DNA from: Adhaeribacter rhizoryzae
GTDB lineage: Bacteria > Bacteroidota > Bacteroidia > Cytophagales > Hymenobacteraceae
Direction of reading: 5' to 3'
DNA length: 64,000 nucleotides
NCBI RefSeq assembly: GCF_008629685.1
Contig: NZ_VWSF01000024.1
Coordinates: 1 to 64,000 of the forward strand
Each line of letters opens with the position of its first letter. Position 1 is the first letter of the stretch. Shown piece after piece: positions 1-64,000 of this stretch. Below the pieces are notes generated by a model. It searched no databases and was not told where the DNA came from. It worked only from the letters and a program-made list of their open reading frames with translations. The position numbers were made by a program, and so were the translations under genes.

Positions 1-339
1 TTAGTGCAACTCACGCTGCTGGCTTTGTTTGCCGCTAGCAAGATAATGCTCTTGCACCTGGCTTCTAAACAGAAAGAAGCCGTGCCGCTGGCAGAAAGCT
101 TTACCCGGCAAGAAGTCGCTTGTCTGCAGGCTTTACAAAAACGTTATGAAGGAAAAACAGCCAAGCAGCGGAATCCTTACCCCCAAGACTCTTTACAATG
201 GTGCTACTGGATAATAGCCCGATTAGGCGGGTGGAAACCCCACGAAAAGCAGGCGGGGGTGATTACCCTTTTGCGCGGTTGGAATTACTTCCAGCATATC
301 TTGCACGGGTGGACCCTGGCCCAAAAATTTGTGTCCTAA
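1..339 (+). CDS. IS4-family transposase, C-terminal part (cut by window edge)
   Basis: The frame is open from base 1, so this is the 3' part of a gene whose start lies outside the window. The last ~110 residues resemble the C-terminus of IS4/Tn5-type DDE transposases: a W-x-IARLGGW segment followed by a Gly/Trp-rich stretch (LLRGWNYFQHIL) where the catalytic domain ends. The DDE residues are upstream and not visible, so activity cannot be judged. The GTG at base 4 is unlikely to be the true start. The gene marks the left border of the metabolic region; it is not related to the sugar genes. An insertion-sequence end would be expected shortly after the stop, where CCCTAATTTAGGG (about 347-359) is near-palindromic, but I cannot define the terminal repeat from one end. 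Confidence 0.65.
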   Translation, partial: LVQLTLLALFAASKIMLLHLASKQKEAVPLAESFTRQEVACLQALQKRYEGKTAKQRNPYPQDSLQWCYWIIARLGGWKPHEKQAGVITLLRGWNYFQHILHGWTLAQKFVS

Positions 340-381
340 TCGTAGCCCTAATTTAGGGAAGGTGCCCGGAGGGCGGAAGGG

Positions 382-465
382 TTAAACTCATCAAGAAGAA
401 AAAAAGCCGCACCAGCAAAAGCTAAAAAGGCCGAAAAAGTACCGCAGCATACCAAAAAGCCCTGA
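382..465 (+). pseudogene. possible tail of a Lys/Ala-rich protein gene next to the IS
   Basis: An open frame reads KKAAPAKAKKAEKV and ends with TGA at 463-465. This Lys/Ala/Pro-rich composition is typical of the C-terminal tail of histone-H1-like or HU-type nucleoid proteins. There is no start codon; upstream of about 382 the frame merges with the presumed insertion-sequence end. It may be the 3' remnant of a gene split by the IS4 element, or chance. There is too little sequence to assign a family. Confidence 0.25.
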
Positions 466-520
466 ATAGACAACAAAGAAACTTATACTGATTTTCCCTT
501 AATAAAATTCAAAAATATTC

Positions 521-1588
521 TTAAAAACCATCTGCAATAGGAACCCCGCCCAAAGCGCTAGATTTGTAAGCCGCTTCTACGCAGGCCATGGTGTAAATAC
601 AATCTTCTACCGAATTATCGGGTAGGGTAATTGAACCTTCGGCGGCTAGCATTACCTGGGCCATAGCACCAATAAACGCGTGCGGAAACCAACTGCCTTC
701 TATTTTCATGGTTTGCCATTGTGGTTCCTGGTTTGGTTTTAAAATCACGTATTCAAACGCATCGGGTACGCCTTTGGGGTAATCCATGAGTAAACCCAGT
801 TTTATTTTTACCGCCCCTTTAGTTCCTTCCAGTTTTATGTAAGATTGCTGGTTAGTGAGCCCAAATTGGTGACAATGGTTCGTTAAAATATTGGCCCGCA
901 CGGTACTGCCGTAATCCATAATAATATTGCTGCGCACCGAAGCCAGTTGCGCCATATGCGGGTGCTTGGTGGTTTTGGCGTAAATGCCCTGGGGGTTGCC
1001 TAAAAAACTGCGGACTAAATCTACGTAATGAATGCTGTGGTATAATATTTCGGTGCGCGGAAGTTTAAACAGAAAATCCCACAAATGCCACGGCGTGTAT
1101 ACATTCACGTTAATTTCAATATCAACCAATTCGCCCAATAAGCCTTGGTTTAACAAGTGGCGGGCTGCTAAAATGGCCGGCGCGTACCGCAACTGAAAAT
1201 TAATACCGGCCACCAGTTCTTTGGCGCGGCACAACTGTAATATTTCTTCCGCCTGGGTTAAATCTTCGCCCATGGGTTTCTGAATTAAACATGCCGAACC
1301 ATCGGGTATTAAGCGGAGCGTAGCTAATATTTCGGAAGCTGGTAAGGCAATATCAAATACTGCGTTGGGAGGGGCCTGGGCTATAAGTTCCGGTAAAGAG
1401 GCATATACCTGCGGAATATTAAATGCCGATGCTAAGCTTTGGGCTTTCTCCGGGTTTAAATCAAAAATTCCGGCCACCGGGAAATTAGCTAACTGGTACG
1501 CGGGTAAATGGGCATCTTTCACAATGCCACCCGCACCAATTATTACAATTGGCGGAGTAGTTTGAGGTAAGGTAAGTGGTGGAATCAT
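521..1588 (-). CDS. Gfo/Idh/MocA-family NAD(P)-dependent oxidoreductase
   Basis: 355 aa, the usual length for the family. The N-terminal Rossmann fold shows the dinucleotide motif GAGGI (residues 18-22) followed by AHLPAY, and the catalytic lysine motif is present as QKPMGEDL (Lys104-Pro105). The C-terminal half has the family's substrate barrel, with an HSIHYVDLVR segment carrying the expected histidines. Such enzymes oxidise or epimerise sugars, inositols or sugar acids in the cytoplasm. The gene lies 126 bp downstream of the solute-binding-like gene on the same strand, probably in one transcript. D-apiose dehydrogenases belong to this superfamily, but nothing here fixes the substrate. No signal peptide is present. 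Confidence 0.85.
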   Translation of the reverse strand: MIPPLTLPQTTPPIVIIGAGGIVKDAHLPAYQLANFPVAGIFDLNPEKAQSLASAFNIPQVYASLPELIAQAPPNAVFDIALPASEILATLRLIPDGSACLIQKPMGEDLTQAEEILQLCRAKELVAGINFQLRYAPAILAARHLLNQGLLGELVDIEINVNVYTPWHLWDFLFKLPRTEILYHSIHYVDLVRSFLGNPQGIYAKTTKHPHMAQLASVRSNIIMDYGSTVRANILTNHCHQFGLTNQQSYIKLEGTKGAVKIKLGLLMDYPKGVPDAFEYVILKPNQEPQWQTMKIEGSWFPHAFIGAMAQVMLAAEGSITLPDNSVEDCIYTMACVEAAYKSSALGGVPIADGF

Positions 1589-1714
1589 GGGAATATTTTA
1601 AACGAGCCGGAATTTACAGCCAGGCGAAAGTAAAAAGATATTTTTAACCCTGCCCGCAATATTGAGGCTAGCTTACCGGTCAGAATTTCGTGCCCCGTAA
1701 TATTTGGAAGAATT

Positions 1715-2869
1715 TTAAACTTCCGCTGGCAGACTTTCCTGGTAAATCCGGTTTATTTCCTGGAGTACGTTCTCGGGGCTACCGCCATTTTTTAAATATT
1801 CCTGCAACGGGTCGCCGGCATGGTCCTGGAAGTGCAAGTAACCGTTATAACGCGGCCGGATGTAGCCCCGGTCCATTAAGGGTAATATATTTGTAAAGAA
1901 GTTCTGGCAAAGCTGGTTGGCACTTTCGTTAAGCCAGGCTGCCCGGTGCCCGGGTTGCCCGCCGTGCTGCACGTAAATAGTAGCCTGTATTTGGGGCGAT
2001 ACCAACCATTGCGCAAACTGCAAAGCCGCTTCCTGGTGTTCCGAATAAGCCGAAACGGCCAAACCCGTGCCGCCTACCGTTGTTCGCAAGCGCCCGTGGC
2101 TGCCAAACCGCACCGTATCGGTGTAAGCCAATGTATTAGCCGCGTAGCCCAGCCGGGAATAATTTGAGTAGCAATACGCAAACGGGCAATAAAAATAATC
2201 ATTAGTCTGGGTCATGATTTCGGCCACTGCAATCGGGTTAAATTCAAAAAACTGCGGATGCACCTGACTATAAAATTCGCGCATGCTGGCCAGGGCTTTT
2301 AGTCCAATTTCCTTATTTATTACTTCAGATTTAGTTAAGAAAGGCTCTTGCCCGTGCGCCAAACAGAAGGTATAAAAATTCATAAGCAAATCTATCGGGA
2401 TAGCCGGCACGGCAACTTTTCCTTTTTTAGCTAAAGCCAACACATCTTCCCAAGTATCCGGCAAGGTTTGGTTATGTTTGGCTATCAAGTCCGGGCGATA
2501 ACTGGCGGCGGGGGTGGCTGCATCAATGGCCAAAGCCCACTGATGGCCGCCGTAGTTATAACTCAAATGCGAATACCCAACCGAATGCTGTTCCTGCTCA
2601 ACTAAATATTCGGCGGGTAAATATTCATCCAGCGGTAAAACGGTTTTATCTGCGGCAGCCCGGCCTACCCACGGGTGATCGATAATGAGCAGATCGTAAG
2701 TCTGGGTTAATTTCTCTATCGGAAAATCGGCAAATTCCTGGAGTGTTCTTTTACGCCAGGTAATTTCGATGTTTGGGTTTAATTCGGAATAACGCTGGGC
2801 GGCCGCTAATAAAGGCGTAATGCCCCGGCTGTGGCCCCAGGTAATACCCTGTAAAGTGATTTTGCTCAT
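1715..2869 (-). CDS. extracellular-type solute-binding protein (family 1-like) without signal peptide
   Basis: 384 aa. The fold signature matches ABC sugar-binding proteins of the MalE/UgpB class: an N-terminal beta strand (ITLQGITWGHSRG), a TYDLLIIDHPWVGRAAAD segment where a binding protein has its 'D..W' region, and a C-terminal GGTGLAVSAYSEHQEAA stretch typical of the family. The protein begins MSKITLQG with no hydrophobic leader or lipobox, and no permease or ATPase gene is nearby, so it is probably cytoplasmic. It may act as a sugar-sensing or storage protein, or as an accessory to the Gfo/Idh enzyme encoded downstream. A CACCAC motif (complement of 2882-2892) sits in its leader, 13-23 bases before the ATG. 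The gene diverges from the SSS symporter gene. Confidence 0.75.
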   Translation of the reverse strand: MSKITLQGITWGHSRGITPLLAAAQRYSELNPNIEITWRKRTLQEFADFPIEKLTQTYDLLIIDHPWVGRAAADKTVLPLDEYLPAEYLVEQEQHSVGYSHLSYNYGGHQWALAIDAATPAASYRPDLIAKHNQTLPDTWEDVLALAKKGKVAVPAIPIDLLMNFYTFCLAHGQEPFLTKSEVINKEIGLKALASMREFYSQVHPQFFEFNPIAVAEIMTQTNDYFYCPFAYCYSNYSRLGYAANTLAYTDTVRFGSHGRLRTTVGGTGLAVSAYSEHQEAALQFAQWLVSPQIQATIYVQHGGQPGHRAAWLNESANQLCQNFFTNILPLMDRGYIRPRYNGYLHFQDHAGDPLQEYLKNGGSPENVLQEINRIYQESLPAEV

Positions 2870-3170
2870 TTAATATTTATAATGTGGTGAAATAACTATA
2901 TATTTATTAACTACCGGTCGGCCCTGTAAAAAAGGTACACCGGTAGCGGTTTTAGCAAACCTGGTTAAAATAGCTTAGGTAAATTCTTTGTAGGATTTTA
3001 GTAAAACCTGGGTCATGCAAAAACATCAATCAGATAAGATACTATAAAAGCTGGGTAAATTTGTATAGCGTAAATTTACTAATAAATATTACATTTGTAT
3101 TTGATGGTTGATAAAATCTTTCTACCTTAAGTTTTTTATCTGAACATTCTAAAGCTACGCACACCACCAC
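2870..3170. promoter_or_regulatory. divergent intergenic region with promoter-like boxes
   Basis: 301 bp between two divergently transcribed genes. On the plus strand TACATTTG (3090-3097) matches the Bacteroidota -7 consensus TAnnTTTG; a TTG at 3061-3063 lies 26 bp upstream, longer than the usual 17-23 bp spacer. The -7-like box is embedded in a 17-mer, TTTACTAATAAATATTA (3075-3091), that recurs with one mismatch at 47537-47553 upstream of the DUF1593/DeoR pair. The last bases before the symporter ATG are ACGCACACCACCAC, a leader motif also found before other genes here. Confidence 0.45.
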
Positions 3171-4772
3171 ATGCATAACTTGCCCTTTTTCGACCTGGCT
3201 ATTATTTTGGTTTACCTCATCGGCATGGTAGTGGTGGGCATTTATTTTTCCCGGAAAAATAAAAGCGCCGAGCAGTTTACCAAGGCTTCGGGTACTATTC
3301 CGGGTTGGGCCATTGGGCTTTCGATTTACGCCACTTTTTTGAGCAGCAATACTTTTCTGGGCGTGCCGGGCAAGGCTTACGGCAGCAACTGGAATGCTTT
3401 TGTTTTTAGTTTATCGATGCCCTTGGCAGCTTGGGTAGCTTCACGGTTTTTTGTGCCGTTTTACCGGCGAACCGGTGAAGTTTCGGCTTACACGCACCTC
3501 GAAAAACGCTTTGGTCCCTGGGCCCGTACTTACGCCGTTGTTTGTTTTTTACTTACCCAACTGGCCCGCATGGGTTCTATCTTTTTTGGCATTGCCCTGA
3601 GTTTGCAGGCTTTAACCGGTTATTCCATGGAAACGGTAATGCTGGTGACGGGTATTTGTATTATTATTTATACCGTGCTGGGCGGCATGGAAGCCGTAAT
3701 CTGGACCGAAGTAGTACAGGGTGTAATTAAAACTTTGGGTGCCGTTTTAATTATTTACCTGATTGTAACCGATATGCCGGGCGGCTTTGCCAAAATAATG
3801 GAAATCGGGCAAAACGATAATAAATTTAGCTTAGGAAGTTACGCGCCCGATTTTACCCAGGCTACGTTCTGGGTGGTGCTGTTGTACGGCTTTTTTATTA
3901 ACCTGAATAATTTTGGCATGGACCAGAATTACGTGCAGCGCTACCATACGGCCCGGTCGGCGAAAGAAGCGGCCAAATCGGTGTGGTTGTGCGTGGGTTT
4001 ATACCTGCCGGCGTCTTTGCTGTTTTTTATAATCGGCACTTGTTTGTACGCCTACTACGATCTGCACCCGGAACTCATCCAGAGCATTAAAAACCAGGTG
4101 GCGCTGGAAAGGTTGCCCGCTACTGCTTCTACCGCCGATATTGCCCAAATGGCCGCCTCGTTGCAGCCCGCCGATTACGGCGACAAAGTAATGCCGCACT
4201 TTATGGTTACCAAGATTCCGGCGGGTTTAGTCGGGCTGATTGTTTCGGCCATTTTATCGGCGGCCATGAGCACCATTAGCTCCGGTATGAATGCCTCGGC
4301 CACGGTTTTCTCCGAAGATATTTTTAAACGCTACATTAACTCCGACCTGAACGATAAAAAAGGCTTGCTGGTGTTGCACCTGGCTACCGTGGTGTTTGGC
4401 TTGCTGGGCATGGGCACCGGTATTGCCATGATTGGCGTAAAAAGCATCCTGGATATTTGGTGGGAATTATCCGGAATATTTGCCGCTGGTATGCTGGGCT
4501 TGTTTTTATTAGGTATTATCAGCCGGCAAACCCGCAACGCCGAAGCGCTCACGGCCACTATAATAGGCGTATTGGTAATTCTCTGGATGACTTTTTCGCA
4601 TTTGATTCCGGTGGAGCTAGAACAATTCCGCAGCCCTTTGCATAAAAATATGATAATTGTAATTGGTACCCTTACCATTTTCCTGGTAGGGGTAATTGTT
4701 ACCAAACTTCGGAATAAAACCCCAATAGCAGCAATTACCCCAGCTTACCAAAAAGAAAAAACCTTGCAGTAA
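3171..4772 (+). CDS. sodium:solute symporter (SSS family)
   Basis: 533 aa, about 13 hydrophobic segments, full length for the family. The N-terminus carries the diagnostic SSS pattern: DLAIILVYLIGMVVVGIYF (TM1), then GTIPGWAIGLSIYATFLSS with the Ser/Thr and Gly positions that form the Na+ site, and NNFGMDQNYVQRY in the middle of the protein, the classic SSS signature. It should import a sugar or organic acid with Na+ across the inner membrane. It is followed by a DapA/NanA-family lyase gene 78 bp downstream, suggesting an acid sugar such as a uronate derivative or sialic-acid-like keto acid. The product is a homologue of the symporter at 62155-63750. The ATG directly follows a CACCACCAC leader. 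Confidence 0.9.
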   Translation: MHNLPFFDLAIILVYLIGMVVVGIYFSRKNKSAEQFTKASGTIPGWAIGLSIYATFLSSNTFLGVPGKAYGSNWNAFVFSLSMPLAAWVASRFFVPFYRRTGEVSAYTHLEKRFGPWARTYAVVCFLLTQLARMGSIFFGIALSLQALTGYSMETVMLVTGICIIIYTVLGGMEAVIWTEVVQGVIKTLGAVLIIYLIVTDMPGGFAKIMEIGQNDNKFSLGSYAPDFTQATFWVVLLYGFFINLNNFGMDQNYVQRYHTARSAKEAAKSVWLCVGLYLPASLLFFIIGTCLYAYYDLHPELIQSIKNQVALERLPATASTADIAQMAASLQPADYGDKVMPHFMVTKIPAGLVGLIVSAILSAAMSTISSGMNASATVFSEDIFKRYINSDLNDKKGLLVLHLATVVFGLLGMGTGIAMIGVKSILDIWWELSGIFAAGMLGLFLLGIISRQTRNAEALTATIIGVLVILWMTFSHLIPVELEQFRSPLHKNMIIVIGTLTIFLVGVIVTKLRNKTPIAAITPAYQKEKTLQ

Positions 4773-4850
4773 ATACCCGCTTGGCATGAAAGCAATTAAT
4801 ATTTACCTGGCGCTGCAAACAACAATGTAATATTTTACCCGCAAAATAAA

Positions 4851-5780
4851 ATGGAAAGAAAAAAAGGCTTTATTCCGGTTATGTTAACCCCATTTCAGGA
4901 GAACGGAAAAATTGATTACCGGGGCTTAACCGAATTAACCCAATTTTACCTTGAGGCAGGCGCTTCGGGTTTATTTGCCAACTGCCTCTCCAGCGAAATG
5001 TTTGAATTAACGCCCTCCGAAAGGCTGCAAATAATTAAGCATGTGCTGGAAGTAACCAACGGCACCGTTCCCGTAGTAGCCACCGGCACCTTTGGCGGAC
5101 CCATTGCAGGGCAAGCCGATTTTGTAAAAAAAGTTCATGATTTGGGCGTGCAGGCGGTTATTTGCATAACAGGTTTACTGGCCGAAGAAACTGAATCTGA
5201 AGAAATTTTTGCCCAGAATGCATTTCATTTATTTGATTTAACACCCAATATTCCGTTGGGTTTTTACGAATGCCCGGTGCCTTACAAAAGAGTAATTTCG
5301 CCGCAAACCTTAAAACAATTTGTTTCCGCGGGCCGAATTATTTACCACAAAGATACCTGCCTCGATATAGACCAGGTGCGGGAAAAACTGCGGTTAGCTG
5401 ATAATCCGTGTTTTGGTTTGTACGATGCTTACATGGTACACGCTGTAGAATCTTTGAAAGCGGGTTCGGCGGGGCTGTCGTGTATTCAGGGTAATTATTT
5501 CCCGGAGTTGGTGGTTTGGCTCTGCGAAAATTACAACAACACCAGCTTAACTGAGGAAGTAGACCGGGTGCAGCAGTTCTTTATCGATAACATGGATGTG
5601 ATGCACGCGGTGTACCCAATTGTATCTAAATATTACCTGCAAAAACGCGGTTTAAATATTTCTACTTTTACCCGCCGCGAAGTAGGTGTTTTTACGCCAA
5701 AAATCAGAAAAGAAGTAGACGAACTCTACCAAAAATATAGCCGTTTGCAGGAAGAATTAGGTCTGAAAGTAGAAATTTAA
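4851..5780 (+). CDS. dihydrodipicolinate synthase/N-acetylneuraminate lyase family protein
   Basis: 309 aa, normal for this (beta/alpha)8 class I aldolase family. The Schiff-base lysine is visible as Lys167 (IIYHKDTC) and the catalytic tyrosine as Tyr139 (FYECPVPYK). The usual GTTGE phosphate/carboxylate loop is changed to ANCLSSE (residues 43-49), so the substrate is probably not that of DapA. Family members cleave or form keto acids such as KDG, Neu5Ac or 4-hydroxy-2-oxo acids. Its place behind a symporter gene, in a window rich in pectinase genes, makes a 2-keto-3-deoxy sugar acid a reasonable guess. Cytoplasmic; no signal peptide. Confidence 0.85.
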   Translation: MERKKGFIPVMLTPFQENGKIDYRGLTELTQFYLEAGASGLFANCLSSEMFELTPSERLQIIKHVLEVTNGTVPVVATGTFGGPIAGQADFVKKVHDLGVQAVICITGLLAEETESEEIFAQNAFHLFDLTPNIPLGFYECPVPYKRVISPQTLKQFVSAGRIIYHKDTCLDIDQVREKLRLADNPCFGLYDAYMVHAVESLKAGSAGLSCIQGNYFPELVVWLCENYNNTSLTEEVDRVQQFFIDNMDVMHAVYPIVSKYYLQKRGLNISTFTRREVGVFTPKIRKEVDELYQKYSRLQEELGLKVEI

Positions 5781-5812
5781 GAACAGGCACTTCCGGTCGC
5801 AATTAATTTAAT

Positions 5813-5869
5813 AAAGAATATATTTGTTCTGAGATTTAAAACTTCAAGAACGGATATATTCTTTTATTT
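5813..5869 (+). terminator. long hairpin after the lyase gene, terminator or attenuator
   Basis: Arms 5813-5830 and 5847-5864 pair over 16 of 18 positions (AAAGAATATATTTGTTCT against its complement), with a 16-base loop, followed by a T-rich run (TATTTTTA). It lies between the lyase and the DUF3748 gene and could end transcription or attenuate the downstream gene. The stem is AT-rich, so a protein operator is an alternative. Confidence 0.5.
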
Positions 5870-5909
5870 TTAGGCGGTAAACTTAATTTCCCTAGCTCTA
5901 ATAATTCTC

Positions 5910-7229
5910 ATGCCGCTGCCCGAATACCAATTAACCAACCAGCCTTACGGCCATACCCTGCACCATACCCAATGTTTTTCCCCCGACGACCAGTGGCTGG
6001 TGTTTGATACCCGCAACGACGATACCCAAATTATATCGACCGGTAGTATTAGGATGGTAAATGTGCAAACCGGAGAGGTACGGAAACTTTACCAGGTGCT
6101 CAACCAAACCGAATATGGCCCTGGAGTAGGGGCTGCTACTTTTTCGCCCAAGGCTAACCAGGTAATATTTATTCACGGCATTCGCAACGCTAACCAAGAC
6201 CAGCCTTATAGTTTTACCCGCCGCACTGGCGTGTCCATTTGGGTAGATAAACCCCAGGAACCTGTTTTTATGGATGCCCGGAATATTGTACCGCCGTTTA
6301 CGCCGGGCGCTTTGCGGGGCGGCACCCACGCGCATTCCTGGAGCGGCGATGGTGCCTGGCTTAGTTTTACTTACAACGATTATATTATAGAGCAACTAAG
6401 TAAAACCAACCCTCAGGTGCAGGATTTAAGAACCGTGGGGGTTATGGTGCCGGGCCAGAAAGTAATGGTGCCAGACGATGGCTCTTTGGAAAACCACAGC
6501 GGCGAAATGTTTGCGGTGGTGGTAGCCCGGGTGCAGGAAAACCCCACGCCGGGCAGCGATGAAATTGAAAAAGCTTTTGACGAAACCTGGATTGGGCAAC
6601 AAGGTTACCAAAAGCCGGATGGCACCTGGCAGCAACGGGCCATTGCTTTTCAGGGGAATGTGCAGGATGAAGCCGGCGAACTCAAAACCGAAATATTTGT
6701 GGTGGATTTGCCCGCAGATATTACCCAGGCTAACCCCGGCGAACCACTGGAAGGAACCAATATTACTCGTCCGCAGGTACCCGCCGGCGTAAGCCAGCGC
6801 CGCATAACCTTTACCAAAAAAGGCGTACGGGGGCCCCGCCATTGGTTACGCACTACCCCCGATGGCAGCAGCATTGGTTTTTTGGCTCCCGATGTGCAGA
6901 ATATTACCCAAATATTCCAAGTGTCACCGAAAGGCGGAAAAATTAAGCAGATTACGTTTAATCCTTTCCCGGTGCAGGGGCAATTTAATTTTAGTCCTAC
7001 CCAGCAGCTGGTAGCGTACGTAGCAAATAACAGTATATTTATTACCAACCTCCAAACCGGCGAATCGACGCGCTTAACCGAGTTCCGGCCCGAAACTGAA
7101 AAACCCGTGGGCGCACCCGTTTGGGCTAATAATGGCAAAATGCTGGCGTATAACCGTTATATAGGCCAGGGCCTTGAGAGATTTTTGCAAATATTCCTGC
7201 TCAACCTGGAAAACTTATCAGGTATTTAG
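5910..7229 (+). CDS. DUF3748 / TolB-like beta-propeller protein
   Basis: 439 aa. The opening (HTQCFSPDDQWLVFDTRNDD) and the repeated 'FSP...L.Y' strands are those of TolB/WD40-like propellers and match what I remember of the DUF3748 family that includes E. coli YidR. No signal peptide or lipobox is seen at the chosen ATG, so the location is uncertain. Function in the family is unknown; propellers of this kind often bind oligosaccharides or act as lyases. The stop overlaps the 3' end of the convergent AraC-type gene by 12 bp. It follows the symporter and lyase genes on the same strand and may belong to their pathway. Confidence 0.7.
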   Translation: MPLPEYQLTNQPYGHTLHHTQCFSPDDQWLVFDTRNDDTQIISTGSIRMVNVQTGEVRKLYQVLNQTEYGPGVGAATFSPKANQVIFIHGIRNANQDQPYSFTRRTGVSIWVDKPQEPVFMDARNIVPPFTPGALRGGTHAHSWSGDGAWLSFTYNDYIIEQLSKTNPQVQDLRTVGVMVPGQKVMVPDDGSLENHSGEMFAVVVARVQENPTPGSDEIEKAFDETWIGQQGYQKPDGTWQQRAIAFQGNVQDEAGELKTEIFVVDLPADITQANPGEPLEGTNITRPQVPAGVSQRRITFTKKGVRGPRHWLRTTPDGSSIGFLAPDVQNITQIFQVSPKGGKIKQITFNPFPVQGQFNFSPTQQLVAYVANNSIFITNLQTGESTRLTEFRPETEKPVGAPVWANNGKMLAYNRYIGQGLERFLQIFLLNLENLSGI

Positions 7230-8090
7230 GTATTGGCGTTTGTACAGAAGTGGCGTTAAACCAGTTACTTTTTTAAAGTGCCGGTAAAAATTAGATACAT
7301 TATTAAAGCCGCATTCAAAACAAACCACTTCGGTCGGTAATTTATTTTCTATAAGCAAGCGGCAGGCGTGGCTCACCCGAATTTCAATCAGAAAATCGTA
7401 ATACGTTTTTTTAGTTAAGAGTTTAAAATACCGGCAAAAGGACGTAACACTCAGATTAGCCACGGCCGCAATTTCTTCCAGGCTAATTTCCTTTTTGTAA
7501 TGCGTTAAGGTATACGTCCAGACTTTATTCAACCGAATATTATCGGGCTCGCTGCTTTTAGAAAGAACCTGATTGAACGAAGCAATTGGTTTAAAGTCGG
7601 TGGTTTCGGCCAGGATTTTCAGCATCGTCAGCAAAATAATCAGACGATCCAAGTTAGTGGCGTTTACCGCCGCCAGCATTAAAGGGGCCAGGGTTTCGCG
7701 GGCACTACCATTAATTACCATGCCGGTTTGGGCTTTTTCGAATAATCGTGGCAATAGGTAAGCTTCGGGTAGTTGTAATAAGTGCGGGCCTAAGCAATCC
7801 GGTAAAAAATGAATAACTACTGCTTCTATCGATAGCTCAGGGTTATGCTCAAAATATTCGTCGCGGCACCGCCAGGTATGCGGCAGGTTTTGGCCCAGTA
7901 ATATTATTTCGCCGGCCGAAAAATTGCTGATATTATCGCCAATCAGCCGCACGCCCTCTCCTTTAATAACATAGTGTAGTTCCAGTTCGGGATGATAATG
8001 CCACACGGTGCCAAAGTTGGGCAGCTTATCGTGCCGCGCGCTATAAGAGTTCTGTAGTTTTACCGGTACTTTATGAAACTGGGGCTTCAT
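7218..8090 (-). CDS. AraC-family transcriptional regulator with cupin sensor
   Basis: 290 aa. Residues ~20-100 form a cupin-type sensor (WHYHPELELHYVIKGEG, then GEIILLGQNLPHTW). Residues ~185-288 are a standard AraC double helix-turn-helix, with SLEEIAAVANLSVTSFCRYF as the first and FECGFNNVSNFYRHFK as the second recognition helix. It is probably a one-component sugar sensor. It is convergent with the DUF3748 gene and divergent from the DUF3826 gene, so the natural targets are the adjacent symporter/lyase cluster and the PUL that begins at 8464. Helix 2 matches the family consensus well, so DNA binding is likely intact. Confidence 0.92.
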   Translation of the reverse strand: MKPQFHKVPVKLQNSYSARHDKLPNFGTVWHYHPELELHYVIKGEGVRLIGDNISNFSAGEIILLGQNLPHTWRCRDEYFEHNPELSIEAVVIHFLPDCLGPHLLQLPEAYLLPRLFEKAQTGMVINGSARETLAPLMLAAVNATNLDRLIILLTMLKILAETTDFKPIASFNQVLSKSSEPDNIRLNKVWTYTLTHYKKEISLEEIAAVANLSVTSFCRYFKLLTKKTYYDFLIEIRVSHACRLLIENKLPTEVVCFECGFNNVSNFYRHFKKVTGLTPLLYKRQYLNT

Positions 8091-8463
8091 GTTAAGGTGC
8101 GTCTGTTAACCAAATATTTACTTCTTTTTATCAGCCCGATTTCCATTTATTTTTCATCGCCACCACTACTTGCCTGATTTAAGCAGAAAGCTAAAAAACA
8201 GATTGCCAAGCGTAATTTATGAAGCAAACTATACAATCTTCTTGGCCTAATGCTTCCTGATGGTAAGATAGTATAATAAATTGATAATTTAGAAGATTGC
8301 CGGATTAATAGTTTTATTTATATTTGAAATAATTATTTATATTTGAAAACACAGATTGCAAGCTAGTTCAAGAACTAGTTATATTAAAGTTGACCAGCAG
8401 GGCGCAGCAAACTTACAGAACCAGAATTATTTCGGAATTATTATAAAGATTACGCACCACCAC
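8091..8463. promoter_or_regulatory. intergenic region between AraC gene and PUL
   Basis: 373 bp without a gene. It holds the tandem promoter boxes described separately (8297-8345) and an untranslated leader of about 130 bases. The leader ends in ACGCACCACCAC directly before the DUF3826 ATG, closely matching the bases before the symporter ATG at 3171. This is the likely control point for PUL induction. Confidence 0.5.
8297..8345 (+). promoter_or_regulatory. Bacteroidota-type promoter with duplicated -7 box
   Basis: TTG at 8297-8299, a 19-bp spacer, then TATATTTG at 8319-8326: a good match to the Bacteroidota housekeeping consensus (TTG, ~19 bp, TAnnTTTG). The same TATATTTG with flanking TTATT and GAAA is repeated 19 bp further on at 8338-8345. 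The duplicate may be a second start site or part of a regulator site. Confidence 0.6.
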
Positions 8464-9183
8464 ATGACATTAATTAACAAATTATTCCGGTTTGCTTTTG
8501 CCTTTAGCTTAGGTTTGCTGGCAAGTACAGCCGCTGTGCAGGCCCAGGAAGCCAAGCCAGCTGCTGCCAAAGAATCTGCCGCCGATAAAGAAGCCGCTTA
8601 TACCCGCACCATTACCCAGCGGGCCGATAAAATTGTAAAATCCCTGAACCTGCCTGACGCAAATAAAACCACCAAGGTGCGGGATATTATTGTGCAGCAA
8701 TACCGCGACCTGAACGAGATTCACAGCGAGCGGGATGTTCAGGTAAAGGCTGCCAAAGCCAAAACCGGCGAAAACAAGCAAGTGGCCGAAGCCCAGGTAA
8801 AGAAAATTGAAGAAAAAGCAACGGGCCGCTTAGATAAACTGCATACCCAATATGTAGCTAAGTTAAGCAAGCAACTAAATGCAGCCCAGGTAGACCAGGT
8901 GAAAGATGGCATGACTTACGGCGTGCTGCCCATTACTTATAAAGGCTACTTGTCTATGTTACCTGATTTAACGGAGCCGCAAAAAGCTTTTATTATGACC
9001 AGCTTAATAGAAGCCCGGGAGAAAGCCATGGATGCGGAATCGTCGGAAAAAAAGCACGGCTGGTTTGGCAAGTACAAAGGCCGAATTAATAATTACCTCT
9101 CGGCGGCCGGCTACGACCTGAAAAAGGCAGGCGAAGAGTGGGATAAAAGAATTAAAGCCGAAGCAGCCGCTAAAGCAAAATAA
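8464..9183 (+). CDS. DUF3826 family secreted protein
   Basis: 239 aa from the ATG at 8464. A longer reading from a TTG at 8356 is possible but would bury the signal peptide, so the internal ATG is preferred. The signal peptide is MTLINKLFRFAFAFSLGL with cleavage near AAVQAQE. The mature part is highly charged and helical, with Lys/Ala/Glu runs, then the conserved block GYLSMLPDLTEPQKAFI and a closing HGWFGKYKGRINNYL segment, the features I associate with DUF3826. Such proteins often sit beside pectinase PULs in Bacteroidota; no activity is known to me. A terminator follows, so it is probably transcribed separately from susCD. Confidence 0.75.
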   Translation: MTLINKLFRFAFAFSLGLLASTAAVQAQEAKPAAAKESAADKEAAYTRTITQRADKIVKSLNLPDANKTTKVRDIIVQQYRDLNEIHSERDVQVKAAKAKTGENKQVAEAQVKKIEEKATGRLDKLHTQYVAKLSKQLNAAQVDQVKDGMTYGVLPITYKGYLSMLPDLTEPQKAFIMTSLIEAREKAMDAESSEKKHGWFGKYKGRINNYLSAAGYDLKKAGEEWDKRIKAEAAAKAK

Positions 9184-9204
9184 AAAATTTGGGTGGATAA
9201 AGAT

Positions 9205-9260
9205 GGGTGCCCTGAAACATTGAAAATCTGATTTTCTGGTATCTTGGGCACCCTCTTTTT
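9205..9260 (+). terminator. rho-independent terminator after DUF3826 gene
   Basis: GGGTGCCC (9205-9212) pairs perfectly with GGGCACCC (9246-9253), and an inner AAAATC/GATTTT helix extends the structure. TCTTTTT follows directly. It separates the DUF3826 gene from susC. Confidence 0.7.
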
Positions 9261-9443
9261 ACCTGCTTGACTCCTCTTACGGCAGCATTGATTTAATAAA
9301 GCTGCAATGCTACTTTTTTAAGTGGCAGCCTATCGCACAAAGTAATTTTATTCAGAAAACGCTTAGGGCAAGCCTAATTTGCTTTAAAGCACTGTATTCC
9401 GGAGTTATCTCACCACACATAAAAAATCACTAACTAAACTTCT

Positions 9444-12400
9444 ATGAAATCAGCGTTACCTGTTAAATTCCTGAGGAAGCAGTGGCACCAAAAGCTATTG
9501 TTGCCTTTGTGCTTACTATTAACCATGGTTACCGTGTTACAGGCCAAACCCGTGCGGGAAATTACCGGCCGGGTTACCGATGAAAAAGGCGGGGGCTTAC
9601 CAGGCGTTACCATTTTGGTAAAAGGTACCACCGTAGGAACTACCACCAATGCCGAGGGTGATTTTAGCTTAGCTACTCCCACCGAAACCGGTACGCTCAT
9701 TGTTTCTTTTGTGGGATTTATTACCAAAGAAGTTCCGCTGGGCAACACTACTAATTTTAATATTACTTTAGCTCCCGATGCCCGGGCTTTAGAAGAAGTT
9801 ATTGTAATTGGTTATGGCGCTACTACTACCAGAGGTGCTACTACGGGTGCGGTAGATAATATTAAAGCCGCCGAAATTGAAGATTTGCCATTAGGTAACC
9901 TGGGGGCAGCTTTAGCCGGCCGGGTACTGGGTTTAGGCGTAAGTGGCGGTACCGAGCGCCCCGGATCGCAGGCCCAATTAACCGTACGGAACCCGGTTTC
10001 TTTCTCTACGGCAGCCAATAACAGCCCTTTATATGTTATCGACGATGTCATCCAGGTAAATTCCCAAGGTGTTCCGGACCCAACGCTTTTTAACACCCTC
10101 GATCCTTCGGAAGTAGAGAATATTACCATTCTAAAAGATGCGGCGGCGGCTATGTATGGTTCCAGAGCCGCCAACGGAGTAATAATTGTAACCACCAAAC
10201 GGGGCAAAGAAGGTCCGCCCAAAATAAGCTACAGCGGCTCTTACGCCGTAAACGATGAAGCCTATCGTACCAAAATGTTAAGCGCTTACGACGCAGGCCG
10301 CTACATTAATATTATGAACGGGCCCAACGGCGCTAACCGGAGTGTTTCGGATAACCGTTACTTTTTCGGCGACGATGAATTAGAGCATTTTAAAACCATT
10401 AATCACGATTGGTTAGAGGAAGCCTGGAAAGCTTCTTACAACATGCGCCATACTTTAAACGTGAGTGGCGGCGCGAATAAATCAACTTATTTTGCGAACG
10501 TAGCTTATTTCACGCAGAACGGAAATTTAGGCAAGCTTGATTACAGTAAGTGGACTTACCGGGCCGGGGCCGATGTAAATGTAATGGCGGGTATGAAAGT
10601 AGGTTTACAGGTGGCCGGTAATTTTCAGAATTCCCTAAGTATAAACAGTAAAATTGGTGGGGAGAATGCCGAGAACGATTACCGCAATTTATTAAAATCT
10701 CCCCGCTACGTGCCCATGTACATCGATGGTTTGCCCGTGCGACTACCTGGCAGCGGCACCAATTCCATCTCGGCTTATCACTTTTTCGAACTCGATAAAG
10801 GCAATAATTATATAGATAATGACAACAAGGGCACGCAAATAAACCTGTATGCCGAATACGAATTTCCTTTTATTAAAGGCTTAAAAGCCAGAGCCTCTTA
10901 TGCCAGAAACATGAGCTCGGGCAGAAGCGCCAGAATTGGCGGCCAATATTATTTGTATGCCTTTACCAAAACCGGCAGCCGCGGCCATATTTATGAAGGC
11001 GCTACCGATCCGGTTGCCACTAAATTTACCAACGACAACCGCGTTCGTTTTGCCAACGACAATGCTTTATCAACCCAGGCTAACTTTTCCTTAAATTATA
11101 ACCAGCAGTTTGGTAAGCACTCGGTAGGTGGCTTTTTTACTGTTGAACGCGGCGAAGCCGAATCATCGATGGAAGAAGTTTGGAAAGAAGACCCGGTTTT
11201 AGCAACCAACGGTCAGTTTAACACCGCTTTTGGCGCTATCGATGGCCGGACTTTTGGATACGAAACCGGGACTTTAGGCTATATCGCCCGCGCCAACTAT
11301 AACTACTCCGAAAAATATTTAGTAGACTTTATGTTCCGGAGCGATGCCTCTACTAAGTTTTCCCCCGAAAACTATTGGGGTAAATTTTACTCCTTAGGTA
11401 CCGGCTGGGTAATTTCCCAGGAAAATTTCTTTAATCCTTCTATTGTTAATCTGCTCAAAATCCGGTACTCGGTAGGTTTATTGGGTAAAGACGATACCCA
11501 GTTGTGGGGCTGGCGCCAACGGTATACTTTCCAGGGTGGCAAAGCGCCGGTTTGGGGCGATAATACTGCTAAAGGCACCGGCATTAAAATGGAGGCATCG
11601 CCTAACCCGGATGGAACCTGGAGCGATGAGTTAAAACAAAACGTGGGGATAGATGCCCGCTTCTTAGATTCCCGGCTTTCTACTACCCTCGAAGGATTTT
11701 ACAACAAGCAAACCAATATGCTTTTAGTAAGATCTGCCAATGTGCCCGTTACGGTGGGTGGTACCGTTGCCCCGCAAAATTTTGGCGCCGCTGATCTGTT
11801 TGGTTATGAAGTAAGCGTAGGTTGGGATGATAAAATTTCCCAGGACTTCCGGTACGGCATAGAAGGCCGATTTAGCTGGTACGATAATAAAGTTATCAAA
11901 CATAACTTCAACGAAAACGATCTGTTGTACCCTTGGAAAACACCGCGTCCGGGCCAGTCTTCTGATAATGGCGTATGGGGCTACGATTATTTAGGCATGT
12001 TCCGCACGCAGGAAGATGTAGATGCTTATGTAGAGCAATATAATATTACCCAGGTTTTTGATCAAACTGCGGCTAATTTAAAACCCGGCATGTTATCTTA
12101 CCGCGATGTAAGAGGTGCCTTACAAGCTGATGGTACATTTGCCGGTCCGGACGGAATTATTAATGATAATGACCAAATACAATTAGCCAAGCGGGCTTCT
12201 AACCATTACGGTTTTGGGGTAACCTTAAGAGCGGGCTACAGAGGTTTAAGTTTTGATGCGGTAATTGGCGGCTCTTTTGGCGGCTGGTCCGAAATTGAAT
12301 CCAGAAGCCGCATGGAAGGCGATATTAGTAACTCTTTTCAAAACGTGCCCGCTTACTGGAACAATATCTACGATCCGGTTCTCAACCCCGGTGGCAACAT

Positions 12401-12674
12401 GCCTAATCCGTTTTATACCGCAATCAGCACTACGCCAACTTCCACGTTCTGGCGGGTAAGTGCCTTCCGGATGCGCATGGGTAACTTTAACATTAATTAT
12501 ACTTTACCTAAAAAATTGGTAAATGCCATGCGCATATCTAATGCGCGGGTTGTCTTAACCAGTATTAACCCGCTTAATTTTTACAATCCTTTTACTTACC
12601 GCTATACCGAAGGTGGTTGGGAAGATTATCCAACTTTAAGAACTTTCTCTTTAGGCGTTAATCTTACATTATAA
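9444..12674 (+). CDS. SusC/RagA-type TonB-dependent outer-membrane transporter
   Basis: 1076 aa, typical for SusC. A signal peptide (hydrophobic core LLLPLCLLLTMVTVL) is followed by a carboxypeptidase-regulatory-like domain (ITGRVTDEKGGGLPGVTI, ~40-120), the TonB-box region EEVIVIGYG (~128-136), a plug domain with LYVIDDVIQVN and ENITILKDAAAAMYG, and a long beta-barrel ending in aromatic/hydrophobic residues (TFSLGVNLTL). It imports oligosaccharides into the periplasm together with the SusD encoded 39 bp downstream. CACCAC lies 24 bases before the ATG. It heads the pectin PUL. Confidence 0.96.
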   Translation: MKSALPVKFLRKQWHQKLLLPLCLLLTMVTVLQAKPVREITGRVTDEKGGGLPGVTILVKGTTVGTTTNAEGDFSLATPTETGTLIVSFVGFITKEVPLGNTTNFNITLAPDARALEEVIVIGYGATTTRGATTGAVDNIKAAEIEDLPLGNLGAALAGRVLGLGVSGGTERPGSQAQLTVRNPVSFSTAANNSPLYVIDDVIQVNSQGVPDPTLFNTLDPSEVENITILKDAAAAMYGSRAANGVIIVTTKRGKEGPPKISYSGSYAVNDEAYRTKMLSAYDAGRYINIMNGPNGANRSVSDNRYFFGDDELEHFKTINHDWLEEAWKASYNMRHTLNVSGGANKSTYFANVAYFTQNGNLGKLDYSKWTYRAGADVNVMAGMKVGLQVAGNFQNSLSINSKIGGENAENDYRNLLKSPRYVPMYIDGLPVRLPGSGTNSISAYHFFELDKGNNYIDNDNKGTQINLYAEYEFPFIKGLKARASYARNMSSGRSARIGGQYYLYAFTKTGSRGHIYEGATDPVATKFTNDNRVRFANDNALSTQANFSLNYNQQFGKHSVGGFFTVERGEAESSMEEVWKEDPVLATNGQFNTAFGAIDGRTFGYETGTLGYIARANYNYSEKYLVDFMFRSDASTKFSPENYWGKFYSLGTGWVISQENFFNPSIVNLLKIRYSVGLLGKDDTQLWGWRQRYTFQGGKAPVWGDNTAKGTGIKMEASPNPDGTWSDELKQNVGIDARFLDSRLSTTLEGFYNKQTNMLLVRSANVPVTVGGTVAPQNFGAADLFGYEVSVGWDDKISQDFRYGIEGRFSWYDNKVIKHNFNENDLLYPWKTPRPGQSSDNGVWGYDYLGMFRTQEDVDAYVEQYNITQVFDQTAANLKPGMLSYRDVRGALQADGTFAGPDGIINDNDQIQLAKRASNHYGFGVTLRAGYRGLSFDAVIGGSFGGWSEIESRSRMEGDISNSFQNVPAYWNNIYDPVLNPGGNMPNPFYTAISTTPTSTFWRVSAFRMRMGNFNINYTLPKKLVNAMRISNARVVLTSINPLNFYNPFTYRYTEGGWEDYPTLRTFSLGVNLTL

Positions 12675-12713
12675 GCATAGAAACAGGTATTAGGAAAATA
12701 ATTTAGAAGAATC

Positions 12714-14750
12714 ATGAATAAAAATATATTAACATGGCTATTGGCTTCCCTGATGCTGGTAGTTACCAGTTGTAACGATGATTTCTTAGAAGAGAAAGGC
12801 GATTTAACCGGCATCAACGAAGATGTTTTCAAAGATGCCGTAATGGCCCAGGCCTACGTAGATTACATTTATTTTCTCTTTCAACCCGATAATAACGGCC
12901 AGCCATTCATTCACAACCAAACGGGCGTAAGAGGTCAGTTTACCGATGATTTTACCCAAACCACCGAAGAGCTGGGCGGCGAAAGCGAATGGAACAAAAC
13001 CTGGGCCGTAATAGGCAATAACCAGAACCACGCCCTGCAATATTTTGGCGAGCGGGTGCCGGTTGGTGGTGCGCAAAACAACACCTGGACCCGGATAAGA
13101 CAAATGAATGTTTTTCTGGATCAGATAGATCAGCATGGTTTACCCGAAGATGTTAGAACCCGGCTAAAAGGGCAAGTTTTGTTTTGGCGGGCTTTTCAAT
13201 ATTTCGAATTGCTGCGGCTTTATGGCGGCGTACCGTTGGTGTTATCGGCACAGAATCCGATTGTAGCCGAAGGTGATAACGTCAACGCCTTGCCCCGGAA
13301 TAAATCTTCTGAAACGCTGGAGCAAATAGTAAAAGATTTAGACGATGCTAAAAGTATGCTGCCGGGTAAATGGGCGGCTTCCGATTGGGGTCGGATTACC
13401 AGCGGCGCAGCAGCGGCTTTTAAAGGTCGGGTGTTGTTAACATGGGCCAGCCCGGTATTTAACCGCAACGACGACCGGGCCCGCTGGGAAAGAGCTTACA
13501 CCGCCAACAAAGAAGCAAAAGCTTTATTAGAAGAGAACGGATTTGGCTTGTATAAAGCCGGCAATTTGGCCAATGCGCAAGCCTGGGAAAATATGTTTTT
13601 TGCCCAAACCAATAATCCCGAAGCCGTTATTGTTTACAATTATAATAACGTAACTTCTGACCAAACCAGAAGAAACAGCGGTCATGAGCAAGCAGCGCGG
13701 TCGCGGGAGTTGCTGGGTGGTGGTTCTATTTCGCCCACCAAGCAGATGGTAGATGCCTTCCCGATGAAAGACGGCAAAATGAAAGACGATCCGACCTCGG
13801 CATATGCTTACGACGAAAAGAAATTTTACAAAAATCGTGATCCGCGTTTCTACAAAACCTTTGTGTATAACGGTGCTTTATGGCCGTATAGCGGCAACCC
13901 TAATTTCCGCCAGTGGACTTATTCCTGGTTCAGCAACCAGAACCAGGCTACTAAAGTAGAACCGGACCGTTATACCGAAACCAATGCCAACAGTTCTGGT
14001 ATTTACCTGCGCAAAGCCACGAATCCAGGGGCGAATAATTCCTCCGGCAATTTCATGATTAGCACTACCGATTACATGGAAATGCGTTTTGCCGAAGTAA
14101 TATTGAACTTAGCCGAATCGGCGATTGGCGCTGATAAACTCGCCGAAGGTTTAGAAGGAATCATCGCAATCAGAGAGCGGGCCGGCATTGAGAATCTGGA
14201 TGGTTCGTATGGTTTAAGCGGTTCTTTGGGCGACCGGGATAAAATGTTTGCTGCCGTACTGAACGAAAGAAAAGTGGAGCTGGCCTACGAAGGTAAACGC
14301 TTCTGGGATTTAAAGCGCTGGATGCTTTTTGATCGTAATCCGGAAGTAAATACCCTGGATCGTTTAGGTATGCAGCCATTAAACGGCACCCGCCGCACCG
14401 GCTATTGGATTTACGTTAAAAATACCAACGGCAATCCGTATGTAGGTTCTACTAATCCTTTGGTTAGAGCCAATAATGGTACAGTTCCGGTTATTGAACG
14501 CCAGCCTGTTACCTATCCAGATGGTATTACTGATTACGATGCGTATTTAGATTACCTGTACGACAATCATTTTGTAGTAAAAGAACGCGATAATTTAGAC
14601 CCCACTAACAACAACTGGAAGTTTACCTGGTATAACGAATATTATTTCTTCGGCTTACATCAGAATATATTATCTGCCTCTCCGCATATTGAGCAAACGC
14701 AAGGCTGGCCTGGCCTTACTGGTCAGGGTACTTTTGACCCGTTGCAATAG
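12714..14750 (+). CDS. SusD/RagB-family surface glycan-binding lipoprotein
   Basis: 678 aa, longer than the usual ~500-600. The lipoprotein signal ends LMLVVTSC, with the lipidated cysteine followed by NDDFLEEKGDL, a classic SusD start. The TPR-rich helical body is evident (RLKGQVLFWRAFQYFELLRLYGGVP), as is the C-terminal AYEGKRFWDLKRWMLF motif. It partners the SusC immediately upstream to capture glycan at the cell surface. The extra length lies mainly in the C-terminal third (about residues 540-670), which could shape a specific binding site. A terminator follows the stop, closing the susCD transcript. Confidence 0.95.
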   Translation: MNKNILTWLLASLMLVVTSCNDDFLEEKGDLTGINEDVFKDAVMAQAYVDYIYFLFQPDNNGQPFIHNQTGVRGQFTDDFTQTTEELGGESEWNKTWAVIGNNQNHALQYFGERVPVGGAQNNTWTRIRQMNVFLDQIDQHGLPEDVRTRLKGQVLFWRAFQYFELLRLYGGVPLVLSAQNPIVAEGDNVNALPRNKSSETLEQIVKDLDDAKSMLPGKWAASDWGRITSGAAAAFKGRVLLTWASPVFNRNDDRARWERAYTANKEAKALLEENGFGLYKAGNLANAQAWENMFFAQTNNPEAVIVYNYNNVTSDQTRRNSGHEQAARSRELLGGGSISPTKQMVDAFPMKDGKMKDDPTSAYAYDEKKFYKNRDPRFYKTFVYNGALWPYSGNPNFRQWTYSWFSNQNQATKVEPDRYTETNANSSGIYLRKATNPGANNSSGNFMISTTDYMEMRFAEVILNLAESAIGADKLAEGLEGIIAIRERAGIENLDGSYGLSGSLGDRDKMFAAVLNERKVELAYEGKRFWDLKRWMLFDRNPEVNTLDRLGMQPLNGTRRTGYWIYVKNTNGNPYVGSTNPLVRANNGTVPVIERQPVTYPDGITDYDAYLDYLYDNHFVVKERDNLDPTNNNWKFTWYNEYYFFGLHQNILSASPHIEQTQGWPGLTGQGTFDPLQ

Positions 14751-14809
14751 CATCAGCCTCAGGAAACTGGTTTGCACCAGAATTTGAATCAATATTTGTA
14801 ATTTAAACG

Positions 14810-14842
14810 AAAGGGGGATGTTTAATATCCCCTTTTTTATTT
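14810..14842 (+). terminator. rho-independent terminator after SusD gene
   Basis: AAAGGGGGAT pairs with ATATCCCCTTTT around a short loop (TTTA), followed by TTTTTTATTTT. A strong GC stem with a T tract 60 bp past the SusD stop. Confidence 0.75.
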
Positions 14843-14963
14843 TAACATAATCCAGTTTGGAATACTCCAAAAGCAATTTTGCTTTCATGAATATTATTCC
14901 GCAACAGCTAAAATATATCATTATCAAATGAATACTGCGCTTTTAAATAAAATAAAGACTGTA

Positions 14964-15061
14964 CCACCCATCGCAGTCATCCTGCAGAATTCGAAGAATT
15001 CCAAAAGAATCTAATTAGCTACTTGCTAATAAGATTATTCCGGAATGACCGCGATGGGTGG
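14964..15061. repeat. 98-bp palindromic intergenic element
   Basis: The ends pair as CCACCCATCGC / GCGATGGGTGG, followed inward by GTCAT / ATGAC. The centre contains a further hairpin, AATCTAATTAGC against GCTAATAAGATT. The GTCATTC/GAATGAC core is shared with the palindromes at 37320, 40875 and 57942, although the outer stem differs in sequence. Confidence 0.65.
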
Positions 15062-15149
15062 ATATTTGCTTGTAATTATTTTATTGTTTTTAAAACCGAA
15101 TTCATATCTAATATGGGTAAGAACCAAGGTTTAGATAACGCACCTTTTT

Positions 15150-15185
15150 TATGTAGGAGTAAACTGATTGGTTTACTGCTACATA
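15150..15185. repeat. short hairpin with 15-bp arms
   Basis: TATGTAGGAGTAAAC (15150-15164) and GTTTACTGCTACATA (15171-15185) pair at 14 of 15 positions with a 6-base loop. No T run follows, so it is not an obvious terminator. Function unknown. Confidence 0.5.
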
Positions 15186-15565
15186 GGTTTATTTTGCCTG
15201 ATGCGAATGGGGGAAATTATTTGACCTAAACAAAGATTATAGCTGATTAAAAACCACACTTTCAGACCAAAAGAATAAGCCAATATTCAACCAAAACAAA
15301 ATAGCAGATTAGGTAATATTTTATTTATAATTGAATGATTATTTTATTAATGAATAAATTTACTTAATTTGGTAACTACTTTTTCAGGGGTATAAAATCC
15401 CGTTTGGGCTAGATTTGGTCGGGTTTAAGCCGGTTCTGGTTGGTTTACCTGATTAAATAGAAGAAATTTAGAGTAAAGAATTAATTCAGATAAAGATTTT
15501 TAGTTTGAATCTGCTCTGAAAGCTCGGTTTAGATATTAAACCTAAATATTTTAAATAATCAGGTA

Positions 15566-17239
15566 ATGAAAAAAACAATATTCCCTTTCTTGGTTTCGGC
15601 AGCAATGCTTTCGGTAGCAAAACCGGCGTTTGCACAATACCCCGATGTGCCTAAAGACGTGCAGCAAGCCAGCAATGCCATGATGAAAGAGGCCGAACGA
15701 AAATCGGATGAGGCCTGGGCCAAAGCGCTGCCGATTGTGGAAGCCGAGGCCAAACAAGGCAAACCTTATATTCCGTGGGCCGCCCGCCCAACCGATTTGC
15801 CGCAGGCCGAAATTCCGGCTTTCCCGGGAGCTGAAGGGGGCGGTGCTTTCTCATTCGGTGGTCGTGGGGGTAAAGTAATTGTAGTTACCAGCCTGGAAGA
15901 TAGCGGACCGGGAACCTTGCGCGAAGCCTGCGAACAAGGTGGCGCCCGTATTATTGTTTTTAACGTAGCCGGTATTATTAAATTAAAAAGTCCATTAATC
16001 GTTCGGGCACCTTATATTACCATTGCTGGCCAAACGGCTCCCGGTGACGGTATTTGCGTAGCCGGCGAATCTTTCTGGATTAACACCCACGACGTGGTAA
16101 TCCGGTACATGCGTTTCCGGCGCGGTGAAACCAATGTGGGCCGCCGCGACGATGCAATTGGCGGCAACCCGGTGGGCAATATTATGATCGACCACGTATC
16201 GGCCAGCTGGGGCTTGGACGAAAACATGTCGATGTACCGCCACATGTTTAATCCCGGCGACGGCACCAAAGAACAGAAGCTGCCCACCGTAAATATTACG
16301 ATTCAGAATTCTATTTTCTCCGAAGCCCTCGATACTTGGAACCACGCTTTCGGCAGCACCCTGGGCGGTGAGAATTGTACCTTTATCCGGAATATGTGGG
16401 CGAATAATGCCGGCCGCAATCCATCCATCGGCTGGAATGGCATTTTCAACTTTGTGAATAATGTGGTATTTAACTGGGTACACCGTTCTACCGATGGCGG
16501 CGATTACACGGCACTGTATAATATTATCAATAATTATTACAAACCCGGTCCCCTAACCCCTAAAAACACACCCATTGGCCACCGCATTTTAAAACCAGAA
16601 TCGGGCCGCAGTAAATTGGGGTATTTGGTTTTTGGCCGCGCTTACGTAAACGGCAATATTGTAGAAGGCAGCGAAAAAGTAATCCGCAACAACTGGGACG
16701 GCGGCGTGCAGGTAGAAGACGAACCAAATGCCGGTAAGTACACCGACAATATGCGCTCGAACAAACCTTTCCCGATGGCCCCAATAAATATTATGCCTAC
16801 CCAGGAAGCTTACAACTACGTGCTGGCCAACGCCGGCGCTACTTTACCCAAACGTGATGCCGTGGATGCCCGCGTGGTAGAGCAGGTACGCACCGGTGAA
16901 ATCAAATACAACAAAAACGTGAAGGTCCCCGAAACGCAGTTCAAGCACCGCCGCTTACCCATCGATTCTTACAAAGGCGGCATTATCACCGATATCAGCC
17001 AGGTAGGCGGTTATCCTACTTATAAAGGTAAACCTCACAAAGATTCGGACAACGATGGCATGCCCGACGATTGGGAAAAGAAATATAAGCTGGATCCCAA
17101 AAATCCGGCCGATGCGGTGGCAGACCTGAATGGCGATGGCTATACCAACATCGAGAAATATATCCACAGCATCGACCCAACTAAAAAAGTAGACTGGAAA
17201 GACCCGAAAAATAATACCGATACTTTTGCCCGCAATTAA
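15566..17239 (+). CDS. secreted pectate lyase, PL1-like, with C-terminal Ca-binding repeat
   Basis: 557 aa. The signal peptide ends near KPAFAQ. The catalytic part is a right-handed parallel beta-helix of the pectate lyase superfamily: AFPGAEGGGAFSFGGRGGKV (~90-110), then DSGPGTLREACEQ, IIVFNVAGIIKL, and a block with RYMRFRRGE and DDAIGG followed by IDHVSASWG, the PL1 arrangement of Ca2+ ligands and catalytic arginines. The last ~75 residues carry DSDNDGMPDDWEKKY and DLNGDGYTNIEKYI, an EF-hand/thrombospondin-3-like calcium repeat common in Bacteroidota PL1 enzymes. It should cleave polygalacturonate by beta-elimination. It is highly similar to the next gene product and probably arose by tandem duplication. 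Confidence 0.9.
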   Translation: MKKTIFPFLVSAAMLSVAKPAFAQYPDVPKDVQQASNAMMKEAERKSDEAWAKALPIVEAEAKQGKPYIPWAARPTDLPQAEIPAFPGAEGGGAFSFGGRGGKVIVVTSLEDSGPGTLREACEQGGARIIVFNVAGIIKLKSPLIVRAPYITIAGQTAPGDGICVAGESFWINTHDVVIRYMRFRRGETNVGRRDDAIGGNPVGNIMIDHVSASWGLDENMSMYRHMFNPGDGTKEQKLPTVNITIQNSIFSEALDTWNHAFGSTLGGENCTFIRNMWANNAGRNPSIGWNGIFNFVNNVVFNWVHRSTDGGDYTALYNIINNYYKPGPLTPKNTPIGHRILKPESGRSKLGYLVFGRAYVNGNIVEGSEKVIRNNWDGGVQVEDEPNAGKYTDNMRSNKPFPMAPINIMPTQEAYNYVLANAGATLPKRDAVDARVVEQVRTGEIKYNKNVKVPETQFKHRRLPIDSYKGGIITDISQVGGYPTYKGKPHKDSDNDGMPDDWEKKYKLDPKNPADAVADLNGDGYTNIEKYIHSIDPTKKVDWKDPKNNTDTFARN

Positions 17240-17264
17240 AAAAGATAATTGCAACGTTTTGGAA

Positions 17265-17298
17265 AAGTCCCCCTTTGGAGGGGGTAGGGGGAGGACTT
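17265..17298. repeat. G/C-run dispersed repeat after first pectate lyase gene
   Basis: AAGTCCCCCTTTGGAG followed by a G-rich arm ending GGACTT: a short imperfect palindrome of a kind widespread in Bacteroidota intergenic DNA. The same sequence, split by an insertion, follows the paralogous pectate lyase gene at 19176-19189 and 19325-19349. Confidence 0.6.
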
Positions 17299-17486
17299 AA
17301 AAATTTAAACGAAAGTCCTGATAAATATTGGAAACCTGCTCCCGGAAATATAAAAACTGATTACCAGGAGCAGGCATTTAAACTTTACCATTACCAATTT
17401 ACACCCGGCCATCTTAATTCTGTTACTGCCATTCAGGACTAAGTGTAAGGCCGGTCTCCACCACAAAAATTAAAATACAAGGTAAA

Positions 17487-19163
17487 ATGAAGAAATCTTA
17501 TATATTGGGTTTAACCCTGATTTCACTTTTAGGCGTTAGCCCGAAATCATTTGCCCAATACCCCACCATTCCGCCGGCTCTGCAAGCTAAAGCCGATGAA
17601 GAATTAAAAGAAGTAGAAAGGTTATCGGACCTGGCCTGGGCCAAAGCCAAACCTATTATTGAAGCCGAAGCTAAAAAAGGGAAACCCTATGTGCCCTGGG
17701 CAGCGAAGCCTTCGGATTTGCCGCAAGCCAAAATTCCGGCTTTCCCGGGAGCTGAAGGCGGCGGGGCTTACTCGTTTGGCGGCCGCGGTGGTAAAGTATT
17801 TGTGGTTACCAGTTTAGCCGATAGTGGCCCCGGAACCTTGCGCGAAGCCTGTGAACAAGGTGGTGCCCGTATAATTGTTTTTAATGTAGCGGGTATAATC
17901 CGGCTGAAGAGCCCCATTATAGTAAGAGCTCCTTACGTTACCATTGCCGGCCAGACGGCTCCCGGCGATGGCGTTTGTGTAGCCGGTGAAACCATTTGGG
18001 TAAATACCCACGATGTGGTAATCCGGCACATGCGTTTCCGGCGCGGCGAAACCGAAGTAACCCGCCGCGACGATGCCATTGGCGGCAATCCTATCGGTAA
18101 TATTATTGTGGATCACGTATCAGCTAGCTGGGGTTTGGACGAAAATATGTCGTGGTACCGGCACATGTACGATCCCGGCGACGGCACCAAAGAACAGAAA
18201 CTGCCCACTGTAAATATTACCATCCAGAATTCCATATTCTCCGAATGCCTCGATACCTATAACCACTCTTTTGGCAGTACCATTGGTGGCCTAAACAGTA
18301 CCTTCATGCGCAATTTATGGGCCGATAATATTTCCCGGAACCCGTCTATTGGCATGTATGGCGACTTTGGTTTTGTTAACAATGTAATATTTAACTGGTG
18401 GAACCGCTCGGCCGATGGAGGTGATCACCGCTCCCTGTTTAACTTCATCAATAATTATTACAAACCCGGCCCGATTACACCCAAAGATAAACCCATTGCT
18501 TACCGCATTCTGAAACCCGAAGCTAACCGGGACAAGAATGCCGTTAAAACTTTCGGAAAAGCTTATGTAAACGGCAATGTGGTAGAAGGCTTCGAGAAAG
18601 TAACAAAAGATAACTGGGCCGGTGGCGTACAGGTAGAAGACAGAGCCGATGCCGGAGAATATTTAAACCAAATAAAGGTAGATAAGCCTTTTCCGATGGC
18701 GCCGGTAAAAACCATGTCGGCTACTGAGGCTTACAGCTATGTGTTGGCCAACGCCGGAGCCACTTTGCCCAAACGCGATCCGGTAGATGCCCGCATTGTA
18801 GAGCAGGTAAGAACCGGTAAAATCAACAACAAAGAAGGCGGAGTTACCGGCGTGGGTAAAGAGTTTGTCAAGCGCCGCTTACCCGAAGATTCCTATAAAT
18901 TGGGTATTATCACGCACATCAGTCAGGTAGGTGGCTACCCCGAATATAAAGGCACCCCTTACAAAGACTCCGACAAAGATGGCATGCCCGATGACTGGGA
19001 AAAGAAATACAACCTGAACCCAAACAACGCGGCTGATGCGGTGGCTGATATGAACGGCGACGGCTACACCAACATCGAGAAATATATCAACGGCCTCGAC
19101 CCTAAAAAGAAAGTAAATTGGCAGGACCCCAAAAACAATACTGACCCGCTAGCCAAGAGATAA
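17487..19163 (+). CDS. secreted pectate lyase, PL1-like, tandem paralogue
   Basis: 558 aa, the same architecture as the preceding gene product: signal peptide ending near PKSFAQ, PL1-type beta-helix (AFPGAEGGGAYSFGGRGGKV; RHMRFRRGE; DDAIGG; VDHVSASWG) and the C-terminal DSDKDGMPDDWEKKY / DMNGDGYTNIEKYI calcium repeats. The two proteins align end to end without obvious gaps. Differences cluster in the loop region around residues 290-330 and in the segment before the calcium repeats (KEGGVTGVGKEF here), which may tune the substrate, for example the methylation or acetylation state of the pectin. CACCAC occurs 19-30 bases upstream of the ATG. The downstream repeat is interrupted by a MITE. Confidence 0.9.
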   Translation: MKKSYILGLTLISLLGVSPKSFAQYPTIPPALQAKADEELKEVERLSDLAWAKAKPIIEAEAKKGKPYVPWAAKPSDLPQAKIPAFPGAEGGGAYSFGGRGGKVFVVTSLADSGPGTLREACEQGGARIIVFNVAGIIRLKSPIIVRAPYVTIAGQTAPGDGVCVAGETIWVNTHDVVIRHMRFRRGETEVTRRDDAIGGNPIGNIIVDHVSASWGLDENMSWYRHMYDPGDGTKEQKLPTVNITIQNSIFSECLDTYNHSFGSTIGGLNSTFMRNLWADNISRNPSIGMYGDFGFVNNVIFNWWNRSADGGDHRSLFNFINNYYKPGPITPKDKPIAYRILKPEANRDKNAVKTFGKAYVNGNVVEGFEKVTKDNWAGGVQVEDRADAGEYLNQIKVDKPFPMAPVKTMSATEAYSYVLANAGATLPKRDPVDARIVEQVRTGKINNKEGGVTGVGKEFVKRRLPEDSYKLGIITHISQVGGYPEYKGTPYKDSDKDGMPDDWEKKYNLNPNNAADAVADMNGDGYTNIEKYINGLDPKKKVNWQDPKNNTDPLAKR

Positions 19164-19189
19164 CTAACCAGCAACAGTCCCCCTTTGGA

Positions 19190-19324
19190 GCTCACCCTAC
19201 CCCATATCTTTTAAAAGGCAGGAGATTAGGCAATTGAGGCACTTTTTGTATAATAAAGCTACTTTTAGAAAGTGCTCCTACTGCATCTAAAATAAGTTTC
19301 TTAAACTTATGGGGTAGGATGAGC
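19190..19324. mobile_element. 135-bp MITE-like element with terminal inverted repeats
   Basis: Terminal inverted repeats GCTCAYCCTACCCCATA (17 bp, one mismatch) at 19190-19206 and 19308-19324, flanked on both sides by TTTGGA (19184-19189 and 19325-19330), a 6-bp target duplication. Removing the element and one TTTGGA restores the same repeat seen intact at 17265-17298. No coding capacity. Inner segments also pair partly (GGCACTTT with AAAGTGCTCC). It is probably mobilised in trans by an unlinked transposase. Confidence 0.75.
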
Positions 19325-19442
19325 TTTGGAGAGGGCAAGAGGAGGATTTCCACCATTAAAGAAATTGGTGTTGACTAAGGAGTAGTCTAATTCAAAAAGT
19401 ATAACGCACCAATCCCGATAACAATAAATAAGCATTAAGCCA

Positions 19443-22400
19443 TTGCATATTTTATTTAAAATATTGCCCAAGTCTAAAAGATATTATTTCCTGACATGTC
19501 TGCTCGTTAGCTTATTAAGCCTGCACTTCCCGGCCTTGGCGCAAAATAGTAAACCTGCAAAACCCGCTTCACCGGTATCCTTGGGCAAAGATGGCCGGTT
19601 GTTTTATAGTCCCGATGCAAAAGGTAACCGCATTCCGGATTTCTCTTACTGCGGTTACGCAGCCAGCGAAGCACCCATTCCGAACGTGCCCATTAAGCTG
19701 GTAGTGCCGTTACAGAAAGGAGATGCTACCCGCCGGATTCAGGCGGCCCTGGATTATGTTGCGGGTTTACCGATGGATAAAAGCGGTTTCCGGGGAGCGG
19801 TGTTGCTGGAAAAAGGAACCTACGAAGTTGCCGGCAGCCTGCATATTAAAACTTCCGGGGTGGTACTGCGCGGGAGCGGCATAGGCGAAGATGGTACGGT
19901 ATTAATAGCCGCCGGCAAAGACCGCCAGACCTTTATTACCCTGCACGGGGTGAACAATAAGCAACTGGGAACACCTATAAAAATTAAAGATTCTTATGTT
20001 CCCGTAAACGCCAACCAAATCCGGATAGAAAACAGCCAAACTTTTAAAGTGGGCGACCACGTCCAGATTCAACGCCCGAGTACCGCAGAGTGGATTAAAG
20101 CTTTGGGCACCGACCATTTTGGCGGCGGCATTACCGCACTTGGTTGGAAACCAGGTCAACGCGATTTATTCTGGGACAGGAAAATAGTGGCCGTAAATGG
20201 CGAAACCCTGACTTTAGATGCGCCGATAACCACGGCTTTAGATGCAAATTACGGTGGGGGCACCGTTACCAAAATGAACTGGCCGGGTAGAATTAGCCGG
20301 GTAGGGGTAGAGAATCTGCGCCTACGTTCGGCTTACGATAAAAATAATCCCAAAGACGAAGACCACCGCTGGATGGCGATTACCCTGGAAAATATTCAGG
20401 ATGCCTGGGTGCGGCAGGTAATATTTGAGCATTTTGCCGGCTCGGCGGTAGCGGTATTTGAATCGGCGAAACGGGTAACCGTAGAAGATTGCAAATCATT
20501 GGCACCGGTTTCCGAAATTGGTGGGCAGCGACGTTATACCTTTTTCACCAATGGGCAGCAAACCCTTTTTCAGCGGAACTACGCTGAACAGGGTTACCAC
20601 GATTTTTCCGTGGGTTTTTGTGCGGCTGGCCCCAACGCTTTTGTGCAGTGCGAATCCGTTTTGCCTTATAACTTTAGCGGGGCTATTGATAGCTGGGCAG
20701 CCGGCGTTTTGTTTGACATTGTAAATGTAGATGGCCACGCTTTGAGTTTTAAAAACCGGGGTCAAGATGGCCAAGGAGCCGGTTGGAGTGCCGCTAACAG
20801 TGTTTTCTGGCAATGCGCCGCTGCTCGCATCGATAATTATTCCCCGCCTACGGCTCAAAACTGGGCATTCGGTACCTGGGCTCAATTTTCCGGCGATGGT
20901 TACTGGGAAGAATCGAACAGCCACATCAAGCCCCGCTCCTTATTTTACGCGCAATTAGCCGACCGGCTTGGCAAAGAGGTAGGTGAGCGGGCACAACTGC
21001 TTCCCATGGAAACTGATGCCTCCAGTAGCCCGCCGGTAGCCGTAGCCATGGCCCTGACGGCCGAGGCCGTAAAGCCAGCGCCCCGCCTGATTGATTGGAT
21101 TGATGGTGCCCCGCAACGCAACCCTATTCCCACGCAGGCCAGCAAAGTAAAAACAGTTGATCAGCTAAAGTTAAAAGCGCCCGTAGCCGAAAAACCGGCG
21201 GCACCAATGCACGTGGAAAATGGTTGGCTGGTGCGCGGCAAAGAAGTACTAACGGGTAAGCGACAGGATGTACCCTGGTGGTCGGGTTCTTCCCGAATTT
21301 ATGCATTAGCAAAAACCAAACCCCACATCACCCGTTTTGTACCGGGCCGCACCGGCCATGGTTTAACCGACGACCTGGAAGAAGTTACAGATAACATGAA
21401 AAAACAGGGACAGGTAGCCCTGGAGCACAATTACGGCCTGTGGTACGAGCGCCGTCGCGACGACCACGAACGCATCCGCCGGATGGACGGAGAAGTGTGG
21501 CCACCTTTTTACGAACTGCCTTTTGCCCGCAGCGGGAAAGAAACCGCCTGGGATGGCTTGAGTAAATACGACCTCAGGAAACCCAATAATTGGTACTGGA
21601 GCCGCTTAAAAACCTTTGCGGATTTAGCGGACCAAAAAGGTTTGCTGCTGGTGCATCAGCAATATTTTCAGCATAATATCATAGAAGCCGGTGCCCATTA
21701 CGCCGATTTCCCGTGGCGACCTGCCAATAATATTAACGAAACCGGTTTCCCGGAGCCCGTACCTTATGCCGGTGACAAACGTATCTTCCTGGCCGAGCAG
21801 TTTTACGATGTAAATCATCCCAAACGCCGGGAATTGCACCGGGCCTACATCCAGCAGTGCCTGAATAATTTCAACGGCAATACCGGGGTGCTGCAATTAA
21901 TCAGTGCAGAATATACGGGTCCTTTGCATTTTGTCCAATTCTGGCTCGATACCATTCGGGAATGGGAAAAAGAAACCGGTAAAAACGCGCTAGTTGGTTT
22001 AAGCACCACCAAAGATGTACAAGATGCCATTCTGACTGACCAGGCCCGGGCAGCGATAGTAGATGTAATTGATATCCGGTACTGGCATTACCGCGAAGAT
22101 GGTACGGCTTATGCCCCAGCGGGTGGGCAGAACCTAGCGCCGCGCCAGCATGCCCGCTTAGTAAAACCGGGTAAATCTTCTTTTGCCCAGGTTTACCGCG
22201 CGGTGTGCGATTACCGCAAAGCCAATCCCGGCAAAGCCGTGATGTACTCCGCCAGCAACTACGATCACGAGGGCTGGGCCGCTTTTTTAGCCGGGGGCTC
22301 TCTGGCCGAGATTCCGGTTGTAGCTCACCCGGGTTTTCTAACGGCTGCTGCCCAGATGCAACCCTTGGATTTACCTAATCACCCTGCCGGGCAATACGCC

Positions 22401-22613
22401 TTGGGCAATAAAAACGGGGAATATATTATTTATCAGGAAAAAGCCGGAAATATTCCGGTTGATCTAAAAACGGCTGGGGGTAAGTTCCGGGTGCGCTGGT
22501 TCGATCCGGCAACTGGACAACTTCAGAAAGAAGAAACTAGCAGCAACGGGAAACTAGCCGAAACAAAAAAACTGCCATCTGGTCCGGTGGTGGTGTGGAT
22601 TTCCCGGAGTTAA
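19443..22613 (+). CDS. two-domain secreted protein: beta-helix plus DUF6298-like TIM-barrel domain
   Basis: 1056 aa; TTG is chosen because the next in-frame Met is beyond the signal peptide (FLTCLLVSLLSLHFPALAQ), and an in-frame stop at 19425 limits extension. Residues ~90-500 have the pattern of pectate-lyase/GH28-like parallel beta-helices: RRIQAALDYVAGLP, GAVLLEKGTYEVAG, GVVLRGSG, VRQVIFEHFAGSAV. After a Pro/Lys linker, residues ~600-970 form a second domain resembling DUF6298, with GLWYERRRDDHERIRRMDGE, a WYWSRLKTFADLADQKGLL barrel strand and LQLISAEYTGP, where the Glu sits like a glycosidase acid/base. A C-terminal beta-sandwich closes the protein. Likely a pectin-active enzyme with two activities; neither is proved. 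Confidence 0.7.
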   Translation: MHILFKILPKSKRYYFLTCLLVSLLSLHFPALAQNSKPAKPASPVSLGKDGRLFYSPDAKGNRIPDFSYCGYAASEAPIPNVPIKLVVPLQKGDATRRIQAALDYVAGLPMDKSGFRGAVLLEKGTYEVAGSLHIKTSGVVLRGSGIGEDGTVLIAAGKDRQTFITLHGVNNKQLGTPIKIKDSYVPVNANQIRIENSQTFKVGDHVQIQRPSTAEWIKALGTDHFGGGITALGWKPGQRDLFWDRKIVAVNGETLTLDAPITTALDANYGGGTVTKMNWPGRISRVGVENLRLRSAYDKNNPKDEDHRWMAITLENIQDAWVRQVIFEHFAGSAVAVFESAKRVTVEDCKSLAPVSEIGGQRRYTFFTNGQQTLFQRNYAEQGYHDFSVGFCAAGPNAFVQCESVLPYNFSGAIDSWAAGVLFDIVNVDGHALSFKNRGQDGQGAGWSAANSVFWQCAAARIDNYSPPTAQNWAFGTWAQFSGDGYWEESNSHIKPRSLFYAQLADRLGKEVGERAQLLPMETDASSSPPVAVAMALTAEAVKPAPRLIDWIDGAPQRNPIPTQASKVKTVDQLKLKAPVAEKPAAPMHVENGWLVRGKEVLTGKRQDVPWWSGSSRIYALAKTKPHITRFVPGRTGHGLTDDLEEVTDNMKKQGQVALEHNYGLWYERRRDDHERIRRMDGEVWPPFYELPFARSGKETAWDGLSKYDLRKPNNWYWSRLKTFADLADQKGLLLVHQQYFQHNIIEAGAHYADFPWRPANNINETGFPEPVPYAGDKRIFLAEQFYDVNHPKRRELHRAYIQQCLNNFNGNTGVLQLISAEYTGPLHFVQFWLDTIREWEKETGKNALVGLSTTKDVQDAILTDQARAAIVDVIDIRYWHYREDGTAYAPAGGQNLAPRQHARLVKPGKSSFAQVYRAVCDYRKANPGKAVMYSASNYDHEGWAAFLAGGSLAEIPVVAHPGFLTAAAQMQPLDLPNHPAGQYALGNKNGEYIIYQEKAGNIPVDLKTAGGKFRVRWFDPATGQLQKEETSSNGKLAETKKLPSGPVVVWISRS

Positions 22614-22630
22614 GGCATACGCAATTATTT

Positions 22631-24052
22631 ATGTGGTTTAAGACTAAAAGAATTTTGTTTGTTTGTTTGATTTGGGTGGTAAACTTATTAGTTGCAGCCT
22701 GTGCCGCGCACAGGTTGCCTAATAAGTCTTCAATCCTACCGAAACTGCGCATTTCCGAAAACAACCGTTATTTCATGACCGAAAAAGGCGAGCCCTTTTT
22801 CTGGTTAGGCGACACGGGCTGGCTGCTACCTGCCAAACTGAACCGGGAAGAAGCGGAAAAATACCTCGAAAACCGCCGGCAAAAAGGTTTTAATGTAATT
22901 CAGATTAGCGTGCTGCACGGCATTGGTGCCGTAAATAGCTACGGCGACAGTGCTTTGATTGCCAGAAATCCCGCTAGGCCAAAAGTAACCGAAGGCAATA
23001 ATTTTGCCGACCCAAAGCAATATGATTATTGGGATCACCTGGACTATATCGTAGATAAAGCCGCCGAAAAGAACCTTTATCTGGGCCTGGTATTAATGTG
23101 GGGCAACAATGTAAAAAGTAAGCAGGTTACCCCGGACCGCGCGGCGCAATACGCTACTTTTCTGACGGAGCGGTATAAAGACCGGAACAATATTATCTGG
23201 TTAAATGGCGGCGATATCCGGGGCAGTGATTCGGTGCGGGTGTGGCAAAATATTGGAAAAGTCCTGCAAAAAACGGTGCCGGATCATTTGGTTACTTTCC
23301 ATCCGCGTGGCCGTACTTCTTCTACGGCTTGGTTTCACCAGGAGCCCTGGTTAGATTTTAACATGTTCCAATCCGGCCACCGCCGCTACGACCAGGACAC
23401 CTCAGCCACCGACCTGCAGTACGGCGAAGACAATTGGAAATATGTGCAGGTAGATTACCAAAAATCGCCTACCAAGCCAACTTTAGACGGCGAGCCTTCC
23501 TACGAGAAAATAGTACACGGCCTGCACGATTTTACCCAGCCTGTCTGGACCGACAGCGATGTGCGCCGCTATGGTTACTGGTCGGTGTTTGCCGGTGGTG
23601 CCGGGTATACCTACGGCCACAATGCGGTAATGCAAATGTTTAAACCCGGCGAAAAGAAGGGCGCTTTTGGTGTAAAAGATTATTGGTTTAACGGCATTGA
23701 TGATCCGGGGGCTGGCCAAATGGTGCACCTGAAAAAACTAATGCTCTCACGATCTTACTTCGAACGCGTACCGGATCAAACCTTGATTGCCGGTGAGACA
23801 GGCGAAAAATATAATTATGTATTAAGTACCCGCGGGCAGGATTATGCTTTTCTGTATACCTATACGGGCCGTTCTTTTAAAGTTAATATGGGAAAAATTA
23901 GCGGCAAGCAAGTTGCAGCTTCCTGGTACAGCCCGCGCGACGGCAAGTTTACCGCCATTGGCACTTTCCCGAACACGGGCGTGCAGGAGTTTAACCCTCC
24001 CGGCGAACCGCAGAACGGCAACGATTGGGTACTGGTTTTAGATAAAAAATAA
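22631..24052 (+). CDS. DUF4038/GH140-type glycoside hydrolase lipoprotein, apiosidase-like
   Basis: 473 aa from the ATG at 22631; an upstream ATG at 22595 would overlap the previous gene and spoil the lipoprotein signal, so it is rejected. The lipobox is LLVAAC (Cys24). The DUF4038 barrel is clear: PFFWLGDTGWLLPAKL, then LENRRQKGFNVIQI. Candidate catalytic residues are Asp195 in WLNGGDIRGS and Glu288 in LDGEPSYE, in the positions expected for the acid/base Asp and nucleophile Glu of GH140. The C-terminal ~90 residues match the 'putative collagen-binding' beta domain that usually follows DUF4038. GH140 releases D-apiose from rhamnogalacturonan II; other DUF4038 proteins have unknown substrates. 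The stop shares the A of the next gene's ATG (TAATG), implying translational coupling. Confidence 0.8.
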   Translation: MWFKTKRILFVCLIWVVNLLVAACAAHRLPNKSSILPKLRISENNRYFMTEKGEPFFWLGDTGWLLPAKLNREEAEKYLENRRQKGFNVIQISVLHGIGAVNSYGDSALIARNPARPKVTEGNNFADPKQYDYWDHLDYIVDKAAEKNLYLGLVLMWGNNVKSKQVTPDRAAQYATFLTERYKDRNNIIWLNGGDIRGSDSVRVWQNIGKVLQKTVPDHLVTFHPRGRTSSTAWFHQEPWLDFNMFQSGHRRYDQDTSATDLQYGEDNWKYVQVDYQKSPTKPTLDGEPSYEKIVHGLHDFTQPVWTDSDVRRYGYWSVFAGGAGYTYGHNAVMQMFKPGEKKGAFGVKDYWFNGIDDPGAGQMVHLKKLMLSRSYFERVPDQTLIAGETGEKYNYVLSTRGQDYAFLYTYTGRSFKVNMGKISGKQVAASWYSPRDGKFTAIGTFPNTGVQEFNPPGEPQNGNDWVLVLDKK

Positions 24053-24972
24053 TGCTCCGTAAATTGTTCCCTGTTCTCTGCTTATTAATATTTACCGCTT
24101 GCGGCAGCAAAGAAGTTTACCTGTTTTCTTCTTTCCATGAGCCGGCCAATGAAGGCCTGCGTCTGCTGTACAGCTACGATGGCTACAAATGGACCGACCT
24201 GAACAAAACCTTTCTGAAACCAGAAGCCGGCTCCAGTAAACTCATGCGCGACCCATCGGTGGTGAAAGGTCCGGATGGTACTTTTCACCTGGTCTGGACT
24301 ACCGGGTGGCGCGGCGATCAGGGTTTTGGCTACGCCAGCTCCAAAGATTTAATTCATTGGTCGGAGCAGAAATTTATTCCGGTAATGCAGCACGAGCCTA
24401 CCACCGTAAATGTATGGGCACCCGAATTATTTTACGACGAGGACCAAAAACTTTTTGTGATTATCTGGGCTTCTACTATTCCGGGGCGTTTTCCGCGGGG
24501 CATCGAAGAAGAAAATAATAACCACCGGATGTACTACACCACCACGCCCGATTTTAAAACTTTTTCCGAAACCCGTCTATTCCTGGACCCAGGTTTTAGT
24601 GTAATCGATGCCGTTATTGTAAAGCAAAATAAAGGTAAATATGCGCTGGTACTGAAAGATAATACCCGCCCCAACCGCAACCTCAAAATGGCTTTTGGTC
24701 CATCAGCTTTAGGCCCCTACACCGGCGTGATCGAACCCTTTACAGGTAATTTTATCGAAGGCCCCACGGTGGTAAAAATTAAAGACCAGTGGCTGATTTA
24801 TTTTGATGTGTACCAGGAAAAAATCTATGGGGCCATGCGGACGAAAGACTTCAAAACCTTTACCGATATCACCAAAGAGGTTAATGTACCGAAAGGTCAC
24901 AAACACGGCACCATCTTTAAAGCCACCAAAAAGCAACTGCAAAATTTGCAGAAGGCTGCTGCTACCCGGTAA
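24052..24972 (+). CDS. GH43-like five-bladed propeller lipoprotein
   Basis: 306 aa. The lipoprotein signal ends LLIFTAC (Cys17). The three acidic residues of clan GH-F are in place: Asp67 (MRDPSVV, base), Asp186 (SVIDAVIV, pKa modulator) and Glu236 (FIEGPTVV, acid). WAPELFYD and GYASSKDLIHW are further GH43 hallmarks. At 306 aa it is a catalytic domain alone. The family removes arabinose, xylose or galactose side chains; the substrate here is unknown. It is translationally coupled to the apiosidase-like gene, so the two probably act on the same side chain at the cell surface or in the periplasm. Confidence 0.8.
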   Translation: MLRKLFPVLCLLIFTACGSKEVYLFSSFHEPANEGLRLLYSYDGYKWTDLNKTFLKPEAGSSKLMRDPSVVKGPDGTFHLVWTTGWRGDQGFGYASSKDLIHWSEQKFIPVMQHEPTTVNVWAPELFYDEDQKLFVIIWASTIPGRFPRGIEEENNNHRMYYTTTPDFKTFSETRLFLDPGFSVIDAVIVKQNKGKYALVLKDNTRPNRNLKMAFGPSALGPYTGVIEPFTGNFIEGPTVVKIKDQWLIYFDVYQEKIYGAMRTKDFKTFTDITKEVNVPKGHKHGTIFKATKKQLQNLQKAAATR

Positions 24973-25020
24973 ATAAACAGGCCAGAAGTAAATTGTACCA
25001 GTTTTATTTTGATTATTTCA

Positions 25021-25046
25021 TATATAAATATTATATTTATAAGTGA
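25021..25046. promoter_or_regulatory. AT-rich near-palindrome upstream of propeller gene
   Basis: TATATAAATATTATATTT followed by ATAAGTGA. Almost the same sequence occurs at 62051-62078 before the GH127 gene, and looser versions at 34443-34469, 47543-47564 and 3077-3099. It may be an operator or an extended promoter element shared by genes of the region. Confidence 0.4.
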
Positions 25047-25161
25047 GAAAATATTGAATAAATATTTTTCTTTATCAGATTAAATTTCATCCTTTTCAGA
25101 AAGGGCTTGTATAGGAAACAGGATGGTAAAAGGCAGTTTTTTAGGGTATTGATAGAAGCTA

Positions 25162-27030
25162 ATGATGCATATTTTTAAAAAGATTTCGGTAGTTGCTTTT
25201 TTAGGATTGGGTTTAATAACTGTACAAGCCCAAGATACCGTGCGGTATACCGGCCAAACCTTATCTAACGTAGATTATCACCACGGGCAGCTCAGTCCGG
25301 CGGTTGGGGTGCATAATATTCAGGTATTTCGGGCCAACCGCGAGCATCCGGAACTGGCCGGTGGCCTGAACTGGACGTACAATCACGCGCCCATGCTGGC
25401 TTACTGGAATAATACGTTTTACCTGGAGTTTTTGAGTAACCCGGTAGGCGAGCACGTGCCACCCGGACAAACCTTATTGCTGACTTCCAAAGATGGTTAT
25501 AGCTGGTCTAAACCCACGGTAATATTTCCGCCTTACCGCATTCCTGATGGCTGGAAAAAAGAAGGCTATCCCGGCGTTGCCAAAGACCTGGATGCGGTGA
25601 TGCACCAGCGTATGGGCTTTTTTGTATCGAAGAAAAACCGCTTGCTGGCCCTGGCTTACTACGGCATTGCCATGGATGCTAAAGACGACCCAAACGACGG
25701 GAAAGGCATTGGCCGGGTAGTTCGCGAAATATTACCCAACGGCAAATATGGACCCATTTATTTTATCCGCTACAACAGCACCTGGGACCAGAAAAAATCA
25801 AGCTATCCGTTTTACACCACCAGCAAAGACAAAGGCTTTGTAGCCGCGTGCAACGAATTATTGGCCAATCCGCTCATGATGCAGCAGTGGGTAGAAGAAG
25901 CCGACCGCAACGATCCGCTGGTTCCGTTTAAAAGAGAAATAAAAGCCTTTAATTATTACCATTTGCCGGATGGCCGGGTAGTAGGTTTGTGGAAACACGC
26001 CTTAACCTCCATCAGCAAAGACGGTGGTAAATCCTGGCAATATAATCCCATCCGGGCACCGCATTTTGTAAATAGCAATGCTAAAATCTGGGGGCAAAAA
26101 ACATCTGATGGCCGGTACGCTACCGTTTACAATCCTTCGGAATTTCGCTGGCCTTTAGCCATTTCTACCAGCGCCAACGGTCTGGATTATACTAATTTAT
26201 TATTGGTAAACGGCGAAATTACCCGGATGCGGTACGGTGGCAATTATAAATCGTATGGTCCGCAATACGTGCGCGGCATTGTAGAAGGTAACGGCACGCC
26301 GCCGGATGGCAACATGTGGGTAACCTACAGCATGAACAAAGAAGATATGTGGGTGTCGTCGATTCCGGTGCCGGTAAAAGAAAAAGCCGACGGCCCCGCC
26401 AACGAAGTATTTAACTTAATGCCGAACGGAAAAGAGTTAAAAGAATGGAATATTTACAGCGCCTTGTGGGCGCCGGTGCAGGTAGAAAAAGCAGCGGATG
26501 GCACCAAAGCCCTGGCCCTGAAAGACTGGGACCCGTTTGAATACGCCAAAGCCGAACGCGTGATTCCGGCTGCTAAAAAAGTAACCGCTGAATTCTCCAT
26601 TACCCCGGCTCAGAACGACAAAGGCCAACTAAATATTGAGTTTCAGGATGGCAAAGGCAATGCCGCAGTCCGGATGATTTTTGATGCAGACGGCAGCCTG
26701 AAAACCAAAGCCGGTTACCGCAATTCAAATCTTATTCAATACGAAGCAGGCAAACAATACGATATAAAGGTAGACTTAAACGTAGATACGCGCTCGTACG
26801 TGGTAACGGTAAACGGCAAAACCATTGGCGCCCGTATCTTTTTTGCCCCGGTTCCTTCCATCGAGCGGGTCGTTTTTCGTACCGGCGAGGTACGCCGTTT
26901 CCCGGATGTCGACACCCCCACCGACCAGAATTACGATTTACCTAAAGCCGGCGAAAAAGACCAACTCGCTGCTTTTTACATCAAATCTTTAAAAACCAGT
27001 GGCGCCCCTCTGGAAACTACTTCCCGTTAG
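25162..27030 (+). CDS. secreted sialidase-fold beta-propeller protein with C-terminal jelly-roll domain
   Basis: 622 aa, with a signal peptide ending near LITVQAQ. Residues ~25-410 look like a six-bladed propeller of the kind often labelled exo-alpha-sialidase in Bacteroidota: LNWTYNHAPMLAYWNNTFYL, LTSKDGYSWSKP (Asp-box-like), ISKDGGKSWQY (Asp box) and GGNYKSYGPQYVRG. Residues ~415-615 form a laminin-G/concanavalin-type domain (KVTAEFSITPAQNDKGQLNI; VVTVNGKTIGAR). The GH33 arginine triad is not obvious, so true sialidase activity is doubtful. Position in a pectin PUL suggests a lyase or hydrolase for a pectin side chain. The gene has its own AT-rich upstream region. Confidence 0.65.
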   Translation: MMHIFKKISVVAFLGLGLITVQAQDTVRYTGQTLSNVDYHHGQLSPAVGVHNIQVFRANREHPELAGGLNWTYNHAPMLAYWNNTFYLEFLSNPVGEHVPPGQTLLLTSKDGYSWSKPTVIFPPYRIPDGWKKEGYPGVAKDLDAVMHQRMGFFVSKKNRLLALAYYGIAMDAKDDPNDGKGIGRVVREILPNGKYGPIYFIRYNSTWDQKKSSYPFYTTSKDKGFVAACNELLANPLMMQQWVEEADRNDPLVPFKREIKAFNYYHLPDGRVVGLWKHALTSISKDGGKSWQYNPIRAPHFVNSNAKIWGQKTSDGRYATVYNPSEFRWPLAISTSANGLDYTNLLLVNGEITRMRYGGNYKSYGPQYVRGIVEGNGTPPDGNMWVTYSMNKEDMWVSSIPVPVKEKADGPANEVFNLMPNGKELKEWNIYSALWAPVQVEKAADGTKALALKDWDPFEYAKAERVIPAAKKVTAEFSITPAQNDKGQLNIEFQDGKGNAAVRMIFDADGSLKTKAGYRNSNLIQYEAGKQYDIKVDLNVDTRSYVVTVNGKTIGARIFFAPVPSIERVVFRTGEVRRFPDVDTPTDQNYDLPKAGEKDQLAAFYIKSLKTSGAPLETTSR

Positions 27031-27098
27031 AATTTGCTCATACTATATAGAGTGGTGAGTAGAATTTAGGCTTTGCTTTAGGAATTAAAAAAAGGTAA

Positions 27099-28346
27099 AT
27101 GAATAATAAAATATATTGGAGCCGCAGGTGGTTCGCTTCTTTTTTACTTGCCGGGCTATTGGTAACAACCAGCAGTTTTAATCCAAAAGGTTCAGCCGAG
27201 ATCCTTTCGCCAAATATTGCAGTTCTAGTTGAAGAAGGGGAGAATATTCCGGTTAATCTGAAATGGTCGGAGCGGATGGCGCTTTCGACGGTTAAAAGAA
27301 ACGCCTGGCTGCAGGATGTAAACAAGAATCCAGGCTGGGGCTACACGCAGGGCTTAATTGTTTATTCTTTTGAGCAAATCTGGAAGAAAAAACAGGATAA
27401 AAAATATTTGGATTATGTAAAAAACTACGGCACCCAAATGATTCAGCCGGACGGTACCATTAAAACTTACAAACCCGAAACCTATAATATTGATAATATC
27501 AACGCCGGTAAAAGTCTTTTTACCCTATACAAAGTTACCGGCGACGAGAAATATAAAAAAGCCCTACAGCAATTGCGGGCCCAAATGAAAACGCACCCGC
27601 GTACTTCCGAAGGCGGCTTCTTTCACAAGCAAAAATATCCCTCGCAACTGTGGCTCGACGGCGCTTACATGGCCAGCCCTTTCCTGGCGCAATACGCCCA
27701 AGAGTTTAAAAAACCCCAACTGTTTGATGATGTAGCGCAGCAACTAATATTAATGGAGAAGCACCTGCGCGATGCTAAAACGGGTTTGTTGTACCACGGC
27801 TGGGACGAAAAGCGGGTGCAACCTTGGGCCGATAAAGAAACCGGACGCTCCCGCAATTTCTGGGGCCGGGCCATTGGCTGGTACGCCATGGCTTTGGTAG
27901 ATGTACTGGATTATATGCCCAAATCGCATCCGAAAAGAAAAGAAATATTGGCTATCTGGCAGCGGCTGGTACCGGCTCTGCAAAAATACCAGGATAAAGA
28001 AACCGGTTTGTGGTACCAGGTGGTAGACCAAGGTAACCGCGCGGGTAATTACCTGGAGGCTTCCGGCTCATGTATGTTTGTGTACGCCATTGCCAAAAGT
28101 GTAAACAAAGGTTACTTGGATGCCAAGTTTAAGCCAATAGCCGATAAAGGTTATAACGGCATTATTAAGAAATTGATCGAAGTAAAACCCGATGGCGAAA
28201 TAAATCTGTTGCAGGTTTGCGAAGTAGCCGGCCTGAGCGACGACCGGGATGGTTCTTTTGAATATTACGTGAAAGAACCCATTCGCATCAACGATCCTAA
28301 AGGCGTTGGGCCTTTTATTTTGGCCAGCCTCGAACTAAATAAATAA
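27099..28346 (+). CDS. GH105 unsaturated rhamnogalacturonyl/galacturonyl hydrolase
   Basis: 415 aa. An N-terminal hydrophobic segment (WFASFLLAGLLVTTSS) acts as signal peptide. The (alpha/alpha)6 barrel of YteR/YesR-type GH105 is recognisable: WGYTQGLIVYSF, YNIDNINAGKSL with Asp132, and the catalytic LWLDGAYM with Asp187; NFWGRAIGWYAMALVDVL is highly characteristic. It hydrates the 4,5-unsaturated uronic acid left by pectate lyases, so it completes the work of the two PL1 enzymes encoded upstream. It lies 22 bp before the next gene, consistent with an operon running 25162-32708. Confidence 0.93.
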   Translation: MNNKIYWSRRWFASFLLAGLLVTTSSFNPKGSAEILSPNIAVLVEEGENIPVNLKWSERMALSTVKRNAWLQDVNKNPGWGYTQGLIVYSFEQIWKKKQDKKYLDYVKNYGTQMIQPDGTIKTYKPETYNIDNINAGKSLFTLYKVTGDEKYKKALQQLRAQMKTHPRTSEGGFFHKQKYPSQLWLDGAYMASPFLAQYAQEFKKPQLFDDVAQQLILMEKHLRDAKTGLLYHGWDEKRVQPWADKETGRSRNFWGRAIGWYAMALVDVLDYMPKSHPKRKEILAIWQRLVPALQKYQDKETGLWYQVVDQGNRAGNYLEASGSCMFVYAIAKSVNKGYLDAKFKPIADKGYNGIIKKLIEVKPDGEINLLQVCEVAGLSDDRDGSFEYYVKEPIRINDPKGVGPFILASLELNK

Positions 28347-28367
28347 TTTACTTATAAAGCGAATTTT

Positions 28368-29510
28368 ATGAAAAGATTATGGCGTATGCTTTTGGTGTTG
28401 AGTCTGCTGGGGAGTTTCAGTGCTTCGGCCCAGGCTCCTAAATTTAAAAAAGGCATTTTGGTAGACGAGTTTATTTTCGAGAAAACTTCTTTCCCCGAAA
28501 GCCACGCCGCTACCATTGCCGAAACCCCGAAAGGATTAATAACGGCTTGGTTTGGCGGCACGAAAGAAAGAAACCCCGACGTGGGTATTTGGGTGAGCCG
28601 CCAGGTAAATAATAAATGGACGGCCCCCGTGGAAGTAGCCAACGGAATTGTAAACGATACGCTCCGGTACGCCTGCTGGAACCCGGTATTGTACCAGGTA
28701 CCCGGCGGCGAGTTGCAATTATATTACAAAATTGGGCCCAACGTAGCCGGCTGGACGGGCTGGGTAAAAACCTCAAAAGACAATGGCTTAACCTGGTCGA
28801 AGGCCAAGGCTTTGCCCGCTGGCTTTATAGGCCCGGTTAAAAATAAGCCGGTATTACTTTCTGGTGGCACCTTGATTGCCCCCTCTAGCACCGAAGGCAA
28901 CGGCTGGAAGGTACACTTTGAAGTAACGAAAGACTTTGGTAAAACCTGGCAGAAAATCGGGCCGATTAACGATGGCAAAACCTTTAATGCCATCCAGCCG
29001 AGTATTTTGGTGCACCGCGATGGCAAGCTGCAGATCCTTTGCCGGAGCAAGGATGCTGTACTGGTAGAATCATGGTCTTCGGATAATGGCCGCACCTGGT
29101 CGCCGCTGGCTGCCAGTGCCTTGCCCAATGCCAATTCGGGTACCGATGCCGTTACCTTAAAAGATGGCCGCCATGTTTTGGTTTACAACCACGTTAAACC
29201 CCCGGTAGGCGCCAAGAATAACAAAGGTGCTCGTACCCCCCTTAACCTGGCTGTTTCCAAAAACGGAAAAACCTGGTTTGCGGCTTTGGTCCTGGAAGAT
29301 TCTCCTATCAGCCAATATTCTTACCCTTCGGTAATTCAGTCGGCCGACGGCATGGTACACGTGGTATACACCTGGCGGCGCGAACGCATTAAGTACGTTA
29401 AAATAGACCCGAAAAAGCTGGAGTTAAAAGAAATAAAAAATGAGCTCTGGCCCGGCACTACTACCGCTCCGAAAGCCGCTAATACCACCAACTCCGAAAA
29501 AGATTTATAA
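28368..29510 (+). CDS. secreted BNR/Asp-box (sialidase superfamily) protein
   Basis: 380 aa. The signal peptide ends near FSASAQA. Four Asp-box motifs are visible: SKDNGLTWSK, TKDFGKTWQK, SSDNGRTWSP and SKNGKTWF, defining a six-bladed sialidase propeller. The start FPESHAATIAETPKG and TAWFGGTKERNPDVGIW are typical of the BNR_2 group. Pectin rhamnogalacturonan II contains the sialic-acid-like sugars Kdo and Dha, and a GH33-fold enzyme is known to release Dha, so a keto-deoxy acid is a plausible substrate; this is inference. The DapA/NanA-family lyase at 4851 would suit such a product. Confidence 0.75.
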   Translation: MKRLWRMLLVLSLLGSFSASAQAPKFKKGILVDEFIFEKTSFPESHAATIAETPKGLITAWFGGTKERNPDVGIWVSRQVNNKWTAPVEVANGIVNDTLRYACWNPVLYQVPGGELQLYYKIGPNVAGWTGWVKTSKDNGLTWSKAKALPAGFIGPVKNKPVLLSGGTLIAPSSTEGNGWKVHFEVTKDFGKTWQKIGPINDGKTFNAIQPSILVHRDGKLQILCRSKDAVLVESWSSDNGRTWSPLAASALPNANSGTDAVTLKDGRHVLVYNHVKPPVGAKNNKGARTPLNLAVSKNGKTWFAALVLEDSPISQYSYPSVIQSADGMVHVVYTWRRERIKYVKIDPKKLELKEIKNELWPGTTTAPKAANTTNSEKDL

Positions 29511-29519
29511 TTCTGCTGC

Positions 29520-30488
29520 ATGAAAAATAAAGCCAAATCTGATGCGGTAAAAGAGAGTAACCAGCATAATATTAATCGGCGGCAGTTTCTGGGAAATGCT
29601 GTTTTGGCCTTGGCCGGCGGTTTGTTGTTGCCCCGCAGCTTGGCCTTAGCTGCACCATCTTCTAAATATTTCTTTCCGGCAGCCACTAACCAGCGGTACA
29701 AAATTGCGGTAATTGATTTAATGATTCTGAAGCGGCAGAAATTGAGCGCTTTGCAATTAACGAAAGATATTGGCGCCGATGGCTTAGAATTGGACATGGG
29801 TGGCCTGGGCAACCGCGAAACTTTCGAAAACCAATTAGCCAATCCGGAGGTGCGGCAGCAATTTATAAATAAAGCCAAAGAACTTAATCTGGAATTCTGC
29901 TCGCTGGCCATGACCGGTTTTTACGCCCAGTCTTTCGCCGAACGGCCCACCTACCAGCGCATGGTAGGCGATTGCATCGAAACCATGAAACAGCTAGGCG
30001 TGAAAGTTGCTTTTTTGCCGCTCGGAATAAAAGGCGATTTGGTGCAGCACCCGGAATTGCGGCCGGCCATTGTGGAGCGGCTGAAAGTAGTGGGCAAAAT
30101 GGCCGAAGCGGCGGGTGTTATTATTGGCATTGAAACGGCGCTCGATGCAACCGGTGAAAAGAAATTACTAAAAGATATTGGCTCCCCAGCGGTTCAGATT
30201 TATTTCAACTTTTCTAACCCCTTAAAAGCGGGCCGCGACTTGCACCAAGAATTAAAAATATTGGGCAAAAAGCGCATCTGTCAGATTCATTGCACCGACG
30301 AAGATGGTGTTTGGCTGCAACATAATACCCGCCTCGATATGCATAAAGTAAAGCAAACGCTGGATAAAATGGGTTGGAGCGGCTGGCTGGTAGTAGAACG
30401 CTCGCGCGACGCCAAACAACCCCGCAGTGTAAAAGAAAATTTTAGTGCCAATACCGCCTACCTCAAATCAGTTTTCCAGACCGGTTAA
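29520..30488 (+). CDS. Tat-exported sugar phosphate isomerase/epimerase-like TIM barrel
   Basis: 322 aa. The N-terminus has NRRQFLGNAVLALAGGLLLP, a twin-arginine signal. The rest is a xylose-isomerase/AP-endonuclease-2-type barrel: KDIGADGLELDMGGLG, EFCSLAMTGFYAQSF, VIIGIETALDATG with its metal-binding Glu, ICQIHCTDEDGVWLQ with His and Asp, and WLVVERSRDAKQP with Glu. These metal ligands suggest an active isomerase, epimerase or dehydratase folded before export. The gene starts 9 bp after the preceding stop and is co-transcribed with GH78, so it probably acts on a released sugar in the periplasm. Confidence 0.82.
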   Translation: MKNKAKSDAVKESNQHNINRRQFLGNAVLALAGGLLLPRSLALAAPSSKYFFPAATNQRYKIAVIDLMILKRQKLSALQLTKDIGADGLELDMGGLGNRETFENQLANPEVRQQFINKAKELNLEFCSLAMTGFYAQSFAERPTYQRMVGDCIETMKQLGVKVAFLPLGIKGDLVQHPELRPAIVERLKVVGKMAEAAGVIIGIETALDATGEKKLLKDIGSPAVQIYFNFSNPLKAGRDLHQELKILGKKRICQIHCTDEDGVWLQHNTRLDMHKVKQTLDKMGWSGWLVVERSRDAKQPRSVKENFSANTAYLKSVFQTG

Positions 30489-30521
30489 CTTCTAATAATT
30501 AATTTCCACCGCTTATTCCTG

Positions 30522-32708
30522 ATGAACATCCAAACGCAATTAGTAAAAACCATAACCGGTTTTTGCCTGCTCTTTATTTTAATAGTTATTAACCCTGCTC
30601 AGGCCCAACAAGCCACCTGGATTTGGTACCCCGGCGATTACGAAATATGGCTAGCCAACGACATGCAGAACCGGCGCACCGAACGCGGCGCTTTCTTTCC
30701 GCCATTCTGGCGCATGGACAGCCACTACGTGCTCATGGATTTTCACAAAGAGTTTAACCTGGCGAAAGCTGAAGAAGTAGAACTTTATGCCGAAGGTCAG
30801 TACAATGTAAAACTAGATAGCAAAATGCTGCCCGGTGCTCCAACCAAGGTTACCATACCGGCCGGTAAACACAAGCTAAATATTAAAGTACACGCGCAGG
30901 ATAAGGTGCCGGCCATTTTTGTAAAAGGCCCAACCATTGTATCGGATTCCACGTGGCTGGTTACTTTCGAGGACAAAGAATGGATCGATGAAACCGGCAA
31001 AGTGTCGGGACAATCCGGTACTGCCTGGCTCAAAGCCGGATCCTGGAATTTTAATGATCCTAAAAATCTGCCTTCCAAATTTAAATTACCTACCGAGCCC
31101 TGGAAAGCCGCTAAAGTTACGCGGCAGCCAGGTTCCATCCTCGTTGATTTCGGCAAAGAGACCTTTGGCTTTGTAAAACTGCACGGCCTGAAAGGCAAAG
31201 GCAAAGTATCGCTGTACTACGGTGAATCGCAGGAAGAAGCGCTGGCTACCGAAACCGGCGAAACCCTGGACCACCTGCAGGTAGACCGGCCGCAAGCCGT
31301 GGATATGGTGCTACCGGGTTCCCGGGCATTCCGGTACGTCAATATTCAGTTCGATAATTCCGTTAGCATTGGCGATGTCTCGATGCTGTACGAATATTTG
31401 CCGGTTGCTGACCGCGGTAAATTCCGGAGTTCTGATCCGGAGTTAAATAAAATATGGGATGTAGCGGCCTACACGCTGCACCTGAATACGCGCGAGTTTT
31501 TCATCGATGGTATTAAGCGCGACCGCTGGATTTGGTCCGGCGATGCGTACCAAAGTTACCTGATGAATTATTATTTGCTCTTTGATTCGCCGTCGGTAAC
31601 CCGTACGTTGTTGGCCCAGCGGGGCAAAGACCCGGTTACGAGCCACATCAACACCATCATGGATTACACTTTTTACTGGTTCTTGGGCATCAACGATTAT
31701 TACCAGTACACCGGCGATAAAAGTTTTATTAAACAGTTTTACCCCCGCATGCAGAGCCTGATGGAGTTTGCCTTGAGTCGGCGGAATAAAAATGGCATGG
31801 TAGAAGGCCTGGCGGGTGATTGGGTTTTTATTGATTGGGCTGATGGACTGAGTAAACAAGGCGAAGTCAGTTTTGAGCAGTTGCTGCTCTGTCGCAGCTT
31901 AGAAACCATGGCTCTTTGCGCCAGTATTGCCCAGGACCAGGAAGGTGCCCGGCGCTACAACGAGTTAGCCACCAAACTAAAAGCCAAATTATTTACCACT
32001 TACTGGGACCAGAACAAACACGCCTTGGTACACAGCCGGGTTAATGGCCAGCCCACTGATAATGTTACCCGCTACGCTAATATGTTTGCCATCTTCTTCG
32101 ACTACCTCAACGCCGGCCAGAAGCAGGAGGTAAAGCAACATGTGCTGCTGAACGATAAAGTGCAGAAAATTACCACGCCCTACATGCGCTTTTACGAACT
32201 GGAAGCTTTGTGTGCCATGGGCGAGCAGAACTACGTGTTAAAGGAAATGAAAGATTATTGGGGCGGGATGCTGAAACTAGGTGCTACGTCTTTCTGGGAA
32301 AAATATGATCCTAACGAAAAAGGAGCGGAGCATTATGCGATGTACGGTCGTCCGTTTGGCCGGAGTCTGTGCCACGCCTGGGGAGCCAGCCCGATTTATT
32401 TATTAGGCAAATATTACCTGGGTGTAAAACCTACTTCACCGGCTTATGCTACTTATTTGGTAGAGCCCGTTCTGGGTGGATTGGAGTGGATGGAAGGCAG
32501 CGTGCCTACGCCCAAAGGCGATATAAATATTTATTGCAGCCAAAAGCAGATTAAAGTAAAATCCGGCGAAGGTACCGGCACGCTCCGTTTCCAAAGCAAA
32601 AGCAAGCCCACATCTAAAGGCACCAGAATAACCGCCAAAGGCAACAATATTTTCGAAATGACTATTGATAAGGGTAAAGAATACGTGGTAGCTTACAATG
32701 CTAAATAA
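30522..32708 (+). CDS. GH78-family alpha-L-rhamnosidase
   Basis: 728 aa. A signal peptide ends near INPAQAQQ. An N-terminal beta-sandwich (to ~300) includes PGSILVDFGKETFGFVKL and DNSVSIGDVSMLYEY, as in bacterial rhamnosidases. The (alpha/alpha)6 catalytic domain begins around residue 310 (PELNKIWDVAAYTLHLNTREFF), with the diagnostic FIDGIKRDRWIWSGDAYQS segment that in GH78 carries the acid and substrate contacts, and HAWGASPIYLLGKYYLG near the end. A C-terminal beta domain follows. It removes L-rhamnose from rhamnogalacturonan chains or side chains. Confidence 0.88.
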   Translation: MNIQTQLVKTITGFCLLFILIVINPAQAQQATWIWYPGDYEIWLANDMQNRRTERGAFFPPFWRMDSHYVLMDFHKEFNLAKAEEVELYAEGQYNVKLDSKMLPGAPTKVTIPAGKHKLNIKVHAQDKVPAIFVKGPTIVSDSTWLVTFEDKEWIDETGKVSGQSGTAWLKAGSWNFNDPKNLPSKFKLPTEPWKAAKVTRQPGSILVDFGKETFGFVKLHGLKGKGKVSLYYGESQEEALATETGETLDHLQVDRPQAVDMVLPGSRAFRYVNIQFDNSVSIGDVSMLYEYLPVADRGKFRSSDPELNKIWDVAAYTLHLNTREFFIDGIKRDRWIWSGDAYQSYLMNYYLLFDSPSVTRTLLAQRGKDPVTSHINTIMDYTFYWFLGINDYYQYTGDKSFIKQFYPRMQSLMEFALSRRNKNGMVEGLAGDWVFIDWADGLSKQGEVSFEQLLLCRSLETMALCASIAQDQEGARRYNELATKLKAKLFTTYWDQNKHALVHSRVNGQPTDNVTRYANMFAIFFDYLNAGQKQEVKQHVLLNDKVQKITTPYMRFYELEALCAMGEQNYVLKEMKDYWGGMLKLGATSFWEKYDPNEKGAEHYAMYGRPFGRSLCHAWGASPIYLLGKYYLGVKPTSPAYATYLVEPVLGGLEWMEGSVPTPKGDINIYCSQKQIKVKSGEGTGTLRFQSKSKPTSKGTRITAKGNNIFEMTIDKGKEYVVAYNAK

Positions 32709-32777
32709 ATTTTGTAGAATTTGGAGCAAAGCTTTTTGGTTAAGGAGCTGATTAGAATTTTACAAATCGGAAGAAAC

Positions 32778-32860
32778 CGCTGCCCTTGCTGCGTGTTTTC
32801 ACCAGCAAGTAGTTTGGCAGAAGCGCTTGAATTGGCGGTGATAACACCACCAATGGCACC
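32778..32860. repeat. structured intergenic repeat, family B copy 1
   Basis: Arms CTTGCTG (32785-32791) and CAGCAAG (32803-32809) enclose a CGTGTTTTCAC loop; GGTGATAACACC further on can pair with the loop. A second copy at 57844-57925 keeps the loop and downstream block but has a different, still self-complementary stem. It lies between the GH78 and CE15-like genes in a 294-bp gap with no gene. Confidence 0.65.
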
Positions 32861-33002
32861 AAATTCTGTTCGAAACAGAAATACTAAACAGCATCTTTAT
32901 AAAAACAGCAGTATCCATAAGGTTTAAATAATTCAATTTAAATCGTTATAACTCTCGGTTTGAGTAAGGTTTTAATTAAAGCAGGATTTTAAAAAATCAA
33001 AC

Positions 33003-34283
33003 GTGAATAAAAGTCTAGCCTGGAGATATAATTTATTATTAGTTTGGCTTTTGCTGGTCCTTGTTTTACCCGCAATAGCGCAGAACTATGAGGAGGCTAA
33101 AGTGCCCCCCTACATTTTGCCTGATCCGCTGGTCTTTCAGAATGGTACCAAGGTAAAAACGCCTAAGCAATGGCGCACAAAGCGCCGGGCCGAAATAATA
33201 GAGTTGTGCGAAAACGAAATGTACGGCCGTTCACCCGTGCGACCGGCCAACATGACCTTTAAAGTTTGGGACCAGGATAAAACGGCCTTAAATGGAATCG
33301 CCACCCGCAAGCAAATTACCGTTTATTTCACCGGCCAGCCCGATGGACCCCAAATGGAAATATTGCTTTATCTTCCCAACCAGGTGAAAGGCAAAGTTCC
33401 GGTATTTTTAGGACTTAATTTCCAGGGTAACCAAGGGGTTAATCCGGATACAGCTATTAAAATTTCGTATAATTGGGTGTGGGCCGGCGCGGCTGGGGTG
33501 GTAAATAACCGTTCCACCGAAAAGTCGCGGGGCTCTACCGCCAGCCGCTGGCCTTTGGATCTTATTTTGGCGCGCGGTTATGGGGTAGCTACTGTTTTTG
33601 CCAACGATATCGACCCGGATTATTTCGATAATTTCCAGAATGGCGTGCATGCCTTGTATCCCGAACTGCAAAACCGGGGTGATAATTTCAGTACGATGTC
33701 GGCTTGGGCCTGGGGCTTGAGCCGGGCTTTGGATTATCTCCAAACTGATCCGGATGTTCATCCAAACAGAGTAATGTTATTCGGTTTCTCCCGGATGGGT
33801 AAGGCCGCTTTATGGGCGGGTGTCCGGGACGAAAGATTTGCTATGGTCATCAGTAATGAGTCGGGTGGGGGTGGAGCGGCCTTATCGAAACGAAATTTCG
33901 GTGAAGACGTGGAACGGCTGAACCGGGGCAACCCGCACTGGTTTTGCCAGAATTTCCGGAAGTACAACAAAAACGAAGCCGCTTTGCCCTTCGACCAGCA
34001 CATGGTTATCTCCTTAATTGCACCCCGCCCGGTTTACGTGGCCAGCGCCGAACAGGACTTAGGAGCCGATCCCAAAGGGGAATATCTGGGCATAAAAGCA
34101 GCTGATCCGGTATATCGTTTCCTCCGGACAAAAGGCTTGCCCGCAACAGGATTTCCGAAAGTTCATCAGCCGGTCTGGGGCCGTTTAGCCTACCACATCC
34201 GTGCCGGCAAACATGATGTTACCCGTTACGATTGGGAACAATTTTTAAATTTTGCAGATTACACCTGGAAGAAGCAAAAGTAA
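33003..34283 (+). CDS. CE15-like (glucuronoyl-esterase-type) alpha/beta hydrolase
   Basis: 426 aa from GTG; the signal peptide (LLLVWLLLVLVLPAIAQ) fits this start. The nucleophile is Ser263 in GFSRMGK, the CE15 pattern G-x-S-R-x-G-K, and the histidine is His404 in AYHIRAGKHDVT. SNESGGGG (Glu286) and SAEQDLGADPKGE are further family blocks. CE15 cleaves esters of (methyl-)glucuronic acid; related PUL enzymes remove methyl or other esters from pectin. A methyl- or acyl-esterase acting on pectin is therefore likely. It closes the PUL on this strand. Confidence 0.82.
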   Translation: MNKSLAWRYNLLLVWLLLVLVLPAIAQNYEEAKVPPYILPDPLVFQNGTKVKTPKQWRTKRRAEIIELCENEMYGRSPVRPANMTFKVWDQDKTALNGIATRKQITVYFTGQPDGPQMEILLYLPNQVKGKVPVFLGLNFQGNQGVNPDTAIKISYNWVWAGAAGVVNNRSTEKSRGSTASRWPLDLILARGYGVATVFANDIDPDYFDNFQNGVHALYPELQNRGDNFSTMSAWAWGLSRALDYLQTDPDVHPNRVMLFGFSRMGKAALWAGVRDERFAMVISNESGGGGAALSKRNFGEDVERLNRGNPHWFCQNFRKYNKNEAALPFDQHMVISLIAPRPVYVASAEQDLGADPKGEYLGIKAADPVYRFLRTKGLPATGFPKVHQPVWGRLAYHIRAGKHDVTRYDWEQFLNFADYTWKKQK

Positions 34284-34598
34284 TCCACTCAAAACAGCTA
34301 TTATCCTGCCCTGTCATCTTCTTTCCATTTACAATTCAATTAGCAAATCCGGAATTGGTTCTGGTTGATGCACCGATTTAGCCTGAATATTCACCCTATC
34401 CTACTCTCCATTAAAAATAAATATTCAATTCTGATTTATTTTAAATATAAATAATTAATTTACAAATAAAATATGCTTAATAAATTTAGGCTTGTTATGG
34501 ATATTCTGTTTTACTAATTAAAACACAAGAGCGGTCCGATAATCACAGGAAATAATTATTTAATATTGAACTTACCCAGCGGCAAAAAGAACTGAACC
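34284..34598. promoter_or_regulatory. intergenic region before the RuBisCO-like gene
   Basis: 315 bp, strongly AT-rich in its middle. AAATATAAATAATTAATTT (34443-34461) continuing ACAAATAA resembles the AT motifs at 25021 and 62051. No clear TAnnTTTG box and no terminator hairpin were found. Confidence 0.35.
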
Positions 34599-35846
34599 AT
34601 GGAAAGAATTAAGGCTACTTACTTTATTGAAACGCCTTTGCCCGTAGAGAAAGCCGCTGCCGTTTTAGCCGGGGAGCAATCTTCCGGTACTTTTGTGGCG
34701 GTACCGGGCGAAACGGAGGAATTAAAACAGCGGTTTGCTGCCCGGGTTGAAGCTATAAGGCCGGTAGAAACGGTTTCGGAACCCAGTATACCGGGTTTAA
34801 ACCTAAATGGCGGCGCCTATCACCGGGCCCATGTAGAAGTTTCCTGGTCGATTGAAAATTTTGGGTATAACTTGGCGGCCATGATTTCGACACTGCAAGG
34901 CAACCTGTATGAGCTTACCCAATTTACCGGTTTAAAGCTGATGGATCTGGAGGTGCCGGATTCGTTTGCCACCCGGTTCGCAGGTCCCCGGTTTGGCATT
35001 GCGGGTTGCCGCCAACTTACCCAGGTTACCGATCGCCCGCTAATCGGCACCATTATTAAACCCAGCATTGGCCTGAGCCCCGCCCAAACCGCAGACCTGA
35101 TAAAAACTTTAGTCCAAGCCGGCATTGATTTTATCAAGGACGATGAACTGCTGGTTTCTTCGGGTAATTCGCCTTTTGAGGAACGGGTTGATGCGGTAAT
35201 GCGGGTAATAAACGCGCACGCCGATATAACCGGCAAAAAGGTAATGTATGCCTTTAACATCAGCGATGAAATAGATGAGATGTTGAAGCGCTACGAATAT
35301 ATTCTGGCAGCTGGCGGTACTAGCGCCATGATTAGCCTGAATAGTGTGGGATTATCGGGGGTAAAGAAAATCTGCGACCAGGGGCAATTGGCGATTCACG
35401 GACACCGCAATGGCTGGGGCATGCTGAACCGTCACCCTTTGCTGGGCATTGAGTTTCCGGCTTATCAGAAAATATGGCGGCTGGCCGGCGTAGACCAGAT
35501 ACACGTAAATGGCATCCAAAATAAATTCTGGGAGTCCGACGATTCGGTAGTGCGGTCGATTGAAGCATGTTTAAAACCCATGCTCGGCGGCTATTCTATT
35601 TTGCCGGTAGTATCTTCCGGCCAGTGGGGCGGACAGGCGCCCGAAACGTATCGTCGTACCCAAACTACCGATTTGCTTTATATGGCCGGTGGCGGCATTA
35701 TGGCCCACCCGGACGGACCAGCTGGCGGCGTAGTGGCGCTGCAGCAAGCCTGGGAAGCCGCTGTGGACGGGTTAACGGTAGCTGAGGCTGCGCAAAAATA
35801 TCCCGAGTTTGGCAATTCCGTTAAAAAATTTGGCTCACCCGCATGA
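34599..35846 (+). CDS. RuBisCO-like protein (form IV), probable acid-sugar phosphate decarboxylase/transcarboxylase
   Basis: 415 aa, shorter than form I RuBisCO and typical of RuBisCO-like proteins. Active-site equivalents present: Lys154 (IIKPSIGLS; RuBisCO Lys175), carbamate lysine Lys180 with Asp182 and Glu183 (IKDDE), His269-Arg270 (HGHRNGWG), Lys309 in the loop-6 region (NGIQNKFWES), Ser340-Gly341 and Gly365-Gly366 with HPDG following. The second lysine of KPK (RuBisCO Lys177) is Ser156, so it is not a CO2-fixing enzyme. RuBisCO-like proteins beside DUF1537 kinases act on 3-oxo-isoapionate 4-phosphate or related acid sugars (OiaX/OiaT type); that activity is inferred here. The end overlaps the kinase start by ATGA. 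Confidence 0.88.
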   Translation: MERIKATYFIETPLPVEKAAAVLAGEQSSGTFVAVPGETEELKQRFAARVEAIRPVETVSEPSIPGLNLNGGAYHRAHVEVSWSIENFGYNLAAMISTLQGNLYELTQFTGLKLMDLEVPDSFATRFAGPRFGIAGCRQLTQVTDRPLIGTIIKPSIGLSPAQTADLIKTLVQAGIDFIKDDELLVSSGNSPFEERVDAVMRVINAHADITGKKVMYAFNISDEIDEMLKRYEYILAAGGTSAMISLNSVGLSGVKKICDQGQLAIHGHRNGWGMLNRHPLLGIEFPAYQKIWRLAGVDQIHVNGIQNKFWESDDSVVRSIEACLKPMLGGYSILPVVSSGQWGGQAPETYRRTQTTDLLYMAGGGIMAHPDGPAGGVVALQQAWEAAVDGLTVAEAAQKYPEFGNSVKKFGSPA

Positions 35847-37270
35847 GTAAGCAGCCGAACAACCTGATGCTGGCCTATTACGGCGACGATTTCACCGGGT
35901 CTACGGATGCCCTGGAGTTTCTCAGCCGGGCCGGCGCCAGAACGGTGTTGTTTATGAATACACCCACGCCGGAACATTTAAGTCGCTATTCAGGGCTTCA
36001 GGCCATAGGCGTGGCGGGCAAAACCCGCGCGATGGCTCCGGCCGAAATGGAACAGGAACTGCGACCGGCTTTTACGGCTTTGCAAGCCCTGGGCATTCCG
36101 CACGTGCATTACAAGGTTTGCTCAACGTTTGATTCTTCGCCTAATGTCGGGAGCATCGGGAAAGCCATTGAGGTCGGAGCCGAAATATTCCAGGCGGCTT
36201 TCGTGCCCTTACTGGTAGCCGCTCCGGCGCTGGGTCGGCATTGTGTATTTGGTAACTTATTCGCCCGGATGGGTATCGGCAGCCAAGGCAATATTTACCG
36301 CCTGGATCGCCATCCTTCCATGAGCCGGCACCCGGTAACGCCCGCCGACGAAAGCGATCTGCGCCTGCACCTGGCCCGGCAAACAACGAAACAGATTGGC
36401 TTATTTGATATTTTGCAAGTAGGCCGTCCGGCTGATGAAGCGCTGAAAATATTAAAAGAAATAATTAACCAGGGAGCCGAGGTCGTTTTATTCGATGCCC
36501 TATATTCAGAACAATTAGCAGCCATTGGGTCTTTGCTCGATATTTATGCCAATTCGGAAAAACCGTTGTTCTCGGTAGGTTCATCGGGCATCGAAATGGC
36601 TCTGGGCCAGTTCTGGACAGAACAGAATCGCTTACCACCCGCTCCTGATTGGCCTAACCCCGGAAAAGCCAAACCGTTATTGGTTGCTTCCGGCAGTTGC
36701 TCGCCGGTAACTGCTGGTCAGATTTCTTGGGCATTAGCGCAAGGTTTTGCCGAAATTGCCCTGGATACGGTCACGCTAGCCCATTCTGATCGGGAGAATA
36801 CCGCTGGATTATTGCAAAAATATTTAACGGAAGCTTTGGAATATTTAGACGAAGGGCGTAGCGTAATTATTCATACAAGCCGCGGGGCAGACGACGAAAG
36901 AATAGACAAAACGGCTGCTGTTTTACACCAGCAAGGTCTTACGGCTCAGCAGGTTCAAAGCCGGACCGCGCACCTTTACGGCACCGCTTTAGGCAACCTG
37001 GTGCGGGCTATTCTGGAAAAAGCATCGGTTCAAAGGGTTGTAATTGCCGGTGGCGACACCTCCAGTTATGCCGCCCGGGCCTTAGGAATAGAAGCCGTAG
37101 AAATGATTGCGCCGCTCTCGCCTGGCGCGCCGCTTTGCCGGGCTTATGCTCCCGGTTCTCCTATTGATGGTCGAGAAGTAAACTTTAAAGGCGGCCAAGT
37201 GGGATCGGAAGATTATTTTGGTTTGGCCGCGGCCGGAAAAATTTATATAAAAATTATAGAGACTTTTTAA
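35843..37270 (+). CDS. DUF1537 (four-carbon acid sugar) kinase
   Basis: 475 aa. The N-terminal domain opens with YYGDDFTGSTDALEFL, the acid-sugar-binding signature. The C-terminal nucleotide-binding domain has IHTSRGADDERI, VIAGGDTSSYAARALG and a GGQVGSEDYFG end. DUF1537 proteins phosphorylate 3-oxo-tetronates or 3-oxo-isoapionate. The 4-bp overlap with the RuBisCO-like gene indicates translational coupling, and the expected order is kinase then RuBisCO-like enzyme acting on the phosphorylated oxo-acid. A second DUF1537 gene, cut by the window edge, lies at 63770-64000; the C-terminal sequences of the two are clearly different, so they belong to different subgroups. Confidence 0.9.
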   Translation: MSKQPNNLMLAYYGDDFTGSTDALEFLSRAGARTVLFMNTPTPEHLSRYSGLQAIGVAGKTRAMAPAEMEQELRPAFTALQALGIPHVHYKVCSTFDSSPNVGSIGKAIEVGAEIFQAAFVPLLVAAPALGRHCVFGNLFARMGIGSQGNIYRLDRHPSMSRHPVTPADESDLRLHLARQTTKQIGLFDILQVGRPADEALKILKEIINQGAEVVLFDALYSEQLAAIGSLLDIYANSEKPLFSVGSSGIEMALGQFWTEQNRLPPAPDWPNPGKAKPLLVASGSCSPVTAGQISWALAQGFAEIALDTVTLAHSDRENTAGLLQKYLTEALEYLDEGRSVIIHTSRGADDERIDKTAAVLHQQGLTAQQVQSRTAHLYGTALGNLVRAILEKASVQRVVIAGGDTSSYAARALGIEAVEMIAPLSPGAPLCRAYAPGSPIDGREVNFKGGQVGSEDYFGLAAAGKIYIKIIETF

Positions 37271-37319
37271 TTTGAATAGAAATTCAGATTAACTCTTTTT
37301 ATGACTGTTGAGCCCATTT

Positions 37320-37378
37320 CTGTCATTCAGGAGGAACCTATGTAGCAGGTAGCCAAATAGGTTCCTCCTGAATGACAG
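37320..37378. repeat. perfect 22-bp palindrome, family A copy 1
   Basis: Arms 37320-37341 and 37357-37378 are perfectly complementary (beginning CTGTCATTCAGGAGGAACC) with a 15-base loop. Related copies at 40875-40949 and 57942-58040 carry additional outer stems. It lies in the 202-bp gap between the DUF1537 kinase and racemase-family genes. Confidence 0.85.
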
Positions 37379-37472
37379 GATTGAGACTAATAACCAATAG
37401 TATAAACTAAATTTTAAGTAGTTTAAATTTAATTACCGCTTACCCCAATTATTCACCACCAAATATTACCTC

Positions 37473-38135
37473 ATGAAACAGAAAACTTTAGGACTAATAC
37501 ACACCTCTGCCACTTTGGTGCCGATGTTTCAGCAACTTTGCCAGCAGCAGTTACCGGGCGTGCAGGTTTTTAATATTGTAGATGATAGCCTGATAAAAGA
37601 TGTCATTAAACGGGGCGAACTGACCGCCCTGACGGCCCGCCGGGTAGTTGATTATGTAGGCTCAGCCGAAGCAGCCGGTGCTGATTACATTATGGTTACC
37701 TGTTCTTCTATCGGTGCCGCCGTGGAGGCCGCCGCTGCGCTTACCAGCGTTCCGGTGCTGCGGGTAGACCAGCCCATGGCTGACCTGGCGGTACAAACCG
37801 GTTCCCGGATTGGCGTAATTGCTACGTTGCCAACCACACTAGCCCCCACCAGCGATTTGGTTAAACGCCGCGCGGCCAAAGCAGGTAAGGAAATCGAGTT
37901 AACCTCCCGCCTTTGCGAAGGTGCTTTTGAAGCGCTAATGAGCGGCGACACCGCTAAACATGATACCATGGTGGCAGATGCCCTCCGGGAACTGCAGCAG
38001 GAGGTAGATGTTATTTTATTGGCCCAGGCTTCTATGGCCCGGGTGGTTGATAATTTAGCGGAAAAGGATAAAGGGGTGCCCATTCTGGCAAGTCCACCGG
38101 AAGCCGTTAAACACCTGGCTACGGTCTTAACCTAA
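37473..38135 (+). CDS. Asp/Glu racemase-family protein, second catalytic Cys replaced
   Basis: 220 aa, usual length for the Asp/Glu/hydantoin racemase superfamily. The first-half cysteine is Cys77 (YIMVTCSSIG). In the second half the expected Cys motif is LLAQASM (~182-188), with no cysteine, so a two-base racemase mechanism is unlikely; single-Cys relatives include decarboxylases and isomerases. Between a DUF1537 kinase gene and a carboxylate-type transporter gene, it may isomerise or decarboxylate the acid sugar handled by the RuBisCO-like pathway. TTCACCACC lies 12-21 bases before the ATG. Cytoplasmic. Confidence 0.75.
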   Translation: MKQKTLGLIHTSATLVPMFQQLCQQQLPGVQVFNIVDDSLIKDVIKRGELTALTARRVVDYVGSAEAAGADYIMVTCSSIGAAVEAAAALTSVPVLRVDQPMADLAVQTGSRIGVIATLPTTLAPTSDLVKRRAAKAGKEIELTSRLCEGAFEALMSGDTAKHDTMVADALRELQQEVDVILLAQASMARVVDNLAEKDKGVPILASPPEAVKHLATVLT

Positions 38136-38143
38136 GCGGGCTT

Positions 38144-39469
38144 ATGGAAAAAATCCGGAAAGTTTGTTTGGGCGTAAGCGGGCTTTGCCTGCTGCTGTTG
38201 TTAGCTGGTCTTGTAATGGGGCAAGCCCAAATCTGGCAGCCAGCGGCAGTGGTATCATCGGTTTGTTTGGCTATTGGCCTGGGCGCGGTACCCGCCTTAA
38301 AAGGTTTTCAATACACCGCCTGGATTATTGCGGCCGTAGTGGCCGGTATGATTTATCCGGCGGCCTTTCTCAAATGGGGCGACTTTGACCTGCGGAATAA
38401 ATGGCTGATTTTAATAATAATCCAGTTGGTAATGTTTGGCATGGGGCTGCACATGGGCATCAAAGATTTTGTGGGTATAAGAAAATCCGGCAAAGGCGTG
38501 CTAATTGGTTTGGTGTGCCACTTTTCCATAATGCCACTAATGGGTTTGCTGTTAACGAAGGTGTTTTATTTTGAACCCGAAATCGCGGCTGGTATTATTT
38601 TAATTGGTTCTTGTTCGAGCGGATTGGCCTCTAACGTAATGGTTTTTATCTCCCGCGCCAACATGGTTTTGTCCGTTACGGTTACGGCCATGGCTACTCT
38701 GGTGGCTCCTTTCATTACGCCGCTCCTGATGAAACTACTGGCCGGTACTTTAATCGAGATTAGTTTTGTAGATATGATGGCCGAAATCATTAAAATCGTG
38801 ATTGTACCCATTGGTGCGGCCCTTTTACACGATTACCTTAAAACTGCTTCCGTTCCTGGCCAGCGGAAGGTAACCATCATAACGGCAGCCTGTTCTCTTT
38901 GGCTAGTGGCACTTGCTGTAGGCGGCTGGGCCTATTTAGAAGTGAATACTACGCCGGGCATCTTAACCCTGGTTGAATTAATTAGCTTTATGGCCGGCGC
39001 TGTAATAGTTGGGGTTTTGTATCATCTGTTAACGCTACAGTTTCCTAAACTCGATAGCATCATGCCGTATTTCTCGATGTTTGGCATTGTGTATTTTACT
39101 ATGGTTACGACTGCGGCAGGCCGCGAGAATTTATTACAAGTAGGTTTCTTACTTTTTCTGGCCTCGGTTATTCATAATGGCGCCGGGTATTTTTTCGGCT
39201 ATTGGCTCAGCCGCTTCTTTGGTCTCGACAAAAATTCTGCGCGAACGGTGGCTTTTGAAGTTGGGCTGCAAAACGGGGGCATGGCTTCCGGGTTAGCCGG
39301 CACAATGGGGAAATTAGGAACGGTTGGTTTAGCAGCGGCAGTTTTTAGTCCCTGGATGAATATTTCAGGTTCTATATTGGCTAATTACTGGCGGCGGAAA
39401 CCGGTAGTGGATTCCAGGGAAATTGTAGCAGAGCAGTTGGAACCCGCACCGCAAGTGCCTTCGGTTTAA
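38144..39469 (+). CDS. bile acid:sodium symporter (BASS/SBF) family transporter
   Basis: 441 aa. After two N-terminal hydrophobic helices (~8-60) that precede the usual core, the BASS fold is evident: FGMGLHMGIKDFVGI, IILIGSCSSGLASNVMVFISRAN with the Na+/substrate crossover, and FEVGLQNGGMASGLA with the second crossover motif. Family members import organic anions with Na+. It starts 8 bp after the racemase-family stop, so it belongs to the RuBisCO-like operon and is a good candidate for uptake of the acid sugar. Confidence 0.85.
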   Translation: MEKIRKVCLGVSGLCLLLLLAGLVMGQAQIWQPAAVVSSVCLAIGLGAVPALKGFQYTAWIIAAVVAGMIYPAAFLKWGDFDLRNKWLILIIIQLVMFGMGLHMGIKDFVGIRKSGKGVLIGLVCHFSIMPLMGLLLTKVFYFEPEIAAGIILIGSCSSGLASNVMVFISRANMVLSVTVTAMATLVAPFITPLLMKLLAGTLIEISFVDMMAEIIKIVIVPIGAALLHDYLKTASVPGQRKVTIITAACSLWLVALAVGGWAYLEVNTTPGILTLVELISFMAGAVIVGVLYHLLTLQFPKLDSIMPYFSMFGIVYFTMVTTAAGRENLLQVGFLLFLASVIHNGAGYFFGYWLSRFFGLDKNSARTVAFEVGLQNGGMASGLAGTMGKLGTVGLAAAVFSPWMNISGSILANYWRRKPVVDSREIVAEQLEPAPQVPSV

Positions 39470-39575
39470 GTTTTATCATAATGAGGAAAACAGCTTTGGT
39501 AAAAATATTTATGGTGCGAATCTGCTGTTCTGAAAATTAATGCCAAAAAGTTAAAATTGTCCGTTTTATAAACGC

Positions 39576-39610
39576 AAAAAAGGTCCAAGCACATGCTGGA
39601 CCTTTTTATT
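39576..39610. terminator. bidirectional terminator
   Basis: AAAAAAGGTCCA (39576-39587) pairs with TGGACCTTTTT (39597-39607) around a 9-base loop. Oligo-A on one side and oligo-T on the other serve both the BASS gene (plus) and the fructose-bisphosphatase gene (minus), whose 3' ends face each other here. Confidence 0.85.
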
Positions 39611-39662
39611 TATGGAATATTGTTAAGAAGAAATTGATATAAATTAAATAGGAGTTATTGGG

Positions 39663-40691
39663 TTACTGGATTTTTGCCATGGTTACCGGGCTTTCGACGT
39701 AAGACATGCATTCTTCTACCATATTCTTGCTGCCGATAAAAATAGGGGTGCGCTGGTGCAGGCTGGTGGGCTGAATATCCAGAATTTTTCCGGTGCCGCT
39801 TTCGGCCCTGCCGCCAGCCATTTCAGTAATGTAACCAAAAGGATTGCATTCGTACATCAGGCGCAGCTTGCCCTTGGGGTTATCGGTAGTTAAAGGGTAC
39901 ATAAAAATACCGCCTTTAATTAAAGTCCTGTGTAAATCGGCTACCATGCTGCCGGTAAACCGTTGTGTTAAAGGGCCACCGTCTTCTTTGGTTTTGTTCT
40001 GCAAAATATCAATGTACTTCTGTACACTCGGGTCGTACTGGCGGTAGTAGCCACCGTTTACCGAATATATTTTGCCATCAGCCGGGCATTGAATATTAGG
40101 GTGACTTAGGCAATATTCCCCGATAGGCGGATCGAGGGTAAAACCGTTTACGCCCAGGCGGGTAGCGTACACCAGCATCGTAGACGAGCCATAAACAATG
40201 TAGCCGGCGGCAATCTGCCGGCTGCCGGGTTGCAGAAAATCTTCGATGGTGCAGGGCTTACCTAATTCGGTTACCCGACGGAAAATACTAAAAATGGTAC
40301 CAATGGAAATATTAGTATCAATATTGCTGCTGCCATCCAGCGGATCGAACAGGACTACGTATTTACTTTTATTGCTGAGCTCATCGTCAAAAACCTGGAT
40401 ATTTTCTTCTTCTTCGCTGCAAATGCCGGCACAGCTCATGCCGTTTTTTAAAACATAAATTAATTGGTTATTCGCAAAATCGTCCAGTTTTTTTACCTCT
40501 TCGCCCTGCACGTTTTTAACGCCCATATCACCCAGAATATCCTGCAAGCCAGCTTTATTTACTTCCACATTTATTCTTTTGGAAGCCAGTCCTATATCGC
40601 GCAAAAGCCGGCTCAATTCGCCAGTTCCGCCCGGCACCATTCTTAATTGCTGTATCGTAAATTCATCCAGACTCATGTACTTCGTTTGCAT
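39663..40691 (-). CDS. fbp: class 1 fructose-1,6-bisphosphatase
   Basis: 342 aa, full length. The metal and phosphate site appears as VLFDPLDGSSNIDTNISIG, the class 1 signature, with an upstream acidic run (CSEEEENIQ) contributing metal ligands. Later blocks YSVNGGYYRQYD and GGIFMYPLTTDNPKGKLRLMYE hold the substrate-binding Tyr/Lys residues. It performs the committing step of gluconeogenesis, useful when the cell lives on pentoses or triose phosphates produced by the surrounding pathways, though it may be an unrelated housekeeping gene. Cytoplasmic. Confidence 0.95.
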   Translation of the reverse strand: MQTKYMSLDEFTIQQLRMVPGGTGELSRLLRDIGLASKRINVEVNKAGLQDILGDMGVKNVQGEEVKKLDDFANNQLIYVLKNGMSCAGICSEEEENIQVFDDELSNKSKYVVLFDPLDGSSNIDTNISIGTIFSIFRRVTELGKPCTIEDFLQPGSRQIAAGYIVYGSSTMLVYATRLGVNGFTLDPPIGEYCLSHPNIQCPADGKIYSVNGGYYRQYDPSVQKYIDILQNKTKEDGGPLTQRFTGSMVADLHRTLIKGGIFMYPLTTDNPKGKLRLMYECNPFGYITEMAGGRAESGTGKILDIQPTSLHQRTPIFIGSKNMVEECMSYVESPVTMAKIQ

Positions 40692-41063
40692 GGCACTTAT
40701 CTTTGTAGTTAATTAATTTATAAAAATTATTTGAATAAAATTAAATCAGGGGAGGAAATGGTAGGAACTTCTATCTATCAGGCATTAAGTGTGCTATATT
40801 TAAATAATGGTTCTTGATATCTGAAGTTTCTGAAAACATGACGTTCTTAAATATTAATAAAAAGGGTATAAGTAACCCACCCCTGTCATTCAGGAGGAAC
40901 CTATGTAGCAGGTAGCCAAATAGTTTCCTCCTGAACGACAGGGGTGGGTACCATATCCTAATAAAGATTAAACGAAGTATTGTTTAAACGAATGTTATTA
41001 AAAAACCATAATCAATTATAATTGCTGATTAAAAGCCTTCGTAAGGCTTAAATAAATTTTATT
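40692..41063. other. 372-bp gap with palindromic repeat
   Basis: Apart from the family A palindrome at 40875-40949 and AT-rich flanks, I see no gene. The fbp promoter should lie near 40692-40800 on the minus strand, but no convincing -7 box was found. Confidence 0.5.
40875..40949. repeat. 75-bp palindrome, family A copy 2
   Basis: Same core as the 37320 copy (CTGTCATTCAGGAGGAACC) but with an added outer stem ACCCACCC / GGGTGGGT, giving 30-bp arms with two mismatches and the same 15-base loop. Confidence 0.85.
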
Positions 41064-42482
41064 TTAATAACCTTCGTTCTGAGCAATAGCTGGGTTTTGC
41101 TGACGCACAATTTCCGGAATTGGTATCAATAATTTTTGCGGCGTTACAGCTTTGCCTTTGGCGGTTAGGACTGGCAGAGCACGGTCGGTTCTTTTTAAAT
41201 CGAACCATCGATGAAATTCCAGTGCCAATTCAACGCGTCTTTCGTGTTCAATGGCTAACTCCAGGGTGGGATATTTATCGGTGGGATAGCCGGCAGCGCC
41301 AAAAGCGGGTAAGCCGGCCCGGGTCCGCACTTGGTTTAGGAAATTGGCATCGCCGGTAGCTTCGGCTAACATCAGCAGCACATCGGCGTAGCGCAGCACC
41401 ATAAAGTTGTTGTTGCTCAACTCGCGGCCGCCAACCACCTGAGCGGTGCGGTCCATCCATTTAATCGGAAACTTAATCGGAATAAAAGTACCTACTTTAT
41501 TCGTGTAACCAGTAGAAATAGAAGCATCCCGCCGGGGATCCCCGGGTTCGTATTCGTTGTATAAATCGTCGGTTACCTGGTTCATGCCGCCACCAAACTG
41601 GGTTAGCACAAAATTTTCGGTAGGGGCAAAGGCCGTCCAGTAGTTGCTGTAAGGGTTACCCGCACCACCTTTATACTGAATTTCGAAAATAGATTCTTTC
41701 GTGTTTTTATTCGTTACCACCCATAATGAGGCGTAGCTTGGCAATAACTCATACTGCTTGCTGTTTACCACTTCCTGCAATATTTGAGCTGCCGCCGTTT
41801 TATTTTTCTGCGTCAGGTAAACTTTGCCGAGTAGCGTTTGGGCCGCACCTTTAGAAGCTTTGCCGGGAGCGGTTATGGCCGAGGCTAATGGTAATTTTTC
41901 GGCGGCGTATTCCAAATCTTCGGTAATAAGCTTGTACACGTCCGCTACCGGCGACCGCAGCACTTTATAACTTTCTTCGGCCGAAAGGGGCTTGGTTACC
42001 AGCGGCAAATCGCCCCACAACTGCACCATGTTAAAATAATAAAGGCCGCGTAAAAAACGCATTTGGGCTTTTACTTGCTCTTTGTAAGCCTCATCCACAC
42101 TGGCCGTTTCTATTTTATCCAGCACAATATTTATACTGAACAAAGCTCTGTAATTTTCCTGCCAGAACCGATAAACTTCCACATTAGAAGTGCGGAGTGA
42201 ATAATCTTTAAAAGCCCACCGGTCGGCCTGAATACCAGCTACATTATACAAGGTGGCATTATCACTTAACTGTTCGGTATAAGAAACGCTGCTTTCGGGT
42301 GCATAAACGGTATACAGCGTAGCGTAGGCGGCATTCGAAGCTAAGTCGAAATCTTCGCGGGTTTTATAAAAATTATTAGCGTTGGAGTTAGAGATGGGGG
42401 CAAGTTCCAGGAAATCTTCCTTGCAGCCAAAAGCCATTACCGAAAGGCAGCCAATAGCTATTATTCTTTTTATCTTATTCAT
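41064..42482 (-). CDS. SusD/RagB-family lipoprotein (second pair)
   Basis: 472 aa. The lipobox is SVMAFGC, followed by KEDFLELAPISNSN, the standard SusD start. The TPR body is visible (AQMRFLRGLYYFNMVQLWGDLPLV), as is the C-terminal ERRVELALEFHRWFDLKR motif. It is shorter than the first SusD (678 aa), so it recognises a different glycan. It lies 21 bp downstream of the cognate SusC gene. No glycoside hydrolase gene adjoins this pair on its own strand except the DUF1593 gene upstream. Confidence 0.95.
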   Translation of the reverse strand: MNKIKRIIAIGCLSVMAFGCKEDFLELAPISNSNANNFYKTREDFDLASNAAYATLYTVYAPESSVSYTEQLSDNATLYNVAGIQADRWAFKDYSLRTSNVEVYRFWQENYRALFSINIVLDKIETASVDEAYKEQVKAQMRFLRGLYYFNMVQLWGDLPLVTKPLSAEESYKVLRSPVADVYKLITEDLEYAAEKLPLASAITAPGKASKGAAQTLLGKVYLTQKNKTAAAQILQEVVNSKQYELLPSYASLWVVTNKNTKESIFEIQYKGGAGNPYSNYWTAFAPTENFVLTQFGGGMNQVTDDLYNEYEPGDPRRDASISTGYTNKVGTFIPIKFPIKWMDRTAQVVGGRELSNNNFMVLRYADVLLMLAEATGDANFLNQVRTRAGLPAFGAAGYPTDKYPTLELAIEHERRVELALEFHRWFDLKRTDRALPVLTAKGKAVTPQKLLIPIPEIVRQQNPAIAQNEGY

Positions 42483-42503
42483 TTTTCAGCTCTTTATAAA
42501 TAA

Positions 42504-45500
42504 TTAAAATTCGAAGCGGGCACCCAGGGTTACAATGCGTGGTACCGGGTAAGAACCATAGTCGACGCCCAGCATGGTTCCGGAAGGAATGCCGGAAGCA
42601 GAAGTAGCGGTTGGCGAATAAGTAGTAGCGGGATAAGTAGTATTTTCCGGATCGTAGTTCAAATATTTGCTGAATAAATGCACGTTCTCGGCGTTCAGGA
42701 ATATTCGCGCCGATTTAACCGGCAAGCGGGTCAGCAAATTAGAAGGCAGCGCGTAAGACACCCGTACGTTCTTAATCCGAACAAAAGAACCGTCTTCTAC
42801 CCAGTAGCTGGAGAATTTTTCCTGTAAGCCTTTGGGCGCTACGGTTGGTTTAAAGTGCTTGCCGTCGCCGGGCTCACTTTCGGATTTCCAGTAATTTGCA
42901 ACTTCGGCGTAAGCATTGCGGCCGCCGTTCCAGATACCATTGTACCGGATTAATTGGTTGGCGATCTCGCCGCCGAAAGAGCCCTGCAACATAAACGAAA
43001 GCTCCACGCCTTTGTAAGAAAAAGAGTTGGTTAAACCCGAAGTGAAGTTTGGCTGGTAATTGCCAATAGTGGTGCGGTCAGCTTCAGTAATTTTGCCGTC
43101 TCCGTTTACATCCCGTACAATTGGGTCGCCGGGGGTAGTAGTAGGGTCATGCGGGCTAGCATCAATTTCGGCCTGGTTTTTATAAACCCCGTCGAATACG
43201 TAGCCATAATAATTAGACAAAGGCTGACCAACTTCGGTTTTAACCGTTACCACAAAATCGGTATAAACAATAGGGGCATTACCCGGGCCCAGTTGCAAAA
43301 CTTTATTGCGGTTTACCGAAAGGTTAAAATCGGTGGTCCAGTTAAAGTTGCCTACCAAATTGCGGGAGTTTAAGCCAAATTCGAAGCCGCGGTTCCGCAT
43401 TTTACCAATATTGGTAAGTTGGGTAGAGAATCCGGTTAAATCGGGCACCGGTACAAACAACAGCAAATCGTTGGTAGTAGAGCTATATACTTCGGCCGTC
43501 AGGTTGAGGCGGTTTGAAAGCAAGCCTACGTCTACGCCAAAATTTAGCTGGGTGGTTTTCTCCCATTTTAAATCCTGGTTGGCAATATTGGTTACGTTTA
43601 GGCCATTGGCTAAATTATTGCCGTACACGTAATTCTGGTTGCCTAATAAACCAATCGGACCGTAGTTCGGAATCTGGTTATTTCCGGCCACGCCGTAGCT
43701 GGCGCGTAATTTTAAATTATTAATTAGCGTTACATTTTTCAGGAAATTTTCGTCGGAAACCAACCAGCCAGCCGATACCGATGGGAAGTAACCCCATTTG
43801 GTGTTGGTACCAAAACGTGAGCTACCATCGCGGCGAATAGTACCGGTTAAGAAATACCGATCCAGGAAATTGTAGTTAACCCGCGCCAGGTACGAGAGCA
43901 TCGACCATTCGGAGGCCAGCGAGGTTCCGCCGTTAACGGTTCCCGCATTTAAAGTTTGTACCAAATCGTTCGGGAAATTACCGGCCGTTACCGACGAATA
44001 TTCATCGCGTTGTTTCTGAGCGGTATAACCTACCAGGGCCGTTACGCCGTGGCTGCCAAAGTGCCGGTCGTAGGTTAAGGTATTTTCGGTTAGCCAGTTC
44101 AGCATAAAGCTGTTGTTCACGTCGCCCCGTGCGGCTAAAGCCGAGGAGTACCCAAACTTCATGTCTTTGTTCTGGTAAGCATTATAACGGGTGTTATATA
44201 AATTACCGTTGATGCTGGTGCGGAATTTCAGGTCTTTGATAATATTATATTCGAGGTAAGCTGTACCCATTGTATTAAAGGACTTGTTCTGCTTGGCTAT
44301 TTCGCGGGTAAGCGAATAAGGATGCCACAACTGCAAATCGGTGTAAGTAGCAAAACGGTACCAGGTTGAGTTCGGGTCTTTAAAGCCTAAATTGCCTAAT
44401 TCGTTGTAAACCGGGAATATTGGGTCGCTTTGTACGCCCAAACTTACTACGTCGCTTTTGCCTTGCGTGCCATCGGTACGGTCGTAAATACCCGTAAAAG
44501 CCAGGTTAACGCCAATGGCAATTTTCTCCGATATGGTTTGCTTAATATTCGTCCGGAGCGATAAGCGTTTGTAATAGTTGCGGTCCAGTACAGCTTCCTG
44601 ATTGAGGTAAGCACCCGAAAACAAGAACTGAGTTTTGTCGGTACCACCCGATACGGAAAGTTGGGTATTATGCGAAGGAGCCGTGCGATACATTACATCC
44701 TGCCAGTCGGTGCCTTTGCCGAATTGCTGCGGATTGGTAACAAAATCTTCCGGAATCCGGAATTGCGTGGGGCGTACACTGTTGGGGTCGCTGGCTAAAC
44801 GACCGGGGCCAGAGGCAGTCCAGGCGTTATTATGTGCATCTACATAGTAGTTTACAAATTGCTGCGCATCCATTAAATCTATTTTACGGGTTACTTCCTG
44901 CTGGCCAAATTCGTAGCTGGCGTTAATAGAAGTTTTACCAACTTTACCCAACTTGGTAGTAATAATTACCACCCCATTCGCACCCCGTGATCCGTAAATA
45001 GCTGCCGATGATGCATCTTTCAACACCTCCACCGATTCAATATCCTGTGGGTTAATATTATTCAGGTTAAAATTTTCCATGGGCAAGCCATCTACCACGT
45101 ACAGCGGGTTGGTGCCGGCCGTAATAGAGCTAATGCCCCGGATGCGGATAATGGGCGACTGACCCGGTGCGCCCTGGGCTTGGGTAATATTTACCCCCGG
45201 TAATTCGCCGGCTAAAGCCTGCGTTACGTTGCTGAAGGACCGGTCTTTAAACTTATCGTAACCCACCGAAGCCACCGAACCCGTAACGGCTCTTTTGGTT
45301 TGGGTACCGTAACCAATTACTACTACTTCGGACAACGCTTTGGCATCGGGCAGCAGCGCTACATCTACGGTGGTGCGGTTGCCTACCGCTACTTCCTGCG
45401 AGGTAAAACCAATAAAAGAGAATACCAGCGTAGCATTATCCGGCACATTTAACTGGTAATTGCCGTCGGTGTTGGTAATGGTGCCGTTGGTGGTGCCTTT

Positions 45501-45650
45501 CACCAGCACGCTTACGCCCGGCAAAGCGCCGCCTTCTTCTTTAGACGTTACCTTTCCCGAAATAGCTCTTCCTTGGGCAAAAGCAAAATCAACGCTTAGC
45601 AAGGTAAAGAAGAACAGGGTGGTTGTTAGCCGTAAAAGTTTGTTTTTCAT
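42504..45650 (-). CDS. SusC/RagA-type TonB-dependent transporter (second pair)
   Basis: 1048 aa from the ATG at 45650; an in-frame ATG at 45698 would add 16 residues before a good signal peptide (MKNKLLRLTTTLFFFTLLSV) and is rejected. Domains in order: carboxypeptidase-regulatory-like (ISGKVTSKEEGGALPGVSV), TonB-box region (LSEVVVIGYGTQTK), plug (LYVVDGLPMENFNLN; ESVEVLKDASSAAIYG), barrel ending RIVTLGARFEF. Unlike the first SusC it has the canonical 'VVVIGYGTQ' form. It imports an oligosaccharide or branched sugar for the DUF1593/ABC genes beyond, or acts with the pectin PUL. Confidence 0.96.
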   Translation of the reverse strand: MKNKLLRLTTTLFFFTLLSVDFAFAQGRAISGKVTSKEEGGALPGVSVLVKGTTNGTITNTDGNYQLNVPDNATLVFSFIGFTSQEVAVGNRTTVDVALLPDAKALSEVVVIGYGTQTKRAVTGSVASVGYDKFKDRSFSNVTQALAGELPGVNITQAQGAPGQSPIIRIRGISSITAGTNPLYVVDGLPMENFNLNNINPQDIESVEVLKDASSAAIYGSRGANGVVIITTKLGKVGKTSINASYEFGQQEVTRKIDLMDAQQFVNYYVDAHNNAWTASGPGRLASDPNSVRPTQFRIPEDFVTNPQQFGKGTDWQDVMYRTAPSHNTQLSVSGGTDKTQFLFSGAYLNQEAVLDRNYYKRLSLRTNIKQTISEKIAIGVNLAFTGIYDRTDGTQGKSDVVSLGVQSDPIFPVYNELGNLGFKDPNSTWYRFATYTDLQLWHPYSLTREIAKQNKSFNTMGTAYLEYNIIKDLKFRTSINGNLYNTRYNAYQNKDMKFGYSSALAARGDVNNSFMLNWLTENTLTYDRHFGSHGVTALVGYTAQKQRDEYSSVTAGNFPNDLVQTLNAGTVNGGTSLASEWSMLSYLARVNYNFLDRYFLTGTIRRDGSSRFGTNTKWGYFPSVSAGWLVSDENFLKNVTLINNLKLRASYGVAGNNQIPNYGPIGLLGNQNYVYGNNLANGLNVTNIANQDLKWEKTTQLNFGVDVGLLSNRLNLTAEVYSSTTNDLLLFVPVPDLTGFSTQLTNIGKMRNRGFEFGLNSRNLVGNFNWTTDFNLSVNRNKVLQLGPGNAPIVYTDFVVTVKTEVGQPLSNYYGYVFDGVYKNQAEIDASPHDPTTTPGDPIVRDVNGDGKITEADRTTIGNYQPNFTSGLTNSFSYKGVELSFMLQGSFGGEIANQLIRYNGIWNGGRNAYAEVANYWKSESEPGDGKHFKPTVAPKGLQEKFSSYWVEDGSFVRIKNVRVSYALPSNLLTRLPVKSARIFLNAENVHLFSKYLNYDPENTTYPATTYSPTATSASGIPSGTMLGVDYGSYPVPRIVTLGARFEF

Positions 45651-46197
45651 GTGTTTGGGTTTGTGTAAGTTTAATTTTTGGTGGAAGCAGGTAAGCAATG
45701 GGTAGTGCTGTTAATAAAAAAAAGCATTACCCATTCGGGGAAGAAAATTATTTTAATTCTCCAGAAACTTTGTTGTATTGTTCTGACACACTAATAAATA
45801 GAAAATTTATTCCTGAAAAAGAAGAATTATTTACAAGTATATAGAAAATAAACGAAAAAAAAAGAAGTTAAAAGAAAAAATTTAATTCTTTTGTTAGGTG
45901 AGTTCTATAATTTCTTTTTAGAATCTAGTCTTAGGCAGGTAGAGAATGTATCGCCCCTTGTATTGCCCGGGTGCTTTAGCCCCGGGTTTTAAGAGTATTA
46001 CCCTGGAATATTTGGCACCCCTGACTAAAGTCAGGGGCAATTCAAGGTTAGGCGATTGAAAAAATTTAACCAACAGAACTAATGAAATTATTGCAGAACG
46101 AAATTTGAATGATGTAACTTTAAAGTATTAGTCTGAATTAGTCTGATTAAGATTACTGGTAAACAGCTAAATATTAAGAGAAGAAGTTCGTCGGGTA
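45651..46197. other. 547-bp gene-free stretch upstream of the second SusC gene
   Basis: Holds the 92-bp two-hairpin element at 45956-46047 and an A-rich zone (45720-45900) likely to contain the SusC promoter on the minus strand. No clear TAnnTTTG box and no coding frame seen. Confidence 0.5.
45956..46047. repeat. 92-bp element with two hairpins and terminal inverted repeats
   Basis: Ends CCTTGTATTGCCC and its near-complement GGGCAATTCAAGG form 12-of-13 terminal inverted repeats. Inside, CCCGGG...CCCGGG (45967-45987) and CCCCTGACT-AA-AGTCAGGGG (46018-46037) each fold into a hairpin. No T tract, so not a terminator. It looks like a small dispersed or MITE-like element. Confidence 0.65.
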
Positions 46198-47475
46198 TTA
46201 TTCCAGCCAGGCCCATCTTTTAGCCCAATCCTGCAGAAATGCTTCCCGGAAACGACCTACGGTGAGGGCTCCCTGGCTGGCACCCATAAATAGAGCAGGG
46301 TCGGGGTTGTCGCTCCACCATTTGTTTAGCGGGGAAATATCATCGGCGTGTTTTGCACCAGGCCAGGGGGCTACGCTGGTAAACTGGCCTTTTTGCCCGT
46401 TTATGGCTGTTACCGGACTGGTAATCACGTAACTCCATTCGCCCACCTTTTTCGGGACAAAGCGGGCGCGGTACTTGCCATTCCCTTCGTAATAACCTTC
46501 AAATTTCTGGTTTTCTGTTTCCAGCCACAATACGGGCTTGTCGTGGGCAGGCCCTTGGTCCGGACCTTGCATGACCCATTCAACCACCGCGTATACGGGC
46601 ACTTGGTCGGCCAGAGTGGTTTGGCGGTTAAAAATGCGGCGGGAGCTGTGTTTTAATGGTACAAAACTGCCGCCCCAATTCGGATTTGCTGGTTTTTCAG
46701 GATCGCCTTGCAGCAAGTAAGTAACCGTAGGGCTATCGCCCATTTTAAGGGAGCCTTTATAATAATTACCAAAGTCCTTGCCCATTGCGCCGTTACCCCG
46801 AATAAATTTTTCGTAAAAAGCTTCATTGCCCAAATCGCCTTCTTGGTTATTATCGATAAACCAGCCGCTGTAAGTTGAGTTGGCTTCTATCATCCAAAGG
46901 TTCGGAAAGTTTTGAGCCACGTATTGGTAAGCGTCGGCGCTCCATTTTTTATTGGGTCCAGCTATAAAGTAAACCCGCAGCTTATCTGTAATATCCGGGG
47001 CATCGTGCAGCGCCTGCGCTAAATCATCGATGCCGCCCCACACCAAAACCCACAACGGCTGAGAACTTTTGCGCCGGGCACATTCTATAATCCAACGAGA
47101 TCCTTCACTCGGTTTGCTCCAGCCTTTGCCAGGTGCCCGGTCTAATGCTCCTTGTTTAGTTACCGCCCGTAATCCGTCGGCCGAAGGAAAGTCTTTAATA
47201 TGAGCTTTAAGTTTTGGGTAATCTTGCTCGTACAGGTCCAGGATTTGCAGAATGTGTTTTTTGCGGCCTTCTCCGTACGGCGAGGAAATCAAGCCCTCAG
47301 TTTGGAACTTGTCCGCATACATTAAATAATGAATCAAAGACTGAAAATCATCCGGATCGGTGCCGCCAATATCGGTGCTAACGATTACTCGGGGTTTAGC
47401 GGCAGAGGTAGGAAAATATATTGCCACCAACAAAAGAACGGCAATAGCTTTTAAAACAAGATTCAGGGCTTTCAT
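46198..47475 (-). CDS. DUF1593 nucleoside-hydrolase-like secreted protein (copy 1)
   Basis: 425 aa. The signal peptide (VLKAIAVLLLVAIYFPTSAA) precedes STDIGGTDPDDFQSL, an acidic cluster equivalent to the Ca2+-binding Asp motif of nucleoside hydrolases. LWVLVWGGIDDLAQAL and LWMIEANSTYSGWF are further DUF1593 blocks. The C-terminal ~120 residues form an Ig-like domain (YEGNGKYRARFVPKKVGEWSY). The metal cluster suggests hydrolysis of a furanosyl bond outside the cytoplasm. It is divergent from the DeoR operon, which encodes a second DUF1593 protein, so one regulator may control both. Confidence 0.8.
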   Translation of the reverse strand: MKALNLVLKAIAVLLLVAIYFPTSAAKPRVIVSTDIGGTDPDDFQSLIHYLMYADKFQTEGLISSPYGEGRKKHILQILDLYEQDYPKLKAHIKDFPSADGLRAVTKQGALDRAPGKGWSKPSEGSRWIIECARRKSSQPLWVLVWGGIDDLAQALHDAPDITDKLRVYFIAGPNKKWSADAYQYVAQNFPNLWMIEANSTYSGWFIDNNQEGDLGNEAFYEKFIRGNGAMGKDFGNYYKGSLKMGDSPTVTYLLQGDPEKPANPNWGGSFVPLKHSSRRIFNRQTTLADQVPVYAVVEWVMQGPDQGPAHDKPVLWLETENQKFEGYYEGNGKYRARFVPKKVGEWSYVITSPVTAINGQKGQFTSVAPWPGAKHADDISPLNKWWSDNPDPALFMGASQGALTVGRFREAFLQDWAKRWAWLE

Positions 47476-47824
47476 CTTTTCGAATTTTTAATAAATCCTG
47501 CTTTTTAATAAATAATTATTCGATAATTTAGATATTTTTACTAATAAATAATAAATTTATAACTTATTGTTGACAATAATAATGAAAATTTAGAAAGTAA
47601 AAATTATTATTCGAAAATATTTTGTGTAATAATACCTGAATGTTCTATAAAATAGTTGCTTTAGAATATTAATTCGAAAAAAATAGAAAATAAACGTAAA
47701 TGTAAATTTTTTTTATTTATATTTGAGGCGTTGGTTTAAAGCTTTTCGTTTGTTATGGTTTGTTTACTTTTGTCTTGATATTTATATATTAGATAAAAAA
47801 TAACCGCTAAATTTTTGAAAGCCT
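47476..47824. promoter_or_regulatory. divergent AT-rich control region between DUF1593 and DeoR genes
   Basis: 349 bp, very AT-rich. TATATTTG at 47718-47725 is a good -7 box for the DeoR operon, but no -33 TTG is found at the usual distance. TTTACTAATAAATAATA (47537-47553) differs by one base from 3075-3091, and AATAAATAATAAATTTATAA (47543-47562) resembles the AT motif upstream of GH127. A DeoR operator is expected here. Confidence 0.5.
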
Positions 47825-48589
47825 ATGATGGCGAAACAACGAAGAGAAAAAATTCTGGAATTATTAAAAGAAGATGGTTCCGCGAAAGTAAATAATCTTG
47901 CCAAAATCTTTAAAGTAACCGAAGTGACAATCCGGCAGGACCTTGAGAAACTGGAGAAAGGTGGTTTGGTGGTGCGGGAGCACGGGGGCGGGTTTTTAAA
48001 GGACATGGAAAACCAGGTGCGGGCCATTTCGCTGGTACACCAGGATAACCTGGATAAAAAAGAATTGATTGCCAAAAAGTGTTTAGAATTTATCCACAGC
48101 GGCGATACCATTATTCTGGATTCGGGTTCAACCACTACCGAGATTGCCAAGCAGATAAAAGGCATCAAGGACTTAACCGTTATTACCAACGCATTAAATA
48201 TTGCTTTGCTGCTGGGGGCCCAGCCGGGGATTGAAGTAGTCATGACCGGCGGCGAATTTAAGCCCCCTACTTTATCGCTGACGGGCCAGAAAGCAGCCGA
48301 TTTTTTCGAAGGCTTAAACGTGCAGAAATTATTCCTGGCTACGGCGGGTATATCGCTCAAAGCTGGCCTGACTTACCCGAGTATCAGCGACCTGGTGGTG
48401 AAAAAAGCCATGATTGAGGCGGCCGAAACTACTTACCTGGTAGCCGATTCAACTAAAATTGGGAAGAGCGCCTTTGCGAGCCTCGGTGCGCTTTCGCTCA
48501 TTAATTATATAGTTACCGATACGGGCATTACCGATGAGCATAAAAATTTATTTCGGGAGCACGATATTGAATTAATAATAGCAGATTAA
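47825..48589 (+). CDS. DeoR-family sugar-phosphate-responsive regulator
   Basis: 254 aa. The N-terminal winged helix is standard (RREKILELLKEDGSAKVNNL, then VTEVTIRQDLEKLEKGGLV). The C-terminal sensor has TIILDSGSTTTEIAKQI and LTVITNALNIA, the DeoR phosphosugar-binding signature, plus KLFLATAGISLKAGLTYP and the VVKKAMIEAAETTYLVADSTKIGK block. It heads the isomerase/transketolase/ABC operon and very likely represses it until a phosphorylated pentose intermediate accumulates. Either ATG of the opening ATGATG could be the start. Confidence 0.92.
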   Translation: MMAKQRREKILELLKEDGSAKVNNLAKIFKVTEVTIRQDLEKLEKGGLVVREHGGGFLKDMENQVRAISLVHQDNLDKKELIAKKCLEFIHSGDTIILDSGSTTTEIAKQIKGIKDLTVITNALNIALLLGAQPGIEVVMTGGEFKPPTLSLTGQKAADFFEGLNVQKLFLATAGISLKAGLTYPSISDLVVKKAMIEAAETTYLVADSTKIGKSAFASLGALSLINYIVTDTGITDEHKNLFREHDIELIIAD

Positions 48590-48628
48590 AAATTATCCCT
48601 CGCATAAATACAGGAGCAAACAGATAGT

Positions 48629-50035
48629 ATGAGCATTAGTTTAGGTGTTATCATTGGTAATCGTGATTTTTTTCCGGACAGACTCGTTGCAGAAGCCCGC
48701 GTTGAAATTATCGAAACGCTGCAAAAGTTAAATATCCGGCCGATTTTGTTGGATGCGTTAGATTCAAAATTAGGTGGGGTGGAAACTTTTCACGAAGCGC
48801 AGAAATGTGCCCGCCTGTTTAAACAGCACGCCGATGAAATTGCCGGGGTGCTGGTGGTGCTGCCCAATTTCGGCGACGAAAAAGGCGTAGCCGAAACGCT
48901 GAAAATGGCCGGCCTGAACGTGCCCGTTTTAATACAAGCTTACCCCGATGATTTAGATAAACTGGATGTGGCCCGCCGGCGCGATGCCTGGTGCGGCAAA
49001 ATATCGGTTTGCAACAACCTGTACCAATACGGCATTAAATATTCGCTTACCACCAAACACGTAGTACGCCTGAACGACCTAACCTTTACGCAGGACCTAC
49101 TCAACTTTGTGGCGGTTTGCCGCGTGGTAAAAGGTTTGCGCAATGTACGAATAGGGGCAGTTGGTGCTCGTCCGGGCGCTTTTAATACCGTGCGTTACAG
49201 CGAAAAAATATTGCAACGCCATGGCATTTCGGTTACCACCGTTGATTTATCCGAAATATTAGGCCACGCTAATCGCCTCACCAAAGACGATAGCATTGTA
49301 AAAGAACGCTTAGATAAAATAAAAGCTTACACTTCAACAGGCCTGACCCCACCGGATGCGCTCATTCAAATTGCCAAGTTGGATTCGGTACTGGCGAACT
49401 TTATGGAAGAACACGCCCTGGATGCCACGGCTATTCAGTGCTGGACTTCGCTGCAGAAAAACTACGGCTGCAATGTGTGTACCAGCATGAGCATGATGAG
49501 CGAAAATATGCTGCCCAGCGCCTGTGAAGTAGACGTTACCGGAACCCTTAGTATGTACGCCATGCAACTGGCCTCCGGCTCGCCGAGTGCTTTGGTTGAT
49601 TGGAATAACAATTACGCCGACGACGAAGAAAAATGCGTGCTGTTTCATTGCGGTAACTGGGCCAAATCTTTCCTGCCCGATATTCAAATCAGTAATGCGC
49701 CTATTTTGGGTACTACGGTGGGTGTGGAAAATACCTACGGCGCCCTGGATGGCCGTACGCCGGCTATGCCGCTTACTTACGGCCGCATCAGCACCGACGA
49801 TACCAAAGGCATTATAAAAGCCTACGTAGGTGAAGGCATGCTAACCGATGATGATTTAAAAACCTTCGGCAACCGGGCGGTAGCCAAAATAGATAACCTG
49901 CAAGGTTTAATGCAATACGTTTGCCGCAACGGGTTTGAACACCACGTGGTAATGAATGCTTCTAAAACCGCCGACATATTAAAAGAAGCTTTAGAGAATT
50001 ATATGGGCTGGGAGGTTTATCAGCACACCGCCTGA
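48629..50035 (+). CDS. L-fucose/L-arabinose isomerase-family sugar isomerase
   Basis: 468 aa, FucI/AraA fold. The N-terminal Rossmann-like part is followed by conserved metal-site blocks: IQCWTSLQKNYGCNVCTSMS, SENMLPSACEVDVTGTLS with Glu and Asp ligands, LVDWNNNY, and FHCGNWAKSF with His. The length is close to AraA and shorter than FucI (~590). Family enzymes interconvert aldoses and ketoses. In this operon the product would feed the FGGY kinase and then the split transketolase, as expected for a pentose or branched pentose such as apiose to apulose. The substrate is inferred, not shown. Confidence 0.85.
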   Translation: MSISLGVIIGNRDFFPDRLVAEARVEIIETLQKLNIRPILLDALDSKLGGVETFHEAQKCARLFKQHADEIAGVLVVLPNFGDEKGVAETLKMAGLNVPVLIQAYPDDLDKLDVARRRDAWCGKISVCNNLYQYGIKYSLTTKHVVRLNDLTFTQDLLNFVAVCRVVKGLRNVRIGAVGARPGAFNTVRYSEKILQRHGISVTTVDLSEILGHANRLTKDDSIVKERLDKIKAYTSTGLTPPDALIQIAKLDSVLANFMEEHALDATAIQCWTSLQKNYGCNVCTSMSMMSENMLPSACEVDVTGTLSMYAMQLASGSPSALVDWNNNYADDEEKCVLFHCGNWAKSFLPDIQISNAPILGTTVGVENTYGALDGRTPAMPLTYGRISTDDTKGIIKAYVGEGMLTDDDLKTFGNRAVAKIDNLQGLMQYVCRNGFEHHVVMNASKTADILKEALENYMGWEVYQHTA

Positions 50036-50069
50036 TTTACGACTACCTAGCTTTTAAATATTTTAGTGC

Positions 50070-50894
50070 ATGACGCCAAAAGAACTAGCCTTAAAATCGA
50101 TTGGGTACCGGAAGAATATCCTCAAATACATTTACGGTGCTAATGCCGGCCATACCGGCGGCAGTTTGTCCTGTATCGATATTTTGAATGTGCTGTACAA
50201 TCACACGCTAAACGTAGGTCCGGATAATTTTAAATCGCCGGACCGCGACCGGTACATCCAAAGCAAAGGCCATTGCGTGGAAGCGTTGTTTGTGGTGCTG
50301 GCCGATAAAGGTTTTTTCCCGGAGTCTGACCTGGAAACATTGTGCCGGTATAAATCGCATTACATTGGTCACCCGACGCGCAAAGTAAACGGGGTAGAAC
50401 AGAATACCGGCGCTTTGGGCCACGGTTTACCCATCAGTGTGGGTACAGCGCTAGCCGCAAAAATGGATAATAAAGCTTACCGGGTATTTACCTTGCTCGG
50501 TGACGGCGAATTGCCAGAAGGTTCTAACTGGGAAGCCGCGCTTACGGCTGCTCACTACAAACTGGATAACCTCACGGCCATCATCGACCACAACAAATTA
50601 CAGATTACCGGCCGGACCAGTGATGTTTGCAATACCGATCCGATTGACCTGAAATTCGAAAGCTTCGGGTGGGCCGTGCGCCACGTAGACGGTCATGATT
50701 TTAAAATGCTGCAGGAAACCCTGGACGAATTGCCTTTTACGGATAGCAAACCCAGTTTAATTATTGCCCATACGGTAAAAGGCAAGGGGATCAGCTACAT
50801 GGAAGATGAGCTAAAATGGCACCACGGCGTACCGAATAAACAGCAATATGCCCAAGCTATTGAGGAATTAGACAATGCAGTAGCGACACTCTAA
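50070..50894 (+). CDS. transketolase, N-terminal (TPP pyrophosphate-binding) subunit
   Basis: 274 aa, the length of stand-alone N-terminal transketolase subunits. GHTGGSLS (27-34), SKGH (66-69) and the TPP motif GDGELPEGSNWEAA (144-157) through DHNK (173-176) are intact. Together with the product of the next gene it makes a complete two-subunit enzyme. Split transketolases in sugar operons include the apulose-4-phosphate transketolase (AptA/AptB). Housekeeping transketolases are usually single chains, so this is a catabolic, substrate-dedicated version. Confidence 0.92.
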   Translation: MTPKELALKSIGYRKNILKYIYGANAGHTGGSLSCIDILNVLYNHTLNVGPDNFKSPDRDRYIQSKGHCVEALFVVLADKGFFPESDLETLCRYKSHYIGHPTRKVNGVEQNTGALGHGLPISVGTALAAKMDNKAYRVFTLLGDGELPEGSNWEAALTAAHYKLDNLTAIIDHNKLQITGRTSDVCNTDPIDLKFESFGWAVRHVDGHDFKMLQETLDELPFTDSKPSLIIAHTVKGKGISYMEDELKWHHGVPNKQQYAQAIEELDNAVATL

Positions 50895-51017
50895 AAAACA
50901 AGTTGTGGCGGGTTAAACAGCTTTCCATAGTAAATATTTAGATTCAACAACCATCTAATTATGGCTGGCATTTAGCATGGTCAACAGCCAAAGTAAAACT
51001 TTTATAACGATTAAAAA

Positions 51018-51992
51018 GTGGGAGCAATCATTGATAATGTTTTAGTAAGCGATAAGGCTAACCTGGATGTTTTTTCCGGCACGCTGCAAAACCTCGCCGA
51101 ACTCGATAGAGATATTGTGGTGGTCACCAGCGATTCGCGGGGTTCCGGTAAGTTAGGACCATTTGGTCAGAAATTTCCGGCGCAGATAGTAGAAATTGGC
51201 ATAGCCGAACAAAACCTTGTGGGCGTAGCCGCCGGATTGGCTTCAGCGGGTAAAAAGGTATTTGCCGTTTCCCCGGCTTGTTTTCTCACGGCCCGGGCTC
51301 TGGAGCAAATTAAAAACGATGTCGCTTATTCCGATAACCCGGTAAAATTAATCGGTATCAGTGCCGGCGTTAGTTATGGCGCCTTAGGCACCACACACCA
51401 CAGCCTCCACGATTTTGCCGTACTGCGCGCGGTAAATAATATTACCGTAGTGGCTCCCGCCGATAATTTCGAGACCGAACAAGCTATTGCCCAAGCTGCT
51501 AATAGCAATCATCCATTTTATTTACGGTTCGGCAAAAAAGTAATGCCCGCCTTACCAACTGATATTGATAATTCATTCAGTTTTGTTAAAGGAAGAATAA
51601 TTCGGGAAGGAAAAGATTTAACTATTATCGGCACCGGCGAAACGGTGTACCCAGCCTGGCAGGCGGCCGAAAAGCTGGAGCAGGATTATAATATTCAGGC
51701 CACCGTAATCAGTATGCACACCATCAAGCCGCTGGATTATGAGTTGCTGGCCCGGGTAGCCGCTACAGGAAAACCCATTATTACGGTAGAAGAACACAGT
51801 GTTTACGGCGGTTTGGGCGAAGCCTGCGCTTCTTTCCTATTGCAGCATAACTACCACAATCCTTTTAAAATTATGGGCATCCCGGATGAGTATACGGTTA
51901 CGGGTTCCCAAAACGAAATATTTAACCATTACGGCCTGTCCGAAAGTGGTATTGCCGATACCGCCTTGAAAATATTAAAGCAAAAGCATTAA
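51018..51992 (+). CDS. transketolase, C-terminal subunit
   Basis: 324 aa from GTG; no ATG is available near the start and the frame begins 123 bp after the previous stop. The pyrimidine-binding domain has VEIGIAEQNLVGVAAGLAS, with Glu64 as the conserved TPP-activating residue, LTARALEQIKNDVAYSDNPV, and GVSYGALGTTHHSLHDFAVL. The C-terminal transketolase fold closes with ITVEEHSVYGGLGEACASF. It pairs with the preceding subunit. The 123-bp gap may hold a processing or regulatory site, but I see no clear hairpin. Confidence 0.92.
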   Translation: MGAIIDNVLVSDKANLDVFSGTLQNLAELDRDIVVVTSDSRGSGKLGPFGQKFPAQIVEIGIAEQNLVGVAAGLASAGKKVFAVSPACFLTARALEQIKNDVAYSDNPVKLIGISAGVSYGALGTTHHSLHDFAVLRAVNNITVVAPADNFETEQAIAQAANSNHPFYLRFGKKVMPALPTDIDNSFSFVKGRIIREGKDLTIIGTGETVYPAWQAAEKLEQDYNIQATVISMHTIKPLDYELLARVAATGKPIITVEEHSVYGGLGEACASFLLQHNYHNPFKIMGIPDEYTVTGSQNEIFNHYGLSESGIADTALKILKQKH

Positions 51993-52013
51993 TCCTTTCC
52001 AAATATTAGCCAT

Positions 52014-53423
52014 ATGAAATTTCTAGTCAGTATCTTTTTATTTCTGGTTGCTCTTTTCCCGGTTCTTACCAAGGCGCAGGGAACGGATAAGAAACTTAGG
52101 GTGCTGGTATTAACCGATATCGAGAATGAGCCCGATGATGCGCAATCGATGGTTCGTTTCCTCACTTACTCCAACCAGTGGGATATCGAGGGGCTAGTGG
52201 CTACTACGTCGGTGCACCAGAAAGACCGGGTTGCACCGGAACGGATAAAGGAAATTGTGGCAGCTTACGGCCAGGTCCGGAAGAATTTATTGTTGCACGA
52301 GAAAGGCTTTCCCGAAACGCAATATTTAAACAGCATTATTAAAAAAGGATATGCGGGTTACGGCATGGGGGCCGTGGGGCAAGGAAAAGATTCGGAAGGC
52401 TCGGAGCTGATTATTGCCGCCGTAGATAAAAAAGATGATCGGCCTATTTGGATACCTATTTGGGGTGGCGCTAACTGTCTGGCCCAGGCCCTCTGGAAAG
52501 TGAAAATGACCCGCACCCCCGCCGAAGTAGATCTGTTTGTATCGAAGCTGCGGGTTTATACCATTTCGGACCAAGATGATACTGGCCCCTGGCTTCGCAA
52601 AACCTTTCCGAACTTGTTTTTTGTAGCTAGTCCGGGTTATCATGCGGCCGGGGCTTACCATTATGCTACCTGGAGCGGCATTAGCGGGGATAAATTTCAC
52701 GGTCGCTTTGTAGGTGCCGATTTCAGTATCGTAGATAACCCGTGGCTGGATGAAAACATCCGAAAAAATCACGGTCCGTTGGGAGCGCAGCATCCTTTTA
52801 CCAAATTCCTGATGGAAGGCGACACGCCGTCTTTTCTGGGTCTGGTAAATAATGGCCTCAGCAATCCGGAGCACCCGGATTACGGCAGTTGGGGCGGCCG
52901 TTACGAATATTATTTGCCCCGCACGCAAAAATGGTTTTACGAACCCGAAACCCGGCCTTTCTGGACCGATGCGGTAGATGAAGTTTTAGGCGTAGACGGT
53001 AACTACCATACCAGCAACAAGGCTACCATCTGGCGCTGGCGCGAAGCTTACCAAAACGATTTTGCTGCCCGCATCGACTGGACGGTAAAGCCTTACAAAG
53101 AAGCGAATCATCCGCCCAAAGCAATGCTGGCCCATGCAAACGAATTAAAAGCCAAAAGCGGCGAAACAGTTAATTTAAGTGCCCAAGGTTCTTCGGATCC
53201 GGATAAAAATACCTTAACTTATAATTGGATTTTTTACGGCGAAGCCGGGACCTACAAAGCCAAAGATGCCTTAGCCATTAAAGATAATAAGAGCCAGCAG
53301 GCCTCCTTCGTGGCACCAAAAGTTACCCAACCTGACACAATACATATAATTCTGGCAGTAACCGATAACGGCAAACCAGCGCTAACCCGGTACCAGCGGG
53401 TAATTGTAACGGTATTTCCCTGA
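52014..53423 (+). CDS. DUF1593 nucleoside-hydrolase-like secreted protein (copy 2)
   Basis: 469 aa, signal peptide ending near LTKAQG. The acidic metal cluster is [17 protein letters not shown], with later blocks [17 protein letters not shown] and [20 protein letters not shown]. The C-terminal ~100 residues are an Ig/PKD-like domain ([19 protein letters not shown]). It differs from copy 1 in this C-terminal domain and overall sequence. It starts 21 bp after the transketolase and 20 bp before the binding-protein gene, so it is embedded in the uptake/catabolic operon. Best guess: it liberates the furanose that the ABC transporter then imports. Confidence 0.8.
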
Positions 53424-53443
53424 TTTGTTCTAAAGCGGAAAAT

Positions 53444-54391
53444 ATGAGAAATAAATTTACTGTCCTGCTTTCCCTGTTACTCACCCTTTTGGTGGTAGGC
53501 AGCTGTGGCAAAAAATCCGGAGCCGACGAGCCGAAGAAAATAGCCGTTATTATTTCTACCCTGAATAATCCGTGGTTTGTGGTACTGGCCGAGACTGCCG
53601 CTGAAAAAGCCCGCGCCTTGGGCTACGAAGCTAAAATATTCGATTCACAAAATAACACGGCTTTGGAAACCGATCATTTCGAGAATGCCATTGCCTCCGG
53701 TTTTAGCGCCGTATTATTTAACCCTACCGATGCCGATGGTTCTATTGTAAATGTGCTGAAAGCGAAAGAAGCTGGCCTTCCGGTTTTTTGCATGGACCGG
53801 GAAGTAAATTCGCCGGAGGCCGCTACTTCTCAAATTTTGTCGGATAGTTATTCGGGTTGCGTAACCATTGGGAAATATTTTGTGCAACAAATGAATAAAA
53901 AAGGCAAATACGTGGAGTTGCTGGGGCTGGTGGGCGACAACAATACCTGGGCCCGCTCCAAAGGATTTCACAGCGTGGTAGATAATTACCCCGACCTGAA
54001 AATGGTGGCCCAGCAAAGCGCCGATTTCGACCGGAACAAAGCCATGGAAGTATTAGAATCCGTTCTGCAGGCCAACCCCGATATTACGGCAGTTTTTTGC
54101 GGCAACGATGCCATGGCCATGGGGGCTTACCAAGCGCTGGTAGCGGCCGGACTGGCGAACAAAGTAAAAGTTTTTGGTTTTGATGGCGCCCAGGATGTAG
54201 TAGGTTCTATTAAAGAAGGAAAAATTGTGGCCACCGGTATGCAGTACCCGAAAGTAATGGCCCAAACCGCCGCCACCTTTGCCGATGAATATTTTAAAGG
54301 TAAACGCGACTTCCCCAAAAAAATGCCTGTAGCCGTGGAAATGGTAAACCAGCAAAATGTTTCGGATTACCTGGAGCTGGCCAAAAATTAA
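53444..54391 (+). CDS. ribose-type ABC transporter substrate-binding lipoprotein
   Basis: 315 aa. The lipobox is VVGSC followed by GKKSGADE, so the protein is anchored in the periplasm. The periplasmic-binding-protein-1 (RbsB) fold follows: VIISTLNNPWFVVLAETAAE, FNPTDADGSIVNVLKAKEAG, CMDREVNSPEA and AVFCGNDAMAMGAYQALVAAG, all positions known for pentose/hexose furanose contacts. The ligand is probably a pentose. ABC sugar importers of this type are uncommon in Bacteroidota, which usually rely on TonB-dependent uptake followed by secondary carriers. Confidence 0.92.
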   Translation: MRNKFTVLLSLLLTLLVVGSCGKKSGADEPKKIAVIISTLNNPWFVVLAETAAEKARALGYEAKIFDSQNNTALETDHFENAIASGFSAVLFNPTDADGSIVNVLKAKEAGLPVFCMDREVNSPEAATSQILSDSYSGCVTIGKYFVQQMNKKGKYVELLGLVGDNNTWARSKGFHSVVDNYPDLKMVAQQSADFDRNKAMEVLESVLQANPDITAVFCGNDAMAMGAYQALVAAGLANKVKVFGFDGAQDVVGSIKEGKIVATGMQYPKVMAQTAATFADEYFKGKRDFPKKMPVAVEMVNQQNVSDYLELAKN

Positions 54392-54397
54392 AATAAT

Positions 54398-55036
54398 ATG
54401 CTGAAAAAAGGAATTAAATATACCGTTGCCCTCATCCTTCTTTTAATTGTCGGGTATAATTCGGTATATATCAAAAAATTGAGTGAAGTAAAGGCTGCTG
54501 CGGCTACCGGTAAATTTGATGCAACTCTATATGCCCAAACTTTCTGGCAAGAAAAATTAACCCCCGGCTTAGCCAAAGCCAACAACCTGCCGGAACTGCT
54601 GACGCTGCTTAAATCCGATAAAGAGAACGCTTTCAAAAATTATTCCCATGCGCTGGGAATCGGTAATCTGCGATACTTTTTAATAAAAGGCATAGGAAAA
54701 ATTACCGCTAGCAACGAAAACGATATTTCCGTGACGCTGCTCCCAGATTCGGTAGGCCAAGAAGTAAAATTAGCTACCGAATTTGTGTACGGCAATGCGG
54801 TGCGGGATGCCCTGGGAATTTTGAGTATTAATGATTTCAGCAATACCATGGATATGAATAATGTTTCGGCCGAAATCAATAAGAAAATCCGCACCGAAAT
54901 AATACCGCCGTTCCGGGCCCAGGCTAAGAAAAGCGACGTGGTAGCGTTTACCGGGGCTATTGAGCTTAACCAGGTGCACCTGCGACTCGACGAAATAGAA
55001 GTTATTCCGGTTTCGCTGAATCTGATTCAGAAATAA
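54398..55036 (+). CDS. DUF2291 family protein, associated with sugar ABC transporter
   Basis: 212 aa. One N-terminal membrane anchor (IKYTVALILLLIVGYNSVYI) and a periplasmic domain with VKLATEFVYGNAVRDALG, LSINDFSNTMDMNNVSAEIN and a closing beta region (QVHLRLDEIEVIPVSL), which match my memory of DUF2291. These proteins are repeatedly found next to RbsABC-type sugar importers in proteobacteria; the role is unknown, perhaps assisting permease or binding-protein assembly. The start lies 6 bp after the binding-protein stop. Confidence 0.78.
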   Translation: MLKKGIKYTVALILLLIVGYNSVYIKKLSEVKAAAATGKFDATLYAQTFWQEKLTPGLAKANNLPELLTLLKSDKENAFKNYSHALGIGNLRYFLIKGIGKITASNENDISVTLLPDSVGQEVKLATEFVYGNAVRDALGILSINDFSNTMDMNNVSAEINKKIRTEIIPPFRAQAKKSDVVAFTGAIELNQVHLRLDEIEVIPVSLNLIQK

Positions 55037-55181
55037 TATTGCTGTTCCTGCTATAAAGGCACAAGCCATTTGGCTCATAATAATTGGTTTAAAAATAAGA
55101 AGAGAAATAATAATCTAATGAATAGCTAGCATACCGAACCAACAGCATCCACCACTACCACTTAAAGTCACCACAAATAAA

Positions 55182-56687
55182 TTGTTAGTAGCAGAAAATA
55201 TTACCAAAAAGTTTTCTGGCGTGGTTGCGCTGGAAAATGTTTGCCTTGAAATTGAGGCGGGGAAGGTTACGGCCCTGATCGGGGAAAACGGCGCGGGCAA
55301 ATCCACTTTGATGAAAATTCTGTCGGGTGTTTACCCGGATTACGAAGGCAGTATTCTGTTCCGGGGACAGGTGGTTAATTTTGCGAATCCCCGCGAAGCG
55401 CAACGTGCCGGAATTGCTATTATTCACCAGGAACTAAACCTGGTACCGTATTTAAGCATTACCGAGAATATATTCCTGGGCCGCGAAATCATTACCGCCT
55501 GGGGTACCCTTAACCAAAAGGAAATGCGGCGCCGCACCCAGTTGCTGCTGCATAAACTAAACCTGGACGTAAACCCCGATACCCTGGTGGGGGAATTGAA
55601 AGTTGGGCAGCAACAGGTGGTAGAAATTGCCAAAGCCCTGCTGGACGAGTCGGAGGTAATTATTATGGATGAACCCACTTCGGCCATCAGCGACAGCGAG
55701 GTAGAAGTTTTGTTCGGTATTATACAGGGCCTCAAACGCGAAAACAAAGCAATTGTGTACGTCTCGCATAAGCTGGATGAGCTATTCCGGATTGCGGACC
55801 GTTTTGTGGTGCTGCGCGATGGCCGGTGTATCGAATCCGGCAGCATGCAGGAAGTTTGTCAGGAAAGGCTCATTCAGAAAATGGTGGGCCGCGAAATAAA
55901 TATCAGCCGCAAAAAAACAAAAAACAACCAGGGAAAAGCACTGCTTTCGGTAGAAAATATTTGTTTAAAGCACCCGGTCCGGAAAGACCAAAGCCTGTTG
56001 AAAAATATTTCATTTACGCTGCACCAGGGCGAAATATTGGGCCTCTTTGGGTTAATGGGGGCTGGCCGGACCGAATTGCTGGAAACTATTTTTGGGCTGC
56101 ACCCGAAACTAGCCACTGGTCAGTTAATTATTAGCCAGCAGCCGGTAACGCTTAAATCACCCGCCGAAGCTATTAAAGCCGGGTTGGCGCTGGTGCCGGA
56201 AGACCGGAAAAAAGATGGGTTGGTGCTGGGCCTGGACGTGCAAACCAATATTTGCCTGACTACGCTGCCCGATTTAGAAGATGCCGGTATTCTTAACAAT
56301 CGTAAAGAATTTTCGCTGTCGGAGAAATATATCCGGGATTTGAAAATTAAAACTTCCTCGGAAAAGCAAACGGCTGGTAACCTGAGCGGCGGTAATCAGC
56401 AGAAAATTGTGCTGGCCAAATGGCTGGCTACCAAGCCCCGGATTTTATTACTCGACGAGCCCACCCGCGGCATTGACATTAACGCAAAAAGCGAAATTTA
56501 TAAATTAATCCAGGAGTTAGCCGATGCCGGCCTGGGCATTATTGTGGTTTCGTCGGAACTACCCGAAATATTATCGGTATCTGACCGGATTCTGGTAATG
56601 GCCGAAGGGCGTTTAACCGCCGAATTCGCGATGGAAGAAGCAACTGAAGATGGGATACTGAAAGCGGCCATTCCCAACACTATTTAA
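55182..56687 (+). CDS. ribose-type ABC transporter ATPase (double domain)
   Basis: 501 aa from TTG at 55182, chosen because no ATG is in frame after the stop at 55119 and TCACCACA lies 6 bases upstream, as before other genes here. Domain 1: Walker A GENGAGKST (34-42), signature LKVGQQQVVEIAKAL, Walker B VIIMDEPTSAI. Domain 2: degenerate Walker A GLMGAGRTE, signature LSGGNQQKIVLAKWLA, Walker B ILLLDEPTRGIDI. This asymmetry is normal for RbsA-type ATPases. It energises import by the adjoining permease. Confidence 0.93.
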   Translation: MLVAENITKKFSGVVALENVCLEIEAGKVTALIGENGAGKSTLMKILSGVYPDYEGSILFRGQVVNFANPREAQRAGIAIIHQELNLVPYLSITENIFLGREIITAWGTLNQKEMRRRTQLLLHKLNLDVNPDTLVGELKVGQQQVVEIAKALLDESEVIIMDEPTSAISDSEVEVLFGIIQGLKRENKAIVYVSHKLDELFRIADRFVVLRDGRCIESGSMQEVCQERLIQKMVGREINISRKKTKNNQGKALLSVENICLKHPVRKDQSLLKNISFTLHQGEILGLFGLMGAGRTELLETIFGLHPKLATGQLIISQQPVTLKSPAEAIKAGLALVPEDRKKDGLVLGLDVQTNICLTTLPDLEDAGILNNRKEFSLSEKYIRDLKIKTSSEKQTAGNLSGGNQQKIVLAKWLATKPRILLLDEPTRGIDINAKSEIYKLIQELADAGLGIIVVSSELPEILSVSDRILVMAEGRLTAEFAMEEATEDGILKAAIPNTI

Positions 56688-56700
56688 TTAAGTCACCACT

Positions 56701-57741
56701 ATGAGTCCAAAAGTTTTTGTAAAAGAGGAAAAAGCCCAGGTCCAGCCACCTACTTTAAAAGCGCCGGCATTCTCCGGTTCGTACAGCCGGTACCTGGTTA
56801 AATTCCAGTCTTTGATCGCCCTCTTTATTTTGTGCCTGATTATCAGTTTGCTTTCGGATAAATTTTTGACCGTGGCCAACGGCTGGAATGTAATGCGGCA
56901 GATTTCGGTGAATATTTGTATTTCCGTTGGTATGACCCTGGTGGTGCTTACGGCCGGCATCGATTTATCGGTGGGGTCGGTGCTGGCACTCTGTGGGGCT
57001 ATTACCGCGGGCTTACTAAAGTTTGGAATTGAGTTGCCGTCGCAGGATTTATTTATTGGTTTTACTTTGCTCGGGGTGGTATTGGCCGGCCTGCTTACGG
57101 GTACTTTACTGGGCACTTTTAATGGCTGGACGATTACCCGGTTTAAGGTGCCGCCCTTTGTGGCTACCCTGGCGGTGCTTACCATTGCCCGGGGATTAAC
57201 CATGCTGTATACGAAAGGTTTTCCTATTTCGGGGCTGGGCGCTGATTTTGCTTACATCGGTACGGGTTGGCTGCTGGGCATTCCGGTTCCGGTCTGGATA
57301 TCGGGGATTATTGTGGGGCTGGCGGTTTTTTTAACGAACAAAACCCGGCTGGGCCGCTACATCTACGCCATTGGGGGCAACGAAAGCGCTGCCCGCCTCT
57401 CGGGGATTAACATCAGCAAAGTAAAAACTACGGTGTATGCCATTGCCGGCGGATTGGCGGCTATCGGGGGCATTATTGTTACTTCCCGCCTCGATTCGGC
57501 CCAGCCCAATGCCGGTATTAGCTACGAATTAGATGCGATTGCGGCGGTGGTTATTGGTGGCACGTCTTTGTCGGGTGGCCGGGGCAGTATCCTGGGCACG
57601 GTGCAGGGTGCCATTATTATTGGCGTACTGAATAACGGGCTGGTGTTGTTAAATGTGTCGCCGTTCTGGCAGCAAGTAGTGAAAGGCATGGTTATTTTAC
57701 TGGCGGTAATTATTGATAAAGCCAATTCCAAGTCGGAATAA
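56701..57741 (+). CDS. ribose-type ABC transporter permease
   Basis: 346 aa with about eight to ten hydrophobic segments. Family blocks: TLVVLTAGIDLSVGSVLAL, FNGWTITRFKVPPFVATLA (cytoplasmic coupling loop), RYIYAIGGNESAARLSGI and AVVIGGTSLSGGRGSILGT. It forms the homodimeric inner-membrane channel with the ATPase encoded 13 bp upstream. The ATG follows TCACCACT directly. It ends the tightly spaced operon; a 371-bp gap with two repeats separates it from the FGGY kinase gene. Confidence 0.93.
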   Translation: MSPKVFVKEEKAQVQPPTLKAPAFSGSYSRYLVKFQSLIALFILCLIISLLSDKFLTVANGWNVMRQISVNICISVGMTLVVLTAGIDLSVGSVLALCGAITAGLLKFGIELPSQDLFIGFTLLGVVLAGLLTGTLLGTFNGWTITRFKVPPFVATLAVLTIARGLTMLYTKGFPISGLGADFAYIGTGWLLGIPVPVWISGIIVGLAVFLTNKTRLGRYIYAIGGNESAARLSGINISKVKTTVYAIAGGLAAIGGIIVTSRLDSAQPNAGISYELDAIAAVVIGGTSLSGGRGSILGTVQGAIIIGVLNNGLVLLNVSPFWQQVVKGMVILLAVIIDKANSKSE

Positions 57742-57843
57742 TTTAGGCTTAATTTCTCTGAAATATTCTAAGGTCTGTAATTTTTCCGGCAGTACTATTT
57801 ACTAAAATATAACCTGTTTATACTTTTAAAATTTAGTCCCAGG

Positions 57844-57925
57844 CAGCCCTGGCCGTGTGTTTTCACCGGCCAGCAATAAGGCTGAAGCTCAAGAATAGGC
57901 GGTGAAAACACCACCCATGGCGGCT
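57844..57925. repeat. structured intergenic repeat, family B copy 2
   Basis: Stem CTGGCCG (57849-57855) / CGGCCAG (57867-57873) around a TGTGTTTTCAC loop, then GAAGCTC and GGCGGTGAAAACACCACC, which can pair with the loop. Compared with the 32778 copy, the stem is different in sequence yet still complementary, while loop and 3' block are conserved. Confidence 0.7.
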
Positions 57926-57941
57926 AATAATAGAAGTTTAA

Positions 57942-58040
57942 GGAAACCACACCTGTCATTCAGGAGGAACCTATGAAGCAGATTTCCAAGTAGTTTCCTC
58001 CCGGAATCCTTGGATTCCCAGAATGACAGGTGTGGTTTCC
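57942..58040. repeat. 99-bp palindrome, family A copy 3
   Basis: Outer stem GGAAACCACACCTGTCATT pairs perfectly with the other end. The left inner arm matches the 37320 copy (CAGGAGGAACCTATG); the right arm carries an extra segment (GGAATCCTTGGATTCC, itself self-complementary). The outer stem differs from the other copies. Confidence 0.8.
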
Positions 58041-58112
58041 TCAGCCTCAAACAAGGTAAGCAAGCAAAAATTGCGTAATAGCAGTTATTAAATCGGTTTA
58101 AAACCAAATACA

Positions 58113-59651
58113 ATGAAAAGCTCCTATATCCTGGCCATCGACCAGGGCACCAGCAGTACCAAGTCCTTAGTATTCGATGCGGAAGGGAAAGTGGTGGCGC
58201 GGGGTTCCGAACCGTTGAGAACGCTTTATTCAGAAGGTGGGCACGTAGAGCAGCAGCCCGAAGAAATTTATCAAAACGTATTGCAATCGGTAACGCAATG
58301 CTTAGCTGAATTTACTTCTAAAGGGGAGGATTTAAAAAATATTCAGGCTATTGGTATTTCTAACCAGCGCGAGACTTTTGTGGTTTGGGACGAAACCGGA
58401 ACGCCTTTATACAATGCCGTGGTGTGGCAATGCAAACGTTCTATTAGTATTTGTGAGCGGCTAAGCCAGGAAGGTTTAAACGAAACCGTAAGACAAAAAA
58501 CCGGGTTAATAATTGATCCTTATTTTTCCGGGACTAAACTAATCTGGCTTTACGAAAATATTGTTCCCGTCCGGGAAGCCATAGATGCCGGTAAAGCCTA
58601 TTTCGGCACCATAGATACCTGGCTGCTTTATAAACTGACAAATGGCAAAAGTTATTTAACCGATTACACCAACGCCTCGCGTACCCTGTTTTTTAATTTA
58701 CACGACCTTTCCTGGGACCAGGGTTTATTGGCGCAGTTTGGGCTTTTCCGCCTGAATCTGCCCGAACCCAAACCATCCGCGGCTTTCTTCGGAGAAACCG
58801 ATTTTGGCGGCTTATTGCCGGAACCGGTAAATATTACCGGCATAATCGGCGATTCGCACGCGGCAGCTTTTGGTGAAGGTTGTTTTGTACCCGGCACTGC
58901 CAAAGCCACCATGGGTACGGGTTCTTCTATTATGATGAACATCGGCGACAGTCCGAAGCCCTCGGGCCGGGGCATGATTACGACTATTTGCTGGAGTACC
59001 GAAGCGCGGGTAGATTATGCCCTGGAAGGCGTAATTGTGACCTGCGGCGCCACCATTGAGTGGCTGAAAAACGAGTTGGGACTATTAACCGATAGCCGGC
59101 AAACCGAAGCCATGGCGCAAGCGGTGCCGGATAATAACGGCGTTTACCTGGTGCCGGCTTTTAGCGGATTGGGCGCCCCGCATTGGGATATGAGCCGCAA
59201 AGCCTCCATTACGGGGCTTACTTTCGATTGTAATAAAAACCACATTGTAAGAGCCGCGCTGGAGTCTATTCCATACCAGATTAAAGATGTGATTCAGGCG
59301 ATGGAACTGGATGCCGGCATTGATTTGGCCGCTCTAATGGTAGATGGTGGTATTACCGCTAATAATTTTGTAGTTCAGTTTCTCGCTGATTTACTGGAAA
59401 AACCAGTGGTAAAAATAGGAATGCCGGAGGTATCGGCACTGGGAGCAGCGTATTTAGCCGGATTAAAAGAGGGTATTTTTCAGAATATCCAACACTTAAA
59501 AACGCTTAATGCCATCAAAACCCAGGTCAACCCGGGCGAAAAGCAGCCCCAAGTGGAAAAATATTACCTGGGCTGGCAAAAGGCGGTGGGCAGCTCCTCT
59601 GCTGCAAACCCTAAACGGGAGATTATGACAGAACCAGCTTTGGTTAAGTAA
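58113..59651 (+). CDS. FGGY-family carbohydrate kinase (glycerol-kinase-like)
   Basis: 512 aa. The N-terminal phosphate motif is DQGTSSTKSLVFD (10-22); GISNQRETFVVWD and AVVWQCKRS are glycerol-kinase-like, and the second half has ATMGTGSSIMMN, PAFSGLGAPHWD and MVDGGITANNF, the adenosine motif. The chain is full length. Sequence blocks resemble GlpK more than XylB, but the setting, after an isomerase, split transketolase and pentose ABC importer, argues for a ketopentose or apulose kinase. There is no glycerol facilitator or glycerol-3-phosphate dehydrogenase gene nearby. A terminator closes the unit. Confidence 0.88.
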   Translation: MKSSYILAIDQGTSSTKSLVFDAEGKVVARGSEPLRTLYSEGGHVEQQPEEIYQNVLQSVTQCLAEFTSKGEDLKNIQAIGISNQRETFVVWDETGTPLYNAVVWQCKRSISICERLSQEGLNETVRQKTGLIIDPYFSGTKLIWLYENIVPVREAIDAGKAYFGTIDTWLLYKLTNGKSYLTDYTNASRTLFFNLHDLSWDQGLLAQFGLFRLNLPEPKPSAAFFGETDFGGLLPEPVNITGIIGDSHAAAFGEGCFVPGTAKATMGTGSSIMMNIGDSPKPSGRGMITTICWSTEARVDYALEGVIVTCGATIEWLKNELGLLTDSRQTEAMAQAVPDNNGVYLVPAFSGLGAPHWDMSRKASITGLTFDCNKNHIVRAALESIPYQIKDVIQAMELDAGIDLAALMVDGGITANNFVVQFLADLLEKPVVKIGMPEVSALGAAYLAGLKEGIFQNIQHLKTLNAIKTQVNPGEKQPQVEKYYLGWQKAVGSSSAANPKREIMTEPALVK

Positions 59652-59674
59652 AGATATTAAGCGTGCTCCAAAAC

Positions 59675-59704
59675 AAAAATGCCCGGATTTCCGGGTATTT
59701 TTGG
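59675..59704 (+). terminator. rho-independent terminator after FGGY kinase
   Basis: AAAAATGCCCGGA pairs with TCCGGGTATTTTT with a two-base loop, followed by T-rich sequence. It ends the 47825-59651 transcription unit. Confidence 0.85.
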
Positions 59705-59753
59705 TTTAAAAACTTAAGAAACTAAAGTAATTGTTCTTAATTTATACCTATCG

Positions 59754-59875
59754 CCAGCGTCTCGCTGGTGAGGATTTCTGCCGGCCTCTGGCTGCTTATA
59801 ATCAACATGGCTTAATATTGTGCACTAACAATAGCGGCCAGAGGCCGGAAAAAGAAGACACGGGCGAGGACGCCC
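59754..59875. repeat. complex hairpin repeat between convergent genes
   Basis: A small hairpin CCAGCG-TCT-CGCTGG (59754-59768), then CCGGCCTCTGGC (59781-59792) perfectly complementary to GCCAGAGGCCGG (59837-59848), then GGGCG-AGGA-CGCCC (59862-59875). Three nested or adjacent stems in a 122-bp region between the FGGY kinase and GH127 genes. Confidence 0.65.
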
Positions 59876-59937
59876 GCGCCATATACTCTCCGATGCTTCA
59901 CTGCCTCAAGCGCAGAACTGAAGTAATATAGGTGTTA

Positions 59938-61980
59938 TTACCGGCTCAAAGGCATCCAAACCGACATTTCGGAATGACCGCGGTTACCCCAGGTGTAGTA
60001 GGGTACGAGTTTTATCTGGGTGGTCTTGTTTTCTTTAGAAACTTCTTTGTACAATTGGTTTGTCCAGTTGCCGGTTTGCACCAGTTTGGCCGTGCCTTCC
60101 AAACTTATTACGTCGCTGTTCTGGATTTTGGTTAATTTGGGGATGAGCTGAATATCGGCCGGAATGCTGACATTGAAAATATCCTGGCTACCCATATCTA
60201 CCGATTCCACGCAATAAACGACGGGTCCGCGTTTTACGGCTACCTGGTTGCGGGTTTCTTCAACCAGCGGGTTTGCTTCAAATAATTTTACTTCCATGGG
60301 CAGTGTTAATTCTATTCTATCACCTTTTTTCCATTTGCCATTAAGTTCGGCGTATTCGCCGGCAGTTAATTTGGCTTGGGTATAAGGTTTGCCGTTCACT
60401 AATATTTTGGCGCCATTGGCCCAGCCCGGTATCCGCATAAACAGTGAGAATGCTTTATTCGGCACCTGATCCAGGTTTACTTTAATATTACCGTCCCAGG
60501 GGTAATTGGTTTCCTGGGTCAGTTTTACCACCGAGCCGTCTTTAAGTTTGGTGTCGAGGGTATTACCGCCGTACAGGTTAAAATAAATCCCTTTATCCGA
60601 TGTGCTATAGGCGTAATTATTCAACTCCGCAATGGTGCGCACCACGTTGGGTGGGCAGCAATTAGATTTTTTAATATAGCCCACCCGATCTTTAGACCAC
60701 CGCTGGCTAAAAGGTAGCTCATCGGAAAAACTTAGTGGGTTGGTGTATAAAAATTTGGTGCCATCGAGGCTAATACCCGACAAAACGCTGTTGTATAAGG
60801 CCAATTCCATTACATCCGTGTATTTGGCCTCGCCTGTTAGTTGCAGCATGCGCCAGTTCCAAAGCACATTACCAATATTGGCGCAGGTTTCGTTGTGGGC
60901 GGTTAAGTTGGGTAGCTGGTAATCGCGGCCGTAGGCCTGGTGCACTTTCTGGACGGTATCGGGTTTGTAAGCGGTACCATCCGGCGATACGCCATCGTAC
61001 AGCGAGCCCGTAGCGCCGGTAACGTACATTTTCCGGTTCACCACGTCGTTCCACATCAAATCCAGCGTCGACAACAAGGTTTTGTCCCCGGTTTCGGCGT
61101 AAACATCGGCTACGCCGGCGAATAAATAATTGGCCCGTACGGCGTGGCCCGAAACTTTTTTCATGTCCCGGAACGGGATACGATCCTGGTTGTCGTCGGT
61201 GCCAATATCGCCGGCATGTCCGCGGATATCAATTAGTTTTTTTACCAGTTCTAAATATTTGGGGTCGCGGGTGGTGCGATACATTTCTACTACGCCCATG
61301 TAGTGCGAGGGGCAAATGGCATTCCGGGCATATTCCGGCGAAGCATTTTTGTAAAAGTTGTACAGGTAATCGGTGGCTTTTTTGGCTACGTCCAGGAAAG
61401 AGGTTTTGCCGGTGGCCCGGTAATGCACACAGGCGGCCGTCATGAGGTGCCCAAAGTTATAGGCTTCAAAAAGCAACTTATCCTGCTGTACCTTGGCTTC
61501 AGCCGATTGCGATCTTTCCTTAATAATAACCGGCGTATGCAGGTAACCATCGGCCCGCTGGGCTTTGGCCATTACCGCAATGCTCTGGTCCATGAGCTGG
61601 TTCAGTTTTTCGTCCTTCGTAACGGCGTAGGCGGCCGCTACCGATTCAAAAACTTTATAAAAATCACCGTCGTGAAAGGAGGGGCCGGTGTGGGCCCCCT
61701 TTTCCAAACCGGCGGCTATCTCAAAATTCCGGAAGGCGTGGCTGATTTCGGGGTCTTTGTAAATCCGCACAATATTAGGCACCATGGTTTCTTTGCACAC
61801 CTGAAACCGCTCGGCCCAGAAACCTTTGGTCCAGGCCACATCATCCATATCCACGTTGCGTAACTGCGCATAAGGACTTTTGGAATTATTTAGCAGGCCT
61901 TTGTTCTGGGCCAGCATGTTTTTCTGGGGCAATAGGGCTCCCGAAATAGCCAAAAGCAGCAGGCGGAATGATTTATTCAT
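59938..61980 (-). CDS. GH127-family beta-L-arabinofuranosidase-like hydrolase
   Basis: 680 aa with a signal peptide (LLLLAISGALLPQKNMLAQ). The zinc and catalytic residues of GH127 are all visible: Glu364 and Cys366 in NETCANIG, and Cys441-Cys442 in KSNCCPPNVVRT, with the nucleophile cysteine in the CC pair. The (alpha/alpha)6 barrel and C-terminal beta domains are complete. Known GH127 activities are beta-L-arabinofuranosidase and, in rhamnogalacturonan II degradation, release of aceric acid. The leader has CCACCACTT about 20 bases before the ATG, and the AT motif of 62051-62078 lies further upstream. It belongs functionally with the pectin enzymes. Confidence 0.92.
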   Translation of the reverse strand: MNKSFRLLLLAISGALLPQKNMLAQNKGLLNNSKSPYAQLRNVDMDDVAWTKGFWAERFQVCKETMVPNIVRIYKDPEISHAFRNFEIAAGLEKGAHTGPSFHDGDFYKVFESVAAAYAVTKDEKLNQLMDQSIAVMAKAQRADGYLHTPVIIKERSQSAEAKVQQDKLLFEAYNFGHLMTAACVHYRATGKTSFLDVAKKATDYLYNFYKNASPEYARNAICPSHYMGVVEMYRTTRDPKYLELVKKLIDIRGHAGDIGTDDNQDRIPFRDMKKVSGHAVRANYLFAGVADVYAETGDKTLLSTLDLMWNDVVNRKMYVTGATGSLYDGVSPDGTAYKPDTVQKVHQAYGRDYQLPNLTAHNETCANIGNVLWNWRMLQLTGEAKYTDVMELALYNSVLSGISLDGTKFLYTNPLSFSDELPFSQRWSKDRVGYIKKSNCCPPNVVRTIAELNNYAYSTSDKGIYFNLYGGNTLDTKLKDGSVVKLTQETNYPWDGNIKVNLDQVPNKAFSLFMRIPGWANGAKILVNGKPYTQAKLTAGEYAELNGKWKKGDRIELTLPMEVKLFEANPLVEETRNQVAVKRGPVVYCVESVDMGSQDIFNVSIPADIQLIPKLTKIQNSDVISLEGTAKLVQTGNWTNQLYKEVSKENKTTQIKLVPYYTWGNRGHSEMSVWMPLSR

Positions 61981-62050
61981 AAGTCAGGAAAGTTAAAAAC
62001 AAGTGGTGGCGAATAGGATTTAAGAATATTTTGCTAGTTAAACCCTAATT

Positions 62051-62078
62051 TATATATAAATATTAAATTTATAAAAGA
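62051..62078. promoter_or_regulatory. AT-rich near-palindrome upstream of GH127 gene
   Basis: TATATATAAATATTAAATTT continuing ATAAAAGA; the stretch from TATATAAATATTA to ATTTATAA differs from 25021-25042 by one base. It lies 70-100 bp upstream of the GH127 start, in a position suited to a promoter or operator. Confidence 0.4.
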
Positions 62079-62154
62079 ATAAACAAAATATTCTACTGAG
62101 TGGCCTAAAAAATTGGATGTAATTTGTTTTGAATGGTTTATCCTGGTTGCTAGC

Positions 62155-63750
62155 TTATTGTGCCACCACTTCTTTATTTGCCAGCATTGCTTTCTTTTCA
62201 GCCCGGCGATTTTTCAGCCAGCCACTATACAGCAGGTTTCTATCCAGTACCGGTTTGGGAAAGAACAGGCTAGCCACATAACCCACGCCAATTACAATCA
62301 GATGACTGTAAACGCCCAACATGTATTTATGATGGGTAAAGTTATATGAGCCAAGGTCCAGTAGCAGAGATTTATTGGCACCAATACCAATTTCGGTAGA
62401 TGATAAAAAAGCGTAGGCCGTAAACAGCACACAAACCAGGATGCCAATGTTTAGGCCTTGTTGGTTAGCCCGGGCGGAGAAAAGGCCCAACAGGAAAATA
62501 CCCACAATTCCGCCGGAGAAGATTGCATACAGCGTAAATATCATGCTCAAAACACCTTCGTCGCCGGCCATTAAATAAAGAGAAGCAATTAAAATCGCCA
62601 CAATGCCCGAAACTACTACCATCCATTTGCCGGCCCGCAGGTACTCTCTATCCGGACGATTAGGTCTGATTTTTTTGTAATAATCTTCAACACCAACGGC
62701 AGCTAAACAATTTAAATCAGCGCTTAAGCTGCAAACAGCGGCCGAAATCATGGAAGCCAGGAGCAAACCTACAACGCCCACGGGTAGCTTAGTCATGATA
62801 AAATAAGGGAAAACCGCTTCGGCCTTAATGCCAGCTGGTAAAGGTTGTTGCTGATAGTAAACAAATAAAGCCGTACCAATCAGCATAAACATGGTCCAGA
62901 TAGGTACGGTAAGCAATATGCCAAGCAAAGAAGCCCGAATGGCAGATTTATCGGTTTTTGCGGTTAAATACCGCTGCACCACGGTTTGGTCGGTGCCGTA
63001 TTTCTGAATGGCATAAAAAGCGCCGTTTATGGCCATTACGGCAAAAGTAAGCCGGGTAAAATCAAGGTCATAAGGGCCAAAACCAGTACGTCCGTTTTCC
63101 TGGGCAATTTGCCAAACCGTAGCCGGACCACCCTCTACCGAGAAAACCAGAATACTTAAACAAACAATGCCGCTGCCAAACAGCATAAATCCCTGCAGCA
63201 CATCGAGCCAGATGGCCGCTTCAATACCACCCAATAAAGTTAATAAAATGATTACTGCCCCTACTACCGAAATCACCAACAGGGTGTTGGCCCCAATCAT
63301 GTTATTTAAAGCCAGTGCCAATAGGTAAAAAACAGTACCCATAGAAGAAAACTGGCGGAGCACAAAGCCAAAGGAACTGTAATACCGGGCAAAGGCTCCA
63401 AAGCGTTTTTCGAAATATTCGTAAGTGCTTAAGCCTATTACCCGGCGATAAAGCGGCACAATAAACCAGATGGTACCTAATAATACGATTGGCACCATTA
63501 AGCCCTGCACCAGTAAAATCCAATTAGAGGAATAACCGGTGCCGGGATAAGCCAGAAATGTTACACTGCTGATTAAGGTTGCTAGTAAAGACAAACCAAT
63601 GGCCCAGGAAGGAATATTGCCGTTGGCCGCAAAGTAGGTCTGGGTAGTTTTTTGTTTCCGGGCAAATCGCAAACCAAAATATAGCGATACGACCAGGAAA
63701 AGAAGAATAATGAGGTAATCCAGGAAATGTAAGGTGGCGGTGGTGGTCAT
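62155..63750 (-). CDS. sodium:solute symporter (SSS family), second copy
   Basis: 531 aa, ~13 membrane helices. The family signature is clear: YLIILLFLVVSLYFGLRFA (TM1), IPSWAIGLSLLATLISSVTF, KYGTDQTVVQRYLTA and a strong helix pattern throughout. It parallels the symporter at 3171 but is a diverged paralogue. The leader reads ACCACCACACCT directly before the ATG. It lies 19 bp downstream of the DUF1537 kinase stop and 174 bp upstream of the GH127 start, implying uptake of an acid sugar or monosaccharide used by that kinase's pathway. Confidence 0.9.
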   Translation of the reverse strand: MTTTATLHFLDYLIILLFLVVSLYFGLRFARKQKTTQTYFAANGNIPSWAIGLSLLATLISSVTFLAYPGTGYSSNWILLVQGLMVPIVLLGTIWFIVPLYRRVIGLSTYEYFEKRFGAFARYYSSFGFVLRQFSSMGTVFYLLALALNNMIGANTLLVISVVGAVIILLTLLGGIEAAIWLDVLQGFMLFGSGIVCLSILVFSVEGGPATVWQIAQENGRTGFGPYDLDFTRLTFAVMAINGAFYAIQKYGTDQTVVQRYLTAKTDKSAIRASLLGILLTVPIWTMFMLIGTALFVYYQQQPLPAGIKAEAVFPYFIMTKLPVGVVGLLLASMISAAVCSLSADLNCLAAVGVEDYYKKIRPNRPDREYLRAGKWMVVVSGIVAILIASLYLMAGDEGVLSMIFTLYAIFSGGIVGIFLLGLFSARANQQGLNIGILVCVLFTAYAFLSSTEIGIGANKSLLLDLGSYNFTHHKYMLGVYSHLIVIGVGYVASLFFPKPVLDRNLLYSGWLKNRRAEKKAMLANKEVVAQ

Positions 63751-63769
63751 AGGTGTGGTGGTTGGGGTA

Positions 63770-64000
63770 TTATTTGAAGTTCCAGACGGTAGGTGGCCAA
63801 TCGTAACTGCCGGGCTTAAGGGTAAGGTGCAGGTTTGGCAAGTCTGCTACCTGCATCCGGATGACGCCGGGAGCGAGTTCCTGCTGCGGATAAAACCGGT
63901 AGAAACCCAGCCGCTTAAATATTGCTGCCGCCGTTGAACCGCCTTCTAAATAAAGTTCTGCTAATCCAATCTGCTTAAAAACTTCTTGTACCGCTTGCCC
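63770..64000 (-). CDS. DUF1537 acid-sugar kinase, C-terminal end (cut by window edge)
   Basis: 76 codons and a TAA (63770-63772) read on the minus strand to the window edge. The peptide contains LYLEGGSTAAAIFKRLGF, ELAPGVIRMQV and LTLKPGSYDWPPTVW; the EGG(S/A)TA and KPGSY-WP blocks are the C-terminal nucleotide-binding signature of four-carbon acid sugar kinases. This is a different subgroup from the kinase at 35843, whose C-terminus has GGDTSSYAARALG. It lies 19 bp upstream of the SSS symporter gene and is probably co-transcribed with it. Most of the gene is outside the window. Confidence 0.8.
   Translation of the reverse strand, partial: GQAVQEVFKQIGLAELYLEGGSTAAAIFKRLGFYRFYPQQELAPGVIRMQVADLPNLHLTLKPGSYDWPPTVWNFK

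Follow-up and report, generated by a model that had tools for sequence, protein, structure and literature searches.

The closest described system to the one considered here is the OiaK/OiaX branch of D-apionate catabolism, reportedly described by Carter et al. in 2018. According to PMC6302742, 3-oxo-isoapionate 4-phosphate is decarboxylated by the RuBisCO-like protein (RLP) of Agrobacterium radiobacter K84 and undergoes transcarboxylation/hydrolysis by that of Xanthobacter autotrophicus. That source also discusses, as a hypothesis, the aldol cleavage of 5-deoxypentulose 1-phosphate in 5-deoxyadenosine salvage. As for the release of aceric acid, BT1003 of Bacteroides thetaiotaomicron is named a GH127 aceric acid hydrolase in a figure legend of PMC10850190.

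The window analysed here is a stretch of 64,000 nucleotides from Adhaeribacter rhizoryzae, and it carries four genes that probably constitute an undescribed route for eating the aceric acid of rhamnogalacturonan II. This polysaccharide is a highly complex pectin, and little is known of what becomes of its rarest sugars once they are released. L-Aceric acid, 3-C-carboxy-5-deoxy-L-xylose, is a rare acid sugar found in this pectin, and to our knowledge no catabolic pathway has been described for it once freed. If the proposal is true, form IV RLPs gain a new role, and the module would separate possible full users of aceric acid from bacteria that perhaps only cut off the sugar. With a concrete four-gene candidate, the question becomes testable with five purified proteins.

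Results and Discussion

The module consists of an RLP (34599..35846, 415 aa), a DUF1537-type kinase (35843..37270), an Asp/Glu-racemase-fold protein (37473..38135) and a BASS-family carrier (38144..39469), all on the + strand, with family names that are backed by Pfam and NCBIfam profiles. The coordinates confirm the gene order, the 4-bp overlap between the RLP and kinase genes and the 8-bp gap between the racemase-family and BASS genes that the earlier note had given; 202 bp separate the kinase gene from the racemase-family gene. No dehydrogenase is present among the four. Of 80 public loci, 62 keep the four genes contiguous, in this order and on a single strand, and this conservation indicates that the grouping is more than chance. 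The racemase homologue and the carrier, included in the module by the earlier note, are conserved in it. Two loci speak against the proposal, namely L068, which within 21 kb has no kinase, racemase homologue or BASS gene, and L072, which has no kinase within that distance. It should be pointed out that three public loci (L074, L089 and L094) are on contigs equal in length to those of G080, G286 and G021 in the sample of phylum genomes, and the two samples are hence not independent.

The RLP scores 222.8 bits on PF00016, over the cut-off of 30.1, and has the defining features of the RuBisCO superfamily, including the catalytic residues. On the OiaX model NF042437 it reaches 516.7 bits, below the curated cut-off of 700, a value attained in none of the 395 sampled genomes of the phylum; for comparison, the OiaX of Shinella scores 779.8. 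Identity as an MtnW-type enolase of methionine salvage (acting on DK-MTP-1-P) was considered and rejected, the protein reaching 170.6 bits on one model (cut-off 409) and 130.9 on the other (cut-off 513.6). In the tree, calculated with 14 of the more than 80 members of the RLP clade and 14 other sequences, none of them a proven OiaT, the clade is sister to OiaX and lies outside the OiaX clade itself. The supports are 100/98 for the 14 RLP-clade members, 100/100 for the three OiaX sequences and 100/96 for the two joined. Placement in an unrelated group, such as the enolases, had been named in the earlier note as the outcome that would speak against its proposal; the protein instead groups with OiaX, far from the enolases. 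The RLP shares only 45-50% identity with OiaX.

The active site has also been compared. Lys180, Asp182, Glu183, His269, Arg270 and Lys309, which had been listed as retained, are indeed present and do not vary across an alignment of 40 RLPs of the clade, made up of the RLP of the window and 39 selected out of the 69 that were called at full length. Lys154, which we take to correspond to Lys175 of RuBisCO, is kept. The presence of Ser156 at the site of RuBisCO Lys177 was correctly noted, but it is not distinctive, since the residue there is Ala, Ala and Ser in the three proteins annotated as OiaX and Asn in 3nwr. Ser156 as the sign of a new active site was therefore rejected. The predicted structure has a mean pLDDT of 87.2. 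From the tree and these residues, the RLP may on balance be expected to be a decarboxylase.

For the kinase, the nearest NCBIfam model is OiaK (NF042436), on which it scores 462.4 bits with a curated cut-off of 700. The Shinella kinase that adjoins a passing OiaX scores 441.6, and the cut-off does thus not separate the two. By homology, the kinase is proposed to act on a CH2OH group adjoining a ketone. The BASS protein scores 103.8 bits on PF01758 (cut-off 24.3) and misses the cut-offs of PanS (204.8 of 400 bits) and TIGR00841 (186 of 326.3); we propose it for uptake of the free acid sugar.

The racemase homologue scores 90.4 bits on PF01177, with a cut-off of 31, and lies within 10 kb of the RLP in 75 of the 80 loci. 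Asp/Glu racemases use two catalytic cysteines, of which this protein has one: Cys77 is kept and the second position is Gln185, neither of which varies among the 67 aligned proteins (66 of the 75 loci plus the window, from called genes filtered to 205-240 aa). The description as a single-Cys protein is accordingly true for the catalytic pair, with Cys148 additionally kept in 63 of the 67. The whole racemase fold is shared with 1jfl (Z 21.4, rmsd 2.5 over 209 residues), but the identity is only 15%, and while the first catalytic Cys is kept the second is Gln. A role like that of arylmalonate decarboxylase was judged less likely because that enzyme presumably keeps the other Cys of the pair. None is named among the 50 structural matches listed, which excludes nothing.

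In favor of the proposed pathway, the racemase profile matches exactly the 8 of 395 phylum genomes that carry the RLP clade. Against it, relatives on rhizobial plasmids (46-49%) keep Cys77 and Gln185 and adjoin FAD oxidoreductases, with no RLP beside them, so that proteins of this fold type are not specific to aceric acid. It also counts against the proposal that we know of no racemase-fold aldose isomerase, nor of any aldose-ketose isomerase activity in the Asp/Glu-racemase superfamily. The assignment of the protein as the aldose-ketose isomerase of aceric acid is a tentative one, falling slightly short of an even call.

We now consider the surroundings. At 59938..61980 on the - strand, the window encodes a GH127 protein that scores 1185.8 bits on NF049879, the NCBIfam model for aceric acid hydrolase, and passes the curated cut-off of 950. 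Its best solved relative is 5mqo with 892.9 bits, the next one scoring 383.6. We take 5mqo to be BT1003; a literature search found no paper mentioning '5MQO'. The likeness to the BT1003 system is confined to the GH127 release step, whereas a whole catabolic module is proposed here. Further signs of a rhamnogalacturonan II locus are an apiosidase-like glycosidase (22595..24052, PF13204; best solved relatives 3kzs/5msy, 472 bits) and a BT_1020-like protein (25162..27030, PF24067), in the same + strand run as a GH88/105-type unsaturated glycosyl hydrolase (27099..28346). A TIM-barrel isomerase-like protein (29520-30488, PF01261) and a + strand rhamnosidase-like protein (30522..32708) follow; homologues of the latter neighbor the RLP at 15 of the 80 loci. 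No solved relative was found for the FucI-like protein.

Each of the 80 RLP genomes examined carries a GH127 relative of at least 47% identity, which in three cases is a contig-end fragment next to the RLP. Such relatives occur in 21 of the 395 phylum genomes, and these include all 8 with the RLP, where both genes are on one contig (hypergeometric 1.5e-11, uncorrected for relatedness). The remaining 13 have the hydrolase without the RLP, as expected of partial users, yet this is no positive evidence. GH127 is the commonest neighbor family outside the core, within 10 kb in 39 of 80 loci (next family 16), and lies directly upstream of the RLP on the same strand, at most 150 bp away, in 24 of 72. 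Several observations count against the proposal: at 41 of the 80 loci, gene calling gave no complete GH127 within 10 kb, the gene in the window is 24 kb from the RLP and on the opposite strand, and the 14 tested GH127s from outside the Bacteroidota score 844-917 bits, below 950. Among the 32 genomes or records tested on NF049879, 15 pass, namely 14 Bacteroidota or Balneolota and a Rufibacter plasmid with a complete gene, and three carry fragments.

The earlier note had proposed an acid-sugar module related to OiaK/OiaX, and that part stands. The GH127 gene and the rhamnogalacturonan II setting, neither of which it mentioned, indicate aceric acid rather than 3-oxo-isoapionate, and its suggestion of a possibly undescribed variant is judged probable. 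Aceric acid as the substrate is likely and well supported by gene context. That these genes form the intracellular half of a pathway dedicated to L-aceric acid, including the steps proposed below, is rather likely, considering the gene order, the GH127 co-occurrence, the apionate enzymes not found, the OiaX-sister tree and the invariant residues.

In this pathway, L-aceric acid would be released by the GH127 hydrolase, as assigned by the curated family model, and brought into the cell by the BASS carrier. The racemase-fold protein, with its one catalytic Cys, might then shift the carbonyl from C1 to C2 to give HOOC-C(OH)(CHOH-CH3)-C(=O)-CH2OH, which is the least certain step. Next, the OiaK-like kinase would phosphorylate the CH2OH next to the ketone, and the RLP would decarboxylate the beta-keto acid in the manner of OiaX, yielding 5-deoxypentulose 1-phosphate. 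Finally, a rhamnulose-1-phosphate-type aldolase encoded elsewhere could cleave this to dihydroxyacetone phosphate and acetaldehyde. The genome has a rhamnulose-1-phosphate aldolase/dehydrogenase that passes its profile cut-off, in favor of the proposal; the aldolase is no recurring neighbor of the module, which counts against it. The last step would be common to 5-deoxyadenosine salvage, but the intermediate would here come from decarboxylation of an acid sugar.

Similar to the OiaK/OiaX branch, a DUF1537-type kinase would be followed by an RLP with RuBisCO catalytic residues, acting on a branched 3-oxo acid sugar. The aceric ketose is presumably one methyl longer than 3-oxo-isoapionate, and as such a one-carbon-longer analogue it fits the same chemistry of kinase and decarboxylase. 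As aceric acid already has the carboxylate, oxidation is unnecessary, consistent with the lack of a dehydrogenase. The differences are that the RLP is more distant and below the OiaX cut-off, that ApnL and ApnO are not found, and that a racemase homologue, a BASS carrier and GH127 are present instead. That this is the first L-aceric acid catabolism, with an RLP decarboxylating a branched 5-deoxy acid-sugar phosphate and a racemase fold turned one-Cys aldose-ketose isomerase, is possible, if somewhat doubtful.

Another option considered was degradation of D-apiose via D-apionate, with the kinase as OiaK and the RLP as OiaX or OiaT on 3-oxo-isoapionate. The nearest NCBIfam models, OiaX and OiaK, and the apiosidase-like gene in the same + strand run would agree with it. 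However, ApnL was found in none of the 26 RLP-clade genomes (controls 2/2 positive), nor was an ApnO-like protein except for one stray match of 19.8 bits (controls 2/2, one being the source of the query), and the plain D-apionate pathway was rejected on this basis. The module also lacks a dehydrogenase, and a separate cluster at 47825-59651 resembles the apiose isomerase route. The apiosidase-like gene was dismissed as a key partner: 3 of the 80 loci have it nearby, as opposed to 39 with GH127. This option is very improbable. We give equally little credence to a module for some other rhamnogalacturonan II acid sugar (Dha, Kdo or an aldonic acid). BT_1020-like genes are found nearby at 7 of the 80 loci, and so is an enolase-superfamily acid-sugar dehydratase family, also at 7; in some Verrucomicrobia the dehydratase gene lies immediately upstream of that for the RLP. 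GH127, found in 80 of 80 genomes, is a far commoner partner, and aldolases suffice to cleave Dha and Kdo, with no need of a kinase or an RLP.

It is also conceivable, but unlikely, that aceric acid is handled by other chemistry, with the RLP performing OiaT-type transcarboxylation/hydrolysis, or with the racemase homologue carrying out epimerisation or decarboxylation and the isomerase located elsewhere. RLPs of this group perform either of the two reactions, according to PMC6302742, and the tree held no proven OiaT; the sister position to annotated OiaX decarboxylases argues against that variant. The superfamily of the racemase homologue contains decarboxylases (3eis, 3ixm), and 6 of the 7 other genomes sampled have a homologue of the TIM-barrel protein about 20 kb or less from the RLP. 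That gene is, however, within 10 kb in just 7 of 80 loci, compared to 75 for the racemase homologue.

Finally, a Croceibacterium plasmid was considered as an independent copy of the set and set aside, its GH127-clan protein being a distant relative at most, 27% identical over 234 residues and scoring 87.4 bits against 950. On this plasmid the GH127-clan gene, an RLP (54%) and a kinase (38%) are adjacent, and a racemase homologue (56%) is located elsewhere together with an MFS carrier.

Results and Discussion

The four genes lie where the earlier note had placed them, and its family names are backed by both Pfam and NCBIfam: a RuBisCO-like protein (RLP, 34599-35846, + strand) overlaps by 4 bp a DUF1537-type, OiaK-like kinase (35843-37270, +), followed after 202 bp by an Asp/Glu-racemase homologue (37473-38135, +) and after a further 8 bp by a BASS carrier (38144-39469, +). 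The RLP is the only RuBisCO-family match in the 6.5-Mb assembly, of which the window is contig C17. The closest named RLPs among the matches listed are from Hymenobacteraceae (Bacteroidota), namely Rufibacter (81%) and Pontibacter (83%).

From a scan of public genomes we took the best 80 of 554 RLP relatives (66-84% identical), which are mostly from Bacteroidota, with some from Verrucomicrobia. At these loci, tblastn detects the kinase in 76/80, the racemase homologue in 75/80 and the BASS carrier in 74/80, the misses being mostly on short or ending contigs; within 21 kb, the kinase is absent at locus L072 and all three are absent at L068. The four genes are contiguous on one strand at 62 of the 80 loci. 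Five are arranged differently (in four, from Dyadobacter, the racemase homologue and BASS genes are on the opposite strand; one has a larger gap), and at 13 the set is incomplete as called. In a sample of 395 genomes of the phylum, the RLP clade occurs in eight (491-517 bits, remaining matches at most 225 bits), and a profile of the racemase homologue (E 1e-15) retrieves exactly the same eight.

The closest NCBIfam model for the RLP is OiaX, the curated cut-off of which is not reached. A maximum-likelihood tree built from 28 sequences, midpoint-rooted and with long outgroup branches, unites the 14 clade members in one group (100/98), which is joined to three annotated OiaX proteins (100/96), with haloarchaeal, Bradyrhizobium, Paracoccus and other RLPs outside. 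Forty alignment positions each have one residue shared by nine clade members and a different one shared by the three OiaX proteins; Asn102, Gly268 and His302 (Gln in OiaX) are examples. Since the outer RLPs carry the clade letter at many of these positions, including these three, OiaX is there the changed lineage. RLPs of ca 432-439 residues with ca 200-225 bits to the OiaX model, found in G087, G063, G169 and many genomes of families f16 and f18, form a separate clade in the tree.

We now turn to the neighbours of the module. The commonest non-core family is GH127 (window gene 59938-61980, − strand), found within 10 kb at 39 of the 80 loci, while the next family reaches 16; the window's rhamnosidase-like, BT_1020-like and apiosidase-like families are near the RLP at 15, 7 and 3 loci, respectively. 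Upstream sequence suffices at 72 loci, and at 24 of these GH127 is the immediate upstream gene, on the same strand and at most 150 bp away. The window gene exceeds the curated cut-off of the equivalog 'aceric acid hydrolase' (1185.8 vs 950 bits), and its top solved relative is 5mqo (892.9 bits, the next 383.6). No GH127 neighbour was called at 41 loci, and 40 of these genomes were searched whole: 37 carry GH127 at 664 bits or more, and in L085, L086 and L119 a C-terminal piece lies directly upstream of the RLP at a contig end. The 41st, L094, lies in sampled genome G021, which carries GH127. Overall, the family is present in 80/80 RLP genomes, in these three as C-terminal pieces. Of the 395 genomes sampled from the phylum, 21 carry GH127 scoring at least 750 bits, separated by a gap from scores of 616 and below; all eight RLP genomes are among them, with both genes on the same contig, ca 55 kb or less apart (hypergeometric probability 1.5e-11, relatedness ignored).

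A GH127 over the cut-off (1189.5 bits) is likewise encoded on the Rufibacter plasmid that bears the 81%-identical RLP, where symporter, DHDPS-family and FucI-type genes adjoin it. As a point against the link to aceric acid, all 14 complete GH127 copies tested from outside the Bacteroidota score 844-917 bits, below 950, and their substrate may differ. On a Croceibacterium plasmid (L156/L159, Alphaproteobacteria), a distant GH127-clan gene, an RLP and a kinase are adjacent, and the racemase homologue, with an MFS carrier, lies at another place of this plasmid.

Upstream of the module, on the same strand, are SusC/SusD, apiosidase-like, BT_1020-like, GH88/105-type and rhamnosidase-like genes. Genome G150 has a one-strand run of GH127, a GH2 beta-galactosidase and the four module genes, and relatives of this GH2 are near the RLP in G033 and at 11/80 loci. 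Galactosyl-beta-1,2-aceric acid is a substrate of BT_0993, a GH2 enzyme of Bacteroides (PMC11739564), of which the G150 enzyme may be an orthologue.

The known D-apionate route was considered as the source of the kinase substrate. The Shinella OiaX gene lies together with ApnL (818.2 bits) and with a dehydrogenase weakly resembling ketol-acid reductoisomerase, which we take to be ApnO. Searches of 26 genomes that carry the RLP clade yielded neither ApnL nor the ApnO-like dehydrogenase, while controls were detected in both (one ApnL control below cut-off, one ApnO control being the query's own source). The kinase substrate is thus probably not made through this route.

The 2-ketose of aceric acid, HOOC-C(OH)(CHOH-CH3)-C(=O)-CH2OH, differs from 3-oxo-isoapionate, HOOC-C(OH)(CH2OH)-C(=O)-CH2OH, by a single extra methyl group. 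As this is remote from the reacting centre, an OiaK-like kinase followed by an OiaX-like decarboxylase, here the RLP, would be expected to act on the aceric ketose. The remaining step would be the aldose-ketose shift, for which the racemase homologue would be the sole module enzyme left. The decarboxylation product could then be split by rhamnulose-1-phosphate aldolase/dehydrogenase, a gene for which lies on contig C9 of the Adhaeribacter genome (983.6 vs cut-off 567.75 bits).

The predicted structure of the racemase homologue (pLDDT 95.6) has the whole Asp/Glu-racemase fold and superposes on 1jfl with Z 21.4 and rmsd 2.5 over 209 residues. The first catalytic Cys is kept, and the second is Gln. 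A cis-enediol isomerase would require a single base on one face, as this protein would offer. A Rhizobium plasmid (L157, 8983-9684) encodes a 46.8%-identical homologue in which this Cys and Gln recur, its gene neighbours being FAD-dependent oxidoreductases. A pathway for L-aceric acid with an RLP decarboxylase and a one-Cys racemase-fold aldose-ketose isomerase is a tentative proposal that we hold at somewhat below even chances, slightly lower than otherwise because the rhizobial relatives weigh against the link of the racemase homologue to aceric acid. Nothing joining aceric acid with RuBisCO-like proteins was found in the open-access papers searched, and to that extent the pathway, whose enzyme activities are predicted, is not in print. 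Passages of PMC6302742, a paper with both RLPs and rhamnogalacturonan in its text, concern apiose.

Other genes of the window were also considered. A cluster at 47825-59651 (DeoR regulator, FucI-like isomerase, split transketolase, ribose-type ABC transporter with DUF2291, FGGY kinase) resembles the isomerase route for D-apiose reportedly described by Carter et al. 2018; FucI, transketolase and FGGY homologues are near the RLP at 5, 6 and 8 of the 80 loci. The genes at 521-9183 (Gfo/Idh/MocA protein, SSF symporter, DHDPS-family aldolase, DUF3748, AraC regulator, DUF3826) may serve the use of a different acid sugar, for example Dha or Kdo. Directly after the BASS gene, on the opposite strand, lies a class 1 fructose-bisphosphatase (39663-40691; 468.6 vs cut-off 368 bits). 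A TIM-barrel isomerase-like protein (29520-30488, PF01261), the N-terminus of which looks signal-like by eye, has homologues in 6/7 other sampled RLP neighbourhoods (40 kb). Finally, an enolase-superfamily acid-sugar dehydratase-like gene is directly upstream of the RLP at L120, L129 and L131, and its family is near the RLP at 7 of the best 80 loci.
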